Source of the DNA: Microvirga sp. 3-52 | GTDB lineage: Bacteria > Pseudomonadota > Alphaproteobacteria > Rhizobiales > Beijerinckiaceae | Reading direction: 5' to 3' | Assembly (NCBI RefSeq): GCF_018383585.1 | Contig: NZ_JAHAMK010000002.1 | Span: 235,396 to 299,395 of the forward strand | Length of the DNA: 64,000 bases | Part shown: piece by piece, positions 1 through 64,000 of the stretch | How positions within the stretch are numbered: position 1 is the stretch's first letter | Layout of the letters: the number at the start of each line of letters is the position of its first letter | The notes under the pieces: model-generated | What the model was told of the DNA's origin: nothing | Seen by the model: the letters and a program-made list of their open reading frames with translations, nothing else | Databases searched by the model: none | Program-made: the position numbers and the translations under genes

Positions 1-40
1 TGAACTGGACCAGCGTGGCGCCAACACCCCCACCTCCAAC

Positions 41-61
41 TCCTCCCCACAAGGGGGAGGA
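41..61. repeat. C/G-rich hairpin repeat unit
   Basis: TCCTCCCC and GGGGAGGA face each other across the five-base loop ACAAG. The hairpin lies about 30 bases beyond the stop of the permease at 92-934. No T-run follows on either strand, so a canonical intrinsic terminator is not supported. It may mark the operon end or be a dispersed intergenic palindrome. Confidence 0.5.
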
Positions 62-91
62 GGGCTAGTCCTGCTTTACGAGGCCGCCTCA

Positions 92-934
92 TCAATGCGC
101 CGGCTGCTGCTTCGCCCGGGTGACGATCTGCGTCGGGTTGACGAAGCGCAGCGCGATGATGAGCCAGACCAGGGTGGTCACCATGTAGATCACCGCCATG
201 GCATCAATGGACTGCACGGCGCGCACGCCTGCGGCGAAGACCGCATAATAGAGTGCGACGACGAGTGTCGTGCTGGTCGGCCCCGCCACCAGGAAGGTCA
301 GCTCGAACATGGCGATGGTGCGCACGAGCACCAGCAGCAAAGCCGCGAGCATGCCGGGCAGGAGCAGCGGCAGGAGCACATGGATGAAGAGCTTGAAGGT
401 ACTGGCGCCGAACACCCGCGCGGCCGCCTCGATCTTCGGGTCGATCTGCTCGATGAACGGGATCATGACGAGGATCACGAAGGGAACGGTCGGCACGAGA
501 TTGGCCGCCACCACGCCCCAGAACGTTCCCGCGAGGCCGGTCTGATAGAGCACCGTCGCGAGCGGAATGCCGAAGGTGATCGGCGGGATGAGCAGCGGCA
601 GAAGGAAGAGCAGGACGAGAAGCCGCTTGCCCGGAAAATCGCGGCGCGCCAGCGCATAGGCCGCCGTGATGCCGAGCGTTCCTGAGATGATCACCACGGC
701 CGCGATGACCTGGAACGTGACCATCAGGATATCCCAGAGCTGGAACTCGCTCCAGGCGGAGGAATACCAGCGCGTGGTGAAAGCCACCGGCAGCCATGTG
801 CCGAGCCAGCGGGTGGCAAACGAGCTCGTCACCACGGTGGCGATCATGGCGAACAGGTTGATGACGAAGAAGCCGACCAGGAACCAGATGGCCGCCGCCC
901 AGAGCTTGGAGCCGAGTGTCGTGTCGCGGATCAT
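92..934 (-). CDS. ABC transporter permease, PotC/FbpB-like (second permease of the uxaC operon)
   Basis: This 280-residue inner-membrane permease is the distal gene of the operon uxaC, binding protein, ATPase, permease, permease. It is strongly hydrophobic with about six membrane spans, and has the typical inner-membrane-component loop around EAAARVFGAS that contacts the ATPase. The family is the binding-protein-dependent importer group of PotC (spermidine), FbpB (iron) and AfuB (sugar phosphate). The ATG at 934 lies 5 bases beyond the stop of the preceding permease, suggesting translational coupling. Substrate cannot be read from the permease. Its location next to glucuronate isomerase suggests a uronate or a related acidic sugar; that is inference. 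Confidence 0.85.
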   Translation of the reverse strand: MIRDTTLGSKLWAAAIWFLVGFFVINLFAMIATVVTSSFATRWLGTWLPVAFTTRWYSSAWSEFQLWDILMVTFQVIAAVVIISGTLGITAAYALARRDFPGKRLLVLLFLLPLLIPPITFGIPLATVLYQTGLAGTFWGVVAANLVPTVPFVILVMIPFIEQIDPKIEAAARVFGASTFKLFIHVLLPLLLPGMLAALLLVLVRTIAMFELTFLVAGPTSTTLVVALYYAVFAAGVRAVQSIDAMAVIYMVTTLVWLIIALRFVNPTQIVTRAKQQPAH

Positions 935-939
935 CGGCT

Positions 940-1854
940 TTACCCTTTCGCGCCGGAAGCAGGACCACGGTAGAACAGGCCGCGGGATGCGAGCACCGCC
1001 AGCACGATGCCGAGCTGGACGAAGCCCATGATCATCGCGATCGCCGAGGCCATGGAGTAGTCGTATTCCTCGAAGGCCGCCGTTGCCGCGGCGATCGAGA
1101 TGACGCGGGTGACGCCTGCGGGTTCGCCCAGCAGCACCGCCGAGGGGAACACCGAGAAGGCCTGCACGAAGGACAGGCAGAAGGTGATGGCGAAACCCGG
1201 CATCAGCAGCGGCAGATAGACATGGCGGAAGCGCTGCCATGCGCTGGCACCCAGCGTCGCCGCCGCCTGCTCGAGCGCCGGATCGATGCCCGTCACGTAG
1301 GACAGGGTCAGCAGGAAGGTGAACGGGAAGCCCGTGATCACCAGCGAGGCGAAGACACCCCAGTAATTGTGAACGAGCTTCAGGGGCTGCGAGATCAGCC
1401 CGAAGGTGATGAGGGTGCGGTTGAACCAGCCCTGAGGGCCGAGATAGTTCAACAGGCCTTCGGCCACGAGGACCGTGCCGAGCGTGATCGGCAGGACGAG
1501 GATCGTGGTCAGAAGGCGCTGGCGCCGCATGAGGCGCACGCGGAACGCGATCGGCACCGCGAGCAGCAGGTTGAGGAGCGTGACGGGAATCGCGAGCCGG
1601 AGCGTGTTGGCGATCGTGTCGTAGAGAAACGGATCGGAGAAAAAGCGCCTGTAGTTGGCCAGCCAGTCGCCGCCGGCTTTCGGCTCGAAGGAGAGGACGA
1701 AGCCGAAGGCGAAGGGATAGACGAAGAGCAGCAGGCTGAAGATCGCCGCCGGGATGACGAGCAGGGTGACCGCATCGAAGCCCCGGGCGGCCAGACGCTG
1801 GCGCAGGCTGGGACCGTGCTCGACCGGGGCTGCGGGCGCGAGAGCGTCCATCAC
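940..1854 (-). CDS. ABC transporter permease, PotB-like (first permease of the uxaC operon)
   Basis: This protein of 304 residues has a cytoplasmic N-terminal stretch of about 30 residues, then about six hydrophobic segments and the conserved permease loop with EQAAATLGAS that docks on the ATPase. It pairs with the permease at 92-934 to form the membrane channel. Its ATG overlaps the stop of the ATPase gene by 4 bases, a usual sign of one translation unit. The family (PotB, CysU, FbpB-type permeases) is clear; the substrate is not determined by sequence. Start could be either of two adjacent ATG codons. Confidence 0.85.
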   Translation of the reverse strand: MMDALAPAAPVEHGPSLRQRLAARGFDAVTLLVIPAAIFSLLLFVYPFAFGFVLSFEPKAGGDWLANYRRFFSDPFLYDTIANTLRLAIPVTLLNLLLAVPIAFRVRLMRRQRLLTTILVLPITLGTVLVAEGLLNYLGPQGWFNRTLITFGLISQPLKLVHNYWGVFASLVITGFPFTFLLTLSYVTGIDPALEQAAATLGASAWQRFRHVYLPLLMPGFAITFCLSFVQAFSVFPSAVLLGEPAGVTRVISIAAATAAFEEYDYSMASAIAMIMGFVQLGIVLAVLASRGLFYRGPASGAKG

Positions 1855-2936
1855 TGCCTCCCCTGGATCGGCTCCGCGAAGACGAGGACGCGCTGGTCGT
1901 CCGCCCGCAGGTGCACCGGGGATCCGGGCTCCACCGACTGATGGGACCGGAACACGAAATCGAGTCCGCCGCGCGAATGGGCGGTGCCGACGAATTCGCG
2001 GCCGCGATACTCGATGGTATCGACCGTCGCGGCAATGGCGTTCTGTCCCGCCTCGCCGACCATGAGGTCGTCCGGACGGACGGCCGCGTAGGCTGCGGCG
2101 CCGGTGGACAGGCTTTCGCGGGCGACGCCGCTGATCCGCGCGCCTTCCACGTCGAGAACGACACGGCTGCCGTCGCTTCCGACCACCTTCCCTTGCAGCT
2201 TGTTGCGGAAGCCCATGAAGTCGGCCACGTCGAGATGGGCCGGAGCTTCGTAAAGCTCCTTCGGCGTCCCGGCCTGCCGGACGACGCCGTCGCGCAGCAC
2301 CACGATGCGGTCGGCGAGCGACAGGGCCTCGTCCTGGTCGTGGGTCACGTAGATGGTCGTGGCGCCGAGCTCGTTGTGGATGCGCCGGATCTCCGCACGC
2401 ATCTCGAGACGCAGCTTGGCATCGAGGTTGGACAGGGGCTCGTCCATCAGCACGAGCGGCGGCTCGATGACGATGGCGCGGGCGATCGCCACGCGCTGCT
2501 GCTGGCCGCCGGAGAGCTGGCCCGGCAGCTTGTTCTCCTGCCCCCCGAGGCGGACGAGGTTCAGGGCCTCATCGACCTTGCGGTCGATCTCCGCCTTGGG
2601 CTTGCCCCGCATCTTGAGGCCGAAGCCGATGTTCTGGCGCACGTTGAGATGGGGAAAGAGCGCGTAGTTCTGGAACACCATCCCGAACCCGCGCTCCTCG
2701 GGACGCAGCGTGTCGACCCGGCTCTTGTCGAGCCAGATCGCTCCGCCGGTCACAGGCAGAAGACCCGCGATGCAGTTCAACGTCGTCGACTTCCCGCACC
2801 CCGACGGCCCGAGCAGCGCGATGAACTCGCGCCTCCGGATCGTGAGAGAGACGTCGCGCAGAGCGTTGAGCGCCCCGAAATCGCGGCTCACGCGATCGAG
2901 CCGGACTTCGTCGAACTGGGAAAGGGCTATGGTCAT
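1851..2936 (-). CDS. ABC transporter ATP-binding protein, PotA/FbpC-like
   Basis: ATPase of the importer encoded by the flanking genes, 361 residues. Walker [10 protein letters not shown] lies at residues 43-51, the ABC signature LSGGQQQR at 140-147 and Walker B VLMDEP at 161-166. A C-terminal extension of about 120 residues after the nucleotide-binding domain matches the TOBE regulatory domain of the PotA/UgpC/FbpC group, so full length agrees with that family. It precedes the two permease genes and follows the binding-protein gene after a 250-base gap that holds a repeat element. The ATPase supplies energy at the inner face of the membrane. Specificity is inferred only from the neighbouring uronate genes. 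Confidence 0.9.
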
Positions 2937-2947
2937 CGCGGGTCCTT

Positions 2948-3170
2948 GTTCTTAGGTCGTGTCTCGGTTCGTATTCACTGCCATTCGCAGGCCGTCATCC
3001 GCCCCGTCATGGCCGGGCCCGTCCCGGCCATCCCGATGCTGAAAAGCGCTGCGCTTTACGTATCGGGATCACCGGCACAAGGCCGGTGATGACGTCGAGA
3101 GGGTGTCAATCCCAGCCTCACAGCCGCCGGGGATGACAGGGAAATTCAAACCAAGACACGACCGGTTCTT
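2948..3170. mobile_element. Candidate MITE-like element between binding-protein and ATPase genes
   Basis: Inverted ends lie at 2955-2969 (GGTCGTGTCTCGGTT) and 3149-3163 (AACCAAGACACGACC), matching at 14 of 15 positions. GTTCTT occurs directly outside both ends (2948-2953 and 3165-3170), each separated by one base, like a target duplication. Inside, two 32-base half-units at about 3006-3037 and 3062-3093 face each other; each is itself palindromic, and they resemble the repeats at 8.0-8.4 kb. No coding capacity is present. The element interrupts the space between two genes of one operon. It could instead be an untransposed extragenic palindrome. Confidence 0.4.
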
Positions 3171-3189
3171 GGTCTTAGCTGCGCGGGTC

Positions 3190-4377
3190 TTACTTGCGCT
3201 TGCCGCCGCCGATTTGCTCGTCCCACATGCGGAAGGCGACGACCATCTGCTCGGGCTGGAGCGGCAACTCGATCGGGTTCTCGGCGATCCACTTCTCGTA
3301 TTCGGGACGGCCGAATTCCTTAATGGCGGCTTGGCTCTCCGGCGGTGCCATGTCGAGGGTCACGCCTTTCACGGCAGGCCCCGGATAGAAGTAGCCCTCG
3401 TCATAGGTGTAGGCCTGCTGCTCCTTGGTGAGCAGGAAGTTCATGAGGTCGAGGAGAACCGCCACCTTCTCGTTTGACAGGCCCCGAGGCACGCACATGT
3501 AGTGAGCGTCCGCCACCCAGTGGAAGCCCTTGAGCGCCGCCACCTTCGCCTCCTTCGGCACGACGCCGAGAACGCGCGGGTTGATGTCCCAGCCGGTGGT
3601 CGACACGGTCATGTCGCGGGAGCCTTCGCCGAGCTCCTTCATCACCGCGCCGGTGCCCGACGGGTAATATTCGACGTTCTGCCCCAGCTCCTTCAGGAAG
3701 GCCCAGGTCTTGTCCCAGCCCTTGGCCGGGTCCTGCGGATTGCTGTCGCCCAGGATGTAGGGCAGGCCCATGATGAAGGTGCGGCCGGGACCGGAATTGG
3801 CCGGACGCGCATAGAGGAAGCGTCCCGGATTGGCCTTGGTGTAGGCCAGGAGCTCCTCGGCCGTGGTCGGCACGTTCTTGACCTTGTCGGGCATGTATTC
3901 GAGCAGCGGACCCGACGGATAGTAGGTCACGACGACGCCCTGCCCTTTGGCCAGGCCCTGCATCTTGGCCGCGGCCGGAAGGTAGATGTCGTCGAGCTTC
4001 GGCAGCGCGTTCGCGTGGCCCGGGATCAGGTCGACCCAGAGCTTCTGCTCGATGCCGGCGGAGAGCGCATCGGTGCCGGTGAGCACGAGGTCGATGTCGA
4101 CGCGGCCGGCATCCTGCTGCGCCTTGATCTTGCCCGCGAGTTCCGGCGCGGTCGCCTTGGTGAAGGTGATGCGCGATACGACGTTGGGCTTCGCCTTGCG
4201 GTAGTTCTCGATGGCCTTCTGCGTCAGCGCCAGGTTTCCGGCAACGTCGATGACGTTGAGGGTAACCGGGCTCGTGGGCAGGGTCGCCTGCGCAAAGCTA
4301 GGCCCGCCGAGGGCCGCAACGCCTGCGGCGCCGGCGACACCGCCGACGAAAGTCCGCCTGGTGATCAGGTTCGTCAT
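3190..4377 (-). CDS. Periplasmic substrate-binding protein of the uxaC-linked ABC importer (PotD/AfuA-like)
   Basis: Family 1-type extracellular binding protein, about 395 residues. The N-terminus has a Tat-type signal (TRRTFVGG followed by a hydrophobic Ala/Gly stretch and PSFAQA cleavage region), so the protein is probably exported folded. The ATG at 4377 is preferred because GGGAGGA lies just upstream; an upstream in-frame ATG at 4410 adds 11 residues that would precede the signal. It lies 51 bases after uxaC. Related binding proteins carry spermidine, ferric iron or sugar phosphates. Linkage to uxaC suggests a hexuronate or derivative, which is inference. Confidence 0.82.
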   Translation of the reverse strand: MTNLITRRTFVGGVAGAAGVAALGGPSFAQATLPTSPVTLNVIDVAGNLALTQKAIENYRKAKPNVVSRITFTKATAPELAGKIKAQQDAGRVDIDLVLTGTDALSAGIEQKLWVDLIPGHANALPKLDDIYLPAAAKMQGLAKGQGVVVTYYPSGPLLEYMPDKVKNVPTTAEELLAYTKANPGRFLYARPANSGPGRTFIMGLPYILGDSNPQDPAKGWDKTWAFLKELGQNVEYYPSGTGAVMKELGEGSRDMTVSTTGWDINPRVLGVVPKEAKVAALKGFHWVADAHYMCVPRGLSNEKVAVLLDLMNFLLTKEQQAYTYDEGYFYPGPAVKGVTLDMAPPESQAAIKEFGRPEYEKWIAENPIELPLQPEQMVVAFRMWDEQIGGGKRK

Positions 4378-4428
4378 GGTCTTCCTCCCGTTCTGTGCGA
4401 CATGGCTCATTTTCGGCCCTGTCCCGTG

Positions 4429-5832
4429 TCACAGCTTGTAGGCCTCTTTCGCGAGGCGATAGGCGAGATCATAGGCTAACTCGTGCGCCTCATCCTCTTC
4501 GAGGCGATGGGTCGTCACGAGGTTGGCGAGATAGGCGCAGTCGACGCGGCGTGCCACGTCGTGCCGCGCCGGAATGGACAGATAGGCCCGCGTGTCGTCG
4601 TTGAAGCCGACCGTGTTGTAGAAGCCTGCCGTCTCGGTGGTGAGTTCCCGGAAGCGGCGCATGCCTTCGGGCGAATCGAAGAACCACCAGGCGGGACCAA
4701 GCTTCAACGCCGGATAATGGCCCGCCAGCGGCGCCAGTTCGCGCGAATAGCTCGTCTCGTCCAGGGTGAAGACGATGAGCGTGAAGTCGGGCTCGTTGCC
4801 GAACCGGTCGAGCAGCGGTTTCAACGCGCGGACATAATCCGTCTGGAGCGGGATGTCGGCGCCCATGTCCCGACCGAAGCGGCGATAGAGCGCATCGTTG
4901 TGATTGCGGAAGGAACCGGGATGGATCTGCATGACCATGCCGTCCTCCACGCTCATCGCCGCCATTTCCGTCAGCATCTGAGCCCGGAACAGCTCCGCAT
5001 CCTCGGAATTCGCATCTCCCGTCGAGACGCGGCGGAACAGGGCCTCGGCATCGGTCGGCGAAAGATTGGCAGTCCGGGCCGTGGGGTGGCCGTGATCGGT
5101 GGAGGTCGCACCATAATCGCGGAAGAAGGCGCGCCGCTTCCGATGCGCGTCCAGATAGCCGCTCCAGGTCGCGGTATCGCAGCCGGTGATTTCGCCGAAT
5201 CGCACGAGGTTCTGGCGGAATCCTTCGAATTCGGGATCGATGACCGGGTCCGGACGATAGGCCGTCACCACGCGCCCCTTCCAGCCCGATTGCCGGATGG
5301 TCTCGTGATGCTTCAGCGGGTCGAGCGGGCTTTCCGTCGTGGCGATGGCCTCGATCCGGAAGCGCTCGAAGAGCGCGCGCGGGCGGAACGCCGGCGTCCG
5401 CAACGCCTCGTCGATCCGGTCGTAATAGGCGTCCGCGTTCGCGGCCGACAGCCGCTCCGTGAAGCCGAACAGGGTCGCGAAGGTATGATCGAGCCAGGCA
5501 CGCGTGGGCGTGCCGCGGAAGAGATGATAGTGCGACGCGAAACGACGCCAGATCGCCCGCGGGTCGCTCTCGACGGGGCTGCCGTCCTTCGTTGCAATCC
5601 CGAGCTCTTCGAGCCGCACGCCCTGGCTGTAGAGCATGCGAAACACATAGTGGTCGGGAATGACGAACAGCGTCGCCGGATCCGGAAAGGGTTCGTTCTC
5701 CGCATACCAGCGCGGATCCGTGTGGCCATGCGGCGACACGATGGGCAGGTCCCGGACTTGCCCATAGAGTCTGCGCGCCACCTCGCGAGTGGCGGGATCG
5801 ACAGGAAACAGCCGGTCCGGGTGGATCAGCAT
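4429..5832 (-). CDS. uxaC: Glucuronate (uronate) isomerase
   Basis: UxaC interconverts D-glucuronate and D-fructuronate (and galacturonate and tagaturonate), the first cytoplasmic step of hexuronate breakdown. The 467-residue length is the family norm. The metal-site motif SPHGHTDP lies near the N-terminus, with His35 and His37 as likely ligands. Start 5832 (sequence begins MLIHPDRLFP) is chosen over an upstream extension to 5952 because the extension crosses the promoter and operator and lacks family similarity; AAGGGA precedes the chosen start. It is the first gene of a minus-strand operon that continues into an ABC importer, and diverges from gntR and uxuA. Confidence 0.93.
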   Translation of the reverse strand: MLIHPDRLFPVDPATREVARRLYGQVRDLPIVSPHGHTDPRWYAENEPFPDPATLFVIPDHYVFRMLYSQGVRLEELGIATKDGSPVESDPRAIWRRFASHYHLFRGTPTRAWLDHTFATLFGFTERLSAANADAYYDRIDEALRTPAFRPRALFERFRIEAIATTESPLDPLKHHETIRQSGWKGRVVTAYRPDPVIDPEFEGFRQNLVRFGEITGCDTATWSGYLDAHRKRRAFFRDYGATSTDHGHPTARTANLSPTDAEALFRRVSTGDANSEDAELFRAQMLTEMAAMSVEDGMVMQIHPGSFRNHNDALYRRFGRDMGADIPLQTDYVRALKPLLDRFGNEPDFTLIVFTLDETSYSRELAPLAGHYPALKLGPAWWFFDSPEGMRRFRELTTETAGFYNTVGFNDDTRAYLSIPARHDVARRVDCAYLANLVTTHRLEEDEAHELAYDLAYRLAKEAYKL

Positions 5833-5896
5833 CGCGTACTCCCTTGGCCCTTCGCTCGAGCCTTTACAGGCCGGTTCCGAGCATCTCGTTGAGCAA

Positions 5897-5925
5897 ACCT
5901 TAAAACGATCCGAGGTCCGTTGCAA
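5897..5925 (-). promoter_or_regulatory. Candidate promoter for the uxaC-ABC operon
   Basis: On the minus strand TTGCAA (5925-5920) and TAAGGT (5902-5897) are separated by 17 bases, a plausible housekeeping promoter about 65 bases before the uxaC start. Its upstream edge abuts the operator at 5926. The match is moderate (4/6 and 3/6 to consensus). Confidence 0.4.
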
Positions 5926-5943
5926 TGGTCTACTAGTATGGTA
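5926..5943. promoter_or_regulatory. UxuR/ExuR-like GntR operator between uxaC and gntR
   Basis: TGGTCTACTA at 5926-5935 matches 8 of 10 bases of TGGTATACCA, the core recognised by UxuR/ExuR regulators. An overlapping second half, TAGTATGGTA (5934-5943), and the perfect 8-base palindrome TACTAGTA (5931-5938) form a compound site. It lies between the uxaC promoter and the start of gntR, so a bound repressor could control both directions. Confidence 0.55.
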
Positions 5944-5954
5944 GTGTGCCACTT

Positions 5955-6683
5955 ATGACGAATGGACTTTCCCTTGCGAAGCTCGATCTCAGCCGAGAAC
6001 CCATGGCGCGGCAGGTCACGCGCGCGCTTCGTCAGGCCATCGTCAGCATGAAGATTTCGCCCGGCGAAATGCTCTCCGAACAGGATCTTGCGCAGCGATT
6101 CGGGGTCAGCCGCTCTCCCGTGCGCGAGGCGCTGATCAAACTGAGCGAAGCCGGTCTCGTACGGGTCCTGCCGCAGCGGGGGACCCAGGTGGTCAAGATT
6201 TCCCGCGCCGCCGTCGAGGATGCCCGCTTCATCCGCGAGGCGGTCGAATGCGCCGTCGTGCGGGAGGCTGCCCTCAAGGCTTCTCCCGCGATGCTCACGG
6301 AACTGAACGCCAACCTGGCACGGCAGCGCCGTGCCCAGCGCTCGGTATCCTCAGACGATTTCATGGCCCTCGACGAGGACTTTCACCGCCTCCTGGCGGA
6401 AACGGCCGGTCGCCCCGCCGCCTGGCACATGATCGAGGATGTCAAACCGCAGATGGACCGGGTGCGATATCTCGATGTGAAGCAGGCGACCCCGCGCCAC
6501 CTCATCGTGGCGCAGCACGCCATGATCGTCGACGCCATCAAGGCGTCCGATCCGGCGGCGGCCGAAAAGGCCATGCATCAGCATCTCAGCGAGATCCTGC
6601 GCTCCCTGCCCGAGCTTGCCGCCAAACATCCGGACCTCTTCGAGCCTGAGGCCCGTGCGCTGCCGGAGGTGCTCAGCGCGTGA
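5955..6683 (+). CDS. GntR-family (FadR/FCD subfamily) regulator of hexuronate genes
   Basis: Transcriptional regulator of about 242 residues. The N-terminal winged helix-turn-helix carries the GntR pattern SEQDLAQRFGVSRSPVREAL. The C-terminal all-helical FCD ligand domain contains the usual Asp/His metal-ligand pattern (DEDFH, then later His residues). It lies between divergent uxaC and uxuA, so the likely effector is a hexuronate-pathway intermediate such as fructuronate; this role is inferred from position and family (UxuR, ExuR). An in-frame GTG at 5946 would add three residues; neither start has a strong ribosome site. It is followed after 68 bases by uxuA and probably co-transcribed with it. 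Confidence 0.85.
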   Translation: MTNGLSLAKLDLSREPMARQVTRALRQAIVSMKISPGEMLSEQDLAQRFGVSRSPVREALIKLSEAGLVRVLPQRGTQVVKISRAAVEDARFIREAVECAVVREAALKASPAMLTELNANLARQRRAQRSVSSDDFMALDEDFHRLLAETAGRPAAWHMIEDVKPQMDRVRYLDVKQATPRHLIVAQHAMIVDAIKASDPAAAEKAMHQHLSEILRSLPELAAKHPDLFEPEARALPEVLSA

Positions 6684-6751
6684 CCTCAGCCAAAGACGAA
6701 TTCAGAACCTCCGCCGACGCCCGAGTTCGGCCTAACGTTTAAGAGGCAATC

Positions 6752-7948
6752 ATGGAACAGACCTGGCGCTGGTTCGGCCCTGACGATGTCGTTCAGCTTT
6801 CCCATATCCGCCAAACCGGCGCGACGGGCATCGTCACCGCGCTGCATCAGATTCCCTATGGCGTGATCTGGAGCGTCGAGGAGATCGAGAAGCGTAAAGC
6901 GCTCATCGCCGCCGATCCCTCGCTCGGATTGCGCTGGAGCGTAGTCGAGAGCCTGCCGATCCACGAGCGCATCAAGATCGGCGAAGGCGACCTGACGTCC
7001 CTTTTCGACAATTACCGCCAGTCGATGCGCAACTTGGCGCAATGCGGCGTCACGACGATCTGCTACAATTTCATGCCCGTGGTCGATTGGACAAGGACAG
7101 AGCTGGCCTACCCGCTTCCCGGCGGCGCGACGGCGCTGCGCTTCAATGTCCATGAATTCGCGGCCTTCGATTGCTTCATGCTGGAGCGCCTCGGCGCAGA
7201 AGCGGACTATTCGTCCGACGTTCTGACACGCGCGAAGGATTGGCATCTCCGCTCATCGGAAGCCGACCGGCGCAAACTTTTGTCGAACATCATGGCAGGC
7301 CTGCCGGGCGCCTATGACAGGTACGACGTTCCGGGCCTGCGCGCGATGCTCGATCGCTACAGGGATATCGATGCCGCGGCCCTTCGCGAAAATCTCGCCC
7401 GCTTCCTGCGGGAGGTGATCCCGACAGCGGAAGAAGTCGGGATCCGGATGTGCATCCATCCCGACGATCCGCCGCGCCCGCTCATGGGCCTGCCGCGCAT
7501 CGTGTCCAACGCGGAGGACATCGCCTTCATCCTCGGCGCCGTCGATTCGCCGAGCAACGGGCTCACGCTCTGCAGCGGTTCCCTTGGGGCCAATCCAGTC
7601 AACGACGTTCCGGCCATTGCGAAGCGGTTCGCAGAGCGGATCTGGTTCGCCCATTTGCGCAATGTTGCGAAGGACCCGGACGGCTCATTCATGGAAGCGG
7701 ATCATCTCGGCGGCGATACGGGCATGGTGGCCCTGGTCACGGTGCTGCTCGAAGAGCAGAAGCGCCGGAAGGATGCGGGCGAACAGCACTGGCGAATTCC
7801 CATGCGCCCGGACCATGGGCACGAGCTCCTGGATGACGTGGGCAGGCCCACGCATCCCGGTTATCCCATCATCGGCCGCCTGAGAGGCCTCGCCGAACTG
7901 CGCGGCGTGATGCAAGCCGTCTCGGCACTGCGCGGCTTGCCGCTTTAG
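6752..7948 (+). CDS. uxuA: Mannonate dehydratase
   Basis: UxuA dehydrates D-mannonate to 2-keto-3-deoxygluconate, the last step specific to glucuronate breakdown. The 398-residue length, the N-terminus MEQTWRWFGPDDVV and the central HPDDPP metal-site region fit the family, which has a TIM-barrel fold and uses Mn2+ or Fe2+. GAGG lies 7 bases before the ATG. It follows gntR on the same strand. The enzyme that links UxaC to UxuA, fructuronate reductase (UxuB), is not in this window, so it must be encoded elsewhere or replaced by another oxidoreductase. Confidence 0.95.
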   Translation: MEQTWRWFGPDDVVQLSHIRQTGATGIVTALHQIPYGVIWSVEEIEKRKALIAADPSLGLRWSVVESLPIHERIKIGEGDLTSLFDNYRQSMRNLAQCGVTTICYNFMPVVDWTRTELAYPLPGGATALRFNVHEFAAFDCFMLERLGAEADYSSDVLTRAKDWHLRSSEADRRKLLSNIMAGLPGAYDRYDVPGLRAMLDRYRDIDAAALRENLARFLREVIPTAEEVGIRMCIHPDDPPRPLMGLPRIVSNAEDIAFILGAVDSPSNGLTLCSGSLGANPVNDVPAIAKRFAERIWFAHLRNVAKDPDGSFMEADHLGGDTGMVALVTVLLEEQKRRKDAGEQHWRIPMRPDHGHELLDDVGRPTHPGYPIIGRLRGLAELRGVMQAVSALRGLPL

Positions 7949-8016
7949 AGGGAGTAATCCCGGCATTCCGTGGCTCATCCCGGATAGCCCCTCCCCGTCG
8001 TCACCTCGTCCACGTC

Positions 8017-8097
8017 GTCACCGGCCTTGTGCCGGTGAGCCCGATAACGAGAAGCGCCGCGCCTCACGGGTCGGGATGGCCGGCACGACGCCGGATG
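8017..8097. repeat. Extragenic palindromic repeat, copy 1 of the 8-kb cluster
   Basis: A left half-unit with GTCACCGGCCTTGTGCCGGTGA, a short spacer with GCGCCGCGCCTCA, and a facing right half TCGGGATGGCCGGCACGACG. Each half is self-complementary and the two halves face each other. This is the most degenerate copy at its right end. The stretch 7949-8456 holds only these repeats and no gene I can support. Confidence 0.7.
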
Positions 8098-8124
8098 AGC
8101 CGCAGCCTCTCACTCCCCTCCAAC

Positions 8125-8213
8125 GTCATCACCGGCCTTGTGCCGGTGATCCCGATCCTGTGGAGCGCCGCGCCTCACCGCATCGGGATGGCCGGGTCAA
8201 GCCCGGCCATGAC
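8125..8213. repeat. Extragenic palindromic repeat, copy 2
   Basis: Full unit. GTCATCACCGGCCTTGTGCC begins the left half, a spacer with GAGCGCCGCGCCTCA follows, and the right half ends in GCCCGGCCATGAC. The outer ends GTCAT and ATGAC are complementary, so the whole unit can fold on itself as well as each half. Confidence 0.75.
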
Positions 8214-8331
8214 GTGAGAGGATATGACGAAGGCAGGTGCGGGACGAAGACGGGTGTGACCCAGGACAGTGTCCTGCCCCACCGCGTCATCACCGTTCCC
8301 GCCCAGTCTCACCGGCCCTCGTACCCTCCAC

Positions 8332-8419
8332 GTCATCACCGGGCTCGTCCCGGTGATCCCGATCGGAAAAGCGCGGCGCCTCATCGGATCGGGATGGCCG
8401 GCACAAGGCCGGCCATGAC
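8332..8419. repeat. Extragenic palindromic repeat, copy 3
   Basis: Full unit of 88 bases running from GTCATCACCGGGCTCG to GGCCGGCCATGAC, with the same spacer core (GCGCGGCGCCTCA). A broken half-unit (GTCATCACCGTTCCCGCC) lies just upstream near 8286. The unit ends 37 bases before the stop of the convergently reading M20 gene. Confidence 0.75.
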
Positions 8420-8456
8420 GGGAGAGCGTGTCATTCCCAGGCGGAGCGCAACAAGG

Positions 8457-9605
8457 CTACCCGAGCAAATTCCGCAACGTCCGCATGAACACGCGGGCGC
8501 CGATGCCGATCAGGTCGTCCGGAAAATCGTAGTCCGGATTATGCAGGCTCGGATGGTTCTCTCCGGCTCCCAGGAAGAACATGGCGGCGGGGGCCCTTTG
8601 ACCGAAGCGCCCGAAATCCTCGGACGCGCGCAGCGGCAATTCGCCTTCGCCATGAGGCACGCCCTCTTCATCGAGAGCGCGGCGGAGATGGGCGACGGCT
8701 TCCGGTGCGTTCTCGCAATGCCGGAAAATGTCGTCATGGGAGATCTCGACGCTCAGTCCCTTCTCCCGCGCGGCGCTGAGGACCAGATGCTCGGCGCTCA
8801 CGCAGAGATCTTCCATCCCGGCATCGGTCAACGTACGCAGGGTCGCCCAGATTTCGGCGCGCGCCGGAGCCACCCCGAAGGCGGGCTCGCCGATCTTCAC
8901 GTGGGTGACGGTCACCATGGCGAAGTCTTCGTCCATCGGGCCGCCCCTGCCGAGAGCCGTCAGCGCCGGCATCAGCTCGGCCACGACGTTCACGGGCGAT
9001 ACGCCCGTCTCCGGCATCGACGCGTGAGCGGTCTTGCCGTTGAGGACGATGCGCATGCCCCGGGACGCGCAATTGACCGGCCCCTCCGCCAGCGCCACAT
9101 GGCCGAGCGGCAGACCTGGGAGGTTATGCAGGGCGAATGCGAAATCCGGCGAGATCTCGCGAAAGCGCGGATCGGCCACGACGGCCGCCGCCCCGGAGCC
9201 ATCCTCCTCGGCCGGTTGGAACAGCAGGATGGCACGGCCGCGCTGCGGACGCTGGCGTCCGAGAACACGCGCCAGGCCGGCCAGAATCGCCATATGCCCG
9301 TCATGGCCGCACAGATGCGCCTTGCCCGGAACGCCGGAGCGATGCGGCAGGTCGGAAATTTCCTCGATCGGCAGCCCGTCGAGTTCCGCCCGGACCATGA
9401 CCGTCGGCCCGGGCGCCCTGCCCTCGTAGATGGCCGCGATTCCGTGGCCGCCGAGACCGGTGATGATTCGGTCGGGGCGTGTAGGAGCCAGGAACGCGCG
9501 AACGTCCCGGGCCGTCTGAACCTCCTCCCTGGAGAGTTCAGGAGTGCGGTGGAGCTTGCGCCGAAAAGCCGCCAGCTCAACCATGTCTTCGTTGCTCAGA
9601 ACCAT
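8457..9605 (-). CDS. M20-family amidohydrolase / carboxypeptidase (hippurate hydrolase-like)
   Basis: A 382-residue metallo-hydrolase of the M20D group (hippuricase, N-acyl amino acid amidohydrolase, IAA-amino acid hydrolase). Metal-site motifs HLCGHDGH and FQPAEED are present, followed by the dimerisation lid domain and a C-terminal HNPDYDFPDD segment carrying the last metal-ligand region. The family releases an amino acid from an N-acyl or peptide bond in the cytoplasm. ATG at 9605 is chosen because GGAGG lies 7 bases upstream; a GTG at 9620 is in frame. It diverges from the SDR-fold gene at 9840. Substrate is not predictable. Confidence 0.85.
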   Translation of the reverse strand: MVLSNEDMVELAAFRRKLHRTPELSREEVQTARDVRAFLAPTRPDRIITGLGGHGIAAIYEGRAPGPTVMVRAELDGLPIEEISDLPHRSGVPGKAHLCGHDGHMAILAGLARVLGRQRPQRGRAILLFQPAEEDGSGAAAVVADPRFREISPDFAFALHNLPGLPLGHVALAEGPVNCASRGMRIVLNGKTAHASMPETGVSPVNVVAELMPALTALGRGGPMDEDFAMVTVTHVKIGEPAFGVAPARAEIWATLRTLTDAGMEDLCVSAEHLVLSAAREKGLSVEISHDDIFRHCENAPEAVAHLRRALDEEGVPHGEGELPLRASEDFGRFGQRAPAAMFFLGAGENHPSLHNPDYDFPDDLIGIGARVFMRTLRNLLG

Positions 9606-9839
9606 GGATCGCCTCCGCACCGGAGCTTAATGGGAGCAGAACCGCTCAAGCGGCTGCAGCCTGGCCCGTTTCGGCTCGACGTTATGGACCGAAGGATAGG
9701 CCTTGATCAAGCGGCCCATACGGAAGCTCGGTTGCACGAAACAGAATTCCCGATGGCGTTCAGGATTGCCGATTGCTGGGCCCGGTCGGTAACGCTAGGG
9801 TCTTCCTGGATCCCCCGCATCTCCATATTCATTGGTCTC

Positions 9840-10721
9840 ATGAACCTGTTCGTCTTCGGTCTCGGCTATTCGGTCCGCCAGTTCCTCAGCCTGTACCGCG
9901 AGCGTTTCAGCGCAATCGCCGGTACCGTGCGCTCGCCGGAGAAAGCTCGGGCGATGGAGGCGGAAGGCATCGAGGCCTACCGGTTCGACGGCGCGGATTA
10001 CGATCCCGGCATTCCTGACCGGATCGCCCGTGCCGATGCGCTGCTCGTGTCCGTGCCTCCCGTGCGTGAGGCGGATCCGGTGCTGGAACATTTCTCCGAC
10101 GCCATCGCGTCCGCTCCCGATCTGCGCTGGATCGGCTACCTGTCGACCGTGGGCGTCTATGGCCATGCGGACGGCGCCTGGGTGGACGAGACGACCCCGC
10201 CCAATCCCGCGACCGTCCGCTCCCACCATCGCATCGCCGCCGAGCGGCAATGGCTCGCGCTCGGAGAGAGCGCCCCATTCGCGGTGCAGATCTTCCGGCT
10301 GGCCGGCATCTACGGCCCGGGCCGCAATGCCCTGGTGAAGGTCGCCGCCGGCACTGCCAAGCGCATCGTCAAACCGGGCCAGGTGTTCAACCGGATCCAC
10401 ACGACCGATATCGCGCAGGTTCTGATGGCCTCGATCGAGCGTCCGAGCCGGAACGCGATCTACAACGTCGCGGACGACGAGCCGGGCCCGCCGCAGGATG
10501 TGATCGCCTATGCGGCTCACCTGCTCGGCCGCGAGCCTCCGCCGGAGGTGCCGTTCGAGGAGGCCGACCAGACACCCATGGCGCGCTCCTTCTATTCGGA
10601 CAACAAGCGCGTCCGGAACACGCGCATCAGGACGGAACTCGGCGTGACGCTTCGCTACCCGACCTATCGCGAGGGTCTGCAGGCCCTTCTCGAGGCCTGC
10701 GAAGGGATCACGCGGGGCTGA
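9840..10721 (+). CDS. SDR-fold NAD(P)-binding epimerase/dehydratase-like protein
   Basis: A 293-residue protein of the extended SDR type related to the YeeZ group. The N-terminal nucleotide-binding region (NLFVFGLGYS) has one Gly pattern characteristic of this subgroup. The segment around STVGVYGHADG holds the position of the usual active-site Tyr, but the following YxxxK is weak: SHHRIAAERQW occupies the place. It may therefore bind a nucleotide-sugar or act non-catalytically. The ATG at 9840 gives the family length; the reading frame is open far upstream, but through repeats and the opposite strand of the M20 gene. Its last 14 bases overlap the end of convergent hemD. Confidence 0.7.
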   Translation: MNLFVFGLGYSVRQFLSLYRERFSAIAGTVRSPEKARAMEAEGIEAYRFDGADYDPGIPDRIARADALLVSVPPVREADPVLEHFSDAIASAPDLRWIGYLSTVGVYGHADGAWVDETTPPNPATVRSHHRIAAERQWLALGESAPFAVQIFRLAGIYGPGRNALVKVAAGTAKRIVKPGQVFNRIHTTDIAQVLMASIERPSRNAIYNVADDEPGPPQDVIAYAAHLLGREPPPEVPFEEADQTPMARSFYSDNKRVRNTRIRTELGVTLRYPTYREGLQALLEACEGITRG

Positions 10722-11529
10722 TGTGAGCCGCCGACAACTTCCTGCCGAAGGCCATCACCAGCGGCTTGAGGTGATAGCTGTCCTGCGGCATCGCGCCGAC
10801 AGGCCAGCCTGCCTTTTCCACAGCCGCCGCCGTGACGGGTCCGACGGCGGCGATCAGGGTCCGCCGCATGGCCGCGTCGAGATGCGCTTCCTGGCCGAAG
10901 CGTCGCGCGACCTCCTGCAGCCGCCGCACCTGCGCGGTGCTGGTGAAGGCGATCAGGTCGACGGTTCCGGAGGCGAGTTCCTGAACGAACGCGACGACCT
11001 GCCCGTCTTCCTCATCCGAGGCATAGCGATAGCTCAGGACGGGATCGACCTGCGCCCCTGCCGCTTCGAGAAAGTTCGGCAAAGCCTCCTCGCCGCCCGG
11101 ATAGAGCAGAACGCCGATGCGCTTTCCCTGGACGGGGAGTGTTGACAGGGTCTTCATCAATCCGGCCGTCGTCGGTTCCTCGGCCATCACATCGGGCACG
11201 AGGCCGACGCCGCGCAGGACCTTGGCCGGCTTGGGGCCGCGAGCGATCTTGAGAGTTTTGCTCAGTGCGGAGATCACCTCCGCCTCTATCCCCCTCCGGC
11301 GGGCGAAGCCCAGAAGGCGGGACAAGCCTTCTCCGGTGTAGAGAACCACGATGTCGTGCAGGCCTTCGACGAGCCGGTCGAGCCAGGCGTCGACCGGGGC
11401 GGAATCTTCCGCGTCGTGGATCGACACGAGCGGGCAGCGAATGGCGACGGCGCCATGCCGCTCGAGCATGCGTGTGAACAGATCGAGTTCCCGGCTCTCG
11501 GGCACGGCGATGCGGCGTCCATCCAGCAT
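10708..11529 (-). CDS. hemD: Uroporphyrinogen-III synthase family protein
   Basis: A 273-residue protein of the HemD family, which closes linear hydroxymethylbilane with ring-D inversion to give uroporphyrinogen III. The two-domain fold is suggested by N-terminal RRIAVPESRE and the C-terminal segment TSTAQVRRLQE, followed by AAVGPVTAAAVEKAG. It is the last gene of the nitrate operon, 2 bases after the cysG stop (TGATCATG arrangement), so it is translationally coupled. Position suggests that it boosts uroporphyrinogen III supply for siroheme made by CysG. A second housekeeping hemD elsewhere is likely. Starts further upstream run antisense-like through cysG and are rejected. Confidence 0.8.
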   Translation of the reverse strand: MLDGRRIAVPESRELDLFTRMLERHGAVAIRCPLVSIHDAEDSAPVDAWLDRLVEGLHDIVVLYTGEGLSRLLGFARRRGIEAEVISALSKTLKIARGPKPAKVLRGVGLVPDVMAEEPTTAGLMKTLSTLPVQGKRIGVLLYPGGEEALPNFLEAAGAQVDPVLSYRYASDEEDGQVVAFVQELASGTVDLIAFTSTAQVRRLQEVARRFGQEAHLDAAMRRTLIAAVGPVTAAAVEKAGWPVGAMPQDSYHLKPLVMAFGRKLSAAHISPA

Positions 11530-11531
11530 GA

Positions 11532-13007
11532 TCAAGCCGTCGCGTTGAGCATGAGAGGATGGTCGAGCCCCGAAGCGTCTGCTTCGACAGCTCGCTTGAA
11601 CACGCGGCCGACACCGATGATGACGGGCTTCGTCGGGTCGCGCCTTTCGCTGGCCCGGCCGAGATCCGCGATCGGGCCGGCCCAACGCTCGTTGCTCCGC
11701 GATACGTTGGACACCATCACGGCAGACAGGGTTGGCGAACATCCCGCCTCGATCAGGCGCTCGGCAATGGCGCCCGCCGTGCCGCCCGCCATGTAGAAGA
11801 TCGTCGTGGTGCTCGGATCGGCCAGTCCCTGCCAGTCGAGACCGCTCGGAAGCCGCCCGGTCTTCGCGCATCCCGTCACGAAGCGGACCGATTGCGCCAA
11901 GTCGCGATGCGTGAGCGACACGCCGAGAATGGATGCCAGGGCGATGCCGGCGGTGATGCCCGGCACCACGTCGACGGGAACGCCGGCGCTCTCCAGATGC
12001 TCGATCTCCTCTCCGGCGCGGCCGAAGACCATCGGATCGCCCGACTTGAGCCGCACCACCTGCTTTCCCTGGAGAGCGAGACGGGTCATCAGATCGTTGA
12101 TGTCGCCTTGGGCGCAGGAGGCACGCCCTCCCCGCTTGCCGACCATGAGGCGCTTCGCCTCGCGGCGGGCGAGCTCAAGCACGTCCTCGGACACGAGATC
12201 GTCGAAGAGAATGACATCCGCGGATTGGAGGGCGCGCATCGCTTTGAGCGTCAGCAGTTCCGCATCCCCGGGCCCGGCGCCGACGAGCGTCACACGACCG
12301 ACCCTTTGTGTCGGCTCGGATGCGATACGATCCATCACCGTCTGTACGGTATCGCCGGAGCTTTCCGGCGCTCTGCCCTGGAAGGCGAGATCCGTGAAGC
12401 GCTCCCAGAAGGCACGCCGCGCCATGCCTGGAGACAGATTCCACATGACGCGCTCGCGCAAATGCTTAGCGACGGCCGCCCAGGAGGCGATGGACGGATG
12501 CAGCAGGGTCTCGATCCTGCGCCGGATCGCCTGGCCCAGGATCGGCGCCGCGCCATCCGTGGAAATGCCGATGACGACGGGCGAACGGTTGACCACCGAT
12601 CCGAACTGGAAGTCACAGTAGCCGGGCTTGTCGACCACGTTGACCGGTATTCCCGCCTCATGGGCAGCTGCAGCAAACGCTCCCGCCTCGTCCTCATCGT
12701 CGAGATCGGCAACGGCGAGAACGGCATCGGTCAGAATATCGGCGGACCAATCGGCTCGATACAGGGTGAGCGAGCCTTCGGCAGCACCGCGCGACAGCAA
12801 TGCGTCCATCTCGGCAGATGGGTCCAAGGCATAGATGTCCACATGAGCTCCGGCAGCGGCGAGCAGTTCCGCTTTCCAGGCCGAACCGGGCGATCCGCCG
12901 ACGAGAACCGCGCGCCGATCCTTCAGGTCGAAGAAGACCGGCAGCTTAGCCAACCGGCCGAGCCGACCCGGCTCCGCCTCAGACGGCTTTCTTAAGGGCT
13001 GCAGCAT
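11532..13007 (-). CDS. cysG: Siroheme synthase (dehydrogenase/ferrochelatase plus SUMT)
   Basis: A 491-residue fusion. Residues about 20-220 are the precorrin-2 dehydrogenase/sirohydrochlorin ferrochelatase part, with candidate catalytic Asp126 in NVVDKPGYCDF. Residues about 240-480 are the uroporphyrinogen-III C-methyltransferase, with the SAM-site pattern LVGAGPGDAELLTLKA and GDPMVFGRAGEE. It makes siroheme for NirB. The NAD-binding glycine motif reads VGGSPGSAWK rather than the common GGGxVAxRK, so the dehydrogenase half may be altered. CAGGAGG precedes the ATG inside the 3' end of nasA, and the two genes overlap by 29 bases. Confidence 0.93.
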   Translation of the reverse strand: MLQPLRKPSEAEPGRLGRLAKLPVFFDLKDRRAVLVGGSPGSAWKAELLAAAGAHVDIYALDPSAEMDALLSRGAAEGSLTLYRADWSADILTDAVLAVADLDDEDEAGAFAAAAHEAGIPVNVVDKPGYCDFQFGSVVNRSPVVIGISTDGAAPILGQAIRRRIETLLHPSIASWAAVAKHLRERVMWNLSPGMARRAFWERFTDLAFQGRAPESSGDTVQTVMDRIASEPTQRVGRVTLVGAGPGDAELLTLKAMRALQSADVILFDDLVSEDVLELARREAKRLMVGKRGGRASCAQGDINDLMTRLALQGKQVVRLKSGDPMVFGRAGEEIEHLESAGVPVDVVPGITAGIALASILGVSLTHRDLAQSVRFVTGCAKTGRLPSGLDWQGLADPSTTTIFYMAGGTAGAIAERLIEAGCSPTLSAVMVSNVSRSNERWAGPIADLGRASERRDPTKPVIIGVGRVFKRAVEADASGLDHPLMLNATA

Positions 13008-15639
13008 CGATCAACCTCCTGATTTCAACGCGGCATGAGCCGCAATTCGTGCCGGCACGCAGGGATTGGCCGACCTCGTCCACGGTTTCAGCGCCATTCT
13101 CGACAGCCGCCGCGATCTGGTTCGCGCCGACCGAGAAGCAGGCACAGACGATAGGACCGGGATCGGCCTGATCGGCGCCTGGACGCCCGCTCAGCAGACG
13201 AAGGCGCTCGGTTCCGCGAATTTCAGCCGCGCACAGGTGCTCGACCGCCCATGTCCGCGACACGGCGACCGGTTGCGGCGCGACGAACAGCGCGCCCAGC
13301 AATGCGTCGCCCGAGAACGTCGCGAGCCGAAAGCTGGCCTGGTCCTGGTCGCTATACGACAGCGTCTCCAGGTCCTCGCCGCTGCCGATCAGGCCGGCGG
13401 CATAGTCTGCCCAATCTTCCACCAGCTCGGTGCCGGCGAGCTCGATGCGCCAGCCACCCTCGGCCTTGGCCAGCGCCCAATAATCCGCCGCGATGGCCTC
13501 GGGCCTGTTGCGCAGGACGGCAAAGCCGTACCAAGCGGCATCGAACGGCTCGATGCGCACACCGGACAACTTGAGACCGGGCTGACCGGAAATCGGATCG
13601 ACCGATGGATGAACCGCCGCGCCGATGCGTCCCTGCGCTGTCTGCTGGTCCGTCCAGTGCATGGGGACGAAGACGCTGCCCTTCTGCTGCCGCTCCGTCA
13701 CGAGGGCGCGGACGACGGCTGCGCCTCGTGGGCTCACGATGCGCACGAGGGCGGCGGGCGCAATTCCGGCGTCCTCGGCATCCTCCGGATGGATCTCGCA
13801 GAAGCTCTCCGCGTAATGGCTCATCAGGCGCGGCGTCTTCGCCGTGCGCGTCATGGTGTGCCACTGATCGCGGATGCGGCCCGTGTTGAGGATCAGCGGG
13901 AATTCCGGCGAAATCGCTTGCAGCGCGACCGGCGTCGGGACGAACCGCCCTCGCCTGTCAGGCGTGTAGAAGCTGCCCTCCGCGAAGAAGCGTGTCGTCG
14001 CGCTGTCGAGCATGTCACCCTGCCTGCGCGGCCATTGAAACGGCGCCAGAGCGTCGTAAGCGCTCTCGCTCAGCTCGGCACATGCCGATATGTCGAAGTC
14101 GCGCGTTCCGGCATTGGCAATGCCGGACAGGGCCGCATGCTCGCGGAAGATCTCCGCCGGCGACCGGTAATCGAACGCCTCGGCAAATCCCATGCGGGCG
14201 GCAACGTCGCAGATGATGCGCCAGTCGGGCCGTACTTCGCCCGGAGCTTTCAGGAAGGAGCGCTGGCGCGAGATGCGGCGTTCGGAATTCGTCACCGTGC
14301 CGCTCTTCTCCGCCCAGCCGGCTGCCGGAAAAAGAACATGGGCATGGCGTGTCGTATCGGTGCGGGTGACGTCGCTCACCACCACGAACGGGCACGCCCG
14401 GAGAGCCTCCTGGACCGCATCCGCATCCGGCAGAGAATCGGCCGGATTGGTGCCCATGATCCAGATCGCCTTGACCTGTCCCTCACCGATCGCGCGGAAG
14501 AGGTCGACCGCCTTCAGGCCGGGACGCTCCGCGATGCCGGGGCTGCCCCAGAACGATTGAACCAGTTCGCGATGACGCGGGCTGTTGATATCGAGATGCA
14601 CGGCGAGCATGTTTGCCAGACCGCCGACCTCGCGCCCACCCATGGCATTGGGCTGTCCGGTGAGCGAGAACGGCCCCATGCCGGGACGTCCGATGCGGCC
14701 GGTGAACAGGTGACAGTTTATGATGGCGTTGACCTTGTCGGTGCCGACGACGGATTGGTTCACGCCCTGCGAATAGGCGGTCACGACGCGCTCCGAGCGG
14801 CTCCAGAGCGTATAGAACTCGCGCAACTGTTCGGCCGGGAGGCGGGTTGCGCCAAGCGCACCCGGAAAACCGCATTCCCGCGCCGCCCCTAGCGCCTCGC
14901 CGAGGCCCGCGGTGTGTCGGCCGACATAGGCGCTGTCGCACAAGCCTATCCGGTCGAGATGATCGAACAGGCCTAGAAAAAGCGCGACATCCGAATTGGG
15001 TGCGATCGCCAGATACAGATCGGCGGCTTCCGCCGTCACGGTGCGACGTGGGTCGACGACCACGATCCTGGTGCCTCGCCGCTCGCGAGCGGCGAGGAGG
15101 CGCTGGAACAGGACGGGATGGCACCACGTCATGTTGGAGCCGACGAGAACGACGAGATCGGCCTCCTCCAGATCCTCATAGGTGCCGGGCACGGTATCGG
15201 ACCCGAAGGCGCGCATGTGGCCCGCCACTGACGAGGCCATGCAGAGACGGGAATTCGTGTCGATGTTCGCGGCGCCGATGAAGCCCTTCATCAGCTTGTT
15301 TGCGACGTAATAGTCCTCGGTGAGCAGCTGGCCCGAGCCGTAGATGGCCACCGATTCAGGTCCATGCTCGACAATCGTCTCGGAGAAGCGCCGCGCCACC
15401 AGATCGAGCGCTTCATCCCATGCCGCACGGCGGCCGTCGACTTCAGGATAGAGCAGCCTGTCGTCGAAACTCAGCGTCTCGCCCAGAGCCGAGCCCTTCG
15501 AGCAGAGGCGGCCGTAATTGGCCGGGTGCTGCTCATCCCCCTTGATCGCGACCGAGCCATCCTCCTGCGGCGTCGCCAGAACACCGCAGCCGACGCCGCA
15601 ATAGGGGCACGTGGTCCGGGTCGGGGTGCCGCTCGCCAT
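12979..15639 (-). CDS. nasA: Assimilatory nitrate reductase, molybdopterin catalytic subunit
   Basis: An 886-residue cytoplasmic enzyme that reduces nitrate to nitrite. Cys11, Cys14, Cys18 and Cys46 form the N-terminal [4Fe-4S] site (CPYCGVGC and later LCSKG), followed by the molybdopterin domains typical of bacterial NasA. After about residue 820 a BFD-like [2Fe-2S] domain is fused (CACFSV and later CGSC), which would accept electrons directly. No NasB-type NADH reductase subunit is encoded nearby, so a ferredoxin or flavodoxin donor is possible. It follows nirD by 9 bases and overlaps cysG by 29 bases, placing it in the middle of the operon. Confidence 0.95.
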   Translation of the reverse strand: MASGTPTRTTCPYCGVGCGVLATPQEDGSVAIKGDEQHPANYGRLCSKGSALGETLSFDDRLLYPEVDGRRAAWDEALDLVARRFSETIVEHGPESVAIYGSGQLLTEDYYVANKLMKGFIGAANIDTNSRLCMASSVAGHMRAFGSDTVPGTYEDLEEADLVVLVGSNMTWCHPVLFQRLLAARERRGTRIVVVDPRRTVTAEAADLYLAIAPNSDVALFLGLFDHLDRIGLCDSAYVGRHTAGLGEALGAARECGFPGALGATRLPAEQLREFYTLWSRSERVVTAYSQGVNQSVVGTDKVNAIINCHLFTGRIGRPGMGPFSLTGQPNAMGGREVGGLANMLAVHLDINSPRHRELVQSFWGSPGIAERPGLKAVDLFRAIGEGQVKAIWIMGTNPADSLPDADAVQEALRACPFVVVSDVTRTDTTRHAHVLFPAAGWAEKSGTVTNSERRISRQRSFLKAPGEVRPDWRIICDVAARMGFAEAFDYRSPAEIFREHAALSGIANAGTRDFDISACAELSESAYDALAPFQWPRRQGDMLDSATTRFFAEGSFYTPDRRGRFVPTPVALQAISPEFPLILNTGRIRDQWHTMTRTAKTPRLMSHYAESFCEIHPEDAEDAGIAPAALVRIVSPRGAAVVRALVTERQQKGSVFVPMHWTDQQTAQGRIGAAVHPSVDPISGQPGLKLSGVRIEPFDAAWYGFAVLRNRPEAIAADYWALAKAEGGWRIELAGTELVEDWADYAAGLIGSGEDLETLSYSDQDQASFRLATFSGDALLGALFVAPQPVAVSRTWAVEHLCAAEIRGTERLRLLSGRPGADQADPGPIVCACFSVGANQIAAAVENGAETVDEVGQSLRAGTNCGSCRVEIRRLIDAAALKKAV

Positions 15640-15648
15640 TCTTCCTCC

Positions 15649-15981
15649 TCAGGCAGCGCGGGCCATGAGAGCCGAGGCCGCGAGCAGGATGCGCGAGCCC
15701 TCGATCCGCAGCGGGATTTTATGGGTGCAGCCATGGTCCGCCCCCTGCGCCTCGCCGCTTTCTAAGCTGATTACCCAGTTGTGCAGCGGACAGGTCACGG
15801 AATGGCCGTGCACGATCCCCTGGGACAACGGCCCACCCTTGTGCGGGCAGCGATCACGCAGCGCGAAGAGCGTTCCGTCCGCCGCCTTGAACACCGCGAT
15901 GTCGCCGCCCGGCGCCTGAACGACCCGCGATCCGAGAACCGGCACGTCATCGACCGCGCCCACGTCGATCCACTCGCTCAT
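15649..15981 (-). CDS. nirD: Nitrite reductase small subunit (Rieske type)
   Basis: This 110-residue partner of NirB is needed for NADH-dependent reduction of nitrite to ammonium. Unlike the E. coli NirD, which lacks cluster ligands, this protein keeps a complete Rieske pattern: Cys45 and His47 (CPH), then Cys64 and His67 (CPLH). It may therefore carry a [2Fe-2S] cluster. The start overlaps the nirB stop by 4 bases (ATGA). The gene order nirB-nirD-nasA is typical of alphaproteobacterial nitrate operons. Confidence 0.93.
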   Translation of the reverse strand: MSEWIDVGAVDDVPVLGSRVVQAPGGDIAVFKAADGTLFALRDRCPHKGGPLSQGIVHGHSVTCPLHNWVISLESGEAQGADHGCTHKIPLRIEGSRILLAASALMARAA

Positions 15982-18428
15982 TCCGCTGCCTCCGCAAGGG
16001 TGAAGTTGGCCATGGGCCTGAACTCGTGCGCGTCGCGCCCGGCCACCCGCTCGGCCCAGGGGTCGATCTGCGCCGTGCGCTGGGAGATGACGAAGCGCTC
16101 GTAGAGGGCCTGGCGCCTCGTCAGATCGTCGACCACGGTCGCCCGAATGGATTCAACGCCGACCCGGTCGGCCCATTTGTACATGCGCTCGAGATAGTGC
16201 CCCTGCTCGCGATAGAGCTGCGTCAGGGCCGCGATGACCTCGATGCATTCATCCTCTTCGGGGACCTTGCAAAACAGTTGCGTGCCCTTGATGTGAAGAC
16301 CAGCCGCACCGGCGAAGTGGATCTCGTAGCCGGAATCGACGCAGATCACGCCCACATCCTTGCAGGTCGATTCCGCACAGTTCCGCGGGCAGCCGGAGAC
16401 TCCCATCTTCACCTTCGCCGGCGTCCAGGAGCCCCACATGAATCTCTCGATCTTGACGCCGAGGCCGGTGGAATCCTGGGTGCCGAAACGGCACCACTCC
16501 GTGCCGACGCAGGTCTTCACCGTGCGCAGGCCCTTGGCGTAAGCGTGGCCCGAGACCATGCCAGCATCGTTGAGGTCGGCCCAGACGGCCGTCAGATCCT
16601 CCTTGCGCACGCCGAGAAGATCGATGCGCTGGCCGCCCGTGACCTTTACGGTCGGGATGTTGTATTTCTCGGCCACGTCCGCGATGGCGCGCAGTTCACG
16701 CGGGTTGGTCAATCCGCCCCACATGCGCGGCACGACCGAATAGGTGCCGTCCTTCTGGATGTTGGCGTGGACGCGCTCGTTGATGAAGCGGGAGCGGCCA
16801 TCATCCTCGTATTCCTCCGGCCAATCGCACAGCAGATAATAGTTCAGGGCCGGGCGGCACTTGGCGCAGCCGCAGGAGGTCTTCCATCCCAGTTCCTGCA
16901 TCACGGCCGGGATCGACTTCAGCTCGGCCGCCCGGATGAGACGGCGCACGTCGTCATGGCCGAGATCGGTGCAGCCGCACATCGGTTCGACCGCCGACTT
17001 CGCGAACTTGTCCCCGAGCGTCAGGGCCATCACCTGCTCGACGAGGCCAGTGCAGGTGCCGCAGGACGCGGAGGCCTTCGTGTGCGCCCTCACCTCGGCG
17101 AGCGTGCTCAACCCCTTGCCGGTGATGGTTTGGACGATCTTGCCCTTGCAGACGCCGTTGCAGCCGCAGATTTCCGCATCATCCGGCAAGGCTGCAACGG
17201 CCGCCGTAGGGTCCAGGGGAGCGCCTCCGACGTAGGATTGACCGAAAATCAGGGTGTCGCGCAGTTCCGTGACATCCGTCTCCTTGCGCAGGAGATCGAA
17301 GAACCAGGAGCCATCGCCCGTCTCGCCGTAGAGCACCGCGCCGACGATGCGGTTCTCCTTGAGAACGAGCCGCTTGTAGACACCGCGCGCCGCATCCCGC
17401 AGGACAATATCCTGCCGATCCTTGGCCTCGCCGAAATCGCCGGCCGAGAACAGATCAATGCCGGTGACCTTCAGCTTGGTGGCCGTGACGGAGCCGGTAT
17501 AGGCGGCCGCCTCCTCGCCGGCGAGCTGCGCGGCGACGACCTTCGCCATCTCATACAGCGGCGCCACGAGGCCGTAGCAGAGCCCGCGATGCTCGACACA
17601 TTCGCCGACCGAGAAGATATCGGCATCGCTCGTGCGCATGTCGTCGCTGACGAGCACGCCCCGGTTGGTCTCGAGCCCCGCCTCTTTCGCCAGCCCCGCA
17701 TTCGGCCGGATGCCGACGGCCATGACGACGATGTCCGCTGGCAGTTCCGTTCCGTCGTCGAGCCGAACGCCGGTGACATGGGTCTCGCCGAGGATCGCAT
17801 GGGTATTGGCCTTGCAGCGCACGGCGATCCCGCGGTCCTCGAAGGCCTTCTGCAGCAGGTAGCCGGACGAGGGATCGAGCTGTCGCTCCATCAGGGTCGG
17901 CATGAGGTGCAGAACGGTCACCTCCATGCCTTGCGCCTTCAAGCCGGCCGCCGCTTCGAGTCCGAGCAGGCCACCGCCGATGACGACGGCGTGTCCACCC
18001 TTTTGCGCCGCCTCGAGCATCTTGTTGACGTCGTCGAGGTCGCGATAGGTGACCACGCCCGGCAGGGTGGCGCCGGGGATCGGCACCACGAAGGGCATCG
18101 ACCCGGTGGCGACGAGGAGCTGGTCGTAATCGGCAGCCGTTCCATCCGCCGCGGTCACGCGCCTGGCGGCACGATCGATTTCGACGACCTGCTTGCCGCG
18201 ATGGAGCGTGATGCCGTGGGTCTCGTACCAGGCATCGTCATGGATCAAGATGTCTTCATAGGCCTTCTCGCCCGAGAGAACGGGTGAGAGCATGATGCGG
18301 TTGTAGTTTACGCGCGGCTCGGCGCCGAAGATCGTGACCTCGTAGGCGCCGGGCGCCCGCTCGAACAGTTCCTCCAGGGCACGGCCGGCGGCCATGCCGT
18401 TGCCGATGACGACCAGCTTCTTGGGCAT
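15978..18428 (-). CDS. nirB: NAD(P)H-nitrite reductase large subunit
   Basis: An 816-residue cytoplasmic enzyme that reduces nitrite to ammonium with six electrons. Order of domains: N-terminal FAD/NAD(P)H oxidoreductase (GNGMAAGRAL at the start, VVIGGGLLGLEAA near residue 150), two BFD-type [2Fe-2S] Cys clusters (CGCNGVCKG with CGTCTG, and CGCAKC), then the sulfite/nitrite reductase domain with TCVGTEWC and GCPRNC as siroheme-[4Fe-4S] ligands. ATG at 18428 follows GAGGAG; open frame continues upstream through nrtC antisense to real coding and is not used. It lies 11 bases after nrtC, so import and reduction are in one transcript. Confidence 0.96.
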   Translation of the reverse strand: MPKKLVVIGNGMAAGRALEELFERAPGAYEVTIFGAEPRVNYNRIMLSPVLSGEKAYEDILIHDDAWYETHGITLHRGKQVVEIDRAARRVTAADGTAADYDQLLVATGSMPFVVPIPGATLPGVVTYRDLDDVNKMLEAAQKGGHAVVIGGGLLGLEAAAGLKAQGMEVTVLHLMPTLMERQLDPSSGYLLQKAFEDRGIAVRCKANTHAILGETHVTGVRLDDGTELPADIVVMAVGIRPNAGLAKEAGLETNRGVLVSDDMRTSDADIFSVGECVEHRGLCYGLVAPLYEMAKVVAAQLAGEEAAAYTGSVTATKLKVTGIDLFSAGDFGEAKDRQDIVLRDAARGVYKRLVLKENRIVGAVLYGETGDGSWFFDLLRKETDVTELRDTLIFGQSYVGGAPLDPTAAVAALPDDAEICGCNGVCKGKIVQTITGKGLSTLAEVRAHTKASASCGTCTGLVEQVMALTLGDKFAKSAVEPMCGCTDLGHDDVRRLIRAAELKSIPAVMQELGWKTSCGCAKCRPALNYYLLCDWPEEYEDDGRSRFINERVHANIQKDGTYSVVPRMWGGLTNPRELRAIADVAEKYNIPTVKVTGGQRIDLLGVRKEDLTAVWADLNDAGMVSGHAYAKGLRTVKTCVGTEWCRFGTQDSTGLGVKIERFMWGSWTPAKVKMGVSGCPRNCAESTCKDVGVICVDSGYEIHFAGAAGLHIKGTQLFCKVPEEDECIEVIAALTQLYREQGHYLERMYKWADRVGVESIRATVVDDLTRRQALYERFVISQRTAQIDPWAERVAGRDAHEFRPMANFTLAEAAE

Positions 18429-18439
18429 CGTCACTCTCC

Positions 18440-19234
18440 TCACGCTGCGAGTGTCGGAGCCCGGTGGCGCGCATAGAGGAACTCCAGCACGGCCGCACGG
18501 GCATCGTTGTAGGTGGTATTGCCGACGAGTTCGAGGCGCCGACGGGGGCGCTCCAGATCGACTCTCAGATCCTCGCCGATGGTGGCCGCCGGCCCGTTCG
18601 TCATCATGACGATCCGGTCGGAAAGCAGCACCGCCTCGTCCACGTCGTGGGTGATCATGATGATCGTGTTGCCGAGCCGGCCGTGGATCTCCATGACCTG
18701 ATCCTGGAGATGCGCGCGGGTCAGCGCATCGAGAGCGCCGAACGGCTCGTCGAGCAGCAGGATCTTCGGCTCCATCGCGAGCGCCCGGGCAATGCCCACG
18801 CGCTGCTTCATGCCGCCGGAAATCTCGTGCGGCCGCTTGTTTTCGGCATGGGCCATATGCACCAGTTCGAGATTGTGGCGGGTCCAGTCCCGGCGCTCCG
18901 CCTTCGATCTCTTGCCGCGAAAGACCTTGTTGACCGCAAGCTCCACGTTCTCGCGCACGGTCAGCCAGGGCAGCAGCGAGTGGTTCTGGAACACGACGGC
19001 TCGGTCCGGCCCCGGTCCGCTCACGGCCCTGCCTTCCAGGAGCACCCCGCCTTGGCTCGGCTCCAGGAGGCCGGCTACGATGTTGAGCACCGTCGACTTG
19101 CCGCAGCCGGAATGGCCGATGATCGAGACGTATTCGCTTTTTTCGATGGAGAGGTTCACATCCCGCAGCACTTCGGTCGTGGCGCCGGCGCGCTGGAAGG
19201 CGATGCCGACGTGGTCGATCTTGAGATAAGCCAT
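18440..19234 (-). CDS. nrtC: Nitrate/nitrite ABC importer ATPase
   Basis: A 264-residue ATPase of the NrtC/NrtD/SsuB/TauB group. Walker A GHSGCGKST is at about residue 40, the signature ISGGMKQR and Walker B ILLLDEP follow, and the Q-loop reads VVFQNHSLLPWL as in nitrate and cyanate importers. It has a single nucleotide-binding domain, without the C-terminal NrtA-like extension that cyanobacterial NrtC carries, so it probably works as a homodimer. It sits between the permease and nirB with gaps of 12 and 11 bases. Also called nasD in some annotations. Confidence 0.92.
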   Translation of the reverse strand: MAYLKIDHVGIAFQRAGATTEVLRDVNLSIEKSEYVSIIGHSGCGKSTVLNIVAGLLEPSQGGVLLEGRAVSGPGPDRAVVFQNHSLLPWLTVRENVELAVNKVFRGKRSKAERRDWTRHNLELVHMAHAENKRPHEISGGMKQRVGIARALAMEPKILLLDEPFGALDALTRAHLQDQVMEIHGRLGNTIIMITHDVDEAVLLSDRIVMMTNGPAATIGEDLRVDLERPRRRLELVGNTTYNDARAAVLEFLYARHRAPTLAA

Positions 19235-19246
19235 GGTGCCGTCTCC

Positions 19247-20149
19247 CTACTGCGCGGCGGTGCCGCGGGTGAGCAGATGGCCGATGGCCGCGATGGAGCG
19301 GTCGAGCACGAAGCCGACCACGCCCACATAGACCAGGGCCACGATGATGTCGGAGATGAGGGATGAGTTCCACGCGTCCCAGATGAAGAAGCCGATGCCG
19401 ACGCCGCCGATCAGCATCTCGGCTGCCACGATGGCGAGCCAGGACAGGCCGATGCCGATCCGAAGACCGGTGAACATGTGCGGCACGGTGGCCGGCACCA
19501 TGATGCGCGTGAAGAACTCGATGGGCGACAGGCGCAGGACCTTGGCGACATTGCGATAATCCTGCGGGATGTTGCGGATGCCCACTGAGGTATTGATCAG
19601 GATCGGCCACACGCTCGTGATGAAGATCACGAAAATTGCGGAAGGCTGCCCGTCGCGGAAGGCCGCGAGGGACAGCGGCAGCCAGGCCAGCGGCGGGATG
19701 GTGCGCAGAACCTGGAACACCGGATCGAGACCGCGCATGGCGAGCGTCGACTGGCCGAGCAGGACGCCGACTCCGATGCCCACGATGGCTGCAAGGGTAT
19801 AGCCGTAGGCGACGCGGACCAGAGATGCGGTCACGTGCCAGAAGAGACCCTGGTCGATGCCGTTGCCGACCTTGAAGGGATCGACGATGATCTCCCAGCT
19901 CTCGCCGATCACCCTCATTGGGCTCGGCAGCGCCGAGGTAGGGCTCGAAGCGAGCATCTGCCAGAGGATCAGCAGGAACGCGATGGTCAGAACGGGCGGA
20001 GCCAATTGCGTGACGATGCCGGTGCCGATGCGCACCACGCGGGAGAGAACGCTGACCGGCTTCGGCGCCAGCGGATGGAGCACTGCCTGCTGGGCAGGCG
20101 GCGCGGTCTTCAAATTGGGAAGTGCCACGACGCGGGCGGAATGAACCAT
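19247..20149 (-). CDS. nrtB: Nitrate/nitrite ABC importer permease
   Basis: A 300-residue inner-membrane permease of the NrtB/SsuC family with about six hydrophobic segments after a cytoplasmic N-terminal arm of about 45 residues. The ATPase-contact loop and the following region (YRNVAKVLRLSPIEFF) match the group. It is one of two membrane halves, presumably a homodimer because only one permease gene is present. It lies 18 bases after nrtA and 12 bases before nrtC. Together with these it forms the high-affinity nitrate import system feeding NasA. Confidence 0.92.
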   Translation of the reverse strand: MVHSARVVALPNLKTAPPAQQAVLHPLAPKPVSVLSRVVRIGTGIVTQLAPPVLTIAFLLILWQMLASSPTSALPSPMRVIGESWEIIVDPFKVGNGIDQGLFWHVTASLVRVAYGYTLAAIVGIGVGVLLGQSTLAMRGLDPVFQVLRTIPPLAWLPLSLAAFRDGQPSAIFVIFITSVWPILINTSVGIRNIPQDYRNVAKVLRLSPIEFFTRIMVPATVPHMFTGLRIGIGLSWLAIVAAEMLIGGVGIGFFIWDAWNSSLISDIIVALVYVGVVGFVLDRSIAAIGHLLTRGTAAQ

Positions 20150-20167
20150 GAGCCTGTTCTCCGACGG

Positions 20168-21460
20168 TTACGCAATGCGCTTGATGGGCAGGCTTGCGAG
20201 ATAGGCCTGGGGGTTTTCTGGATCGAACACCTTGCCGTCGAAGAAGGTCTCTTTGCCGCGGCTGTCGCTGGCAGGAATGTCGGTTGCGGCGACACCGAGC
20301 GTCGTGGCCGCCTCACGCCAGAGATCGGCGCGGTTGATCTTGTCGACGAGGGCCTTGGCGTCGGTGTTCGTGTCGAACTTGCCCCAGCGCATGTTCTCGG
20401 CGATGAACCAGAGATCGTGCGACTTGAACGGGAAGGAGGCGTGATCGCGCCAGAACTTCATGATCCCAGGCGAGTCCTTCACGACCTTGCCCTCGATGCC
20501 GTAATCGTACTCGCCCCTCTGGCGCGGCAGGATGTCGGCGACCGGAACGTTGAACCAGGCGCGGGTGCCGACGATCCTGCACATCTCCTCGCGGTTCTCG
20601 AGCTTGTCGCACCAAGCCTGCGCTTCCATCACGGCCATGAGCAGGGCTCGGGCCGCCTTCGGGTGCTTGTCCACCCAGGCGGCGCGCAGACCGAGAGCCT
20701 TTTCCGGATGCTTGTTCCAGATCTCGTAGGTGTTGGCCGCGGTATAACCGAGCTTCTGGTTGATGAGCTGCGCGTTCCACGGCTCGCCGACGCAGAAGGC
20801 ATCCATGGTGCCGACCTTCATGTTGGCGACCATCTGGGGCGGCGGCACCACGATGGTGGACACGTCCTTGTCGGGGTCGATGCCGCCGGCTGCGAGCCAA
20901 TAACGAAGCCAGAGATCGTGCGTACCACCTGGGAAGGTCATGGCGACTTTCGGATCGCCGCCCGCTGCACGTTTCTTTGCGAAGGCGTCCTTCAGCGGCG
21001 ATGAGTCGAGCCCGAGTTTCAGACCGTTGTATTCAGCGGCAACAGAGATCGCCTGCGCATCGAGGTTCAGCCGGGCCAAGATGTACATCGGCGTCGGCAC
21101 GCCGCCCTGCGTCACCTTTCCAGTCGAAATCAGGTAAGGCATCGGCGTGAGGATATGCGCACCGTCGATGCCGTTGGCTTCCGAGCCCAGGACGAGGTTG
21201 TCGCGGGTCGCGCCCCAGGAGGCCTGCTTCAGCACCTCCGCATCCGGCAAGCCGTGCCTGGCGAAGAAGCCCTTATCCTTGGCGATGATCAGAGCGGCTG
21301 CGTCGGTGAGCGCGATGTAGCCCAGTTTGACGGTCTTCGTCTCAGGCTCGGCACTCTGCGCGAAAGCGCCGCCGGGGAAAGCCGCTTTTGCCGCAGCCAG
21401 CGTCAAGGCTGCACTGACACTGCGAAGCGCGTCTCGGCGGGTGATCTTCGGTGTCTGCAT
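20168..21460 (-). CDS. nrtA: Nitrate-binding protein of the ABC importer
   Basis: A 430-residue periplasmic binding protein of the NrtA/CmpA family. A Tat-like N-terminus (TRRDALRSVSAALTLAAAKA, then GAFAQS) directs export. Typical NrtA features follow: VKLGYIALTDAAALIIAKD at the N-terminal lobe and the segment FCVGEPWNAQLI that helps form the anion pocket. It captures nitrate, possibly nitrite, and passes it to NrtB. It is the first structural gene of the operon after a leader of nearly 400 bases with RNA hairpins. It is a paralogue of NasS at 21849-23111. Confidence 0.94.
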   Translation of the reverse strand: MQTPKITRRDALRSVSAALTLAAAKAAFPGGAFAQSAEPETKTVKLGYIALTDAAALIIAKDKGFFARHGLPDAEVLKQASWGATRDNLVLGSEANGIDGAHILTPMPYLISTGKVTQGGVPTPMYILARLNLDAQAISVAAEYNGLKLGLDSSPLKDAFAKKRAAGGDPKVAMTFPGGTHDLWLRYWLAAGGIDPDKDVSTIVVPPPQMVANMKVGTMDAFCVGEPWNAQLINQKLGYTAANTYEIWNKHPEKALGLRAAWVDKHPKAARALLMAVMEAQAWCDKLENREEMCRIVGTRAWFNVPVADILPRQRGEYDYGIEGKVVKDSPGIMKFWRDHASFPFKSHDLWFIAENMRWGKFDTNTDAKALVDKINRADLWREAATTLGVAATDIPASDSRGKETFFDGKVFDPENPQAYLASLPIKRIA

Positions 21461-21578
21461 CGTGCTTCCCCTGCTCCTGCCGCCAAGCGCCGTTGCGCCG
21501 AACGAGTGCTAATGAAACTTCGTCGAGATCGATCTGCCGGAAGCCACGAGGCTCAACCGCGGACACAGACCGCCCGTT

Positions 21579-21599
21579 GCCGGGTCATGCAGACCCGGC
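21579..21599 (-). promoter_or_regulatory. Perfect hairpin in the nas leader
   Basis: GCCGGGTC and GACCCGGC enclose the five-base loop TGCAT (minus-strand sense), a perfect 8-base-pair stem about 120 bases before nrtA. No U-run follows directly, so it is not a canonical terminator; it may protect the 5' end or help fold the leader. Confidence 0.55.
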
Positions 21600-21607
21600 C
21601 GAAACGC

Positions 21608-21677
21608 AAAAAACGCCGCGAGATGAACTGAATTCCGCATCGATGCGGGTACAGCTGATCCAGCGACGTCGTTGTCG
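21608..21677 (-). promoter_or_regulatory. ANTAR (NasT) target: two hexaloop hairpins overlapping a terminator
   Basis: On the transcript strand hairpin 1 is CGAC-AACGAC-GTCG (21677-21664) and hairpin 2 is CCGC-ATCGAT-GCGG (21648-21635), separated by 15 bases. Both have six-base loops with A at position 1 and G at position 4, the signature bound by ANTAR-domain antiterminators. Downstream CATC-TC-GCGG can pair with the left arm of hairpin 2 (CCGC-AUC-GAUG) to form an alternative stem ending 2 bases before a run of six U (21613-21608). The two folds are mutually exclusive. nasT is encoded just upstream. Confidence 0.72.
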
Positions 21678-21734
21678 GGAAACGCCCCTTCTGAGAGGCA
21701 TCAGCGGCCTGTCATCGTTGACCGGCCTATGGTC

Positions 21735-21766
21735 GAGAGGAGTTGGGACATCGTCCCCGGCCTCTC
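21735..21766. promoter_or_regulatory. Nested inverted repeat upstream of the ANTAR site
   Basis: GAGAGG (21735-21740) pairs with CCTCTC (21761-21766), and inside it GGGAC pairs with GTCCC. It lies between the end of nasS and the ANTAR hairpins. It could be the 3' end signal of the nasTS transcript or part of the nas promoter region; the rest of 21461-21848 holds no gene I can support. Confidence 0.4.
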
Positions 21767-21848
21767 ATCTAGAAAAGGTACAGACTGCCTATATCTTCCT
21801 CAAGGTCATAATTTGTGCAGTGCGCCTTTGTTGTGTGCGGTGCAATGC

Positions 21849-23111
21849 CTATTCGGCAACCGAAGCGCTGATCCCGTTCCGGATCTCAAAACCTGCGACG
21901 TAACCGGGAATGTCCTCGGGCGCGAAGCTCCGGCCGTCGATCAACCTCTCCGACCCCGAACCCTCGATCCTGCTGTCGATCGAGGGTACGGAGTGGCCCA
22001 GGCTCCCAAGAACTTCCCTGTACATGTCTGGGCGATAGGCAGCCTGAACCTGGGAAAGACCGGCCACGTCATAGGCGACCTGTCCCCAGCGCACCATCTG
22101 GCTGTAGATCCACAGCGCCTGACTGATCCAGGGGAAGTTCGCCGACCGATCGTGGAACGTCAGATAATTCTCCACCTGTCTCGTTCTGCCGTCGGGATCG
22201 ACCGTCAATCGACCGGAGAGCAGGCGCCGGATCAGCTCGGATGGAACACCGACATAGGCCGGATCCGACATCATGCCCGCGAGGTCGTCGTGGTTCCGCT
22301 CGTCGTCGCACCAGCGGGCTGCGGCATCGAGCACTACGATAAGGCGTGACAGGGTCTCAGGATTCTCCTCTGCCCATTCAGGGCTGACACCCAGCACCTT
22401 CTCCGGCGCGGAGGGCCAGATATCGGCCTTGGTCGCCACCATGCGCCCGACACCCTTTTCCACCGCGATCATGTTCCAGGGAGCATTGACGCAAAAGCCA
22501 TCGATGGCTCGCGCCGTCATGGCATCGACCGTGAGCGGAGGCGGGACGATCGTCATGGTCACGTCGGTGTCGGGATTGATCCCTGCCGCCGCGAGCCAGA
22601 AGCGGAACTCGTAATTGTGAGAGGAGAAGGGATAGGTCATGGCGAAGACGAGAGGCTTCCTGCCGGCCCGCCTTCTCTGCTCGACCACCTGTTTCAGGGC
22701 CAGGCCGTTCGTGAGCGCGTCCTCGGAACCATCGAGACCGGCGACAGCCTGCATCTGTCGATAGAGTTCGACCGAGAGCGTGATCGCGTTGCCGCCACGT
22801 CCGAGGGCGAAGGGCGTAAAGCAGGGATAGGGGTTGGATCCGAGATGGAGTTGCGATGCGATCGGCATCGGGCTCAGCATCTGTGCGACGTCGAACTGGC
22901 GGAACGCGAGCCGGTCCCGGATGTTGGACCACGAGACGTCCTTGATCAATTGCAGGCAAATGCCTTCTCGACGGGCAAAGCCCTGCTCAACGGCGGCCAC
23001 AAGGACGGCCATATCGACGAGGGGAACGAACCCGACACGGACCAGGCGCTCGGGGGCGGGACGCCTCCGCACTTTGGAAGGAGTATCATCCACCGACCCG
23101 GCCTGATGCAT
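21849..23111 (-). CDS. nasS: NasS, cytoplasmic nitrate/nitrite sensor (NrtA-like without signal peptide)
   Basis: A 420-residue protein of the NrtA/CmpA fold that lacks any signal peptide, as expected for NasS. In characterised systems NasS binds NasT without nitrate and releases it when nitrate or nitrite is bound. Family segments include VRVGFVPLVDMAVLVAA, the pocket region FCVNAPWNM (compare FCVGEPWNA in NrtA) and FHDRSANFPWISQALW. ATG at 23111 has GGGGAG 7 bases upstream; a GTG at 23144 is in frame and would lie 4 bases after the nasT stop. It follows nasT directly, and the nas leader begins after it. Confidence 0.88.
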   Translation of the reverse strand: MHQAGSVDDTPSKVRRRPAPERLVRVGFVPLVDMAVLVAAVEQGFARREGICLQLIKDVSWSNIRDRLAFRQFDVAQMLSPMPIASQLHLGSNPYPCFTPFALGRGGNAITLSVELYRQMQAVAGLDGSEDALTNGLALKQVVEQRRRAGRKPLVFAMTYPFSSHNYEFRFWLAAAGINPDTDVTMTIVPPPLTVDAMTARAIDGFCVNAPWNMIAVEKGVGRMVATKADIWPSAPEKVLGVSPEWAEENPETLSRLIVVLDAAARWCDDERNHDDLAGMMSDPAYVGVPSELIRRLLSGRLTVDPDGRTRQVENYLTFHDRSANFPWISQALWIYSQMVRWGQVAYDVAGLSQVQAAYRPDMYREVLGSLGHSVPSIDSRIEGSGSERLIDGRSFAPEDIPGYVAGFEIRNGISASVAE

Positions 23112-23148
23112 GGGGCTGCTCCCCACCTCTTCGAAATCCCACACGCGC

Positions 23149-23757
23149 TTATTTCTCCAGAAGGGAAGCGGCTGTCACCACGCTCTGGGCGATGTCGACC
23201 AGCTTTCGTTTCTCGTTCATGGCGGTCTGGCGAAGAAGACCATAAGCCTCCTCCTCCGAGAGTTGCCTGGTTCTCATGAGAATGCCCTTGGCCCGCTCGA
23301 TCACCTTGCGGGATGCCAGTTCGCTGCGAGCCTCCAGAAGCTCGCGCTGCAGACGGTCGAAGGCATTGAAGCGGCTCACCGCCATGTCCACGATGGGCTT
23401 CACCCGCTCCTTGCGCAATCCATCGACCACGTAGGCTGAAACGCCGGCCTCGACCGCAGCCTGGATCATGGATCCGTCGGAGCGATCCACGAACATCGCC
23501 ACCGGCCGGGACACCAGCTTCGAGACCTGGAACATCTGCTCCAGGACGTCGCGGCTCGGGTTCTCGATGCCGATGATGATCACGTCCGGATCGACGGTGC
23601 TCAGGCGCCGGAGCATGTTGGTCATCGTGTCGATGACTTCCAGGTCGACGATTCCGGCTTCCTGCAGTCCATCGACGAGAATGGCCGCCCTGATGCTGTT
23701 TTCCTCGATGATCGCAACGCGGAGGGGCCGCTGACCGGGCTGTGTGTGTTTGGTCAA
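23149..23757 (-). CDS. nasT: NasT, ANTAR-domain response regulator/antiterminator
   Basis: A protein of about 202 residues. The N-terminal pseudo-receiver domain begins LRVAIIEENSIRAAIL, with Glu replacing one of the usual acidic phosphorylation-site residues. The C-terminal ANTAR domain (about residues 140-200) has the typical KVIERAKGILM segment followed by SEEEAYGLLRQTAM. NasT binds hexaloop hairpins in RNA to prevent termination. No ATG gives the right length; TTG at 23757 is the best start, and GTG or upstream codons are less likely. It precedes nasS by a few bases and the leader it probably acts on lies beyond nasS. Confidence 0.88.
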   Translation of the reverse strand: MTKHTQPGQRPLRVAIIEENSIRAAILVDGLQEAGIVDLEVIDTMTNMLRRLSTVDPDVIIIGIENPSRDVLEQMFQVSKLVSRPVAMFVDRSDGSMIQAAVEAGVSAYVVDGLRKERVKPIVDMAVSRFNAFDRLQRELLEARSELASRKVIERAKGILMRTRQLSEEEAYGLLRQTAMNEKRKLVDIAQSVVTAASLLEK

Positions 23758-23936
23758 ATTCCTGAAAGCTCTCGCTGCGAAGGGTGAACCAATATCGAAG
23801 ACCTGAAGCAAGTTCCGGGCCAAACCGTCCGCTCTGGGCGTTTCCCGAAATGCGCGCCCTCGACGCGTAAACTTTAGGCAAACGGTGAAGGACTGGCAGA
23901 GTGTGATCGCGGCCCTTTTCACCCTTTTGATCAATG

Positions 23937-23989
23937 AACCAGCAAGGTTTGAACAGAGAACCATCACTGAACCAGTTGCAAATTGGTTC
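23937..23989. promoter_or_regulatory. Two inverted repeats upstream of the FadR-type gene
   Basis: AACC-AGCAA-GGTT (23937-23949) and GAACCA-N9-TGGTTC (23969-23989) are similar dyads 100-150 bases before the regulator start. They look like paired operators, likely for autoregulation by the GntR protein at 24091. The remainder of 23758-24090 holds the nasT promoter region and no gene I can support. Confidence 0.45.
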
Positions 23990-24090
23990 GGCTTTGGGCT
24001 AGCCTTGTTTCGTTCAGGGCCTGAGCGACGAAACAATGGATCGCAGCTTCGGATTTTTCAGCAAGATTGCTTCGTAGGGAGCCGGATTTC

Positions 24091-24847
24091 ATGTCCAACC
24101 CCGATCCATTGCCGGACAGCTCGAACTTCGCCCTCGGGCGGCTTCGGGCTCTCCTGGAGGACAACCCCTTCGACAAGGAGCAGCGGTTGCCTTCGGAGCG
24201 CGTGCTGGCGGCGCAGATCGGCATCGGCCGGCGCGCGCTGCGGCGGGCCCTCGAGGTGCTGGAGGCCGAAGGACGGATCTGGCGCCACCAGGGCAAGGGC
24301 ACCTTTCTCGGGCCACGCCCACCCGAAGCGCATGCCGATCTCGAAGAACTGTCCAAACGGACCAACCCGCTCGAGGTCATGGATGTGCGCCTGGAAATCG
24401 AGCCGGCGCTGGCCCGGCTCGCAGCCCTGCGTGCCTCGAACGGCGATATCGAGCGGCTTCTGCATCTCGCCAACAAGACCGCCTCGATGTCGGACGCGGA
24501 TGGCCGAGAGCTTTGGGACAGCGCCCTGCACCGGGCCATTGCCGAGGTTGCCGGCAATTCGCTTCTTCTGGCGATCTTCGACATGGTCGACCGGATCCGC
24601 CAGGATGCCACGTGGCGACTCCTGCGCGAGCGCGCCCGCTCAGGCGCCCGTCAGCAGGCCTATGTGGATCAGCACCGGCGCGTGATCGCAGCCATCGCCC
24701 AGCGTGAAGCCCATGCGGCGGAACAGGCCATGCGCGAACACCTTGAGCTTGTGCGCGACGGGCTTTTGAAAGTCATGACGAGCCCCCTGCCCGACGGCAA
24801 GGATTCAGAAGCAGCAATATCCGCAAACACCGAGGATCAATGTCTCC

Positions 24848-24858
<11 letters not shown>
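24091..24858 (+). CDS. GntR-family (FadR/FCD subfamily) regulator of the peptide-import operon
   Basis: A 255-residue regulator. The N-terminal winged helix has LPSERVLAAQIGIGRRALRR, the GntR recognition helix pattern, then the wing GRIWRHQGKGTFLG. The C-terminal FCD-like helical domain (LHRAIAEVAGN and DQHRRVIAAI) is the ligand part. ATG at 24091 is preferred over 24067 because AGGGAG lies 9 bases upstream. The next gene starts inside its last 11 bases, so it is the first gene of the importer operon and probably controls it. The ligand is unknown. Confidence 0.85.
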
Positions 24859-25905
<1,047 letters not shown>

Positions 25906-25909
<4 letters not shown>

Positions 25910-27006
25910 GCTTGATGGCCCCGGACGACATCATCCTCGAAGGCATCGATCTGAAGAAGCATTTCGGCGGCGGCGGATTGCTGTCCTCGCCGACGATCGT
26001 ACGAGCCGTCGACGGCGTATCGCTGAGCATTCGGCGCGGTGAGACCTTCGCCGTCGTGGGCGAGTCCGGCTGTGGCAAGTCCACCTTGGGGCGCCTCCTG
26101 CTGCGCCTGATCGAGGCGACTGACGGCGACGTGCGCTATGAGGGCCGCTCGATTCTGAAGCTCGACAAGAGAGAGTTGCGGAAGCTGAGGCGCGAGCTGC
26201 AGATCATCTTCCAGGATCCCTACGCCTCGCTCAACCCGCGTATGAACGTAGGCGACATCATCGCCGAGCCCATCTGGCTGCACAATCTCGCCGCCGGGCG
26301 GGAGAAGCGCGAGCGCGTGGCCGATCTCATGCACACGGTCGGCCTGCTGCCGACCCATGCGGACCGCTATCCGCACGAATTCTCCGGCGGCCAGCGCCAG
26401 CGCATCGGCATCGCCCGGGCGCTCGCGGGCGATCCGAAGCTGATCGTGGGCGACGAGCCGGTCTCGGCTCTCGACGTGTCGATCCAGGCGCAGATCATCA
26501 ACCTGCTCGAGGATCTGAAGGACCGTTTCGGCCTGACCCTCGTCATCGTGGCGCATGACCTTGCCGTCATCCGTCACATGAGCGACAGAGTCGCCGTGAT
26601 GTATCTCGGAGAGATCGTGGAACTGTCGGACACGGATGCGCTCTTCGACAATCCACTGCATCCCTACACCCAGGCGCTGCTCGCCGCGATCCCGGTTCCG
26701 AGCCCGACGAACCGCCAGCCGAAGGCGCTGCTCCAGGGCGACGTGCCGAGTCCGGCCGCGCCGCCGTCCGGCTGCCGCTTCCATACCCGCTGCCCCCATG
26801 CCCGTGCGGTGTGCAAGGAGCAGCACCCTGCTCTTGAAGCCGCGCCCGATGGTCGGCAGGTGGCCTGCCATTTCTGGCGGGAAATCCAGGGATCGGGCGC
26901 CGGCTCCATCAGCGCACCACCCCCGAGCGCTGCGCTCGCCAAGCGCCTGGCGCTCTACCGAACTTGGCGCGAACGGCAGGATAAGCCCGTCGCGACGAGC
27001 CCCTGA
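25906..27006 (+). CDS. Dpp/Opp-type peptide importer ATPase, DppF-like
   Basis: A 366-residue ATPase. Walker [10 protein letters not shown] at residues 52-60, signature FSGGQRQR, Walker B LIVGDEP and C-terminal [18 protein letters not shown] 25906 overlaps the stop of the preceding ATPase (ATGA) and gives family length; open frame upstream belongs to the overlapping gene. It forms the second nucleotide-binding subunit of the importer. After it come binding protein and permeases. A tail of about 40 residues after the Cys motif is longer than in E. coli DppF. Confidence 0.88.
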
Positions 27007-27047
27007 ACCAGAAGACGATATCCAGAGGACGATTGGAGGACGACAGA

Positions 27048-28547
27048 ATGAAGAAGAGACTGCTCCTTGCCTTGGCCGCCGGGCTCATGATGACCACCGC
27101 GGCCTCTGCACAAACCCTGCGCATCGGCCTGAACGAAGATCCCGATGTGCTCGATCCGCACCGCGCGCGCACCTTCGTCGGGCGCATCGTGTTCACGTCG
27201 CTGTGCAACAAGCTCGTCGACATCACGCCCGACCTGAAGTTCACACCCGAACTCGCCACCGAATGGCAATGGGGCGACGACGGCAAGTCGCTGACCTTCA
27301 AGCTGCGTCCGGGGGTGAAATTCCATGACGGTGAGCCACTGAATGCGGCTGCCGTGAAGGCCAATATCGACCGCGCCCGCACCCTGCCGGACTCGTTGCG
27401 CAAGAGCGAGCTGACCTCCGTGGACAATGTCGAGGCGGTCGACGATCTGACCGTGAAGGTCAACCTCTCCCGCGCCGATGCGACCCTGCTCTCCCAGCTC
27501 TCCGATCGCGCCGGCATGATCATGTCACCGAAAGCGCTGACCTCAGCCGATTTCGGCCAGAAGCCGGTCTGCTCGGGCCCCTACAAATTCGTCGAGCGCG
27601 TACAGAACGACCGCATCGTGCTGGAGAAGTTCGCCGACCACTGGGACGCCAAGAACTTCAACTTCGAGCGCATCGTATTCCAGCCCATTCCGGACACGAC
27701 CGTGCGTCTCGCCAACCTGCGCTCGGGCAATCTCGACCTTATCGAGCGCCTGGCGCCGAGCGACGTTCCCGCGGCCAAAAGCGACGCCAACCTGGTCTTC
27801 GCGCCGGTCTCGGGCATCGGCTATCAGGGCCTGACCATCAACACCAACAACGGCGAGCGCGCCAAGAGCCCCCTCGGCAAGGACAAGCGCGTCCGGCAAG
27901 CCTTCGAACTCTCCATCGACCGCAACGTCATCAACGAGGTGGTCGGAGCGGGAATCTATCCGCCGGCCGGGCAGCCCTTCCCGGAGGCCAGCCCCTACAA
28001 CAATCCGAAATTCGGTCCGACCACCCGCGACGTCGCAAAGGCCAAGCAGCTTCTGAAGGAGGCCGGGGTCGACCGGGTGAAGTTCGAGCTGACCTTCGGC
28101 ACGAGCACCACGACCCAGCAGATCGCCGAAATCATCCAGGCCATGGCGGCCGAGGCCGGCTTCGACATCTCGCTGCGTCCGACCGAGTTCGCCGCCATGC
28201 AGAAGGAGGCTCAGGCCGGCAATTTCGACGTGAACGTGATCGGCTGGTCCGGGCGCGTCGATCCGGACGGCAACATCCACGCCTTCGTCACCTGCAAGGG
28301 TGCGCTCAACGACGGCCGCTACTGCAACGAGCAGGTCGACAAGCTCTTGAACGATGCCCGCGTCACCAATGACGAGGCTAAGCGCAAGCAGCTCTACGAT
28401 GCCGCACAGGAAATCCTGAAGCAGGACCTGCCGATCATCTACACCTACTACCAGCCCTGGCCCTTCGTTCACACGAAGAAGGTCCAGAACTTCAAGCCCT
28501 ATCCGGACGGCATGATCCGCCTGCAGGGCGTGAAGTTCGCCTCCTGA
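27048..28547 (+). CDS. Dpp/Opp-family periplasmic binding protein
   Basis: A 499-residue family 5 binding protein. The Sec signal peptide MKKRLLLALAAGLMMTTAAS is followed by AQT, the likely cleavage site. The mature region opens with LRIGLNEDPDVLDPHRART, the usual family start. ATG 27048 follows GGAGGA. Members bind peptides, glutathione, nickel or sugars; the neighbouring gamma-glutamyl hydrolase points to gamma-glutamyl peptides or glutathione, which is inference. A hairpin follows the stop, which probably favours higher expression of this gene than of the permeases. Confidence 0.9.
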   Translation: MKKRLLLALAAGLMMTTAASAQTLRIGLNEDPDVLDPHRARTFVGRIVFTSLCNKLVDITPDLKFTPELATEWQWGDDGKSLTFKLRPGVKFHDGEPLNAAAVKANIDRARTLPDSLRKSELTSVDNVEAVDDLTVKVNLSRADATLLSQLSDRAGMIMSPKALTSADFGQKPVCSGPYKFVERVQNDRIVLEKFADHWDAKNFNFERIVFQPIPDTTVRLANLRSGNLDLIERLAPSDVPAAKSDANLVFAPVSGIGYQGLTINTNNGERAKSPLGKDKRVRQAFELSIDRNVINEVVGAGIYPPAGQPFPEASPYNNPKFGPTTRDVAKAKQLLKEAGVDRVKFELTFGTSTTTQQIAEIIQAMAAEAGFDISLRPTEFAAMQKEAQAGNFDVNVIGWSGRVDPDGNIHAFVTCKGALNDGRYCNEQVDKLLNDARVTNDEAKRKQLYDAAQEILKQDLPIIYTYYQPWPFVHTKKVQNFKPYPDGMIRLQGVKFAS

Positions 28548-28555
28548 ACGACAAT

Positions 28556-28583
28556 GTGTGCCCGGTTTCATGACCGGGCACAC
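28556..28583 (+). terminator. Post-binding-protein hairpin (partial terminator or mRNA stabiliser)
   Basis: GTGTGCCCGGT and ACCGGGCACAC form a perfect 11-base-pair stem with the loop TTCATG, 9 bases after the binding-protein stop. A pyrimidine-rich stretch with CTTCTTT follows. In ABC operons such stems lower readthrough into permeases or protect the upstream mRNA from 3' decay. Confidence 0.65.
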
Positions 28584-28617
28584 CCCTGCCCTTCTTTGAT
28601 ATGGGTTCCACGAGCTG

Positions 28618-29565
28618 ATGCTGCGCTACATCGGACGACGAATACTGATTGCCATCCCGACGCTGATCATCGTGTCGCTCCTCGTCTTCGCCCTGCAGAA
28701 GCTTCTGCCCGGCGACCCGGTTCTCACCATGGCAGGCGAGGAGCGCGACCCGCAGGTGCTCGCCTATCTGCGTGAGAAGTACCGCCTGGATGATCCCATC
28801 CCGGTGCAGTACTTCGCGTGGATCGGCTCCGCACTGACCGGCAATCTCGGGATATCCCTACGCACCGACATCCCGGTGCTCGACCTGATCCTCAGCAAGC
28901 TGCCCGTGACCCTCGAGCTCGCCATCATGGCGATGATCGTGGCGCTTGCCATCGGCATTCCCACGGGCATCATCTCGGCCGTGAAGAAGGGAACGGCGGT
29001 CGACTACACGGCCAACGTGATCGCCCTGTCGGGATTGTCTATTCCCAATTTCTGGCTCGGCATCATGCTCATCATGCTGATCTCGGTGCGCTGGCAGCTC
29101 CTGCCCGCCTCCGGCTATGTGCCGCCAACCGAGGATCTATGGCTCAACATCAAGACCATGCTCATGCCGGCCTTCGTGCTCGGCACGGGTTTAGCCGCGA
29201 GCCTCATGCGCCACACCCGCAGCGCCATGCTCGGCGTCATGCGGTCCGACTACATCCGCACCGCCCGCGCCAAGGGACTTCTGTCCCGGAAGGTTATCCT
29301 GAAGCACGCCCTGCGCAACGCGCTCGTGCCCATCGTGACGCTCTCTACCCTGCTCTTCGGGGAGTTGCTGGCGGGTGCCGTCCTCACGGAGCAGATCTTC
29401 ACCATCCCGGGCTTCGGCAAGCTCATCGTTGATGCGGTGTTCAATCGTGACTACGCGGTGGTGCAGGGCGTCGTCCTCTGTACGGCCGTCGGCTTCATCT
29501 TCATGAACCTTCTGGCCGATGTCCTTTACGTCCTCGTCAATCCCCGCCTGAGGCACGCCGCATGA
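28618..29565 (+). CDS. Dpp-type permease, DppB-like
   Basis: A 315-residue inner-membrane protein with the typical N-terminus of this family (MLRYIGRRILIAIPTLIIVS) and about six membrane spans. The ATPase-contact segment around RTARAKGLLSRKVILKHALRN is well conserved. It partners the DppC-like permease at 29562-30437, whose start overlaps its stop by 4 bases. It follows the binding protein after a hairpin. Substrate specificity lies mainly in the binding protein. Confidence 0.9.
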   Translation: MLRYIGRRILIAIPTLIIVSLLVFALQKLLPGDPVLTMAGEERDPQVLAYLREKYRLDDPIPVQYFAWIGSALTGNLGISLRTDIPVLDLILSKLPVTLELAIMAMIVALAIGIPTGIISAVKKGTAVDYTANVIALSGLSIPNFWLGIMLIMLISVRWQLLPASGYVPPTEDLWLNIKTMLMPAFVLGTGLAASLMRHTRSAMLGVMRSDYIRTARAKGLLSRKVILKHALRNALVPIVTLSTLLFGELLAGAVLTEQIFTIPGFGKLIVDAVFNRDYAVVQGVVLCTAVGFIFMNLLADVLYVLVNPRLRHAA

Positions 29566-30437
29566 CCGCCACAGCCGCTATCGCCGACGAGGTCGCGCTG
29601 CCCAAGAAGCGCAGCCGCGTCCTCGCCAAGTTCCTGAAGAACAAGAGTGCCGTACTCGGCGGCGCCATCGTCCTGTTCTTCGTTCTCGCTGCCCTCATTG
29701 GGCCTTATCTCGCGCCCTACGACCCGATCAAGCCGAGCTTCACCAGCATCCGGAAGATGCCGTCGGCTCTGTTCTGGTTCGGCACGGACGAACTCGGGCG
29801 CGATGTGTTTTCGCGCATGCTCTGGGGCGCCCGTGCCTCGATCATGGCGGGTGTCGTTTCAGTCTTCATCGCCATCGTGCTTGGCGTGCCGTTCGGCCTC
29901 GTCGCCGGCTATTTCGGCGGCTTGATCGATGCCGCGATCTCCCGCGCCACCGACGCCATGCTGGCAATCCCCTTCCTCATCTTCGCCATCGCGCTCGCGG
30001 CATTTCTCGGGCCGAGCCTCACCAACGCCATGATCGCCATCGGTCTGTCCGCCATGCCGATCTTCATCCGCCTTACCCGCGGACAGGTGCTGACCGTGAA
30101 AGCGGAGGATTACGTGGAAGGCGCGCGCGCCATCGGTCTGCCCGATTTCTGGATCCTGGTGCGCTACGTTCTCCCGAACGTTCTGCCGCCGATCCTGGTC
30201 CAGGGTACGCTGACCATCGCGACCGCCATCATCGCTGAGGCGAGCCTGTCCTTCCTCGGCCTCGGCCAGCAGCCGCCCAATCCCTCCTGGGGCTCCATGC
30301 TCAACACGGCGAAGAACTTCATGGACCAGGCTCCCTGGATGTCGATCTTCCCCGGCTCGGCGATCTTCCTGATCGTGCTCGGATTCAATCTCCTCGGCGA
30401 CGGCCTGCGCGATGCGCTCGATCCCCGCGAACAGTAA
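29562..30437 (+). CDS. Dpp-type permease, DppC-like
   Basis: A 291-residue inner-membrane permease. The N-terminal OppC_N-type segment (KFLKNKSAVLGGAIVLFF) leads to GTDELGRDVFSRMLWGAR, the hallmark of DppC/OppC, and later EGARAIGLPDFWILVRYVLP is the ATPase-contact loop. It completes the importer of 24848-30437. The gamma-glutamyltransferase-like gene begins 27 bases downstream on the same strand. Confidence 0.9.
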   Translation: MTATAAIADEVALPKKRSRVLAKFLKNKSAVLGGAIVLFFVLAALIGPYLAPYDPIKPSFTSIRKMPSALFWFGTDELGRDVFSRMLWGARASIMAGVVSVFIAIVLGVPFGLVAGYFGGLIDAAISRATDAMLAIPFLIFAIALAAFLGPSLTNAMIAIGLSAMPIFIRLTRGQVLTVKAEDYVEGARAIGLPDFWILVRYVLPNVLPPILVQGTLTIATAIIAEASLSFLGLGQQPPNPSWGSMLNTAKNFMDQAPWMSIFPGSAIFLIVLGFNLLGDGLRDALDPREQ

Positions 30438-30464
30438 CAATAACACCAACTTCGGATGAGACAT

Positions 30465-32258
30465 ATGTTTACGACCCGGCCAGAGATCCTCGGCACCTTC
30501 GGCATCGTCACCTCGACCCATTGGCTCGCCTCCGCGGCAGGCATGTCGATGCTCGAGAAAGGCGGCAATGCCTTTGACGCCTGCGTTGCCTCCGCGTTCG
30601 TGCTTCAGGTCGTCGAACCACATCTGGTGGGCCCATCCGGTGAGGTGCCTGCGGTGTTCTACTCGGCCAAGACCAAGAAGATCGAAGTGCTCTGCGGCCA
30701 GGGCACGGCCCCGAAAGGCGCCACCATCGCGCACTACAGGAACGAGGGCCTCAAGCTCATCCCGGGCAACGGCATGCTCGCCACCGTCGTGCCCGGCGCA
30801 TTCGATGCCTGGATGCTGCTTCTGCGCGACCATGGCCTTCTCTCGCTGAGGGAGGTGCTGGAGCCTGCCATCTACTACGCCGAGCAGGGTCATCCCCTGC
30901 TGCCGCGCGTCTCCGACACCATCAAGGGCCTCAAGGAATTCTTCGAAACCGAATGGCCGACCTCCGCTGCCGTATTCCTGCCCGGCGGCGAGGTGCCGAA
31001 GCCCCGCCAGCTCTTCCGCAACCCGCAGCTTGCCGATACCTGGAAGCGCATCATCCGTGAGGGCGAGGCCAAGGGCAGTGACCGCGAGGCCCAGATCGAA
31101 GCGGCGCGCAACGCCTTCTACAAAGGCTTCGTGGCCGAGGCCATCGATGCCTTCGTGCGCAAGACCGAAGTCATGGACCAGAGCGGCTCACGCCACCGCG
31201 GCGTGCTGACCGGCGATGACATGGCAAAGTGGTCCGCAAGCTACGACGCTCCCCAGACCTACGACTACCACAATTACCGGGTGAACAAGATCAGGCCCTG
31301 GGGCCAGGGCCCGGTCTTCCTGCAGACACTGGCGCTCCTGAAGGGCTTCGATCTCGCCGCCATGGGGCCGACCAGCGCCGAGTTCATCCACATCATTACC
31401 GAGGCCAAGAAACTCGCCTTTGCCGACCGCGAAGCCTATTACGGTGATCCTGATTTCGTGGATGTTCCCATCGAGACCTTGCTGTCGGATGCCTATAACG
31501 ACGAGCGTCGCAAGCTCATCGGCGACAAGGCCTCGTTCGAACTGCGCCCCGGCCGCATCGAAGGTTACGAGACCCAGGTCGACCGCACCCTTGAGGCCCT
31601 GCGCAACCTCTCGACGACGAACCGGGAGGTGACGGGCGGCGAGCCGACGCTTGCTTCCATGCGGTCGGCACGTCGCGGCGATACGGTGCATATCGACGTG
31701 GTAGACCGCTTCGGCAACATGATCGCCGCCATGCCCTCGGGCGGCTGGCTGCAATCTTCGCCGGTCATTCCCGAGCTCGGCTTCATGCTCAACTCGCGCG
31801 CCCAGATGTTCTGGCTCGAAGAGGGCCTGCCGGCCAGCCTCGCGCCGGGCAAGCGCCCGCGCACGACGCTCACCCCGACCCTCGCGGAGAAGGACGGCCA
31901 GCCCTACATGGTCTTCGGCTCACCCGGTGGCGACCAGCAGGAGCAGTGGCAGCTCCTTCTTTTCCTGCGCCATGCCCACCATGGCCTGAACCTGCAGGAA
32001 GCCATCGACCAGCCGATGTCGCACACGGCGCACTTCCCCTCCTCGTTCTATCCGCGCGAGCAGAAGCCCGGCCACCTCATGGCCGAGGAGACCTATGGCG
32101 CCGAGGTGCTCGACGAACTGCGCGCACGCGGCCATGAAGTCGAGGTCGCGCCTGCCTGGACGGTCGGTCGCCTCGTCGCGGCAAGCCGGGACAAGGATGG
32201 ATTGCTGCACGGCGCCGCTACGCCGCGCCTCATGCAGGCCTACGCGGTCGGTCGTTGA
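30465..32258 (+). CDS. Gamma-glutamyltransferase-family Ntn hydrolase, leaderless
   Basis: A 597-residue member of the GGT family, which cleaves gamma-glutamyl bonds (for example in glutathione) and self-processes before a catalytic Thr. The likely nucleophile is Thr407 in RRGDTVHIDVVD, corresponding to the TTH site of E. coli GGT; the second Thr is Val here. The N-terminus (MFTTRPEILGTFG) has no signal peptide, unlike periplasmic GGT, so it acts on imported substrate in the cytoplasm. ATG 30465 follows GGATGAG; 30456 is an alternative. It follows the importer and precedes a DUF1028 gene. Transfer versus hydrolysis cannot be told. Confidence 0.85.
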   Translation: MFTTRPEILGTFGIVTSTHWLASAAGMSMLEKGGNAFDACVASAFVLQVVEPHLVGPSGEVPAVFYSAKTKKIEVLCGQGTAPKGATIAHYRNEGLKLIPGNGMLATVVPGAFDAWMLLLRDHGLLSLREVLEPAIYYAEQGHPLLPRVSDTIKGLKEFFETEWPTSAAVFLPGGEVPKPRQLFRNPQLADTWKRIIREGEAKGSDREAQIEAARNAFYKGFVAEAIDAFVRKTEVMDQSGSRHRGVLTGDDMAKWSASYDAPQTYDYHNYRVNKIRPWGQGPVFLQTLALLKGFDLAAMGPTSAEFIHIITEAKKLAFADREAYYGDPDFVDVPIETLLSDAYNDERRKLIGDKASFELRPGRIEGYETQVDRTLEALRNLSTTNREVTGGEPTLASMRSARRGDTVHIDVVDRFGNMIAAMPSGGWLQSSPVIPELGFMLNSRAQMFWLEEGLPASLAPGKRPRTTLTPTLAEKDGQPYMVFGSPGGDQQEQWQLLLFLRHAHHGLNLQEAIDQPMSHTAHFPSSFYPREQKPGHLMAEETYGAEVLDELRARGHEVEVAPAWTVGRLVAASRDKDGLLHGAATPRLMQAYAVGR

Positions 32259-32270
32259 GGAGCATGGGTC

Positions 32271-32996
32271 ATGACTTGGTCGATCCTCGCCAAAGATCCT
32301 GAGACCGGCGCCTTCGGCGTTGCGGTAACCACCAAGTTCTTCGCCGTGGGAGCGCTCTGCCCCCACGGTGCGGCACGGATCGGTGCACTTGCCACGCAGG
32401 CGCTCGTGAATCCCCTTTACGGCCCCGATGGCATCCGGCTCTTGGCCGAGGGACGAGGCGCGGAGGACATTGTTGCGATCCTCACTGCTCAGGACCCTGG
32501 CCACGGCTCCCGCCAGCTCCATGTGATCGACCGTGATGGCCGCACGGCAGCCCATACGGGCCAGGACTGCATCGATTGGTGCGGGCATCTCACGGATGAG
32601 GGTGTCTCGGTCGCCGGCAACATGCTGGTGGGCCCATCTGTCATCGAAGCGACGCTCGAAACCTACAAGCGGCGCGTGGACCTGCCCTTCGCGGATCGTC
32701 TCATGAGTGCGCTCGATGCAGGGCAGGTCGAAGGCGGGGACAAGCGCGGCAAGCAATCTGCCGCCATCAAGATCTGGCGCGACGAGCCCTATCCCGTGCT
32801 CGACCTGCGCGTCGACGACCATCCCGAACCTCTGGCTGAGATGCGCCGGCTCTACGGCGTCGCTCATGAGCGTTTTCTCGCTTTCATGGATGCGATGGCC
32901 ACTCGCGCCAATCCCGGCGGGATCACGGATCGGGCCTGGATTGACGAGAGAGCCCGCGGTTATCAGGCGCAGCAAGCGGGGCGCGACCCGCAGTAG
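32271..32996 (+). CDS. DUF1028 family protein (putative Ntn-type hydrolase)
   Basis: A 241-residue protein with the DUF1028 pattern: N-terminal MTWSILAKDPETGAFGVAVT, then ATQALVNPLYGPDG and SVAGNMLVG. The family is predicted to have an Ntn-hydrolase-like fold; its reaction is not established as far as I know. It starts 12 bases after the gamma-glutamyltransferase-like gene with GAGGAG upstream, so the two are surely co-expressed. This pairing suggests that it acts on the same imported compound or on a product such as a gamma-glutamyl or cyclic derivative. That is inference. Confidence 0.85.
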   Translation: MTWSILAKDPETGAFGVAVTTKFFAVGALCPHGAARIGALATQALVNPLYGPDGIRLLAEGRGAEDIVAILTAQDPGHGSRQLHVIDRDGRTAAHTGQDCIDWCGHLTDEGVSVAGNMLVGPSVIEATLETYKRRVDLPFADRLMSALDAGQVEGGDKRGKQSAAIKIWRDEPYPVLDLRVDDHPEPLAEMRRLYGVAHERFLAFMDAMATRANPGGITDRAWIDERARGYQAQQAGRDPQ

Positions 32997-33064
32997 GACA
33001 GCCTTGCAACAGTCTCACTTGCCGCGGGATTGAAAAGATCCTACGGCCATCATGCTATTCAGCG

Positions 33065-33928
33065 ATGGACCTTCAGATGTTTGGTATCCCCCTGTTCGAT
33101 CTGGCATGGCTTGTGGTGGCGCTCCTGGCGGCCGGCGCCATCACCGGCCTGCTTGCCGGCGTCTTCGGCGTCGGCGGCGGCGCGGTCGCCGTGCCGATCC
33201 TCTACGAGCTCTTCCGCATCCTGGAGGTGCCCGAGGAAGTCCGCATGCCGCTCTGCGTCGGAACCTCGCTCGCCATCATCATCCCGACCTCCATCCGCTC
33301 CTTCAATGCCCACAGAGCCAAAGGCGCGGTGGACATGACGATCCTGAGGGTCTGGGCCGTGCCCGTGGTGCTCGGCGTCGTCGTCGGCAGCGTCATCGCC
33401 CGCTACGCGCCGGCCGACCTGTTCAAGACCGTCTTCGTGGTGGTGGCCGGCCTCTCGGCGATCCGTCTGCTCTTCGGCAAGGACACCTGGCGCTTCGGCC
33501 TCGACATGCCGGCCAAGCCCATCATGGTGGCCTACGGCTGGCTCATCGGCATCCTCTCGGCGCTCATGGGGATCGGGGGCGGGCAGCTCTCCAACCTGTT
33601 CATGACCTTCTACAACCGCCCGATCCATCAGGCGGTGGCGACCTCGTCAGGCCTCGGCATCCTGATCTCGATTCCCGGTGCCCTCGGCTACATCTATGCC
33701 GGGTGGCCGCACATGGCCGATTACCCGGACGTGATCGCCTTCCAGCCGCCACTGGCTCTCGGCTACATCTCGCTCCTGGGTTTCGTGCTGTTCATCCCCA
33801 CCAGCACCTGGATGGCGCCTGTCGGCGCGCGGCTGGCGCACCGTCTCTCCAAGCGTCGGCTCGAGGTGGCCTTCGGCATCTTCCTCCTCCTCGTCTGCGC
33901 ACGCTTCGCCGCAAGCCTGCTGGTTTGA
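33065..33928 (+). CDS. TSUP-family permease (TauE/SafE-like)
   Basis: A 287-residue integral membrane protein with about eight hydrophobic segments and two internal repeats: GLLAGVFGVGGGAVAVPIL near residue 30 and SALMGIGGGQLSNLF near residue 165 are the paired signature of the TSUP family. Known members export sulfite, sulfoacetate or other sulfur-containing and small organic anions. Nothing around it fixes the substrate. It follows DUF1028 after 68 bases and could be co-transcribed with the gamma-glutamyl operon, in which case export of a sulfur compound from glutathione breakdown is a possible reading. Confidence 0.85.
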   Translation: MDLQMFGIPLFDLAWLVVALLAAGAITGLLAGVFGVGGGAVAVPILYELFRILEVPEEVRMPLCVGTSLAIIIPTSIRSFNAHRAKGAVDMTILRVWAVPVVLGVVVGSVIARYAPADLFKTVFVVVAGLSAIRLLFGKDTWRFGLDMPAKPIMVAYGWLIGILSALMGIGGGQLSNLFMTFYNRPIHQAVATSSGLGILISIPGALGYIYAGWPHMADYPDVIAFQPPLALGYISLLGFVLFIPTSTWMAPVGARLAHRLSKRRLEVAFGIFLLLVCARFAASLLV

Positions 33929-33972
33929 GTTCGCAAGAAGCCTTAAGCTGCGGCCCGAACGGAGGCACGGCG

Positions 33973-34443
33973 ATGGATAATTCGACGGCAGGCCCTCTCC
34001 ACGCTTATCTGGCCGGGACCGGACGGGATGGTCAGGGACGTCTTGCGGCCGATGTCCTCGGCTATCCCGACGAGCGATTGGAAGAGGTGCACGACTACAT
34101 CCAGTGGCTGTTTCCGCTTCCGACCCGGAGCGGCGCCCAGCCTGAAGCCCCTGTTCTGACGCAGGTCGAGATTGAGGCGATCAGGGCCGACCGGAGCGCG
34201 CAGGACACTCTGAAACGAGCCGCCGAGCGGATGCTAAGGTTCTATCAGGATGCACATTGGTGGCTCACCTCGTACGATCATAACCATCTGCGCATCACCC
34301 GGATCATCCATAGCCTCCGAATTCTCACCGGTCCGGAGGAAGCTCAGCGCTTTCACAGGATCATATTGGATCTGAACGGCGGGGCAGGATCGCCCGTCAA
34401 CGCACGCAGCCTTGAATACTGGTCAGACGCCGCAGGCGCGTGA
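33973..34443 (+). CDS. Opioid growth factor receptor (OGFr)-like domain protein
   Basis: A 156-residue soluble protein. The core FYQDAHWWLTSYDHNHLRIT and the preceding DYIQWLFPLPTRS match the conserved OGFr N-terminal domain found in animals and in scattered bacteria. No signal peptide or membrane span is seen. GGAGG precedes ATG 33973 by 7 bases. Its bacterial role is not known. It follows the TSUP permease by 44 bases on the same strand and is convergent with the ABC exporter at 34462. Confidence 0.8.
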   Translation: MDNSTAGPLHAYLAGTGRDGQGRLAADVLGYPDERLEEVHDYIQWLFPLPTRSGAQPEAPVLTQVEIEAIRADRSAQDTLKRAAERMLRFYQDAHWWLTSYDHNHLRITRIIHSLRILTGPEEAQRFHRIILDLNGGAGSPVNARSLEYWSDAAGA

Positions 34444-34461
34444 CCTCGTCAGGCCTTCGCC

Positions 34462-36183
34462 TCAGGCGAACTGCGCGTCGCTCAGCCGCTTGTAAATTCC
34501 ATTGGCGGCGAGAAGCTCTTTGTGGTTGCCCTGTTCCGCGATGACGCCGTGATCGATCACGGCGATCCGGTCCGCGTTCACGATGGTGGCAAGGCGATGG
34601 GCGATGACGAGCGTCGTGCGCCCTTTCGACAACTCGGCGAGAGCCTGCTGGATCGCCCGCTCGGTCCCCGTGTCGAGGGCCGATGTTGCTTCGTCGAGGA
34701 TCAGGATTGGCGGGTTCCTGAGGAAGATGCGAGCGATGGCGAGGCGCTGCTTCTGGCCGCCCGAGAGCTTGACTCCCCGCTCGCCGATGACTGTATCGAG
34801 GCCTGCCGGCAGAGAGGCGATCACCTCGTCGAGCCGTGCCCTGCGGGCGGCCTCATGAATTTCAGCCTCCGTGGCCTCAAGCCGTCCATAAGCGATGTTC
34901 TCGCGGATTGTGCCAGCGAACAGGAAGACATCCTGTTGCACGATGCCGATCTGGCTGCGCAGAGAGCGGAGGGTCATGTCGCGAATGTCGATCCCGTCGA
35001 CGGTGATCGCGCCGCTGTCAACCTCGTAGAAGCGAGGCAGCAGCGAGCAGATAGTCGTCTTGCCCGCGCCCGATGGTCCAACGAAGGCAATGGTCTCGCC
35101 GGCGCGGATCGTCAGGTCGAGGCCCTCGAGGATGCTACGCTCCGCAGAATAGCCGAACACGACCTTCCTGTATTGAATGTCGCCTTTGAGCTTGCCGACA
35201 TCCCTCGCGCCTGGGCGGTCTGCGATGTCCGGACGCGTATCCAGGAACGTCATGTAGCGTTTGAAGCCCGCGATGCCTTTCGGATAAGTCTCGATGACTG
35301 AATTGATCTTCTCGACCGGTCTGAAAAAGACCCCGACGAGGAGCAGGAAGCCGACGAAGCCGCCGGCGGTCAATTCACCCTTGAGCACCAGATAACTGCC
35401 CGCAACCATGACGACCATCTGGATCAGCCGCATGCTGAGATAGCTCAGCGAGGTCGACGCTGCCATGATCTTGTAGGCTTCGAGCTTGGTCTTGCGATAA
35501 CCCTGGTTGTCGAGGGCGAACAGACGGCGCTCGTGATCCTCGTTGGCGAAGGCCTGGACCACGCGGATGCCGCCGACATTCTCCTCAATGCGCGCGTTGA
35601 AATCGCCGACCCGTCCGTAGAGGGCTTGCCAGTTGCGCGTCATGCGGCCGCCATAGCGTGTCGTCAGCCAGGCGGTGAGCGGAACCACCAGGGCCGTAAT
35701 CAGGGCAAGTTTCGCATTGACCGTGAACATCAGAGTAAAGGCGCCCGCCAGCGTCATCACGGCAATGAAGAGATCTTCCGGCCCGTGATGGGCGACCTCG
35801 CCGATCTCTTCCAGATCCTTGGTGAGGCGGGCTACGAGGTGGCCGGTCTTCTGGTTGTCGAAGAAGCCGAAAGAAAGCTTCTGCAGATGGTCGAAGGCCT
35901 TGCGCCGCATCTCAGTTTCGATGTTGATGCCGAGCATATGGCCCCAATAGGTCACCGTCGCCATCAGACCTGCATTGAGGATATAGATGACAAGCAACAG
36001 GGCCGAGGCGAGCGCGATGAGCCCCCACTGACCGGTCGGAAGCAGGGTGTCGATGAACAACTTGACCGCAATCGGGAAGCCAAGCTCGAGCAGGCCCGAA
36101 GCCACCGCGCAGGAGAAGTCCAGCACGAATAGCCCGCGATGTGGCCGATAGTAGGCGAAAAAGCGATTGAGCAGAGAACGCAT
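34462..36183 (-). CDS. ABC exporter, fused membrane and ATPase domains (MsbA/multidrug type)
   Basis: A 573-residue half-transporter expected to act as a homodimer. The membrane domain with about six spans covers residues about 15-300. The ATPase domain has Walker A GPSGAGKTT near residue 370, signature LSGGQKQR, Walker B ILILDEATS and the H-loop VIAHRLATI. Members export lipids, drugs or peptides. No accessory gene helps to assign a substrate. The start (MRSLLNRFFAYYRPHRG) is typical. A short hairpin TTCGCCTCAGGCGAA (34456-34470) straddles its stop. The gene shares the minus strand with fhuC upstream but with a 55-base gap. Confidence 0.88.
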   Translation of the reverse strand: MRSLLNRFFAYYRPHRGLFVLDFSCAVASGLLELGFPIAVKLFIDTLLPTGQWGLIALASALLLVIYILNAGLMATVTYWGHMLGINIETEMRRKAFDHLQKLSFGFFDNQKTGHLVARLTKDLEEIGEVAHHGPEDLFIAVMTLAGAFTLMFTVNAKLALITALVVPLTAWLTTRYGGRMTRNWQALYGRVGDFNARIEENVGGIRVVQAFANEDHERRLFALDNQGYRKTKLEAYKIMAASTSLSYLSMRLIQMVVMVAGSYLVLKGELTAGGFVGFLLLVGVFFRPVEKINSVIETYPKGIAGFKRYMTFLDTRPDIADRPGARDVGKLKGDIQYRKVVFGYSAERSILEGLDLTIRAGETIAFVGPSGAGKTTICSLLPRFYEVDSGAITVDGIDIRDMTLRSLRSQIGIVQQDVFLFAGTIRENIAYGRLEATEAEIHEAARRARLDEVIASLPAGLDTVIGERGVKLSGGQKQRLAIARIFLRNPPILILDEATSALDTGTERAIQQALAELSKGRTTLVIAHRLATIVNADRIAVIDHGVIAEQGNHKELLAANGIYKRLSDAQFA

Positions 36184-36238
36184 GGGGGACTAGGTACTGC
36201 CGGCGGCGGATCAGAGCAAGAGAGGGCTTGGTGCCGGC

Positions 36239-37048
36239 TCAGCGGACGAAGCTCACCGGCTGGCCGGTGATGGGATGCGGGATCACATCCATGGCAATGC
36301 CGTAGATAGCCTCCAACTGCTGCGGCGTCATGATCGCGTCGGGCGTGCCGCGGGCGATCAGCCGGCCTGTCTGCAGCGCCAGGATCTCATCGCAGAAGCG
36401 AGCGGCCATGTTCACGTCGTGCAGCACCACGACCACTCCGAGCCCGCGCTCGCGAGAGAGACGCTGCACGAGGGCGAGCACCTCCACCTGATGGGTGACG
36501 TCGAGCGCCGAAATCGGCTCGTCGAGCAGCAGGAACTGGGCATCCTGTGCCACCAGCATTGCCAGCCAGACTCGCTGGCGTTCACCGCCGGAGAGGGTGT
36601 CCACGAGACGATCTGCAAAAGGCTCCACGTCGGCGAGAGCCATGGCTTCCCTCACCTTCTCGCGGTCGGCTGGACCGAAGCGCCCTAAAGGTCCATGCCA
36701 GGGATACCGCCCCAGAGCCACGAGTTCCTTGACGAGCATGCCGGAGGCCGGCGGCGTCTGCTGCGGCAGATAGGCGACCCGTCTCGCAAAGGGCCGATCT
36801 CCCCAAGCCGACAATTCCCTCCCCTCGAAGGCAATGGCGCCACCGGATGCCGGCTGCTGGCGGGCCAACAGCTTGATGAGCGTCGACTTGCCCGAACCAT
36901 TGTGGCCGATCAATCCGATCACACGCCGCCCCGGGAGGGACAGCGTGAGAGGATGAAGCAGGGTGCGCCCAGGAATCGCGAAGCTGACCTCCGTCAGTTC
37001 GAACAGAGAAGCCTCGGCGGCAGGGTTGGAGTTCGAAGCGGTGGACAT
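36239..37048 (-). CDS. fhuC: Ferric hydroxamate importer ATPase
   Basis: A 269-residue ATPase of the FhuC/FepC group. Walker A GHNGSGKST at residues 48-56, signature LSGGERQR at 152-159 and Walker B FLLLDEP at 172-178. LPQQTPPASGMLVKELVALG is typical of siderophore importers. ATG 37048 is preferred to in-frame upstream starts, which overlap the receptor gene. It lies 50 bases downstream of the TonB receptor gene on the same strand, while the binding protein and permease are encoded divergently (39860-42731). Together they bring ferric hydroxamate siderophores into the cytoplasm. Confidence 0.88.
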   Translation of the reverse strand: MSTASNSNPAAEASLFELTEVSFAIPGRTLLHPLTLSLPGRRVIGLIGHNGSGKSTLIKLLARQQPASGGAIAFEGRELSAWGDRPFARRVAYLPQQTPPASGMLVKELVALGRYPWHGPLGRFGPADREKVREAMALADVEPFADRLVDTLSGGERQRVWLAMLVAQDAQFLLLDEPISALDVTHQVEVLALVQRLSRERGLGVVVVLHDVNMAARFCDEILALQTGRLIARGTPDAIMTPQQLEAIYGIAMDVIPHPITGQPVSFVR

Positions 37049-37098
37049 GGGTTTAGGCACGGAGATGAGGGCGCCGCCTCGATACGGCGCCCTACACG

Positions 37099-39279
37099 TC
37101 ACCACTTGTAGCTCGCCTTCAGCGTTGCGACCCGACCGGCACCGTAGTTGCAGGTGTACTGCGTGTCGCAGGATGATACATATTCGTTGTCGAGGAGGTT
37201 GTTGACGTTGAGCGCCACCGTGAAGTTGTCCCGCGTGTAGCGGATACCGGCATCGAACACGGTCGCGGCGGGCACCTTCAGGGTGTTCTCGTTGTCCACA
37301 TAGGAGAAGCCGACATAGCGGACGCCGGCCCCGAGACCGAGACCTTTGAACGGGCCCTCCTGTACCGTATAGTCCAGCCAGCCCGACGCCAGGATCTCCG
37401 GAACCACGTTAGGGCGGTTGCCAATCAGCGCGACATTGGAATCCTCGGTGATCTCGATGTCATAGGCCGTAAAGGCGGCGATCGCCTTCAGGCCTTCCGT
37501 GATGTTGGCCTGCGCTTCGATCTCAAAGCCGCGCGAGCGCACCTCGCCCAACTGGGCCTCGAAGAAAGAATGCTCCGGGTCAGCCGTGGTAACGTTCTGA
37601 CGCGTGAGATCGAACAGAGCCGCCGTGATCAGGCCATCGAAGAAGGTCGGCCGATATTTGAGGCCGACTTCATACTGCTGACCAGTTTCGGGCTCGAATG
37701 ATTCACCGAAGAAATCGGAGCCAATGACGGGGTTGAAGGAGCGCGACACGGCAACATAGGGCGTCATCCCGTTGGCGAACTCATAGCCCAGTCCCAGGCG
37801 GCCGCTGAACTCGCCGGTGTTGTCGGTAAAGTTCGCTCTTCCGACTTTGTCGGTGCTCTCGGTGCTGACACGGTCGTAGCGCCCATTCAGGGTCGCAATC
37901 CAGCCGCCGAAGCGGATCTGATCCTGAGCATAGAACCCGAGCTGGTTCATGGTCAGGTCCTGGTCGAGGTAAGGAACCGTCGGCCCCTGAGGCGCACCAT
38001 AGACCGGATTGACGGGGCTGATCGGCGTCCCACCGCCCGAAGCCTGGATGTGATCCAAGTTGTAGTACTTATAGTCCAGGCCGAGCAGCAGCGTGTGGCC
38101 GAGCGGCCCTGTGTTGAACTTCGCTTCTGCCTGATTGTCGAGGGAGAGCGTGTTCACCACCGTATGGTGGTTAAAGCCGATGCGGTAGAGCAGGAAGTCA
38201 GGCGCCACGGGCGTGGCAACCGGGAAACCGGTCGCCGGGTCGAGATAGCCGTACGGATAGGGACCACGCTCCTTTGAATCCGTATGGGCGTACCGGAAGT
38301 TCTGTCGGAGCGTCCAGACGTCATTGACGGCATGCTCGAACTCGTAGCCGATCATCGCCTGCTCGCGGCGGTAGAGATCGACCGCGGGCTCATTGTAGTA
38401 GAACCGGCGCGAGATACGTCCGAACGGCGCCGGAACGACTGTGCCGACATAGGGAAGGAAGCCTCCCGTGTGGGTGAGATCCATGTGCTGGTAGGACCCG
38501 AGCACGGTCAGCTCGGTACCCGCATTGGGCCTGAACGTGAGAGCTGGCGCGATTACGCCGCGGAAATCCTCGGCTTCCCTCGTCTCCCAGCCGCCTCCGG
38601 ACACCTTGCCGGTCAGGCGGTAGGACCAGATCTTGTCCTTATCGAGCGCGCCGCCGAGATCGAAGGCCGCATAGCCGTTACCCCAGGAGTTGATCCCCGT
38701 CTCGACATAACGAAGCGGCTCGACTGTCGGGCGCTTGCTCACAAGATTGATCAAGCCTCCCGAAGCGCTGCCACCATAGAGAGCGGCAGCAGGTCCCTTG
38801 AGAACCTCGATGCGCTCCAGGATGAATGGATCGATAAAGAATCCGCCGAACCCGTATTGATAGAGCGGCAGATTGTTGAGGAAAACGCCCGTCTGGCCGG
38901 CATCGAAGCCACGGATGTAGAACCAGTCGGTGTCGGAATCCTCACCGAAGGGCTGCGCAAAGACGCCGGCCGTGTAGCGCAGAGCCTCGTCGACCTTCTG
39001 CGCCTGCCGGTCTTCTATCTCCTCGCGGCCGATCACCGAAACCGCCTGCGGAATTTCCTCGATGGGCGTGTCAGTCTTGGAGCCTGTTGCCGTGCGGTTG
39101 GGAACATAGCCATTCACCGGTCCGGTCGCGGTGCCGCCCTGCCCTTCGACAGTGACGGTTTCCAGCGCGATCTCGCCGGACGCAGGCTGCATCTGAGCCA
39201 TGGATGGCCCGCTCGATGCCACCATCACGGCAAGCGAGACCAAGCTCACTCCCATACTCAACACATAACGACAATTCAT
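37099..39279 (-). CDS. TonB-dependent siderophore receptor (FhuA-like)
   Basis: A 726-residue outer-membrane receptor. After a signal peptide (ending near PSMAQMQ) comes a TonB-box-like segment, then the plug domain (SVIGREEIEDRQAQKVDEAL, WFYIRGFD, ERIEVLKGPAALYGG with the usual extra Ala) and a 22-strand barrel ending in ATLKASYKW with the terminal aromatic residue. No N-terminal signalling (STN) domain is present, so it does not signal to a FecI/FecR pair. ATG 39279 follows GGGGG; a longer version from 39306 is possible. Its promoter region contains phased TAAA repeats. Neighbouring fhuCDB suggests a hydroxamate ligand. Confidence 0.9.
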   Translation of the reverse strand: MNCRYVLSMGVSLVSLAVMVASSGPSMAQMQPASGEIALETVTVEGQGGTATGPVNGYVPNRTATGSKTDTPIEEIPQAVSVIGREEIEDRQAQKVDEALRYTAGVFAQPFGEDSDTDWFYIRGFDAGQTGVFLNNLPLYQYGFGGFFIDPFILERIEVLKGPAAALYGGSASGGLINLVSKRPTVEPLRYVETGINSWGNGYAAFDLGGALDKDKIWSYRLTGKVSGGGWETREAEDFRGVIAPALTFRPNAGTELTVLGSYQHMDLTHTGGFLPYVGTVVPAPFGRISRRFYYNEPAVDLYRREQAMIGYEFEHAVNDVWTLRQNFRYAHTDSKERGPYPYGYLDPATGFPVATPVAPDFLLYRIGFNHHTVVNTLSLDNQAEAKFNTGPLGHTLLLGLDYKYYNLDHIQASGGGTPISPVNPVYGAPQGPTVPYLDQDLTMNQLGFYAQDQIRFGGWIATLNGRYDRVSTESTDKVGRANFTDNTGEFSGRLGLGYEFANGMTPYVAVSRSFNPVIGSDFFGESFEPETGQQYEVGLKYRPTFFDGLITAALFDLTRQNVTTADPEHSFFEAQLGEVRSRGFEIEAQANITEGLKAIAAFTAYDIEITEDSNVALIGNRPNVVPEILASGWLDYTVQEGPFKGLGLGAGVRYVGFSYVDNENTLKVPAATVFDAGIRYTRDNFTVALNVNNLLDNEYVSSCDTQYTCNYGAGRVATLKASYKW

Positions 39280-39400
39280 AGCTGCCCCCAAGGCTTTCAG
39301 TCGCATCGAGGTCTGCTGAAACCTCACATGCGCGCGCAATCGGCGGATTGCTGGTCCGGGCGACTGACTATGGTTTCCGCTGGGTTCAGGCAAGAGCTAT

Positions 39401-39445
39401 GTTTTAAAACTACTCTAAACTGCATTCTAAAATGATTATAAACTG
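39401..39445. promoter_or_regulatory. Four phased TAAA repeats, candidate iron-responsive operator
   Basis: TAAA cores lie at 39405, 39416, 39428 and 39439, spaced 11, 12 and 11 bases, so all are on one face of the helix. Flanks are similar (CTCTAAACTG, TTCTAAAATG, TTATAAACTG), and GTTTTAAAAC is a perfect palindrome. A perfect TATAAT on the minus strand (39440-39435) overlaps the last copy, a likely -10 box for the receptor gene. TTCTAAA resembles half of the Irr/ICE motif known in this order. The factor is not identified. Confidence 0.55.
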
Positions 39446-39859
39446 TAGATAAGCTCTTTATATCTATTACAAACTGCGCCTGTTACTATATTGGGCCGGA
39501 AAGCAGACTTGTGGATCATGAGCCACGTCGCTCTCATCGACGGGCGGATCGGGGCTCGGAAGAGAAACCTTTGTGATGGAAATAGCCGCGCCTGTACTTT
39601 CAAGCATTGTTTGGAAATGTTCTAAGTTTTTACAATGATTGTGTTTTTGAGAGAAATCGATTGACGCGACAGCATCCACGGTTCATCAACCCGCTCCAGA
39701 GGATGAATGATGCTGGCGCCTACGTGATAAACAATGATCGAGAACGACATCCACTCGATCTTTGGGCCGAGACCACAGCAGCATAGTATTTGCGACCAAA
39801 ATAGAAGTATAAATCATCCATCGTAGAAAGACCTGTAGGATCTTCTCCTGGTACGTCGA
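39446..39859. other. AT-richer intergenic region before fhuD
   Basis: About 410 bases between the repeat block and fhuD, clearly richer in A and T than its surroundings. I see no gene with recognisable features. Small open frames here (such as a 70-codon one at 39467-39679 on the minus strand) have no ribosome site or family pattern. It presumably holds the fhuD promoter. Confidence 0.5.
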
Positions 39860-40771
39860 ATGCCAACGCAGCCATATTCCGCACGAAATGCATTCGCGTT
39901 GACCCGACGCAGCTTCCTTGGCGCCGCAATCGGCTCTTCCATCATCGGCAAGGTCCAAGCGAAACCCCACCGGCGGATTGCCGTCGTCGATTGGGCCATG
40001 TTCGAGACCTTACTCGCCTTGGACGTCGAGCCTGTTGCAGCCACGGAACTCGTACAGTTTCGAAAGATCGCGGTCGAACCGCATGTGCCGGCGCAGGTTG
40101 CCGATCTCGGTCTTCGCGGCTCGCCAAACTTCGAAATGCTGCGCCTCTCCAATCCCGATCTGATCATCAGCTCGCGCTGGTTTACATGGGCGCAGGACAA
40201 CCTCGAACAAATCGCTCCTGTCGTGTCCTATTCGGTCTACGAACCAGGTCGTCCCCCCTATGCCTCAGCCGCGCAGATCACCCTGGCCTTGGGAGAGCGT
40301 CTTGGACGCAAGCAGCGGGCGCAGGCGTATGTGGACATCTCATTTCTCGAGCTCGCGCAGGCTCGCCTGCGTGTCGCCGACAGGACGGCACGACCCGTTT
40401 TCCTGATCAATCTCGGCGACGCACGCCACTTCAGGGTCTTCGGCACCGACAGCATGTTCGGCGACGTTCTCCAGCGCCTCGGCTTCACGAATGCCTGGCC
40501 GAAAGCGACCAGCTACGCGGCGGCCGCTCCTATTCCCCTGGAAGCTCTCGCGGAAGTGCCCAAGGCATCGATCGTCATCATCTCTCCGGTTCCGCCGGAT
40601 GCGCGCAGCACCCTCGCGAATAGCCCATTGTGGAATGCCTTTCCGGCCGTTCGAGAAGGACGTGTCGCGACGCTGCCACCCGTAAACCCCTTCGGCGCAC
40701 TTCCCGCCGCAAGGCGTTTTGCGCGCGTGTTAACCGAAGCGCTCTTCGCCCTTGGAGAACCGAATGGTTAG
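39860..40771 (+). CDS. fhuD: Ferric hydroxamate-binding protein
   Basis: A 303-residue periplasmic binding protein of the FhuD/BtuF type (two lobes joined by a long helix). The Tat-type signal TRRSFLGAAIGSSIIG precedes HRRIAVVDWAMFETLLAL, which is the typical FhuD start. Later NPDLIISSRW and the C-terminal LPPVNPFGALPAARRFARVL also match. It delivers ferric hydroxamates to FhuB. Its end overlaps the fhuB start by 8 bases. The ribosome site at the chosen ATG is weak. Confidence 0.88.
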   Translation: MPTQPYSARNAFALTRRSFLGAAIGSSIIGKVQAKPHRRIAVVDWAMFETLLALDVEPVAATELVQFRKIAVEPHVPAQVADLGLRGSPNFEMLRLSNPDLIISSRWFTWAQDNLEQIAPVVSYSVYEPGRPPYASAAQITLALGERLGRKQRAQAYVDISFLELAQARLRVADRTARPVFLINLGDARHFRVFGTDSMFGDVLQRLGFTNAWPKATSYAAAAPIPLEALAEVPKASIVIISPVPPDARSTLANSPLWNAFPAVREGRVATLPPVNPFGALPAARRFARVLTEALFALGEPNG

Positions 40772-42731
40772 GGCAATTTCGCAAAGGCCATCGGCTCTCG
40801 CGTGGCTCATGGCCGCTGCCGTCGCCATGGGTCTGTGCTGGTATCAGGTTGTGAACCTGCTTCCACTGTCAGACGGCCGGGGCTTCGAGCTGAATCGCAT
40901 CCTTTTGTTCAACAGCGTTCTCCCTCGTGCTGCCGTCGCACTGCTCTCCGGTGCTGCCCTTGGACTGTCCGGCGCCCTGTTGCAGCAGGTTCTTCGCAAC
41001 CCCATCGCGGATCCGTCGACGCTCGGCATCTCGGCAGGCGCGCAGTTCGCCATGACCACCGCCACCTTGTTTGCGCCGGCACTCATGGACAGCGCACGCG
41101 AGACCGTCGCGCTGCTCGGGGGCTTGGCGGTCGTCGCCTTTCTCATCACCGTTACCTGGAAGCGCGGGCTTGAGCCTATCACGGTCGTTCTCGCCGGCAT
41201 GGTTGTTTCCCTGATTGCCATGGCATTGAGCGCGACGCTGATCCTCGCGAACGGCGAATACATGATGTCTCTTCTCATCTGGGGCAGCGGTTCACTCACC
41301 CAGCAGGGCTGGGACCACGCTCAGGCGATTGCGCTCGCGCTGTCAGTTTCCCTTCTCGCAGCCTTCCTCCTGATTCGCCCGCTGGAGATCCTGGGACTTG
41401 ATGATGCGAGTGCGCGCAGCCTAGGGGTCAATCTCCTGTCCCTGCGGCTCCTCGCGCTTGCCGTCGCCGTGTGGCTTGCCACGACCGTCACGGCGGAAGT
41501 CGGCGTCATCGGTTTCATCGGCTTGGCAGCTCCCGCTTTCGCCCGATTGTGCGGCGCACGCAGTCAGAAAAACGTTTTCGTAGCAGCGCCGCTCATCGGA
41601 GCGGCCATCTTATGGCTGGCGGATGGTCTCGTGCAGCTTGCGGCGGCCGGGTCGGCAGAGATGGTACCGACAGGAGCCGCGACTGCGCTGCTCGGCGGAC
41701 CGCTCCTCCTCTATCTGCTCCCGCGCCTGCGGCTTGCTCGTCACGCATCCGTGTCCATGTCGCCCTCACCTGTGCGACGGCTCGCTCGGCCACTCCTCCC
41801 GCTGCTTGTGATCCTGTTCCTCGTTCTGGGCATGATCGTGTCGGCTCTGCTTGTCGGACGCGGACCGGATGGCTGGAGCGTTGCGACCGGTCAGCTTCTC
41901 GACGACCTCCTCCCGTTCCGCGCACCGCGCATCGCTGCGGCAGCGGTCGCCGGGGCCATGCTGGCTGCGGCCGGAATGATCCTGCAGCGGATGACGGATA
42001 ATCCTCTTGCGAGCCCGGAGGTACTGGGCGTCAGCGCTGGCGCTGGAGTAGGTTTGGCAGCCGTCCTCTTCACATTTCCTGCGCCGACCATGGGCACACG
42101 GCTGACCGGTGCCGTGATTGGCGTCCTGGTTGCCCTAATCGCGCTTCTCTCGGTCGCCGGGCAGCAGGAGAAGAATTCGGAGCGCCTCCTCCTTGGAGGC
42201 CTTGCGGTCGGAGCGCTTTGCAACGCTCTCGTCAACGCAGCGATGATCACGGGCGATGCCCGCGCCTTTCAGCTCCTGGCCTGGATCAGCGGCTCGACCA
42301 ATCAAACCACGTGGACGGAGGCCTCTGCCGCACTCGCGGTGGCTCTGGCTCTGCTGGGACTGCTGCCCCTCATGACGCGCTGGCTCGAAATCCTGCCTCT
42401 GGGAGCCGACCATGCACGCGCTGTCGGATTGCCGCTTCAAATGACCCGCATGACCCTGACCCTGTTTGCCGCAGGCCTCACGGCCGCGGCTTCACTCATC
42501 GTCGGTCCTTTGAGCTTCGTCGGGCTCGTCGCTCCCCACATGGCGCGGCTGCTCGGCTTCGGTCGTGCCCATCATCAACTGCTGGCGGCTATCCTGATCG
42601 GAGCCGGGCTGATGACCGGAGCCGACTGGCTCTCCCGAATCGTCTCCTTTCCCTACCAACTCCCGTTGGGTCTTTTCGCTTCGCTCATCGGCGGACCGTA
42701 TCTGATCTGGCTTTTGCGTCGAAACCGATAG
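40764..42731 (+). CDS. fhuB: Ferric hydroxamate importer permease, fused double-length FhuB
   Basis: A 655-residue integral membrane protein made of two homologous FecCD-type halves. Each half carries the same signature: SGAALGLSGALLQQVLRNP (first) and GAMLAAAGMILQRMTDNP (second), followed by P-T/E-LG-SAGA. About twenty membrane segments are expected. The fused form is specific to FhuB, which supports a hydroxamate siderophore rather than B12 or catecholate. ATG 40764 follows GGAGA, and TTG 40752 is less likely. It overlaps fhuD and is followed by the siderophore-interacting protein after 17 bases. Confidence 0.92.
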   Translation: MVRAISQRPSALAWLMAAAVAMGLCWYQVVNLLPLSDGRGFELNRILLFNSVLPRAAVALLSGAALGLSGALLQQVLRNPIADPSTLGISAGAQFAMTTATLFAPALMDSARETVALLGGLAVVAFLITVTWKRGLEPITVVLAGMVVSLIAMALSATLILANGEYMMSLLIWGSGSLTQQGWDHAQAIALALSVSLLAAFLLIRPLEILGLDDASARSLGVNLLSLRLLALAVAVWLATTVTAEVGVIGFIGLAAPAFARLCGARSQKNVFVAAPLIGAAILWLADGLVQLAAAGSAEMVPTGAATALLGGPLLLYLLPRLRLARHASVSMSPSPVRRLARPLLPLLVILFLVLGMIVSALLVGRGPDGWSVATGQLLDDLLPFRAPRIAAAAVAGAMLAAAGMILQRMTDNPLASPEVLGVSAGAGVGLAAVLFTFPAPTMGTRLTGAVIGVLVALIALLSVAGQQEKNSERLLLGGLAVGALCNALVNAAMITGDARAFQLLAWISGSTNQTTWTEASAALAVALALLGLLPLMTRWLEILPLGADHARAVGLPLQMTRMTLTLFAAGLTAAASLIVGPLSFVGLVAPHMARLLGFGRAHHQLLAAILIGAGLMTGADWLSRIVSFPYQLPLGLFASLIGGPYLIWLLRRNR

Positions 42732-42748
42732 ATGGAGCACCATAGTCC

Positions 42749-43846
42749 ATGGAACAAACGATGAGATCACCCGTCCTTCGGGCCGAGGCGAGGGTCACAC
42801 TCGCAGGTCCCCTTCAGATGATGGACATGCTTTGCGATCATTTCATCGAACACGGCAGGGTGCATCGGTCCAATCGCTCCGCCCGAGTGGAGTTCGATTA
42901 TGGCGTTGCATCGGTCGAAGCGGATGACGAAACTCTCCACCTTCGTGCGGAGGGCACTGATGCTACGGGCCTCGCTTACGTCAAGTGGAGCCTTGCGGAG
43001 CATATTTTGGGTTTCGTGGAGGGCGAGACACCTCGCATCGTCTGGTCCGGCGATGGTGTTGCCGGAGCACCGCTCCCCTACTTCCGCGAAATGCGCGTGG
43101 TCAGCGCGACCAACATCACGCCACGCATGCGGAGGGTGAGGCTCAAGGGCGCGGATCTCGCGCGCTTTGCGGTCGGCGGCATGCATGTACGGCTCCTGTT
43201 TCCTCCGAAGCCCGGTGTCGTTCCACAATGGCCGGTGATGGGTGAGGACGGGCGGCCCGTCTGGTCGAAGGGAGCGGATCGGCCCGTGATGCGGATCTAT
43301 ACGATCCGCGAACTCGATTTGGAGAACGGCGAGATCGATATCGATTTCGTCCTGCACGAAGGCGACGATACGCCCGGCTCGACCTGGGCTCAACAGGCAT
43401 GCCCCGGGGATGTCGTCGGAGTGATGGGACCGGGCGGTGGCGACCTTCCGCCTGCCGACTGGTATCTATTTGCCGGCGACGAGACCGCGCTTCCGGCCAT
43501 CAGCCGCGTCCTGGCGGAACTCCCGGCCGAGTGCAAAGCAACCGTCCTGCTCGAGGTCGCAGATGCGAGCGAGGAGCAGCCTCTTCGCTCCGCCGCCGCG
43601 CTTGACATACGCTGGATGCACCGGAACGGGGCGCCGGCGGGAACGACGTCCCTGATCGAGGATGCGGTCCGCGGGATCACCATGCCATCGGACAAGACGC
43701 GTCGCTTCATCTGGGCCGGCTGCGAGCAGAAAAGCTGCCGATGCCTGAAGAAGCTCCTGCGCAAGGAGTGGAAGGTGCCGACCTCAGAGCATCAGGTCGT
43801 TGCCTATTGGCGTGCCGGCCATACGGCCGATCAGGTCGAGCATTGA
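42749..43846 (+). CDS. Siderophore-interacting protein with N-terminal DUF2218 domain
   Basis: A 365-residue cytoplasmic protein. Residues 1-100 form a DUF2218 domain (HFIEHGRVHRSNRSARVEFD). Residues about 105-360 are the FAD-binding/SIP reductase: FREMRVVSATNITPRMRRVR, the FAD site MRIYTIRELD, then the C-terminal NAD(P)H part ending in TSEHQVVAYWRAG. SIP proteins reduce ferric siderophores to release iron after import. It is the last gene of the fhuD-fhuB operon. The stop is followed 6 bases later by a strong hairpin. The function of DUF2218 is unknown to me. Confidence 0.88.
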   Translation: MEQTMRSPVLRAEARVTLAGPLQMMDMLCDHFIEHGRVHRSNRSARVEFDYGVASVEADDETLHLRAEGTDATGLAYVKWSLAEHILGFVEGETPRIVWSGDGVAGAPLPYFREMRVVSATNITPRMRRVRLKGADLARFAVGGMHVRLLFPPKPGVVPQWPVMGEDGRPVWSKGADRPVMRIYTIRELDLENGEIDIDFVLHEGDDTPGSTWAQQACPGDVVGVMGPGGGDLPPADWYLFAGDETALPAISRVLAELPAECKATVLLEVADASEEQPLRSAAALDIRWMHRNGAPAGTTSLIEDAVRGITMPSDKTRRFIWAGCEQKSCRCLKKLLRKEWKVPTSEHQVVAYWRAGHTADQVEH

Positions 43847-43852
43847 AAACGG

Positions 43853-43878
43853 GCCGCAGGGACGAGCGTCCCTGCGGC
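43853..43878 (-). terminator. Perfect 12-bp hairpin, terminator between convergent units
   Basis: GCCGCAGGGACG and CGTCCCTGCGGC are separated by only two bases. Read on the minus strand the stem is followed by CCGTTTTC, giving a U-run, so it best terminates transcription arriving from the M32 peptidase side. It also sits directly after the siderophore-interacting protein stop on the plus strand, so it may work in both directions. Confidence 0.75.
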
Positions 43879-43904
43879 TCCTCCACAGGATTGCCCGGAT
43901 TGGC

Positions 43905-44079
43905 TTATGGGGCTTTGATGCCGGAGAGGAAGCGGTCGACCTCCTGTCAAGGGCCGGTGGAATGGTGAGCAGGCGAGAGCACCTCGGCTGCCGCCGCACC
44001 CATGTCGCTGGCAGCCTGACGAACCTCACCGATGCTGGCCATTGCGACCTCGGAGCCGCAGGCCGCTTCCTGCCTGTTC
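43905..44079 (-). pseudogene. Relic of a methyl-accepting chemotaxis protein C-terminus
   Basis: Translated on the minus strand the stretch reads like the C-terminal end of a chemoreceptor: EVAMASIGEVRQAASDMGAA, then AAEVLS, an in-frame TGA (43949-43947), and in the same frame QEVDRFLSGIKAP before TAA (43907-43905). The first part matches the heptad pattern of the receptor signalling domain and the last part the usual closing helix. Nothing of the sensor or the rest of the signalling domain remains. It begins at the stop of the M32 peptidase gene, suggesting a deletion joined the two, and the terminator at 43853 fits as its old terminator. Confidence 0.7.
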
Positions 44080-45603
44080 TTACGCTGCATACTTGCTGCG
44101 CAGATAGGCGAGGTAAGGAGCCGGATCGAGACGGCGTCCCGTTATCCGCTCCAGCAACTCGTCGCGCATGAACCGGCGACCGTGCTGCCAGACCTTCGTG
44201 CGCAGTTCTTCCGCCAGGACGGAATACTCGCCCGCAGTGATGGAAGCGTCGAGAGACGGCTTCTGCCTGCGCAGGGTCTCCATCAGTTGGGCGCCCATGA
44301 CATTTCCGATCGTGTAGGTCGGGAAGGAGCCGATATAACCGGTCGACCAATGTACATCCTGCAGGACGCCATACGCATCGTTCGGCACGGAGAGATCAAG
44401 ATCACGTTTGATCGCCGCATTCCAGGCTTCCGGCAAATCGTTCACGGCCAATGACCCGTCCATGAGCGCACATTCGATATCGACGCGCAGCATAATGTGG
44501 AGATCATAGGTGAGCTCATCCGCTTCGACACGGATGAAGCCCGGCTCGACGCGGGTGACGGCGCGATAGAATTCCTCCGCGCTCACATCGCCGAGCTGAT
44601 CCGGGAAATGCATCTGCAGCTCGGGGAAGTGAAGCTGCCAGAAGGTGCGGCTGCGGACGATGTGGTTCTCCCAGAGACGCGACTGGGATTCATGGGCGCC
44701 GAAGCTCGTACCGCCGACCGCGTAGAGACCGACCAGATCGGTGGCGAGCGTCGTGCGAGTGAAGGCCTGATCGACACCCTGCTCGTAGAGCCCATGCCCG
44801 GTCTCGTGCGCAGTGCCGAAGACGGATGCCGGAAGGTAATTGCGGTTGTAGCGAGTGGTGATGCGCACATCGTTGCGCGTGAACGACACCTCGAACGGAT
44901 GAACCGTGGTGTCCAGGCGTCCGCGCCGGAAATCGTAACCAAGTCTCTCCGCAAGGCTCAGGCCGAAGGCGCGCTGCCCCTCTTCAGGGAAGTCGCGGAA
45001 CAGGAAGTCCGAACGGGGCTGCGGCCGGGACCTCGCGTCATCGAGGATAGGCAGCAGGCCGGCCCGCAATTCCTTGAAAAGGTCTTTGAGGCTGGCCGCC
45101 GTTTCGCCCAGCTCGTAGATCGACACCATTGCGTCATAGGGATGCCCGTTCCAGCCGATGCAATCGGCATAGGCGCGAGACAATTCGACGGTCTTGGCAA
45201 GGAAGGACGAAAAGATCGAGAAATCGCTCTTCGAACGTGCCTCGATCCAGGCCGCCTGGGCGACGGTGCGAAGAGCCGCCCGCTCCTGGATCAGGGATGC
45301 CGGCACTCTCTTGTGATGTTCCACCGCATGCCGCGTCTGCTGCACCATGCGTCTCTCGGCAGAATCCTCCGCAAATTCCAGGACTGCCCGCTCGGCCTCC
45401 TCGAGCGCCCTCTCAGTCTCGGGCGCGAGAAGCAGATCGCGCGCGATGCGGGTCAGCGTCGCAATCTGGTGTCCGCGGGTTTCCGCTCCGCCGGCAGGCA
45501 TCATGGTGCGGGAATCCCATGTCAGGACGGAAGTTGCATTGAGCACATCATTGACGGCGGCGACGCGCTCTTGGAGCGCGACGAGAGATGCCTGCTGGGT
45601 CAT
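44080..45603 (-). CDS. M32-family carboxypeptidase (Taq type)
   Basis: A 507-residue zinc metallo-carboxypeptidase. HETGH at residues 266-270 holds the two His ligands and the catalytic Glu; the third ligand is in the segment after ESQSRLWEN (residue about 300). N-terminal TWDSRTMMPAGGAETRG is the usual family motif. It removes C-terminal residues from peptides in the cytoplasm. It is the last gene after a Dpp-type importer on the minus strand, so it probably trims imported peptides. It lies 18 bases after the ATPase gene. Confidence 0.92.
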   Translation of the reverse strand: MTQQASLVALQERVAAVNDVLNATSVLTWDSRTMMPAGGAETRGHQIATLTRIARDLLLAPETERALEEAERAVLEFAEDSAERRMVQQTRHAVEHHKRVPASLIQERAALRTVAQAAWIEARSKSDFSIFSSFLAKTVELSRAYADCIGWNGHPYDAMVSIYELGETAASLKDLFKELRAGLLPILDDARSRPQPRSDFLFRDFPEEGQRAFGLSLAERLGYDFRRGRLDTTVHPFEVSFTRNDVRITTRYNRNYLPASVFGTAHETGHGLYEQGVDQAFTRTTLATDLVGLYAVGGTSFGAHESQSRLWENHIVRSRTFWQLHFPELQMHFPDQLGDVSAEEFYRAVTRVEPGFIRVEADELTYDLHIMLRVDIECALMDGSLAVNDLPEAWNAAIKRDLDLSVPNDAYGVLQDVHWSTGYIGSFPTYTIGNVMGAQLMETLRRQKPSLDASITAGEYSVLAEELRTKVWQHGRRFMRDELLERITGRRLDPAPYLAYLRSKYAA

Positions 45604-45621
45604 GTCTGTCAGTCTTCCCGA

Positions 45622-47593
<1,972 letters not shown>

Positions 47594-47597
<4 letters not shown>

Positions 47598-48505
47598 CGG
47601 CTGCGCCTCGGGTTCAGAACGTTGCGAACCTGATCGCCGACGAGATTGATGGCGACGACCGTCAGCATCAGGGCGATGCCAGGATAGATCGAGATCCAGT
47701 AACGGCCCGACAGCAGGAACTGGAACCCGTTGGAGATCAGGCTCCCCAGCGAAGGCTGTGTGATGGGAAGTCCGAGCCCCAGGAAGGACAGCGTCGCTTC
47801 AAGGGCGATGGAGTTCGCCACCTGCACCGTCGCCACCACTATCAAGGGCGGCAGCGCATTGGGCAGAAGATGGCGAAACAGCACGTGGCGGGCCGGCAGT
47901 GGCGTGGAAAGTGCCGCCTCGATGTAGTCTTTGCGCCGTTCCGCACTAGCAGCACCATGGGTCGTGCGTGCGAAATAGGCATATTGCGCAGCCACGAGCG
48001 CGGCCACGAGCTGCATCAGCCCCTGCCCCAGCATGGCGACGAGAACCAGCGCAAGCAGGATCGCCGGCAGCGAGAGTTGCAGGTCTATGATGCGCATGAT
48101 GAGTGCCTCGATGCGACCACCATAATAGGCCGCAATGAGTCCGACCGACGTGCCGAGCACGAGTGCCAGGGATCCTGCCATGACGCCGACGATCAGGCTC
48201 GTACGCAATCCGTAAAGAATAGCCGAAAAGATGTCCCGCCCGGCGGCATCGGTACCAAGCCAGTGGGCATAACCGCCGGACCCGATCTCTCCAGGTTCCA
48301 AACGAGCATCGAACAGATCAAGGGTCTCCTGATTGTAGGGATCCTGCGGCGCCACGAAGGGCGCGAGAATAGCCATCAGAACCACGACGACGACAACGAT
48401 CAGAGCTGCGACGGCAACCGGGCTCTGGCGAAAATCCGTCCAGAAGTTCGAGAACCGAGTCCAGCTGGTCTCCGCCGGCAACGAGAGGGCGGGAGAATTG
48501 CTCAT
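47594..48505 (-). CDS. Dpp-type permease, DppC-like (second importer)
   Basis: A 303-residue inner-membrane permease. GTDAAGRDIFSAILYGLR is the DppC/OppC hallmark near residue 85, and about six spans follow. The start overlaps the DppB-like gene by 4 bases and the stop overlaps the DppD-like gene by 4, so the set is translated as a coupled block. A conserved N-terminal segment before the first span (FRQSPVAVAALIVVVVVVLM) is also typical. Confidence 0.9.
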
Positions 48506-49476
48506 GACGCCGCCTTTACGCGAATGCGCGGGTCGAGCTGGCCATAGACCAAGTCGACAACAAGATTGATCATAACGAAGAGGAACACCACGAGGATCAG
48601 GTATGCCACCATCACCGGCCGGTCGAGAACGGTGATTGAGTCGATGATGAGCTTACCCATGCCGGGCCAATTAAAGACCGTTTCCGTCACGACCGCGAAC
48701 GCGAGCGTCGAGCCAAGTTCCAAGCCGAAGACCGTCACGATCGGGATCGAGATGTTCTTGAGCACATGAAGGCCAACAACTTTGCTCTCGGACAACCCTT
48801 GTGCGCGGGCAAAGCGCACATAGTCGGAGCTCATCACCTCGACCGTGCCCGCACGCGTCAGGCGGATCAGCAAGCCGAGCTTGAACAGCGCGAGGTTGAA
48901 CGCCGGAAGAATAATGTAGCTCCAGCCCTCGAGCGAGGTGATCGACAGGTTCATGCCGAGCACCTGGGTGGTCGGCCCTCGCCCGCCCGATGGCAGCCAT
49001 CCGAGCTCGACCGCAAAAACCATGATGAGCAGAAGCCCGACCCAGAAGCTCGGCACGCTGAACCCAAGGACGGATAGGCCCATGATCGATTTGGCCGAAA
49101 GCGAATCGGGCTTGTAGCCAGCCCACAATCCCAGCGGGATGCCAAGGCAGGTGGCGATCAACATGGCTGTCAGCGCAAGTTCCAGGGTTGCCGGAAGACG
49201 CGACATGATCAGGTTGAGTACAGGCAGGCGATAGATGAACGATTGCCCGAGATCGCCATGCAGCATGTTGTTCATGAACACGAAATACTGCTCGATCAAG
49301 GGGCGATCGAAGCCGTAGCGCTGGATCAGCGCTTCGCGCAGGGCTTGGTCGGATCCCGGATCGATCATCACATCGATAGGATTGCCGATGGCATAGACGC
49401 CTAGGAACACGATGATCGACATCGCGATCACGACCATGATCGCTTGCAGGACACGCTGAATAAGAAAACCGATCAT
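48502..49476 (-). CDS. Dpp-type permease, DppB-like (second importer)
   Basis: A 324-residue inner-membrane permease with the N-terminus MIGFLIQRVLQAIMVVIAMS and about six spans. The ATPase-contact segment (VRFARAQGLSESKVVGLHVL) is present. ATG 49476 is chosen; upstream in-frame codons fall into the hairpin-bearing gap after the binding protein. It is preceded by two strong hairpins that likely reduce its expression relative to the binding protein. Confidence 0.9.
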   Translation of the reverse strand: MIGFLIQRVLQAIMVVIAMSIIVFLGVYAIGNPIDVMIDPGSDQALREALIQRYGFDRPLIEQYFVFMNNMLHGDLGQSFIYRLPVLNLIMSRLPATLELALTAMLIATCLGIPLGLWAGYKPDSLSAKSIMGLSVLGFSVPSFWVGLLLIMVFAVELGWLPSGGRGPTTQVLGMNLSITSLEGWSYIILPAFNLALFKLGLLIRLTRAGTVEVMSSDYVRFARAQGLSESKVVGLHVLKNISIPIVTVFGLELGSTLAFAVVTETVFNWPGMGKLIIDSITVLDRPVMVAYLILVVFLFVMINLVVDLVYGQLDPRIRVKAAS

Positions 49477-49499
49477 ACTGTCTCGTACTGGATGGGACA

Positions 49500-49533
49500 G
49501 CGAAGGATCAGGCAGACCTGCCTGATCCTTCGC
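49500..49533 (-). terminator. 15-bp hairpin between binding protein and permease genes
   Basis: GCGAAGGATCAGGCA and TGCCTGATCCTTCGC form a perfect 15-base-pair stem with a four-base loop. It is the second of two hairpins in the 141-base gap. No strong U-run follows, so attenuation by RNA processing or mRNA protection is more likely than full termination. Confidence 0.65.
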
Positions 49534-49582
49534 AAACAGCAGCAATCAAAAGGCCGGAGGGAAAGCCACTTCTCTCCACGAA

Positions 49583-49608
49583 GACCCAGCCGGGATCCCG
49601 GCTGGGTC
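49583..49608 (-). terminator. 26-base perfect palindrome after the binding-protein stop
   Basis: GACCCAGCCGGGA and TCCCGGCTGGGTC form an uninterrupted 26-base palindrome starting 9 bases after the binding-protein stop codon. As RNA it makes a stem of about 11 base pairs. Its position right after the binding-protein gene mirrors the hairpin at 28556-28583. Confidence 0.65.
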
Positions 49609-49617
49609 ATATCAAGA

Positions 49618-51198
49618 TCAGCTCTTCGGCTTGATCTCATAGGCCAGGGTTTCTTGGTCGACGCGCGGCGGAATGGTGACCATGCCCTTCTTGGCAGCCC
49701 AAACCGTCTGGATCTGTACAGTCGGGATCAGTGCACGGTCGTTCATGGAGACTTCCGTAACCTTTTCGAAGAGAGCGCGGCGCTTCGTATCGTCCATGGT
49801 GCGTGCGCCTTCCTGGAGCAGCTTGTCCACCTCCGGGTTCGAATAGCCCTGCTTGTTGAAGGCGCCGAGACCGATCTGCGGATTCGCCGTGTGCACGAGG
49901 GAGCCGTAGGTGTAGCTCGCCTCGCCGGTCAGCGTGCCCCAGCCGCTCATCCAGAGTGAGAATTCACCCTTCTGCTGTGCCGGGAAGAACACGGTGCCGT
50001 TGAGCGCATTGGCATTCACCTTCAGGCCGGCACGGGCCCACATCTGCGAGAGCGCCTCGCACACTGCCCCGTCGCCCGGCAGGCGATTGTTGGTGCAGTG
50101 GAAGTCTATTTCGAAGCCCTTCGGGTAGCCGGCATCGGTCAGCAACTGCTTCGCCTTGGCGAGATCGTAGGGCCGCTCTGGCAGGTTCTTGTTTCCGCCG
50201 AAGAAGCTGGCGGGCATAAGCTGGTTGGCCGGGCGGCCAAGGCCTTCGAGAACCACGCGCACGAGCGTCTTACGGTCGATGGCGAGGTCCATGGCCTCGC
50301 GGACCTTTGGATCGCGCAGCGGGTTCGCCTCGATCTCCTTGCCGTCGATCTTCACCTTCTTCGGGAGGGTTTCCTTCACGTTGGGCGTGATGTTCAGGAA
50401 GTAGACTGAGTCGGCCACGAAAGTGTCGACGGACTTGTCCTTCTGCATCGCAGCATAGTCCGTGGCCGGCACATAGTTGGCAAGATCGACCTGGCCGGAC
50501 TTCAGCGCCGCCATGCGAGCCGGGTCGCTCGGAATCTCCTTGCGGATCACCTTCTGCCAAGGCTGCTTCTCGCCCCAATATCCATCGAAGCGCTCAAGGA
50601 CGAGATCACCCTTCGGCTCCCATGAGACGAACTTGTACGGGCCAGTGCCGATGGCGGCTTTGCCCGAGTTGAACTGCTCGTTGCGGGCTTCCATGCCGAC
50701 GGATTTCGACACCACGAAGAGGCGGATGAAATCATTCGGCAGGGTCGGTGCGGGCGACTTCGTCTTCACGTGCAAGGTGTACTTGTCGGCGACCTTTGTC
50801 TCCGCAACCTGCTTCGTATAGATGGTCATGCTCATGGGGCCGGTAACCACCGGGATGCGGTCGATTGAGAACTTCGCGTCCTCGGCCGTCAACTCCGACC
50901 CGTCGTGAAATTTCACGCCTTCCCGGATCTTGAACTCCCAGGTCGTATCGTCGATCGGCTTCCATGAGGTTGCAAGACCGGGCTTGAGTCCCAGGTTGTC
51001 ATCCGACATCACGAGCGTATCGTAGATATGGCGCAGGGCCTCCGCCTGACTGCCGAGCGTCGACCAATGCGGATCGATCGAGTCTGGACCGGCCCGAAGA
51101 CCCATGGTCAGGGTCTGTGCGGAAACTGATCCGCCGAATACTGTTCCGAGGACGAGAGCTGCGACGAGCGATCCACCAAGCTTGAAGTTTTGTTTCAC
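49618..51198 (-). CDS. Dpp/Opp-family periplasmic binding protein (second importer)
   Basis: A 526-residue family 5 binding protein. The signal peptide (KLGGSLVAALVLGTVFGGS, then VSAQT) is followed by LTMGLRAGPDSIDPHWST. It starts at GTG 51198 with AGAGGGG upstream. It is the first gene of the minus-strand importer operon and diverges from the GntR regulator. Family members bind peptides and a range of other solutes. The divergent peptidases and amide hydrolases suggest a peptide or modified amino acid amide; that is inference. Confidence 0.9.
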   Translation of the reverse strand: MKQNFKLGGSLVAALVLGTVFGGSVSAQTLTMGLRAGPDSIDPHWSTLGSQAEALRHIYDTLVMSDDNLGLKPGLATSWKPIDDTTWEFKIREGVKFHDGSELTAEDAKFSIDRIPVVTGPMSMTIYTKQVAETKVADKYTLHVKTKSPAPTLPNDFIRLFVVSKSVGMEARNEQFNSGKAAIGTGPYKFVSWEPKGDLVLERFDGYWGEKQPWQKVIRKEIPSDPARMAALKSGQVDLANYVPATDYAAMQKDKSVDTFVADSVYFLNITPNVKETLPKKVKIDGKEIEANPLRDPKVREAMDLAIDRKTLVRVVLEGLGRPANQLMPASFFGGNKNLPERPYDLAKAKQLLTDAGYPKGFEIDFHCTNNRLPGDGAVCEALSQMWARAGLKVNANALNGTVFFPAQQKGEFSLWMSGWGTLTGEASYTYGSLVHTANPQIGLGAFNKQGYSNPEVDKLLQEGARTMDDTKRRALFEKVTEVSMNDRALIPTVQIQTVWAAKKGMVTIPPRVDQETLAYEIKPKS

Positions 51199-51241
51199 TT
51201 CACTTCCCCTCTTGCTAAGACCCTGGCTTTTCGTCCAAGGT

Positions 51242-51287
51242 GTTCTTATCGATTAGAACGGTAGGTCACTCGGTTAAGAAAAGTCAA
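51242..51287. promoter_or_regulatory. Operator and promoter in the divergent GntR/importer region
   Basis: GTTCTTATCGATTAGAAC (51242-51259) is an 18-base dyad that is symmetric at 16 positions. On the minus strand TTGACT (51287-51282) and TACCGT (51263-51258) are spaced by 18 bases, a candidate promoter for the binding-protein operon, and its -10 box overlaps the dyad. The regulator encoded from 51295 is the obvious candidate to bind. Confidence 0.5.
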
Positions 51288-51294
51288 CAGAGCC

Positions 51295-52371
51295 TTGCCC
51301 AAACCTCAATCAAGCCCTGATGCATATGAAGGCATCCGTTATAGCGACACGGAACAGACGCCGGATGAGCGCATCCTCGCCAACCTCGCGGGAGCGCTTG
51401 ACCGTTCTCTTCCGGTGCCGCTTGGCATCCAGCTTCGCGGTTTGATCGAATTCGGCATCGCTCTCGGCGAGTTGCCGACTGGTCAGCGTCTGCCCTCGGT
51501 CCGGGAACTGGCGGAACGGGCCGGGATTGCGCACATGACTGTTGCAACAGTTTACCGGGATTTACGTGAGGCCGGGCTCATCGAGGCGAAACCGGGTGCC
51601 GGCACTTATGTCGGCGATGGGCACAACAGCGACGGGCTGCGCTCGTCCGCGATCCGTAAGATCCAGCGCAGAATCGAGATGCTCTTCACTGAGGCCCGGC
51701 AACTCGGCCTCCCACCCTCCGTCGTGTCGTCACTGGTGAACGCGCGAGCCGCCCGCGGTCCGACGCCGACTCGGCCCCTGCGCCTCGTCATGGTGGGCAA
51801 TTTCGTCGAGACAACCCAGCAATACGCCAACAGGATCCAGGATTATCTTGGCACCGGCGACACCATCGCGGTGACGACGGTAGACGCCCTGCATGCCGGC
51901 GAGATCTTCCCTCTGCCCTGCGATATCTGCGTCACCCTCGCTCACCGGCGCGGCGAAGTCGAACATCTGATCCCTAACGGCATTCCGGTCGTTGGCCTGA
52001 GCTTCATTCCGGCGGAGGAGACGCGGGCGCAGCTTGCCATGATCGATCCCATGGCGCGCATCGGCATCGTGTCGATCTTTCCGGAATTCACTGCCCTGAT
52101 GAAGCCCGGCGTACTGCGCTTCGCGCCTCACGTTTCCGATGTGGATGTGCGCCTCATCACGGCACCCGACCTGGAGGCTTTTCTGTCCCAGATCGATGTG
52201 GCGATCTATGCCAGCGGCGCGGAAGCAACGGTCCGACGGATGTTGCCAGAGAATCGCCAAGCCATGGAGTTCCGCTATATGCCGGATCCCCATGCCATTC
52301 GCGCCACGCTGCTCCCCGTGATCGAGCGGCTGCGCTCATCCCTTGTTTCACAAGAGGAAGTCTCTTCATGA
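51295..52371 (+). CDS. GntR-family regulator with an unusual C-terminal sensor domain
   Basis: A protein of up to 358 residues. Residues about 45-105 form a GntR winged helix (LPSVRELAERAGIAHMTVAT, wing KPGAGTYVG). The C-terminal 230 residues do not look like FCD, UTRA or aminotransferase domains. They alternate beta-alpha segments (LRLVMVGNFVETTQQYANRI, MARIGIVSIFPEF, QIDVAIYASG) like a two-lobed periplasmic-binding or LacI-type sensor. No ATG fits; TTG 51295 is the best start, with a weak ribosome site, so the N-terminus is uncertain. It heads the enzyme operon and diverges from the importer, so it likely senses the imported compound. Confidence 0.75.
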   Translation: MPKPQSSPDAYEGIRYSDTEQTPDERILANLAGALDRSLPVPLGIQLRGLIEFGIALGELPTGQRLPSVRELAERAGIAHMTVATVYRDLREAGLIEAKPGAGTYVGDGHNSDGLRSSAIRKIQRRIEMLFTEARQLGLPPSVVSSLVNARAARGPTPTRPLRLVMVGNFVETTQQYANRIQDYLGTGDTIAVTTVDALHAGEIFPLPCDICVTLAHRRGEVEHLIPNGIPVVGLSFIPAEETRAQLAMIDPMARIGIVSIFPEFTALMKPGVLRFAPHVSDVDVRLITAPDLEAFLSQIDVAIYASGAEATVRRMLPENRQAMEFRYMPDPHAIRATLLPVIERLRSSLVSQEEVSS

Positions 52372-53066
52372 GAATCAGTGAGATGAACTGGCTTCAGGTC
52401 GAAGAATACCTGAAGACGGATGACCGTGCGGTTGTTCCGCTCGGCTGCACCGAGCAGCACGCTTACCTCAGCCTGTCCGTCGACAGCATCCTGGCGGAAC
52501 GCGTGGCTTCCGAAGCAGCCGAACCGACAGGAGTCCTGGTCTTCCCCGTCCAGGCCTACGGCATCACGCCCTACTTCATGGCTTATCCGGGAACCATTTC
52601 GCTGAAAGCGGACACCTATCTGCGCATCATCACCGACATCCTCGATTCCTTGAGGCGCACGGGCTTTCGCCGGATCCTCTTCGTCAATGGTCACGGCGGG
52701 AACACACCCGGCCAGACCGCCGCCATCGAATGGATGGGGGAGAATCCGGACTGCCGGGCGAAATTCCACAACTGGTGGAATGCCCCGCGCACGTTCGAGA
52801 AGGTGAAGCAGATCGACCCGATCGCCTCCCATGCCTCGTGGATGGAAAACTTCCCCTGGACGCGTCTCCCGGGTATCGAGCAACCGTCTCACCAGAAGCC
52901 GATGGTCGATCTGGAGCGCATGCGCACGTTCGGTCCGCAAGGCGTTCGCGAGATCCTGCAGGACGGTAATTTCGGCGGCTATTTCCAGCGCTCCGATGAC
53001 GACATGAATGCCATCTGGACCGTTGCGATCGAAGAAACCCGCGCGCTAATCGAGAACTGGCAATGA
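52368..53066 (+). CDS. Creatininase-family amide hydrolase
   Basis: A 232-residue protein of the creatininase family, zinc/manganese enzymes that open cyclic amides (creatinine) or hydrolyse formamides. Likely metal ligands are Glu29, His31 and Asp39 in PLGCTEQHAYLSLSVDS and His109 in NGHGGN. In creatininase the stretch after EQH is usually GPHLP; here it is AYLSL, so substrate differs. Overlaps the regulator stop by 4 bases and the next gene by 4. Reaction unknown; position among peptidases suggests opening of a cyclic amide or imide. Confidence 0.85.
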   Translation: MRISEMNWLQVEEYLKTDDRAVVPLGCTEQHAYLSLSVDSILAERVASEAAEPTGVLVFPVQAYGITPYFMAYPGTISLKADTYLRIITDILDSLRRTGFRRILFVNGHGGNTPGQTAAIEWMGENPDCRAKFHNWWNAPRTFEKVKQIDPIASHASWMENFPWTRLPGIEQPSHQKPMVDLERMRTFGPQGVREILQDGNFGGYFQRSDDDMNAIWTVAIEETRALIENWQ

Positions 53067-54079
53067 ACGAGAACACCATTCTGATCTGGGGGGCGGGCGC
53101 CATCGGCGGAACCCTCGGCGCCTATCTTGCCCGTGCGGGTGAAGAGGTGCTGTTCGTCGACGTCGTCGAGCCGCACGTGGAGGCCATGAAGCGGGACGGT
53201 ATTTTTATTGAGGGGCCGGTCGAGACGTTTCAGCAATCGGTCAAGGCTGCGCTGCCAAGTGAGGTCAAGGGCCAGTTCAAGCGCATCATCCTGGCCGTCA
53301 AAGCTCACCATACCCGCGATGCGGTATGCGCCCTGAAGCCGCATCTGACCGGGAACGGCACCATTCTCTCCGCACAGAACGGATTGAACGAAATCGTCAT
53401 TGCCGAGGAAGTCGGTGCCGAGCGCACCGTCGGCTGCTTCGTCAATTTCGGTGCAGACTGGCTGGAGCCTGGCCGCATTCTTTTCGGCAACCGGGCAGCC
53501 GTCGCGGTCGGCGGACTCGACGGGCAAGCTACGGATGCGGTGCACGATTACCATCGCCTGCTGTCGATCTTCGAGCCGAAGGCCGTGCTGACCGATAACA
53601 TCTGGGGCTATCTCTGGGGCAAGCTCGGTTACGGCTCGCTGCTTTTCGCAACGGCGCTGACCAATGCCTCCATGTCCGAGAACCTTGCCTCCGAGCGTCA
53701 CTTTCCGGTCTATCACCGTCTTGGCCAGGAAGTGATGGCGGTAGCGAAAGCCCGTGGCGTGAAGCCCTTGGGTTTCAACGGATTCGATCCGGATGCCTTC
53801 TTGCCGGGTGCCGATGAGACCTCCGCGCGGCGCTCCGTCGCCGACATGGCCGAGTTCAACCGGCACACGGCCAAGACCCATTCCGGCATCTGGCGCGATC
53901 TTGCCGTGCGCAAGCGCAAGACGGAAGTCGATGCACAGATCGCCATTATCGCAAACCTCGGCAGTGAGGCCGGAATCCCGACACCTGCTATCAGCAGGTT
54001 GGTCCAGCTGATCCACGACATCGAGGATGGACGGCGCGAACAATCCTGGTCCACCCTCGACGAGATGCTGAAGCTATGA
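53063..54079 (+). CDS. 2-dehydropantoate 2-reductase-family (PanE/ApbA) oxidoreductase
   Basis: A 338-residue NADP-dependent reductase-like protein. The Rossmann motif GAGAIGGTLGAYLARAGEEV opens the protein, and the C-terminal helical domain (KLGYGSLLFATALTNAS) carries the family Lys. True PanE makes pantoate, but homologues in catabolic clusters act on other 2-keto or 2-hydroxy acids. Overlaps on both sides by 4 bases show tight coupling. In this cluster it probably oxidises or reduces an alpha-hydroxy/keto acid released from the imported substrate. Confidence 0.82.
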   Translation: MNENTILIWGAGAIGGTLGAYLARAGEEVLFVDVVEPHVEAMKRDGIFIEGPVETFQQSVKAALPSEVKGQFKRIILAVKAHHTRDAVCALKPHLTGNGTILSAQNGLNEIVIAEEVGAERTVGCFVNFGADWLEPGRILFGNRAAVAVGGLDGQATDAVHDYHRLLSIFEPKAVLTDNIWGYLWGKLGYGSLLFATALTNASMSENLASERHFPVYHRLGQEVMAVAKARGVKPLGFNGFDPDAFLPGADETSARRSVADMAEFNRHTAKTHSGIWRDLAVRKRKTEVDAQIAIIANLGSEAGIPTPAISRLVQLIHDIEDGRREQSWSTLDEMLKL

Positions 54080-54831
54080 ATCTGGATTTTACCAACCGCC
54101 GTGTTGCCGTGACCGGGGCGGCGCAGGGAATCGGCCGGACTATTGTTCAATCCCTAATGGAAGAAGGTGCCCATGTTTGGGCCCTCGATATGGACGAGGC
54201 CGGTCTGCGTGTCGCGACAGAGGCAGGAGCCAGAGCGACCCGCACTCTCGATCTTGCGGATCGTGCCGCAGTCGGCCGCGTCTTCGACGAGATGGCGGCT
54301 AGCCTCGGCGGCATCGACATCCTCGTCAATTGCGCCGGCGGCGTTCGTGGACAAGTGGCGAAGCCGATCGAGGAGGTGAGCGAAAAGGACTGGCTTGTTC
54401 TCTTCGAGGCCAACGTGCATGGCGCATTCTGGTGCTCGCAGGCCGTGGCCCCGCATATGAAGCGCCAGAAGTTTGGCCGGATCGTGAATATTTCGTCCGG
54501 AGCAGGCCTGCGTCCGAGCCTGACGGGCATTCAGGCCTATACGGCCTCGAAGCATGCCCTCGTCGGGCTGACGAAGCAGCTCAGTTTCGAACTCGGCCCC
54601 TATGGCATTACCGTCAACAGCGTCGCTCCCGGCTTCGTGCTGTCGAACCCCGCGACGCAGCGCCAATGGGAGAGCTACGGCCCCGAAGGCCAAGCGCGTC
54701 TGGTTGAGAGCATTCATACACGGCGCCTGGGCTATCCGCAGGACATAGCCAATGCCGTCATGTTCCTGACCTCCGATGCAGCGGGCTGGATCTCCGGGCA
54801 GATCATCTCTGCGGATGGCGGGCGCTCCTGA
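54076..54831 (+). CDS. Short-chain dehydrogenase/reductase (FabG-like)
   Basis: A 251-residue classical SDR. Cofactor motif TGAAQGIGRT near residue 14, NCAGG, catalytic Ser in NISSGAG, and YTASKHALVGL with catalytic Tyr and Lys. C-terminal GWISGQIISADGGRS is the standard ending. The acidic residue after the second strand (ALDMDEAG) suggests NAD preference. The substrate is not predictable; it is co-transcribed with amide hydrolases and a PanE-like reductase, so a hydroxy acid is plausible. Confidence 0.87.
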   Translation: MNLDFTNRRVAVTGAAQGIGRTIVQSLMEEGAHVWALDMDEAGLRVATEAGARATRTLDLADRAAVGRVFDEMAASLGGIDILVNCAGGVRGQVAKPIEEVSEKDWLVLFEANVHGAFWCSQAVAPHMKRQKFGRIVNISSGAGLRPSLTGIQAYTASKHALVGLTKQLSFELGPYGITVNSVAPGFVLSNPATQRQWESYGPEGQARLVESIHTRRLGYPQDIANAVMFLTSDAAGWISGQIISADGGRS

Positions 54832-54878
54832 AGTCAGGATCGGGCAGGCAGATTTTCAAGCAAAGAGCTGGAGGAATC

Positions 54879-55775
54879 ATGGACGACATCAGCAGCCAAC
54901 CCTGGCATTGGGACGAACAGACTTGGCGCGGCAAGGTGGATCACGTGCGCGCCGGCCGCTCCCTGAAGCCCGCCAGATGGAAGAATGGTGCCCGCTGCGC
55001 CGTCGCCCTCTCCTTTGATTCCGACCATGAGACGAACGAGTTGCGCGATGGCGGCAAATCCATCGGCCGCATGTCTCAGGGGCAATACGGCAACCGCCAG
55101 GGCGTACCGCGGATTCTCAACGCGCTTGCTAAATATGACGCCAAGGCGACGTTCTTCGTCCCCGCCGTCGCCGCCCTCCTCTACGAGGACGAGCAGCGCC
55201 GGGTTGTTGCGGAAGGCCACGAGATCGGCATTCACGGCTGGATCCACGAGCTCAACAGCCAGCTGCCCTACGAGATTGAACGCGATCTGATGTTCCGCTC
55301 GGCGGATACACTGGAGCGAATCACGGGTGTGCGGCCTGTCGGTCTGCGAACCCCGTCCTGGGATTTCAGCCCCAGTACGCTGCGCATCGAGCGCGAACTC
55401 GGCCTCCTCTACGATTCATCGCTCATGGCAGACGATGACCCTTACGAATTGCTGGAACAGGGCGAGCCCACCGGCATCGTTGAGCTTCCAGTGGAATGGA
55501 TCCGCGACGATGCGGTTTATTTCAACATGCACCGCTTCAACGGTCTGCGCCCCCACACTCCGCCGACGGCCGTTTTTGACATCTTCTTCCGCGAATTCGA
55601 GCGAGCTTGCGAGGAAGGCGGCCTCTTCCTGCTCACGATGCATCCACACGTGACCGGCTACCGCTCGCGCATCTGGATCCTCGAGAAGCTTCTGGAGGAG
55701 ATCACCCGGCGCTCGGATGTCTGGATCGCGACCCATGCGGAGATCGCCGCCTTCGTGAAGGCGGAATGCCCCTGA
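54879..55775 (+). CDS. Polysaccharide-deacetylase-family hydrolase (PgdA/cyclic imide hydrolase-like)
   Basis: A 298-residue protein of the NodB-fold group that includes Helicobacter PgdA and bacterial cyclic imide hydrolases. Asp47 and Asp49 in SFDSDHE and His119/His123 in HGWIHE form the expected metal site and base. There is no signal peptide, so a cell-wall target is unlikely and a soluble cytoplasmic amide or imide is more so. GGAGG precedes the ATG. The downstream P1 peptidase starts one base into its stop. Imidase activity is inference from family and context. Confidence 0.83.
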   Translation: MDDISSQPWHWDEQTWRGKVDHVRAGRSLKPARWKNGARCAVALSFDSDHETNELRDGGKSIGRMSQGQYGNRQGVPRILNALAKYDAKATFFVPAVAALLYEDEQRRVVAEGHEIGIHGWIHELNSQLPYEIERDLMFRSADTLERITGVRPVGLRTPSWDFSPSTLRIERELGLLYDSSLMADDDPYELLEQGEPTGIVELPVEWIRDDAVYFNMHRFNGLRPHTPPTAVFDIFFREFERACEEGGLFLLTMHPHVTGYRSRIWILEKLLEEITRRSDVWIATHAEIAAFVKAECP

Positions 55776-56830
55776 TGAGCCGCCCTCCCCGCGCCCGGGA
55801 TGCCGGCTTCGCCTGCGGCAGCCTGCCGACAGGTGTGCTCAACAGCATCGCCGATGTGCCTGGCGTGCGCGTTGGGCACCGCACGCTCATTGATGGCGAC
55901 ATCCGAACCGGGGTGACCGCCATTGTACCGCACGGCGGCAATCTCTATCGTGAAAAGCCGATTGCCGCCCTTCATGTTCTGAACGGTTTCGGCAAAAGTG
56001 CGGGACTGGTGCAGGTAGAGGAGTTGGGAACCCTCGAGACGCCTATCCTCCTCACCAACACACTCTCGGTTGGAACCTGCTGCACCGCGCTAGTGCATCA
56101 CGCCATCGAGGGCAATCCGGATATCGGCCGCGAAACGGCGACCGTGAACCCGGTCGTGTTGGAGTGCAACGATGGATACCTGAACGACATTCAGGCTCTG
56201 GCCGTCACGGAAGCGGACGGACGCGCCGCTTTGGCGCGCGCTTCATCGCAGTTCGAATCTGGTTCCGTAGGTGCCGGCTGTGGGATGAGCACCTTCGGCT
56301 TCAAGGGCGGGATCGGCACGTCCTCCCGTCGGCTCGTTCTCGACGGGCAGTGCTTTCACTTGGGAGTGCTCGTCTTGTCGAATTTCGGTCGCTCGGGCGA
56401 CCTGCGCCTTCCCAATGGCAGAATCGTTGCGCCTTCGAAAGCCGCCATGGACGAGGAAGCACTTGAGAAAGGCTCCATCATCATTATCGCGGCCACGGAC
56501 ATTCCCCTGAGCGATCGGCAGCTCAAACGAGTCATTCGGCGCTCCGGTGTCGGATTGGCACGATTGGGCGCCCTATGGGGCCATGGCAGCGGCGACATCG
56601 CACTCGGCTTTACCACTGCCAACATCCTGTTTCATGACGAGAAGGCAGATCTCGTCGATCTTCGAATCATCAACGAGAACCGCATCGATCTCCTCTTCGA
56701 GGCCATGGCCGATGCTACGCAGGAGGCCGTTCTCGATGCACTTGCCGCTGCAGGCTCGATGACAGGTCGTGATGGTCATCACCGTCCGAGCGTCTTTGAA
56801 GCTCTGAAATCTCTCTCACCCGAAACGTGA
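55775..56830 (+). CDS. P1-family (DmpA-like) aminopeptidase
   Basis: A 351-residue self-processing Ntn-like hydrolase of the DmpA/BapA group, which cleaves N-terminal D- or beta-amino acids and amides. The expected autoproteolysis site is between Gly233 and Ser234 in EKGSIIIIAATDIPL, freeing Ser234 as nucleophile. VPGVRVGHRTLIDG and GAGCGMSTFGFKGGIGTSSR are the conserved alpha-chain motifs. No signal peptide. ATG 55775 overlaps the preceding stop (TGATG). It sits with an isoaspartyl peptidase, so non-standard peptide bonds are a common theme of this operon. Confidence 0.9.
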   Translation: MSRPPRARDAGFACGSLPTGVLNSIADVPGVRVGHRTLIDGDIRTGVTAIVPHGGNLYREKPIAALHVLNGFGKSAGLVQVEELGTLETPILLTNTLSVGTCCTALVHHAIEGNPDIGRETATVNPVVLECNDGYLNDIQALAVTEADGRAALARASSQFESGSVGAGCGMSTFGFKGGIGTSSRRLVLDGQCFHLGVLVLSNFGRSGDLRLPNGRIVAPSKAAMDEEALEKGSIIIIAATDIPLSDRQLKRVIRRSGVGLARLGALWGHGSGDIALGFTTANILFHDEKADLVDLRIINENRIDLLFEAMADATQEAVLDALAAAGSMTGRDGHHRPSVFEALKSLSPET

Positions 56831-57810
56831 ATCCCATGACCGGCAACAAGACCTCTGACAACAGTTTCGCCCTCGCGATCCATGGCGGGGCAGGCACCAT
56901 CCTGCGCAGCAAAATGACGCCCGAACGGGAGGCCGCCTATCATGCTGGCCTGCGCCGTGCCCTTGATGCTGGGCGCGTCGTCCTGGCCGATGGCGCAAGC
57001 GCGCTCGATGCAGTGTCGGCAGCGGTCATGGCACTCGAGGACGAGCCGCTCTTCAACGCCGGGCGTGGCGCAGTCTATACCTCGGCCGGCAAGCAGGAGA
57101 TGGATGCTGCCGTCATGGACGGACGTGACCGCTCGGCCGGAGCCGTCGCCGGCATCTGCGGCCCGCGCAATCCGGTCCTTGCCGCCCGCGCCGTGATGGA
57201 GCATTCGGGCCACGTGATCCTCATCGGCGAAAGCGCTCTAGAATTCTGCCGCAGGCATGGCCTCGCTTTCGAGGATCCGTCCTACTTCTATACCGAGCAG
57301 CGCTGGAACGCTTTGCAGGAAACGCTCGCCATGCGCAAAAGCGGCGCGGACGATCATGACGAGTCGCGCAAGCATGGCACGGTCGGCGCGGTAGCCCGCG
57401 ACAGACATGGCAATCTTGCCGCCGCTACGTCCACAGGTGGCATGACTGCGAAATCGCCTGGACGCGTCGGCGACAGTCCCGTGATAGGTGCGGGGACATG
57501 GGCCGACAACGAGACCTGCGCCATCTCGGCAACGGGTCACGGCGAGATCTTCATCCGCTATGCGGCGGCTCATGAGATCGCCTCCCGCATGCGCTATGCA
57601 GGCCAGTCTTTGGAAGAAGCGTCACGTGCCGTCGTGATCGACATGCTGGCTCCTGCCGGAGGCTCCGGTGGTGTCATCGCAGTCGATCATGCGGGCAACG
57701 TGTCCCTGCCCTTCAACTGCTCGGGCATGTATCGCGGCGTGGTCAGAGGTGACGGCAGGCTGCTGACTGCGATCTATGACGAGCCGCTCGTCGACTTTCG
57801 GAACACATAG
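56827..57810 (+). CDS. Isoaspartyl peptidase / L-asparaginase (plant type)
   Basis: A 327-residue Ntn hydrolase. Thr185 in KHGTVGAVA is the autoproteolysis site and nucleophile; AIHGGAGTI near the N-terminus and FNAGRGAVYT are family motifs, and TGHGEIFIR matches the beta-chain. It hydrolyses isoaspartyl dipeptides and asparagine. The GTG start at 56827 overlaps the previous stop; ATG 56836 is an alternative. It closes the six-gene operon. Isoaspartyl bonds arise from aspartimide ring opening, which would fit the imide and amide hydrolases upstream. Confidence 0.9.
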   Translation: MNPMTGNKTSDNSFALAIHGGAGTILRSKMTPEREAAYHAGLRRALDAGRVVLADGASALDAVSAAVMALEDEPLFNAGRGAVYTSAGKQEMDAAVMDGRDRSAGAVAGICGPRNPVLAARAVMEHSGHVILIGESALEFCRRHGLAFEDPSYFYTEQRWNALQETLAMRKSGADDHDESRKHGTVGAVARDRHGNLAAATSTGGMTAKSPGRVGDSPVIGAGTWADNETCAISATGHGEIFIRYAAAHEIASRMRYAGQSLEEASRAVVIDMLAPAGGSGGVIAVDHAGNVSLPFNCSGMYRGVVRGDGRLLTAIYDEPLVDFRNT

Positions 57811-57898
57811 GAGAAAGATTGCTTCTGGAGAAATGAGGCATTGAACAGGGGCGGGCATGGATGAATGATTGTGCGTTCTAGACAAGGGAGAGCGTATC

Positions 57899-58855
57899 GT
57901 GACCTCGAACTATGCCTCAGCAGCAGCTTTTCTCGCCAGCACTCTCGTCTCATCGTACGCCTGCGCGCAGCAGCCGCTCCAACAGCAGACCGGGCTCTGG
58001 TCTGTTTACGAACAAAGTATCAAGGGTGCCAAACATATCGACCTCACTCACGCCTTTGCACCGGTTCAGCCGGTCTGGCCGGGCTTCGGGCACGCGGAGT
58101 TCAAGGCCACGACGGCGGGGGCCGATATCCCGAATTATGTCGCGAAGGGTGACGAGTACACGTATGCCAAGCACGGTTTCGTCGCCACGAGTTACCTGCT
58201 CACCACGGACCAGTATGGTACGCAACTCGATCCACCGGCCCATTGGGACGAGTACGGCGCAACGATCAGCGACCTTCCCGCGACATACGCAGTCCGTCCA
58301 CTTGCGGTGATTCCGATCCATGAAAAGGTGGCCGCGGATCCGGGCTATCACCTGAGTGTCCAGGACATCCGGGATTGGGAGACCCAAAACGGGCAAATTC
58401 CTGAAGGCGCGGTCGTCATGGTCCGCTCGGATTGGTACAAGGGCTGGAACGACCCGGTCCGCTTCGCGAGCAAGCCGCATCCGGGCGTCGGCCTCGATGC
58501 TCTCAAATTCCTGCATCTCGAGCGCAAGATCCTCCTTCACGGGCACGAGCCTCTCGACACGGATACGACACCGACTCTCGAAGGCGAGTCCTGGCTTCTG
58601 CACAATCACTTCACTCAGGCGGAGGGTGTCGCCAATCTCGACAAGGTCCCCGAGACCGGAGCCCTGATCTCCATCGGCTTCGCCAAGCCTCTTGGCGGCA
58701 CAGGTGGCTACGCCCGCTATGTGGCTATCGCTCCGGCCGAGTGGCCGCATGGCGTGACGGTTGCCGAGGCACCTGGCGCACCGTTGCCGAAGCAATCGGC
58801 TCCCCTGCGCCGCGACGACAAAGGGGTGATGCGCCCAGAAGCCGGTGCAAAGTAA
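57899..58855 (+). CDS. Exported cyclase-family protein (kynurenine formamidase-like fold)
   Basis: A 318-residue protein of the cyclase/KynB metal-dependent family. The N-terminus (AAAFLASTLVSSYACAQQ) is a signal peptide, so it acts in the periplasm or outside. The metal motif that is HxGTHxD in KynB reads QYGTQLDPPAHW here, so one His is Gln; a second cluster LLHGHEPLDTDTT also differs. GTG 57899 follows AAGGGAGAG and gives a good signal peptide. It lies 88 bases after the isoaspartyl peptidase gene. Activity may be lost or changed. Confidence 0.8.
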   Translation: MTSNYASAAAFLASTLVSSYACAQQPLQQQTGLWSVYEQSIKGAKHIDLTHAFAPVQPVWPGFGHAEFKATTAGADIPNYVAKGDEYTYAKHGFVATSYLLTTDQYGTQLDPPAHWDEYGATISDLPATYAVRPLAVIPIHEKVAADPGYHLSVQDIRDWETQNGQIPEGAVVMVRSDWYKGWNDPVRFASKPHPGVGLDALKFLHLERKILLHGHEPLDTDTTPTLEGESWLLHNHFTQAEGVANLDKVPETGALISIGFAKPLGGTGGYARYVAIAPAEWPHGVTVAEAPGAPLPKQSAPLRRDDKGVMRPEAGAK

Positions 58856-58863
58856 CTTCTGCT

Positions 58864-58890
58864 CGAGAGGGCCGTTCGCCGGTCCTCTCG
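58864..58890 (+). terminator. Hairpin after the cyclase-family gene
   Basis: CGAGAGGGCCG and CGGTCCTCTCG form an 11-base-pair stem (one G-T wobble) with the loop TTCGC, starting 8 bases after the stop. No U-run follows, so termination efficiency is uncertain; it may mark the end of the amide-hydrolase operon. Confidence 0.5.
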
Positions 58891-58975
58891 GCTCCGCTGC
58901 CCTGCACCTATTCACTCCCTTGAAGAACCGCCTATATCCCACCCGTCTCGAACCAGCCTGGAAGAGGATTTTCCC

Positions 58976-59830
58976 ATGTCACTCAACGATACTCCCGTTT
59001 GGTTCATCACGGGCTGCTCGACCGGATTCGGACGTGAACTCGCGCAACTGGTGCTGCGACGGGGCTGGCGCGCCGTGGTGACAGCGCGCGATGCCAATCG
59101 CGTAGAAGACCTGACTCGCGGCCATGAGGAGAATGCGCTGGCCCTGTCGCTCGATGTCACCAAGCATGATGACATCGTCGCGGCCGTCAAAGAGTCCGAG
59201 ACCCGTTTCGGTGCCATCGACGTGCTCGTGAACAATGCCGGGTACGGATACCAAGCGTCCATCGAGGAAGGCGACGACGCGGAGATCCGCGCCCAATTCG
59301 AGACGAATGTCTTCGGTCTTGCGGCCATGACCCGCGCAGTCCTTCCCGGCATGCGGTCCCGTCGTCGCGGGCATATCGTCAACATCTCGTCGCAGGCCGG
59401 CTTCATCGGCTATCCAGGTTCAGGTTATTATGCTGCGACCAAGCATGCGGTGGAGGGCCTGTCGGACGCACTCTCCAAGGAGGTCGCGCCGCTCGGCATC
59501 AAGGTGACCTGCGTCGAGCCCGGTCCGTTCCGCACCGATTGGGCAGGGCGTTCCCTCCAGCAGCGTCGCCCGGCAATTGCTGACTACCAGGATACCGTCG
59601 GCGCCCGCCTCGAAACGACAGCCAACTACAGCGGCAGGCAGCCGGGGGATCCTGTTCGGGCAGCGGAGGCGATCATAAAGGCTGTCGAAGCGAACGATCC
59701 GCCCAAGCATCTGGTTCTGGGTGCCATTGCGCTCGACGGAGTTCGTGAGAAGCTCAAGGAAACGCTTGCAGAGGTCGAAGCTTGGGCGGAGACAAGCCGA
59801 GGAGCGGACTATCCGGAAGGCGCGCAGTAG
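58976..59830 (+). CDS. Short-chain dehydrogenase/reductase
   Basis: A 284-residue classical SDR. The cofactor motif TGCSTGFGRE starts near residue 12, followed by NNAGYG, NISSQAG and the catalytic YYAATKHAVEGL. AGAGGA lies upstream of ATG 58976. The longer C-terminal part fits the oxidoreductase group often annotated for ketones and steroids, and gives no substrate. It is preceded by a hairpin at 58864-58890, so it is likely an independent unit. Confidence 0.87.
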   Translation: MSLNDTPVWFITGCSTGFGRELAQLVLRRGWRAVVTARDANRVEDLTRGHEENALALSLDVTKHDDIVAAVKESETRFGAIDVLVNNAGYGYQASIEEGDDAEIRAQFETNVFGLAAMTRAVLPGMRSRRRGHIVNISSQAGFIGYPGSGYYAATKHAVEGLSDALSKEVAPLGIKVTCVEPGPFRTDWAGRSLQQRRPAIADYQDTVGARLETTANYSGRQPGDPVRAAEAIIKAVEANDPPKHLVLGAIALDGVREKLKETLAEVEAWAETSRGADYPEGAQ

Positions 59831-59941
59831 AGACACGTTTGCATGACGGACAACACAGCGGCTATCCTGATGACATCGTAGAGGCAACCACTTGTGGTAT
59901 GCCCCGCCTCTTCCAACTCTCCTCTAAGGAGCTCCTCGGTC

Positions 59942-60400
59942 ATGAGCCTTGAGTCCGTTCGCGCCTTTCTGGCCGAAAATGCACCGGATATCGAGATCAT
60001 CGAAATGCAGACGAGCACCGCCACCGTGAACCAGGCGGCGGAAGCTCATGGCGTCAGGCCCGAGAAAATCGCCAAGACGCTGTCACTGCGCGTGGGAGAG
60101 AGAAGCTTTCTCGTCGTCACGAGCGGCACGGCTCGACTCGACAACCGCAAGGTCAAGGCAGCCTTCGGCGGCAAAGCCTCCATGCTCGATGCGGAGCAGG
60201 TTCAGTCTCTTACTGGACACCCTGTCGGCGGGGTCTGTCCCTTCGGACTGGCAACGCCGCTTCCGGTCTACTGCGACATCTCTCTGAAAGCCTTCGACGA
60301 AGTCGTCCCGGCGGCTGGCTCGATCCATACTGCTGTACGCATCCACCCTGAGCGGATGGCCAATCTCGTCGGCGCCGATTGGGTGGATGTGTGTCAGTAG
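59942..60400 (+). CDS. YbaK/EbsC-type aminoacyl-tRNA deacylase domain protein
   Basis: A 152-residue single-domain protein of the YbaK/ProX editing family, which hydrolyses mischarged tRNA such as Cys-tRNAPro or Ala-tRNAPro. Family segments are TVNQAAEAHGV, KIAKTLSLRV, the Lys-rich KVKAAFG and HPVGGVCPFGL. AAGGAG precedes ATG 59942. It stands alone, convergent with the RTX gene. Which tRNA it edits cannot be told from sequence. Confidence 0.88.
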   Translation: MSLESVRAFLAENAPDIEIIEMQTSTATVNQAAEAHGVRPEKIAKTLSLRVGERSFLVVTSGTARLDNRKVKAAFGGKASMLDAEQVQSLTGHPVGGVCPFGLATPLPVYCDISLKAFDEVVPAAGSIHTAVRIHPERMANLVGADWVDVCQ

Positions 60401-60463
60401 AGCACGCATTTGACCGAATAAGACCTGATTGAGGCTATCAACCTGCCATGCCGGAGGCTTTCG

Positions 60464-62047
60464 CTAGATGATGTAGAAATCCTTCTCGGTCAGAGCGAGA
60501 CCCGACTTCAGCTTGGCAAAGAGGACGGGTTTGTATTTAGAGCCGGCGCCATCCGCATCGTAAGACAGGTAGCCGTTCTTCTTATTATAGATGAGATAGT
60601 CGTTCCCATCCTGCGCCTTGCTGCCGACGGTGAAGAAGTCAGGATTCAGCTTTCCTGCCTTGCCAAGCTTTTTGAAGATGCTGTTCTCGAGGCGGATCGT
60701 ATCGTCCTTCACATTGAAGTCTGTGATCGTATCGACGTTCGTCTTGGCATTCAGCTTATTCTTGAAGATGAACGTATCACGCCCCCACCCGCCAGACAGG
60801 GTGTCCTTGCCCGCTCCGCCATCGAGGGCATCATTACCGACGTCGCCATAAAGCCTGTCGTTGCCATCGCCTCCCTGCAGGGAGTCTGCGTGCATTCCTC
60901 CATAGAGCGTATCGTTGCCGCTCTGTCCGAGCAGCTTGTTGCTCCCGTTGCCGCCATATAGGCGATCATGACCGGCGCCGCCATCAAGAGTATCTTTTCC
61001 GTCGCCTCCATAGAGGAGGTCGTCGCCACTCTCCCCGGAGAGAGAGTTGTTACCGAGCCCCCCATAGAGAATATCCTGACCGCTGCCACCGTAGATGATG
61101 TCGTTTCCACCATCGCCGTAGAGCCGGTCATCCCCATCGAGACCATAGATCACATTGGCACCCGCATTACCGACGATCTCGTTCGACTGGGCGTTGCCTG
61201 CGAGGTCGATGGAGGCATAGCCGCCAGCCGCTTTCAAGGTCTCGATATTGGCGCCAAGTGTATAGGAGGCACTCGCTATGACGGTATCATGCCCCTGTCC
61301 GATGTCCTCCTGGATGACATCGAATGGACTATCGACCATGTAAAGATCGTCACCAGATCCGCCGATCATGGTGTCGACCCCTCCCTTGCCATCGATCTCG
61401 TCGTTGCCGGAGGTGCCTACGATGAAGTTCGAGGTATCACTCCCGAAGAGAGACAAGGACCTCGCCCCGGCGGCAGCCCGAAGCTCCTCGATCTCGGCAT
61501 CGGCCGCCAAGGCAAAACTGACGCCTGTATAGACGACGTCGTAGCCGCCGCCGGCAGCCTCGAAGACGCGATCATCCCGACTATCAACGATGTATGTGTC
61601 GTTGCCCGATCCGCCGTCCAGGGTATCCGCGCCTGCGCCTCCGTCGAGAAGATCATTCCCGGCATAACCCTCCAGATGATCGCTTTGGAATGACCCTATG
61701 AGCTGGTCATTGCCTTGCATGATCGCAGCGGCTGCGCCGGCACCCTGGGCTTGAAAGGCCGAGAGTGCATCAGCGTAGGCAAACAGAATAGGACCGCCCA
61801 GACTGCCGTACGTGAGCCACGGAACGCCATCACGCTGGAATTCCAGATAGGACATTTGCCCACCTTCTTCCGAGATTGTGGGCCCGGAATAAACGACATC
61901 AAGGATCGTCTTGTCGACCTCGATCTTGAAGGTTGCCGTCCCCTGCTCGCCGTCTGACTTGTAGGTCACAGTGCCGGCAGCCGCCGTGAAGAAATCGCGC
62001 AACCGCAATCCTGGCCGCATATCGCTCCTGAAGGTGACAACTGCCAT
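60464..62047 (-). CDS. RTX (hemolysin-type calcium-binding repeat) secreted protein
   Basis: A 527-residue acidic protein. Residues about 1-105 are a beta-rich N-terminal domain I do not recognise (MAVVTFRSDMRPGLRL). From about residue 130 come two modules of about 90 residues with DTYIVDS and DLYMVDS, then runs of nine-residue RTX repeats (GNDTLYGGMHADSLQGGD and similar) that bind Ca2+. The C-terminal DTFIFKN to EKDFYII region is the usual type I secretion signal domain. No hlyB/hlyD/tolC genes are near. ATG 62047 lacks a clear ribosome site; a TTG at 62077 is in frame. Confidence 0.85.
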   Translation of the reverse strand: MAVVTFRSDMRPGLRLRDFFTAAAGTVTYKSDGEQGTATFKIEVDKTILDVVYSGPTISEEGGQMSYLEFQRDGVPWLTYGSLGGPILFAYADALSAFQAQGAGAAAAIMQGNDQLIGSFQSDHLEGYAGNDLLDGGAGADTLDGGSGNDTYIVDSRDDRVFEAAGGGYDVVYTGVSFALAADAEIEELRAAAGARSLSLFGSDTSNFIVGTSGNDEIDGKGGVDTMIGGSGDDLYMVDSPFDVIQEDIGQGHDTVIASASYTLGANIETLKAAGGYASIDLAGNAQSNEIVGNAGANVIYGLDGDDRLYGDGGNDIIYGGSGQDILYGGLGNNSLSGESGDDLLYGGDGKDTLDGGAGHDRLYGGNGSNKLLGQSGNDTLYGGMHADSLQGGDGNDRLYGDVGNDALDGGAGKDTLSGGWGRDTFIFKNKLNAKTNVDTITDFNVKDDTIRLENSIFKKLGKAGKLNPDFFTVGSKAQDGNDYLIYNKKNGYLSYDADGAGSKYKPVLFAKLKSGLALTEKDFYII

Positions 62048-62320
62048 GGACGGGTACCAGAGAACTTTCAGGCGCAAGGCCGATTAACGAGCGGGTTTGC
62101 AGCGCCTATGCACGCGACAAAGATTGATCTTCGTCCTTGACAGGACGAATGGGCGGCGACGGCGGATCAAAAGGCGATCCCGAGAGCACGTGGGACATTT
62201 AGTCCTAACCTTGGGTCGATGCAATATGACCGCAACCAGTAGCAGCCAACAGCATTGACGATGCGCGGAATTACCGCACGTCTGAAGGTTGCAAGCTGGA
62301 TGCCGACGTTCAGCCAGATG

Positions 62321-63598
62321 TCACGATTGCGCCAGCGGTTGCTGCGATTGCGAGCCAGATGCACCCCTTGCCGGAAACTTAGGTCTGCGGCTCAGCAGCG
62401 CCACGGGCGCAGTCGCGAGAATGACAAGAAACGCAGCGAGCCCAAAACAGGCGCTGTAACCGAAATTCTGCGCGATCCAGCCTGCGCCGATGCCACCGAT
62501 CATGCTGACGAACGCATCCATGCATTGCAGCAGCGTAAAGTCGATCCCTGCCTGGCGTGGATCTGAGAGTGCCATGAACTGCGCATAAAGCGCCACGAAC
62601 CCGAGCGCCATGATCGCGGACGAACTGGCAAGCGCCAAGCCCAGCAGAAGCAATTGAGATGCCTCCTCAACCCATGCCGCCGCCGCAAGTCCAGACAGGG
62701 TGGCAGCCTGCAGGATAAGTGCGAGGACCATGATCGCTCGTGCTCCCCACAACCGGACCAAGGCTCCCCCCAGAAGCGCACAGCCGAAGCCGAGGATCAT
62801 CCCTCCGGCTCCATTGACGATTCCCAGTGAATCCAGATCGAGACCGGAATCGACGAGGAACGGCCCGAGCATCGCCAAGCCCCATTTCTGCGAAACTGCA
62901 TAGAGGGCAGCCAGCGCTAGACCCTTGCGCATCTCGCTTCGGCTCAACGCGTCGCGCAGGGACGGTCGGTGGGACCTCGCATCGACTGCTGTGATGGCGG
63001 GCGACAGAACAAAAGGCAATCCGAGCAGCACGAGCAGGACTGCCATGACGATCATGGCCTGCCCCCAGTCGACCCGGGCCACGAGCACCAGAAAAAGACC
63101 TGAGCCAATTGCGAAACCGAGATAGGCTCCGCCCACCTGAGCGGCATTGCCCCAGCCATGATACCGCTCGGACAGGCTTTCAACGGCATGACCGTCGCAT
63201 GCGATGTCGACCGTCGAGGCTGCAAAAGCGACCACGATGAAGATAGCCATGAGGGGCACGAAGGTGGTCGGACCGATCATGGCAGCCAGGGCGAAGCAGA
63301 AGGCCGAGATCAGCCCGCCGATCAGGACGATGGACCGCGACCGGCTGGGACCGGTCGATGGCAGACGATACCGTTCGATCGCCGGGGCCCAGAGAAACTT
63401 CAGCACCCAGGGCAGAACCGCGAGATAGGTCAGCCCGATCCGATCAAGAGGCAACCCACGGTCGCGAAGCACACTTGGAAGAGCGCTGAAAGTCACTCCT
63501 CCAATGATGCTCTGCCCCACATATAGTCCTCCGATTGCAACGACGATAGCGAACGGCGAGCCGAGACCGCGCGCGGGCGACGTCCCTGGGACCGTCAT
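62321..63598 (-). CDS. MFS transporter, RhtX/FptX (AmpG-like) type
   Basis: A 425-residue inner-membrane protein with about twelve hydrophobic segments. The N-terminal segment FAIVVAIGGLYVGQSIIGGV and the long loop carrying ERYRLPSTGPSRSRS fit the RhtX/FptX/AmpG-like subgroup of MFS carriers; RhtX and FptX bring ferric siderophores across the inner membrane without an ABC system. It starts 2 bases after the TonB receptor stop, so the two form one unit. Its substrate is therefore likely a siderophore. Region 62048-62320, just downstream, holds no gene I can support. Confidence 0.8.
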   Translation of the reverse strand: MTVPGTSPARGLGSPFAIVVAIGGLYVGQSIIGGVTFSALPSVLRDRGLPLDRIGLTYLAVLPWVLKFLWAPAIERYRLPSTGPSRSRSIVLIGGLISAFCFALAAMIGPTTFVPLMAIFIVVAFAASTVDIACDGHAVESLSERYHGWGNAAQVGGAYLGFAIGSGLFLVLVARVDWGQAMIVMAVLLVLLGLPFVLSPAITAVDARSHRPSLRDALSRSEMRKGLALAALYAVSQKWGLAMLGPFLVDSGLDLDSLGIVNGAGGMILGFGCALLGGALVRLWGARAIMVLALILQAATLSGLAAAAWVEEASQLLLLGLALASSSAIMALGFVALYAQFMALSDPRQAGIDFTLLQCMDAFVSMIGGIGAGWIAQNFGYSACFGLAAFLVILATAPVALLSRRPKFPARGASGSQSQQPLAQS

Positions 63599-63600
63599 TG

Positions 63601-64000
63601 TCACCACCGATACCGCAGACTTGCGATGACCTTGCGGCCCTCATCGAAGTAACAATAGTTGGACGTGCAGACTTGGCCGTCCTCGTCGAGCAGGTTCGTG
63701 GCATTCACCTGGAAGCGCAGCCCCTTGAGGCTCGGATTGATGTTCTCGAGATCATAGCGTATCGCAGCATCGAGATAGGTGCGAGGCTCGTTCTCGATCA
63801 CAAGGCGGTTGAGGTTGTCCCCGAAGCTGGAGCCGACATAGCGCACGCCGCCCGCGATGCCGAGGCCCTTGGCGGGTCCTTCCTGAACCGTGTAATCGAG
63901 CCAGAGTGATGCAAGATGGTAAGGTACGCTCGTCAGCCGGTTACCAACGGTTTCGGGGGTCAGCTTCTCGATGCGTGCATCGGTATAGGAATAGGAAGCC
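63601..64000 (-). CDS. TonB-dependent siderophore receptor, 3' end (partial, cut by the window edge)
   Basis: The last 132 codons of an outer-membrane receptor barrel, running to the end of the window. SLWLDYTVQEGPAKGLGI aligns with SGWLDYTVQEGPFKGLGL of the receptor at 37099-39279, and both end in an aromatic residue (RYRW here). A Cys pair in an external loop (CTSNYC) also has a counterpart (CDTQYTC). The start and plug domain lie outside the window. It is co-transcribed with the MFS carrier. Confidence 0.88.
   Translation of the reverse strand, partial: ASYSYTDARIEKLTPETVGNRLTSVPYHLASLWLDYTVQEGPAKGLGIAGGVRYVGSSFGDNLNRLVIENEPRTYLDAAIRYDLENINPSLKGLRFQVNATNLLDEDGQVCTSNYCYFDEGRKVIASLRYRW

Follow-up and report, generated by a model that had tools for sequence, protein, structure and literature searches.

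Isoaspartyl-cleaving enzymes have been described beside transport genes. In Escherichia coli, the iaaA-gsiABCD operon combines an isoaspartyl peptidase with a glutathione importer (PMC10355420, in the part accessible to us), and cyanophycin utilisation loci bring together a cyanophycinase, an isoaspartyl dipeptidase and a transporter (PMC10206079, likewise in part). The fungal nicotinate pathway, in the accessible part of its description, employs the short-chain dehydrogenase (SDR) HxnW, the cyclic imidase HxnM, which is related to HpPgdA, and the amidase HxnN, and ends in a 2-hydroxy acid (PMC9304392).

Here we describe a divergent regulon of 13 genes in the soil bacterium Microvirga sp. 3-52, located at positions 44080-57810 of the window, the stretch of 64,000 nucleotides that was analysed (Table 1). 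As in the E. coli operon, a homologue of the isoaspartyl peptidase IaaA is linked to a Dpp-family importer, and the gsi importer carries an iso-linked peptide; the aspartate at position 408 of DppA is absent from both binding proteins, replaced by leucine in Microvirga and by serine in GsiB. To our knowledge, iaaA-gsiABCD includes no creatininase, PanE, SDR, PDA or M32. With the cyanophycin loci the regulon shares an isoaspartyl peptidase accompanied by a transporter, but there is no cyanophycinase among its 13 genes and the remaining enzymes differ. The fungal pathway works alike, with an SDR, a cyclic imidase and an amidase, a likeness of function between gene sets that were not compared for homology; the accessible part of its description includes no importer, creatininase, PanE or peptidases like those of the Microvirga locus. 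Searches of an open-access library gave no description of this gene set, and the proposal of the first-pass annotation, an import-and-hydrolysis regulon for which we found no published account, is well supported.

Gene content and conservation within Microvirga

All 13 genes are open frames with clear family matches, which confirms the divergent regulon as first read from the nucleotide sequence. Four-base overlaps, previously said to tie most of the genes, are indeed present, but at six of the 12 junctions between neighbouring genes (one of the 12 being the divergent gap), that is, at about half. PDA and DmpA, the latter starting with the ATG at 55775, overlap by one base, and 47 bases separate SDR and PDA. 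An Rfam scan of positions 40000-64000 at gathering scores gave no match.

Table 1. Features of the divergent regulon in Microvirga sp. 3-52 (window coordinates).
Feature	Position	Strand	Evidence
M32 carboxypeptidase (carboxypeptidase Taq family)	44080..45603	-	PF02074 577.5 bits; HETGH at residue 266
DppF-like ATPase	45622..46653	-	ABC_tran + oligo_HPY
DppD-like ATPase	46578..47597	-	ABC_tran + oligo_HPY
DppC-like permease	47594..48505	-	BPD_transp_1, OppC_N
DppB-like permease	48502..49545	-	BPD_transp_1
DppA-like substrate-binding protein, family 5	49618..51198	-	PF00496; Leu423, Arg372 from alignments
20-bp dyad, probable operator of divergent promoters	51241..51260	.	TGTTCT-N8-AGAACG
GntR-type regulator with C-terminal sensor domain	51295..52371	+	PF00392; model mean pLDDT 80.4
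Creatininase-family metallohydrolase	52368..53066	+	PF02633 144.7 bits; model fold; metal-type residues
PanE/ApbA-family oxidoreductase, distinct subfamily	53063..54079	+	family match; invariant Gly191
Short-chain dehydrogenase (SDR)	54076..54831	+	family match; YxxxK at 155
NodB-type hydrolase (PDA)	54879..55775	+	nearest 3rxz, HpPgdA, PuuE; metal-type residues Asp47/49, His119, His123
S58 (DmpA-like) aminopeptidase	55775..56830	+	PF03576 373 bits; Ser234 at nucleophile position
Isoaspartyl peptidase / plant-type asparaginase (IaaA)	56827..57810	+	PF01112 356.8 bits; 2zak and 8dqm matches; Thr185 nucleophile

The 13 genes occur in identical order in all 17 Microvirga loci fetched (in L038, M32 is cut by the contig end). 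The creatininase is present at ≥83% identity in 26 of the 36 congeners searched and missing from the other 10; the 17 loci were selected from those 26, and some of the 17 share source genomes with the 12 Microvirga loci named in the wider scan described below. Because the 13 genes are constant in 17/17 and the downstream genes vary (a cyclase in 2/17, a second SDR in 8/17), the boundaries of the regulon are not arbitrary, and its extension to the cyclase (57869-58855) and the second SDR (58976-59830) was rejected on these counts. A siderophore role, suggested by neighbouring uptake genes, was dropped, as among the 17 congener stretches these neighbours are found only in L034; the L038 stretch, ending inside M32, could not show them.

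Importer and regulator

In ordinary dipeptide-binding proteins, Asp408 of E. coli DppA contacts the peptide amine. It aligns with Leu423 of the Microvirga binding protein, and among 67 aligned sequences this position is occupied by Leu in 62, Ile in 4 and Gly in 1, while Arg372 is invariant (67/67). By these alignments, the pocket is altered relative to ordinary dipeptide-binding proteins, and the protein scores below the cut-offs of the equivalog models for both DppA (140.2 bits against 1005) and GsiB (170.4 against 594).

The dyad between the two arms is conserved and has a single occurrence in the genome; in other genera its form is often TGTTAY-N8-RTAACA. Of 27 distinct intergenic regions, 19 contain a dyad that scores ≥5/6, compared with a mean of 0.63 and a maximum of 4 in shuffles. 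A scan for sigma-70-type promoters between 51100 and 51400 returned no match. The sensor domain of the GntR protein (residues 120-358) had no match in a Pfam scan, and a PDB fold search with the model of the protein gave a clear match for the DNA-binding part only; we place no weight on its weak match to glutamate racemase (TM 0.23 and 0.30, rank 50). The GntR protein would recognise the dyad, with the substrate or a pathway product as its signal.

Family membership and active-site residues of the enzymes

The HExxH motif of M32 is found in 28 of 28 cluster homologues. The creatininase homologue belongs to superfamily PF02633 (144.7 bits, cut-off 31.3) and resembles the creatininase family (creatininase, MftE, IolN) in fold and metal-type residues: its model matches 3no4 and creatininases with a TM of about 0.8, and E29, H31, D39, H109, H155 and E160, which we take to bind the metal, are kept in 70/70 homologues. 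Its nearest solved relatives, both by sequence and by model fold, are named creatinine amidohydrolases. Its scores are nonetheless far below the equivalog cut-offs for creatininase proper (TIGR04448, 77 of 235 bits), MftE (63.1 of 172) and IolN (68.2 of 245), and creatinine use as the sole reading was rejected on the first of these.

In ketopantoate reductases of the PanE family, the fourth residue after the catalytic Lys is an active-site Asn. Although the Microvirga protein passes the PanE subfamily cut-off (TIGR00745, 145.8 bits against 141.35), we judge pantoate use unlikely from Gly191, which in 79/79 proteins occupies the place of the Asn in 5hws. For the SDR, no solved relative was found at an E-value of 1e-45.

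The best solved matches of PDA are 3rxz and 3qbu (HpPgdA), followed by 3s6o and PuuE, and its metal-type residues are present in 48/48 cluster homologues, which places it with NodB-type hydrolases such as the imidases, PuuE and HpPgdA. It falls far under the cut-off of the PuuE allantoinase model (TIGR03212, 71.8 bits against 424.6), and its likeness to imidases is to solved relatives, not to imidase sequences. These relatives include small-ring hydrolases, as far as the accessible parts of their descriptions go, and according to such a part HpPgdA acted on none of the compounds tried by its authors, allantoin included. PDA could be a cyclic imidase by its resemblance to HpPgdA and PuuE only.

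The S58/DmpA protein scores 373 bits against a family cut-off of 23.9, and Ser234, which follows a Gly and is presumably the N-terminal nucleophile, is kept in 13/13 homologues. In IaaA, the Ntn threonine and aspartate-binding positions T185, T203, R213, D216, T236 and G237, transferred at a constant numbering offset from residues given for RhIaaA in the accessible part of the literature, are kept in 42/42 cluster homologues, and position S217 is Ser in 28 and Thr in 14 of them; the protein stays below the IaaA equivalog cut-off (NF007589, 333.7 bits against 567). On alignment evidence, the residues read as catalytic are intact in IaaA (42/42), PDA (48/48) and the creatininase homologue (70/70).

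Conservation beyond Microvirga

From the at least 554 loci of the scan, the best 80 were named, and all counts in this paragraph refer to these; as the closest ones, they over-represent the full set. Sufficient flank was available for 61 (19 were set aside), of which 50 lie outside Microvirga, and gene presence was called at identity thresholds of our own. At least four Dpp genes, the creatininase and an SDR accompany PanE in 41/50. PDA and IaaA are each found in 32/50 loci, with both in 26, neither in 12 and one alone in 6 and 6 (Fisher p 0.0016, uncorrected for kinship). An M20 dipeptidase replaces IaaA in some loci, and 14/50 have neither at the thresholds used. DmpA is absent from 49/50 and almost confined to Microvirga. 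Creatininase, PanE and SDR stand alone in 5/80 loci and PanE alone in 3/80.

As members of the constant part, PanE and SDR lie side by side in almost all clusters, and gene content persists between clusters with GntR-type and MarR-type regulators, in which gene orders differ. The gene set stays complete within Microvirga and is largely retained, DmpA apart, in other genera, which answers the objection that these genes are not conserved together. In creatininase-bearing clusters, the variable enzymes scanned belong to families that hydrolyse amides or peptides (M20, amidase, AstE type, PDA, IaaA, DmpA and M32), with RraA and extra SDRs as exceptions. In a separate set of 33 loci the M20 family recurs in 11, an assignment made from one scanned member. 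Among the nine Deinococcus records matched, five plasmids carry an annotated importer, GntR, creatininase, PanE, dipeptidase, M32 and SDR, and RraA-like genes are present in three of the five clusters read. Two plasmids have PanE and lack the creatininase, and nine of the 31 PanE loci retrieved in the order-wide search have no creatininase nearby, all nine at 43-54% PanE identity (of 34 PanE places outside the genome itself, L049 was included separately and two weak ones, at 41% and 36%, were omitted). Conversely, a creatininase (64%) at locus L048 lies next to Dpp genes that have diverged, and PanE is missing there. Since the cluster occurs in Alpha-, Beta- and Gammaproteobacteria (among the matches listed) and in Deinococcus, in isolates from soil and sea, its compound is probably not rare.

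Proposed function and alternative readings

Our preferred explanation, to which we assign a probability of roughly 55%, is that the 13 genes form one locally regulated catabolic regulon by which N-blocked, cyclised or iso-linked peptide-like compounds are imported and hydrolysed, with PanE and SDR handling the oxygenated part. Gene content, conservation, the intact residues read as catalytic, the altered binding-protein pocket and the conserved operator-like dyad were observed; we infer the substrate class, the sequence of reactions and what the regulator does. In this order, 1) the Dpp-type importer would take up peptide-like compounds without an ordinary dipeptide amino end, be they N-blocked, cyclised or beta-carboxyl-linked, 2) trimming or the opening of ring amides would follow in the cytoplasm, through M32, the creatininase homologue and the imidase-like PDA, 3) aspartate or a similar amino acid would be released when IaaA (M20 in some other lineages, with DmpA as an addition in Microvirga) cleaves the amide that is left, and 4) PanE and SDR would oxidise or reduce the leftover hydroxy or oxo acid. 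Conserved catabolic operons without a known substrate show where the picture of carbon and nitrogen metabolism in the environment is incomplete; here, related gene sets in distant bacteria make the substrate findable by experiment, and it is open to direct screening because the enzymes can be purified and the regulator can serve as a reporter.

Possible, if unlikely, is that the creatininase, PanE and SDR degrade one compound that is not a peptide, for instance an oxygenated ring or a sugar-like acid, with the creatininase homologue working in the manner of IolN, and that the peptidases only free this moiety from amide conjugates. In the IolN route, a creatininase-like hydrolase with dehydrogenases on either side cleaves a diketone; creatininase homologues also perform non-amide chemistry. 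The constancy of the trio and its solitary occurrences speak for such a core, as do the IolN match, well under its cut-off, the RraA-like genes in Deinococcus, and two loci in which a PanE relative lies with genes for a P450, an FMN oxidoreductase and a CoA ligase in one, and with hydantoinase/oxoprolinase genes in the other; the linkage of a Dpp-type importer and several peptidases to the trio across phyla, and the creatinine amidohydrolases nearest to the creatininase homologue, argue against it.

The chemistry of the first-pass annotation, in which aspartimide opening would yield isoaspartyl bonds, these would be cut, and beta- or D-residues would be released, is partly supported. The small-ring relatives of PDA (from partly accessible descriptions), the conserved Asp-binding residues of IaaA and the co-occurrence of the two enzymes are in its favour; on the other side, each is missing from 18/50 loci (best 80 of at least 554), and the constant creatininase, PanE and SDR have no defined place in that chain. 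We consider it improbable that the regulon is a dedicated, undescribed pathway of Proteobacteria, with a reduced form in Deinococcota, for the uptake of cyclic-imide or isoaspartyl (aspartimide-derived) peptides, in which PDA and the creatininase homologue would open the ring, IaaA or M20 cut the iso-bond, and PanE and SDR finish the 2-hydroxy or 2-oxo acid. If true, it would let bacteria feed on aspartimide peptides that arise by spontaneous damage or are made by ribosomes.

It seems distinctly unlikely that promiscuous enzymes of the regulon serve to scavenge beta-aspartyl dipeptides that come from cyanophycin or damaged proteins, the other genes being accessories. The only IaaA match of the genome lies here, no IadA scores above the cut-off, and cyanophycin synthetase and cyanophycinase are encoded together on another contig; RhIaaA, a solved relative of IaaA, cuts beta-Asp dipeptides without apparent preference, and E. 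coli, too, links iaaA to a Dpp-family importer, both according to partly accessible sources. Against this, beta-Asp-Arg requires no creatininase, PanE or SDR, cyanophycinase is not part of the regulon, IaaA is missing from 18/50 clusters (best 80 of at least 554), and two AstE/AspA homologues elsewhere in the genome could serve cyanophycin. Finally, an ordinary peptide-nutrition operon, with general peptidases gathered around a Dpp-type importer and two unrelated oxidoreductases as passengers, agrees with the breadth of the M32, M20 and DmpA families as peptidases but is very unlikely given the near-constant pairing of PanE and SDR, a binding protein without the dipeptide-amine Asp and a dyad that is single in the genome.

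Gene layout and conservation within Microvirga

The thirteen open frames of the regulon encode the families named in the first-pass annotation and are arranged in two divergent arms (see table). The four-base overlaps said there to tie most genes do exist, but at 6 of the 12 junctions. The borders proposed for the regulon proved real, since all thirteen genes are present in identical order in 17/17 Microvirga regions (with M32 truncated at a contig end in the congener locus L038), while the first two genes downstream of IaaA are kept in 2/17 and 8/17. These regions were fetched from the 26 of 36 congeners searched in which the creatininase homologue was found (83-96% identity), and three outgroup regions were fetched alongside. 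The putative cyclase gene downstream of IaaA is shared with 2/17 congeners.

Features of the regulon and of further loci (window coordinates unless a fetched locus, L, is named)
Feature	Content	Strand	Coordinates
Leftward arm, six genes	M32 carboxypeptidase, DppF, DppD, DppC, DppB, DppA	-	within 44080-57810
Rightward arm, seven genes	GntR, creatininase homologue, PanE/ApbA, SDR, PDA (NodB-type hydrolase), S58/DmpA, IaaA (isoaspartyl peptidase)	+	within 44080-57810
Intergenic dyad	20 bp, between the arms		51241-51260
GntR sensor domain	C-terminal		51652-52371
Putative cyclase	PF04199		57869-58855
Siderophore uptake locus	TonB-dependent receptor, periplasmic binding protein, FecCD permease, siderophore-interacting protein		37099-43846
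Gamma-glutamyltranspeptidase			30456-32258
RTX-type protein	calcium-binding nonapeptide repeats		60464-62077
Locus resembling nitrate assimilation	molybdopterin oxidoreductase, nitrite/sulphite reductase-type flavoprotein, NMT1-like binding protein		12979-21460
Cyanophycin locus, own genome	cyanophycinase, cyanophycin synthetase		L205 3675-7492
RraA-like gene	Deinococcus deserti cluster		L197 10023-10652
PanE relative, 64%	hydantoinase/oxoprolinase, M20, lactonase, phenylacetate-type genes		L143 1933-17693
PanE relative, 48%	FMN oxidoreductase, P450, CoA ligase, hydroxyacyl-CoA dehydrogenase		L110 9612-16971

Distribution outside Microvirga

In named genomes we analysed the best 80 of at least 554 loci, with Alpha-, Beta- and Gammaproteobacteria represented; 61 of the 80 have sufficient flanks (at least 9 kb left and 3.5 kb right), and 50 of these 61 are not from Microvirga. 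Within these 50 loci from the best 80, the creatininase and the SDR are each found in 46, DppA in 42, PDA and IaaA in 32 each, MarR in 22, GntR in 17, M32 in 16, M20 in 4 and DmpA in 1, and importer, creatininase and SDR occur jointly in 41. Still within this set, IaaA and M20 are mutually exclusive (32 and 4, with neither in 14), and M32 tracks the GntR regulator (both 16, GntR alone 1, M32 alone 0). By gene order the best 80 loci divide into a divergent GntR arrangement and two or more MarR arrangements, so gene content outlives gene order.

The PanE subfamily (E <= 1e-60) was found in 32 of 397 genomes drawn from the order, own genome counted. The creatininase is near PanE in 22 of the 31 regions fetched from 34 places outside the own genome, and the nine regions lacking it nearby carry PanE at 43-54% identity. 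An M20 family, of which one member was scanned, recurs in 11/33 clustered loci, and in the outgroup locus L048 a 64% creatininase adjoins diverged Dpp genes without PanE. As the creatininase subfamily (E 1e-50) is present in just 5 of 299 genomes drawn from the phylum, own genome counted, the cluster is scattered there, not universal. Two PanE relatives of 64% and 48% lie among other genes (L143 and L110 in the table), the former in the same subfamily.

PanE is encoded in 28 of 72,556 plasmid records, nine of them from Deinococcus. We examined eleven plasmid regions, two of which carry no gene annotation. By annotation, five Deinococcus plasmids hold the importer, GntR, creatininase, PanE, M32, a dipeptidase and an SDR; the dipeptidase of D. 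deserti is an M20 member by scan, those of the others being known from annotation alone. Three of the five, D. deserti included, additionally carry an RraA-family gene, which hints at a hydroxy-oxo acid intermediate. On Sagittula p7 only DmpA is missing from the Microvirga gene set, and an Octadecabacter plasmid carries the MarR form with a dipeptidase. Against a fixed gene set speak Neorhizobium pNgVX, where PanE and SDR adjoin iron uptake genes with no creatininase among the genes listed, and Roseomonas, where PanE adjoins a binding protein gene, also without creatininase.

Regulation

Of the 27 distinct intergenic regions compared among GntR-type clusters, whose Microvirga members are close relatives and hence not independent, 19 score at least 5/6 for the dyad form (TGTT plus two bases, a spacer and a six-base arm) and the other 8 score lower; 200 base-shuffled controls gave a mean of 0.63 and a maximum of 4. 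A 25-base pattern spanning the dyad occurs once in the whole genome at up to three mismatches. Conservation between the arms and this single occurrence point to one local regulator of both arms, and we infer that the GntR protein binds the dyad. No Pfam family covers the sensor domain of this protein, nor does any solved fold match it clearly.

Ligand and chemistry

Asp408 of E. coli DppA, which we take to hold the alpha-amino group of the dipeptide, aligns to Leu423 of the window protein, in a column (Leu 62, Ile 4 and Gly 1 of 67 cluster homologues) within a near-invariant WGTLTGEA motif; the position is Ser in GsiB and Ala in 5u4o, the nearest solved relative by sequence. Arg372, present in 67/67, adjoins the position of DppA Arg355, the carboxylate ligand. 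Replacement of the aspartate, together with the invariant arginine, argues for a carboxylated ligand without the usual dipeptide amino end.

In the enzyme homologues counted, the residues taken to be catalytic are all intact. Mean column identity is highest for PDA among the cluster alignments made (76%, 22 rows), followed, on differing row sets, by PanE (66%), creatininase (65%), IaaA (57%) and GntR (54%). Among solved proteins PDA is closest to 3rxz and 3qbu (HpPgdA), with 3s6o and PuuE next. Its solved relative HpPgdA was inactive on the compounds tested, according to excerpts of PMC3084791; the fungal HxnM, proposed to open a glutarimide ring, resembles HpPgdA and a bacterial cyclic imide hydrolase (excerpts of PMC9304392). 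IaaA retains the substrate-binding residues given for RhIaaA (PMC10206079). PDA and IaaA go together in the 50 loci from the best 80 of at least 554 (both 26, neither 12, one alone 6 and 6; p 0.0016, kinship uncorrected), and this co-occurrence favours a putative imide-to-isoaspartyl step.

The predicted model of the creatininase homologue (mean pLDDT 92.4) matches creatinine amidohydrolases, and its sequence scores under every equivalog cut-off it hits. PanE keeps Lys187, Asn106 and Glu288 in 79/79 sequences; position 191, Asn in a solved PanE, is Gly in 79/79, so that its acid is probably other than ketopantoate.

Importer, creatininase, PanE and SDR are the constant members of the cluster. 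The variable enzymes scanned in creatininase-bearing clusters, covering part of the recurring neighbour families, are amide or peptide hydrolases, except for RraA and extra SDRs. The simplest account is that the importer would take up an unusual peptide-like compound, whose parts would be freed by whichever hydrolase each lineage possesses, an oxygenated acid then undergoing redox handling; alternatively, the core of creatininase, PanE and SDR may act on a non-peptide moiety. We found no paper describing this gene set in the open-access library searched, which is weak evidence of absence, subscription journals lying largely outside it.

Genomic surroundings

The regulon's IaaA is the only IaaA match in its genome, where no IadA scored above cut-off and two AstE/AspA homologues are present. 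Cyanophycinase and cyanophycin synthetase genes lie next to each other elsewhere in that genome, and a side role of IaaA in cyanophycin turnover is possible. Gamma-glutamyltranspeptidase, another iso-peptide enzyme, is encoded about 12 kb from the regulon. Here the regulon directly borders the siderophore uptake locus, as it does in 1/17 congener stretches.
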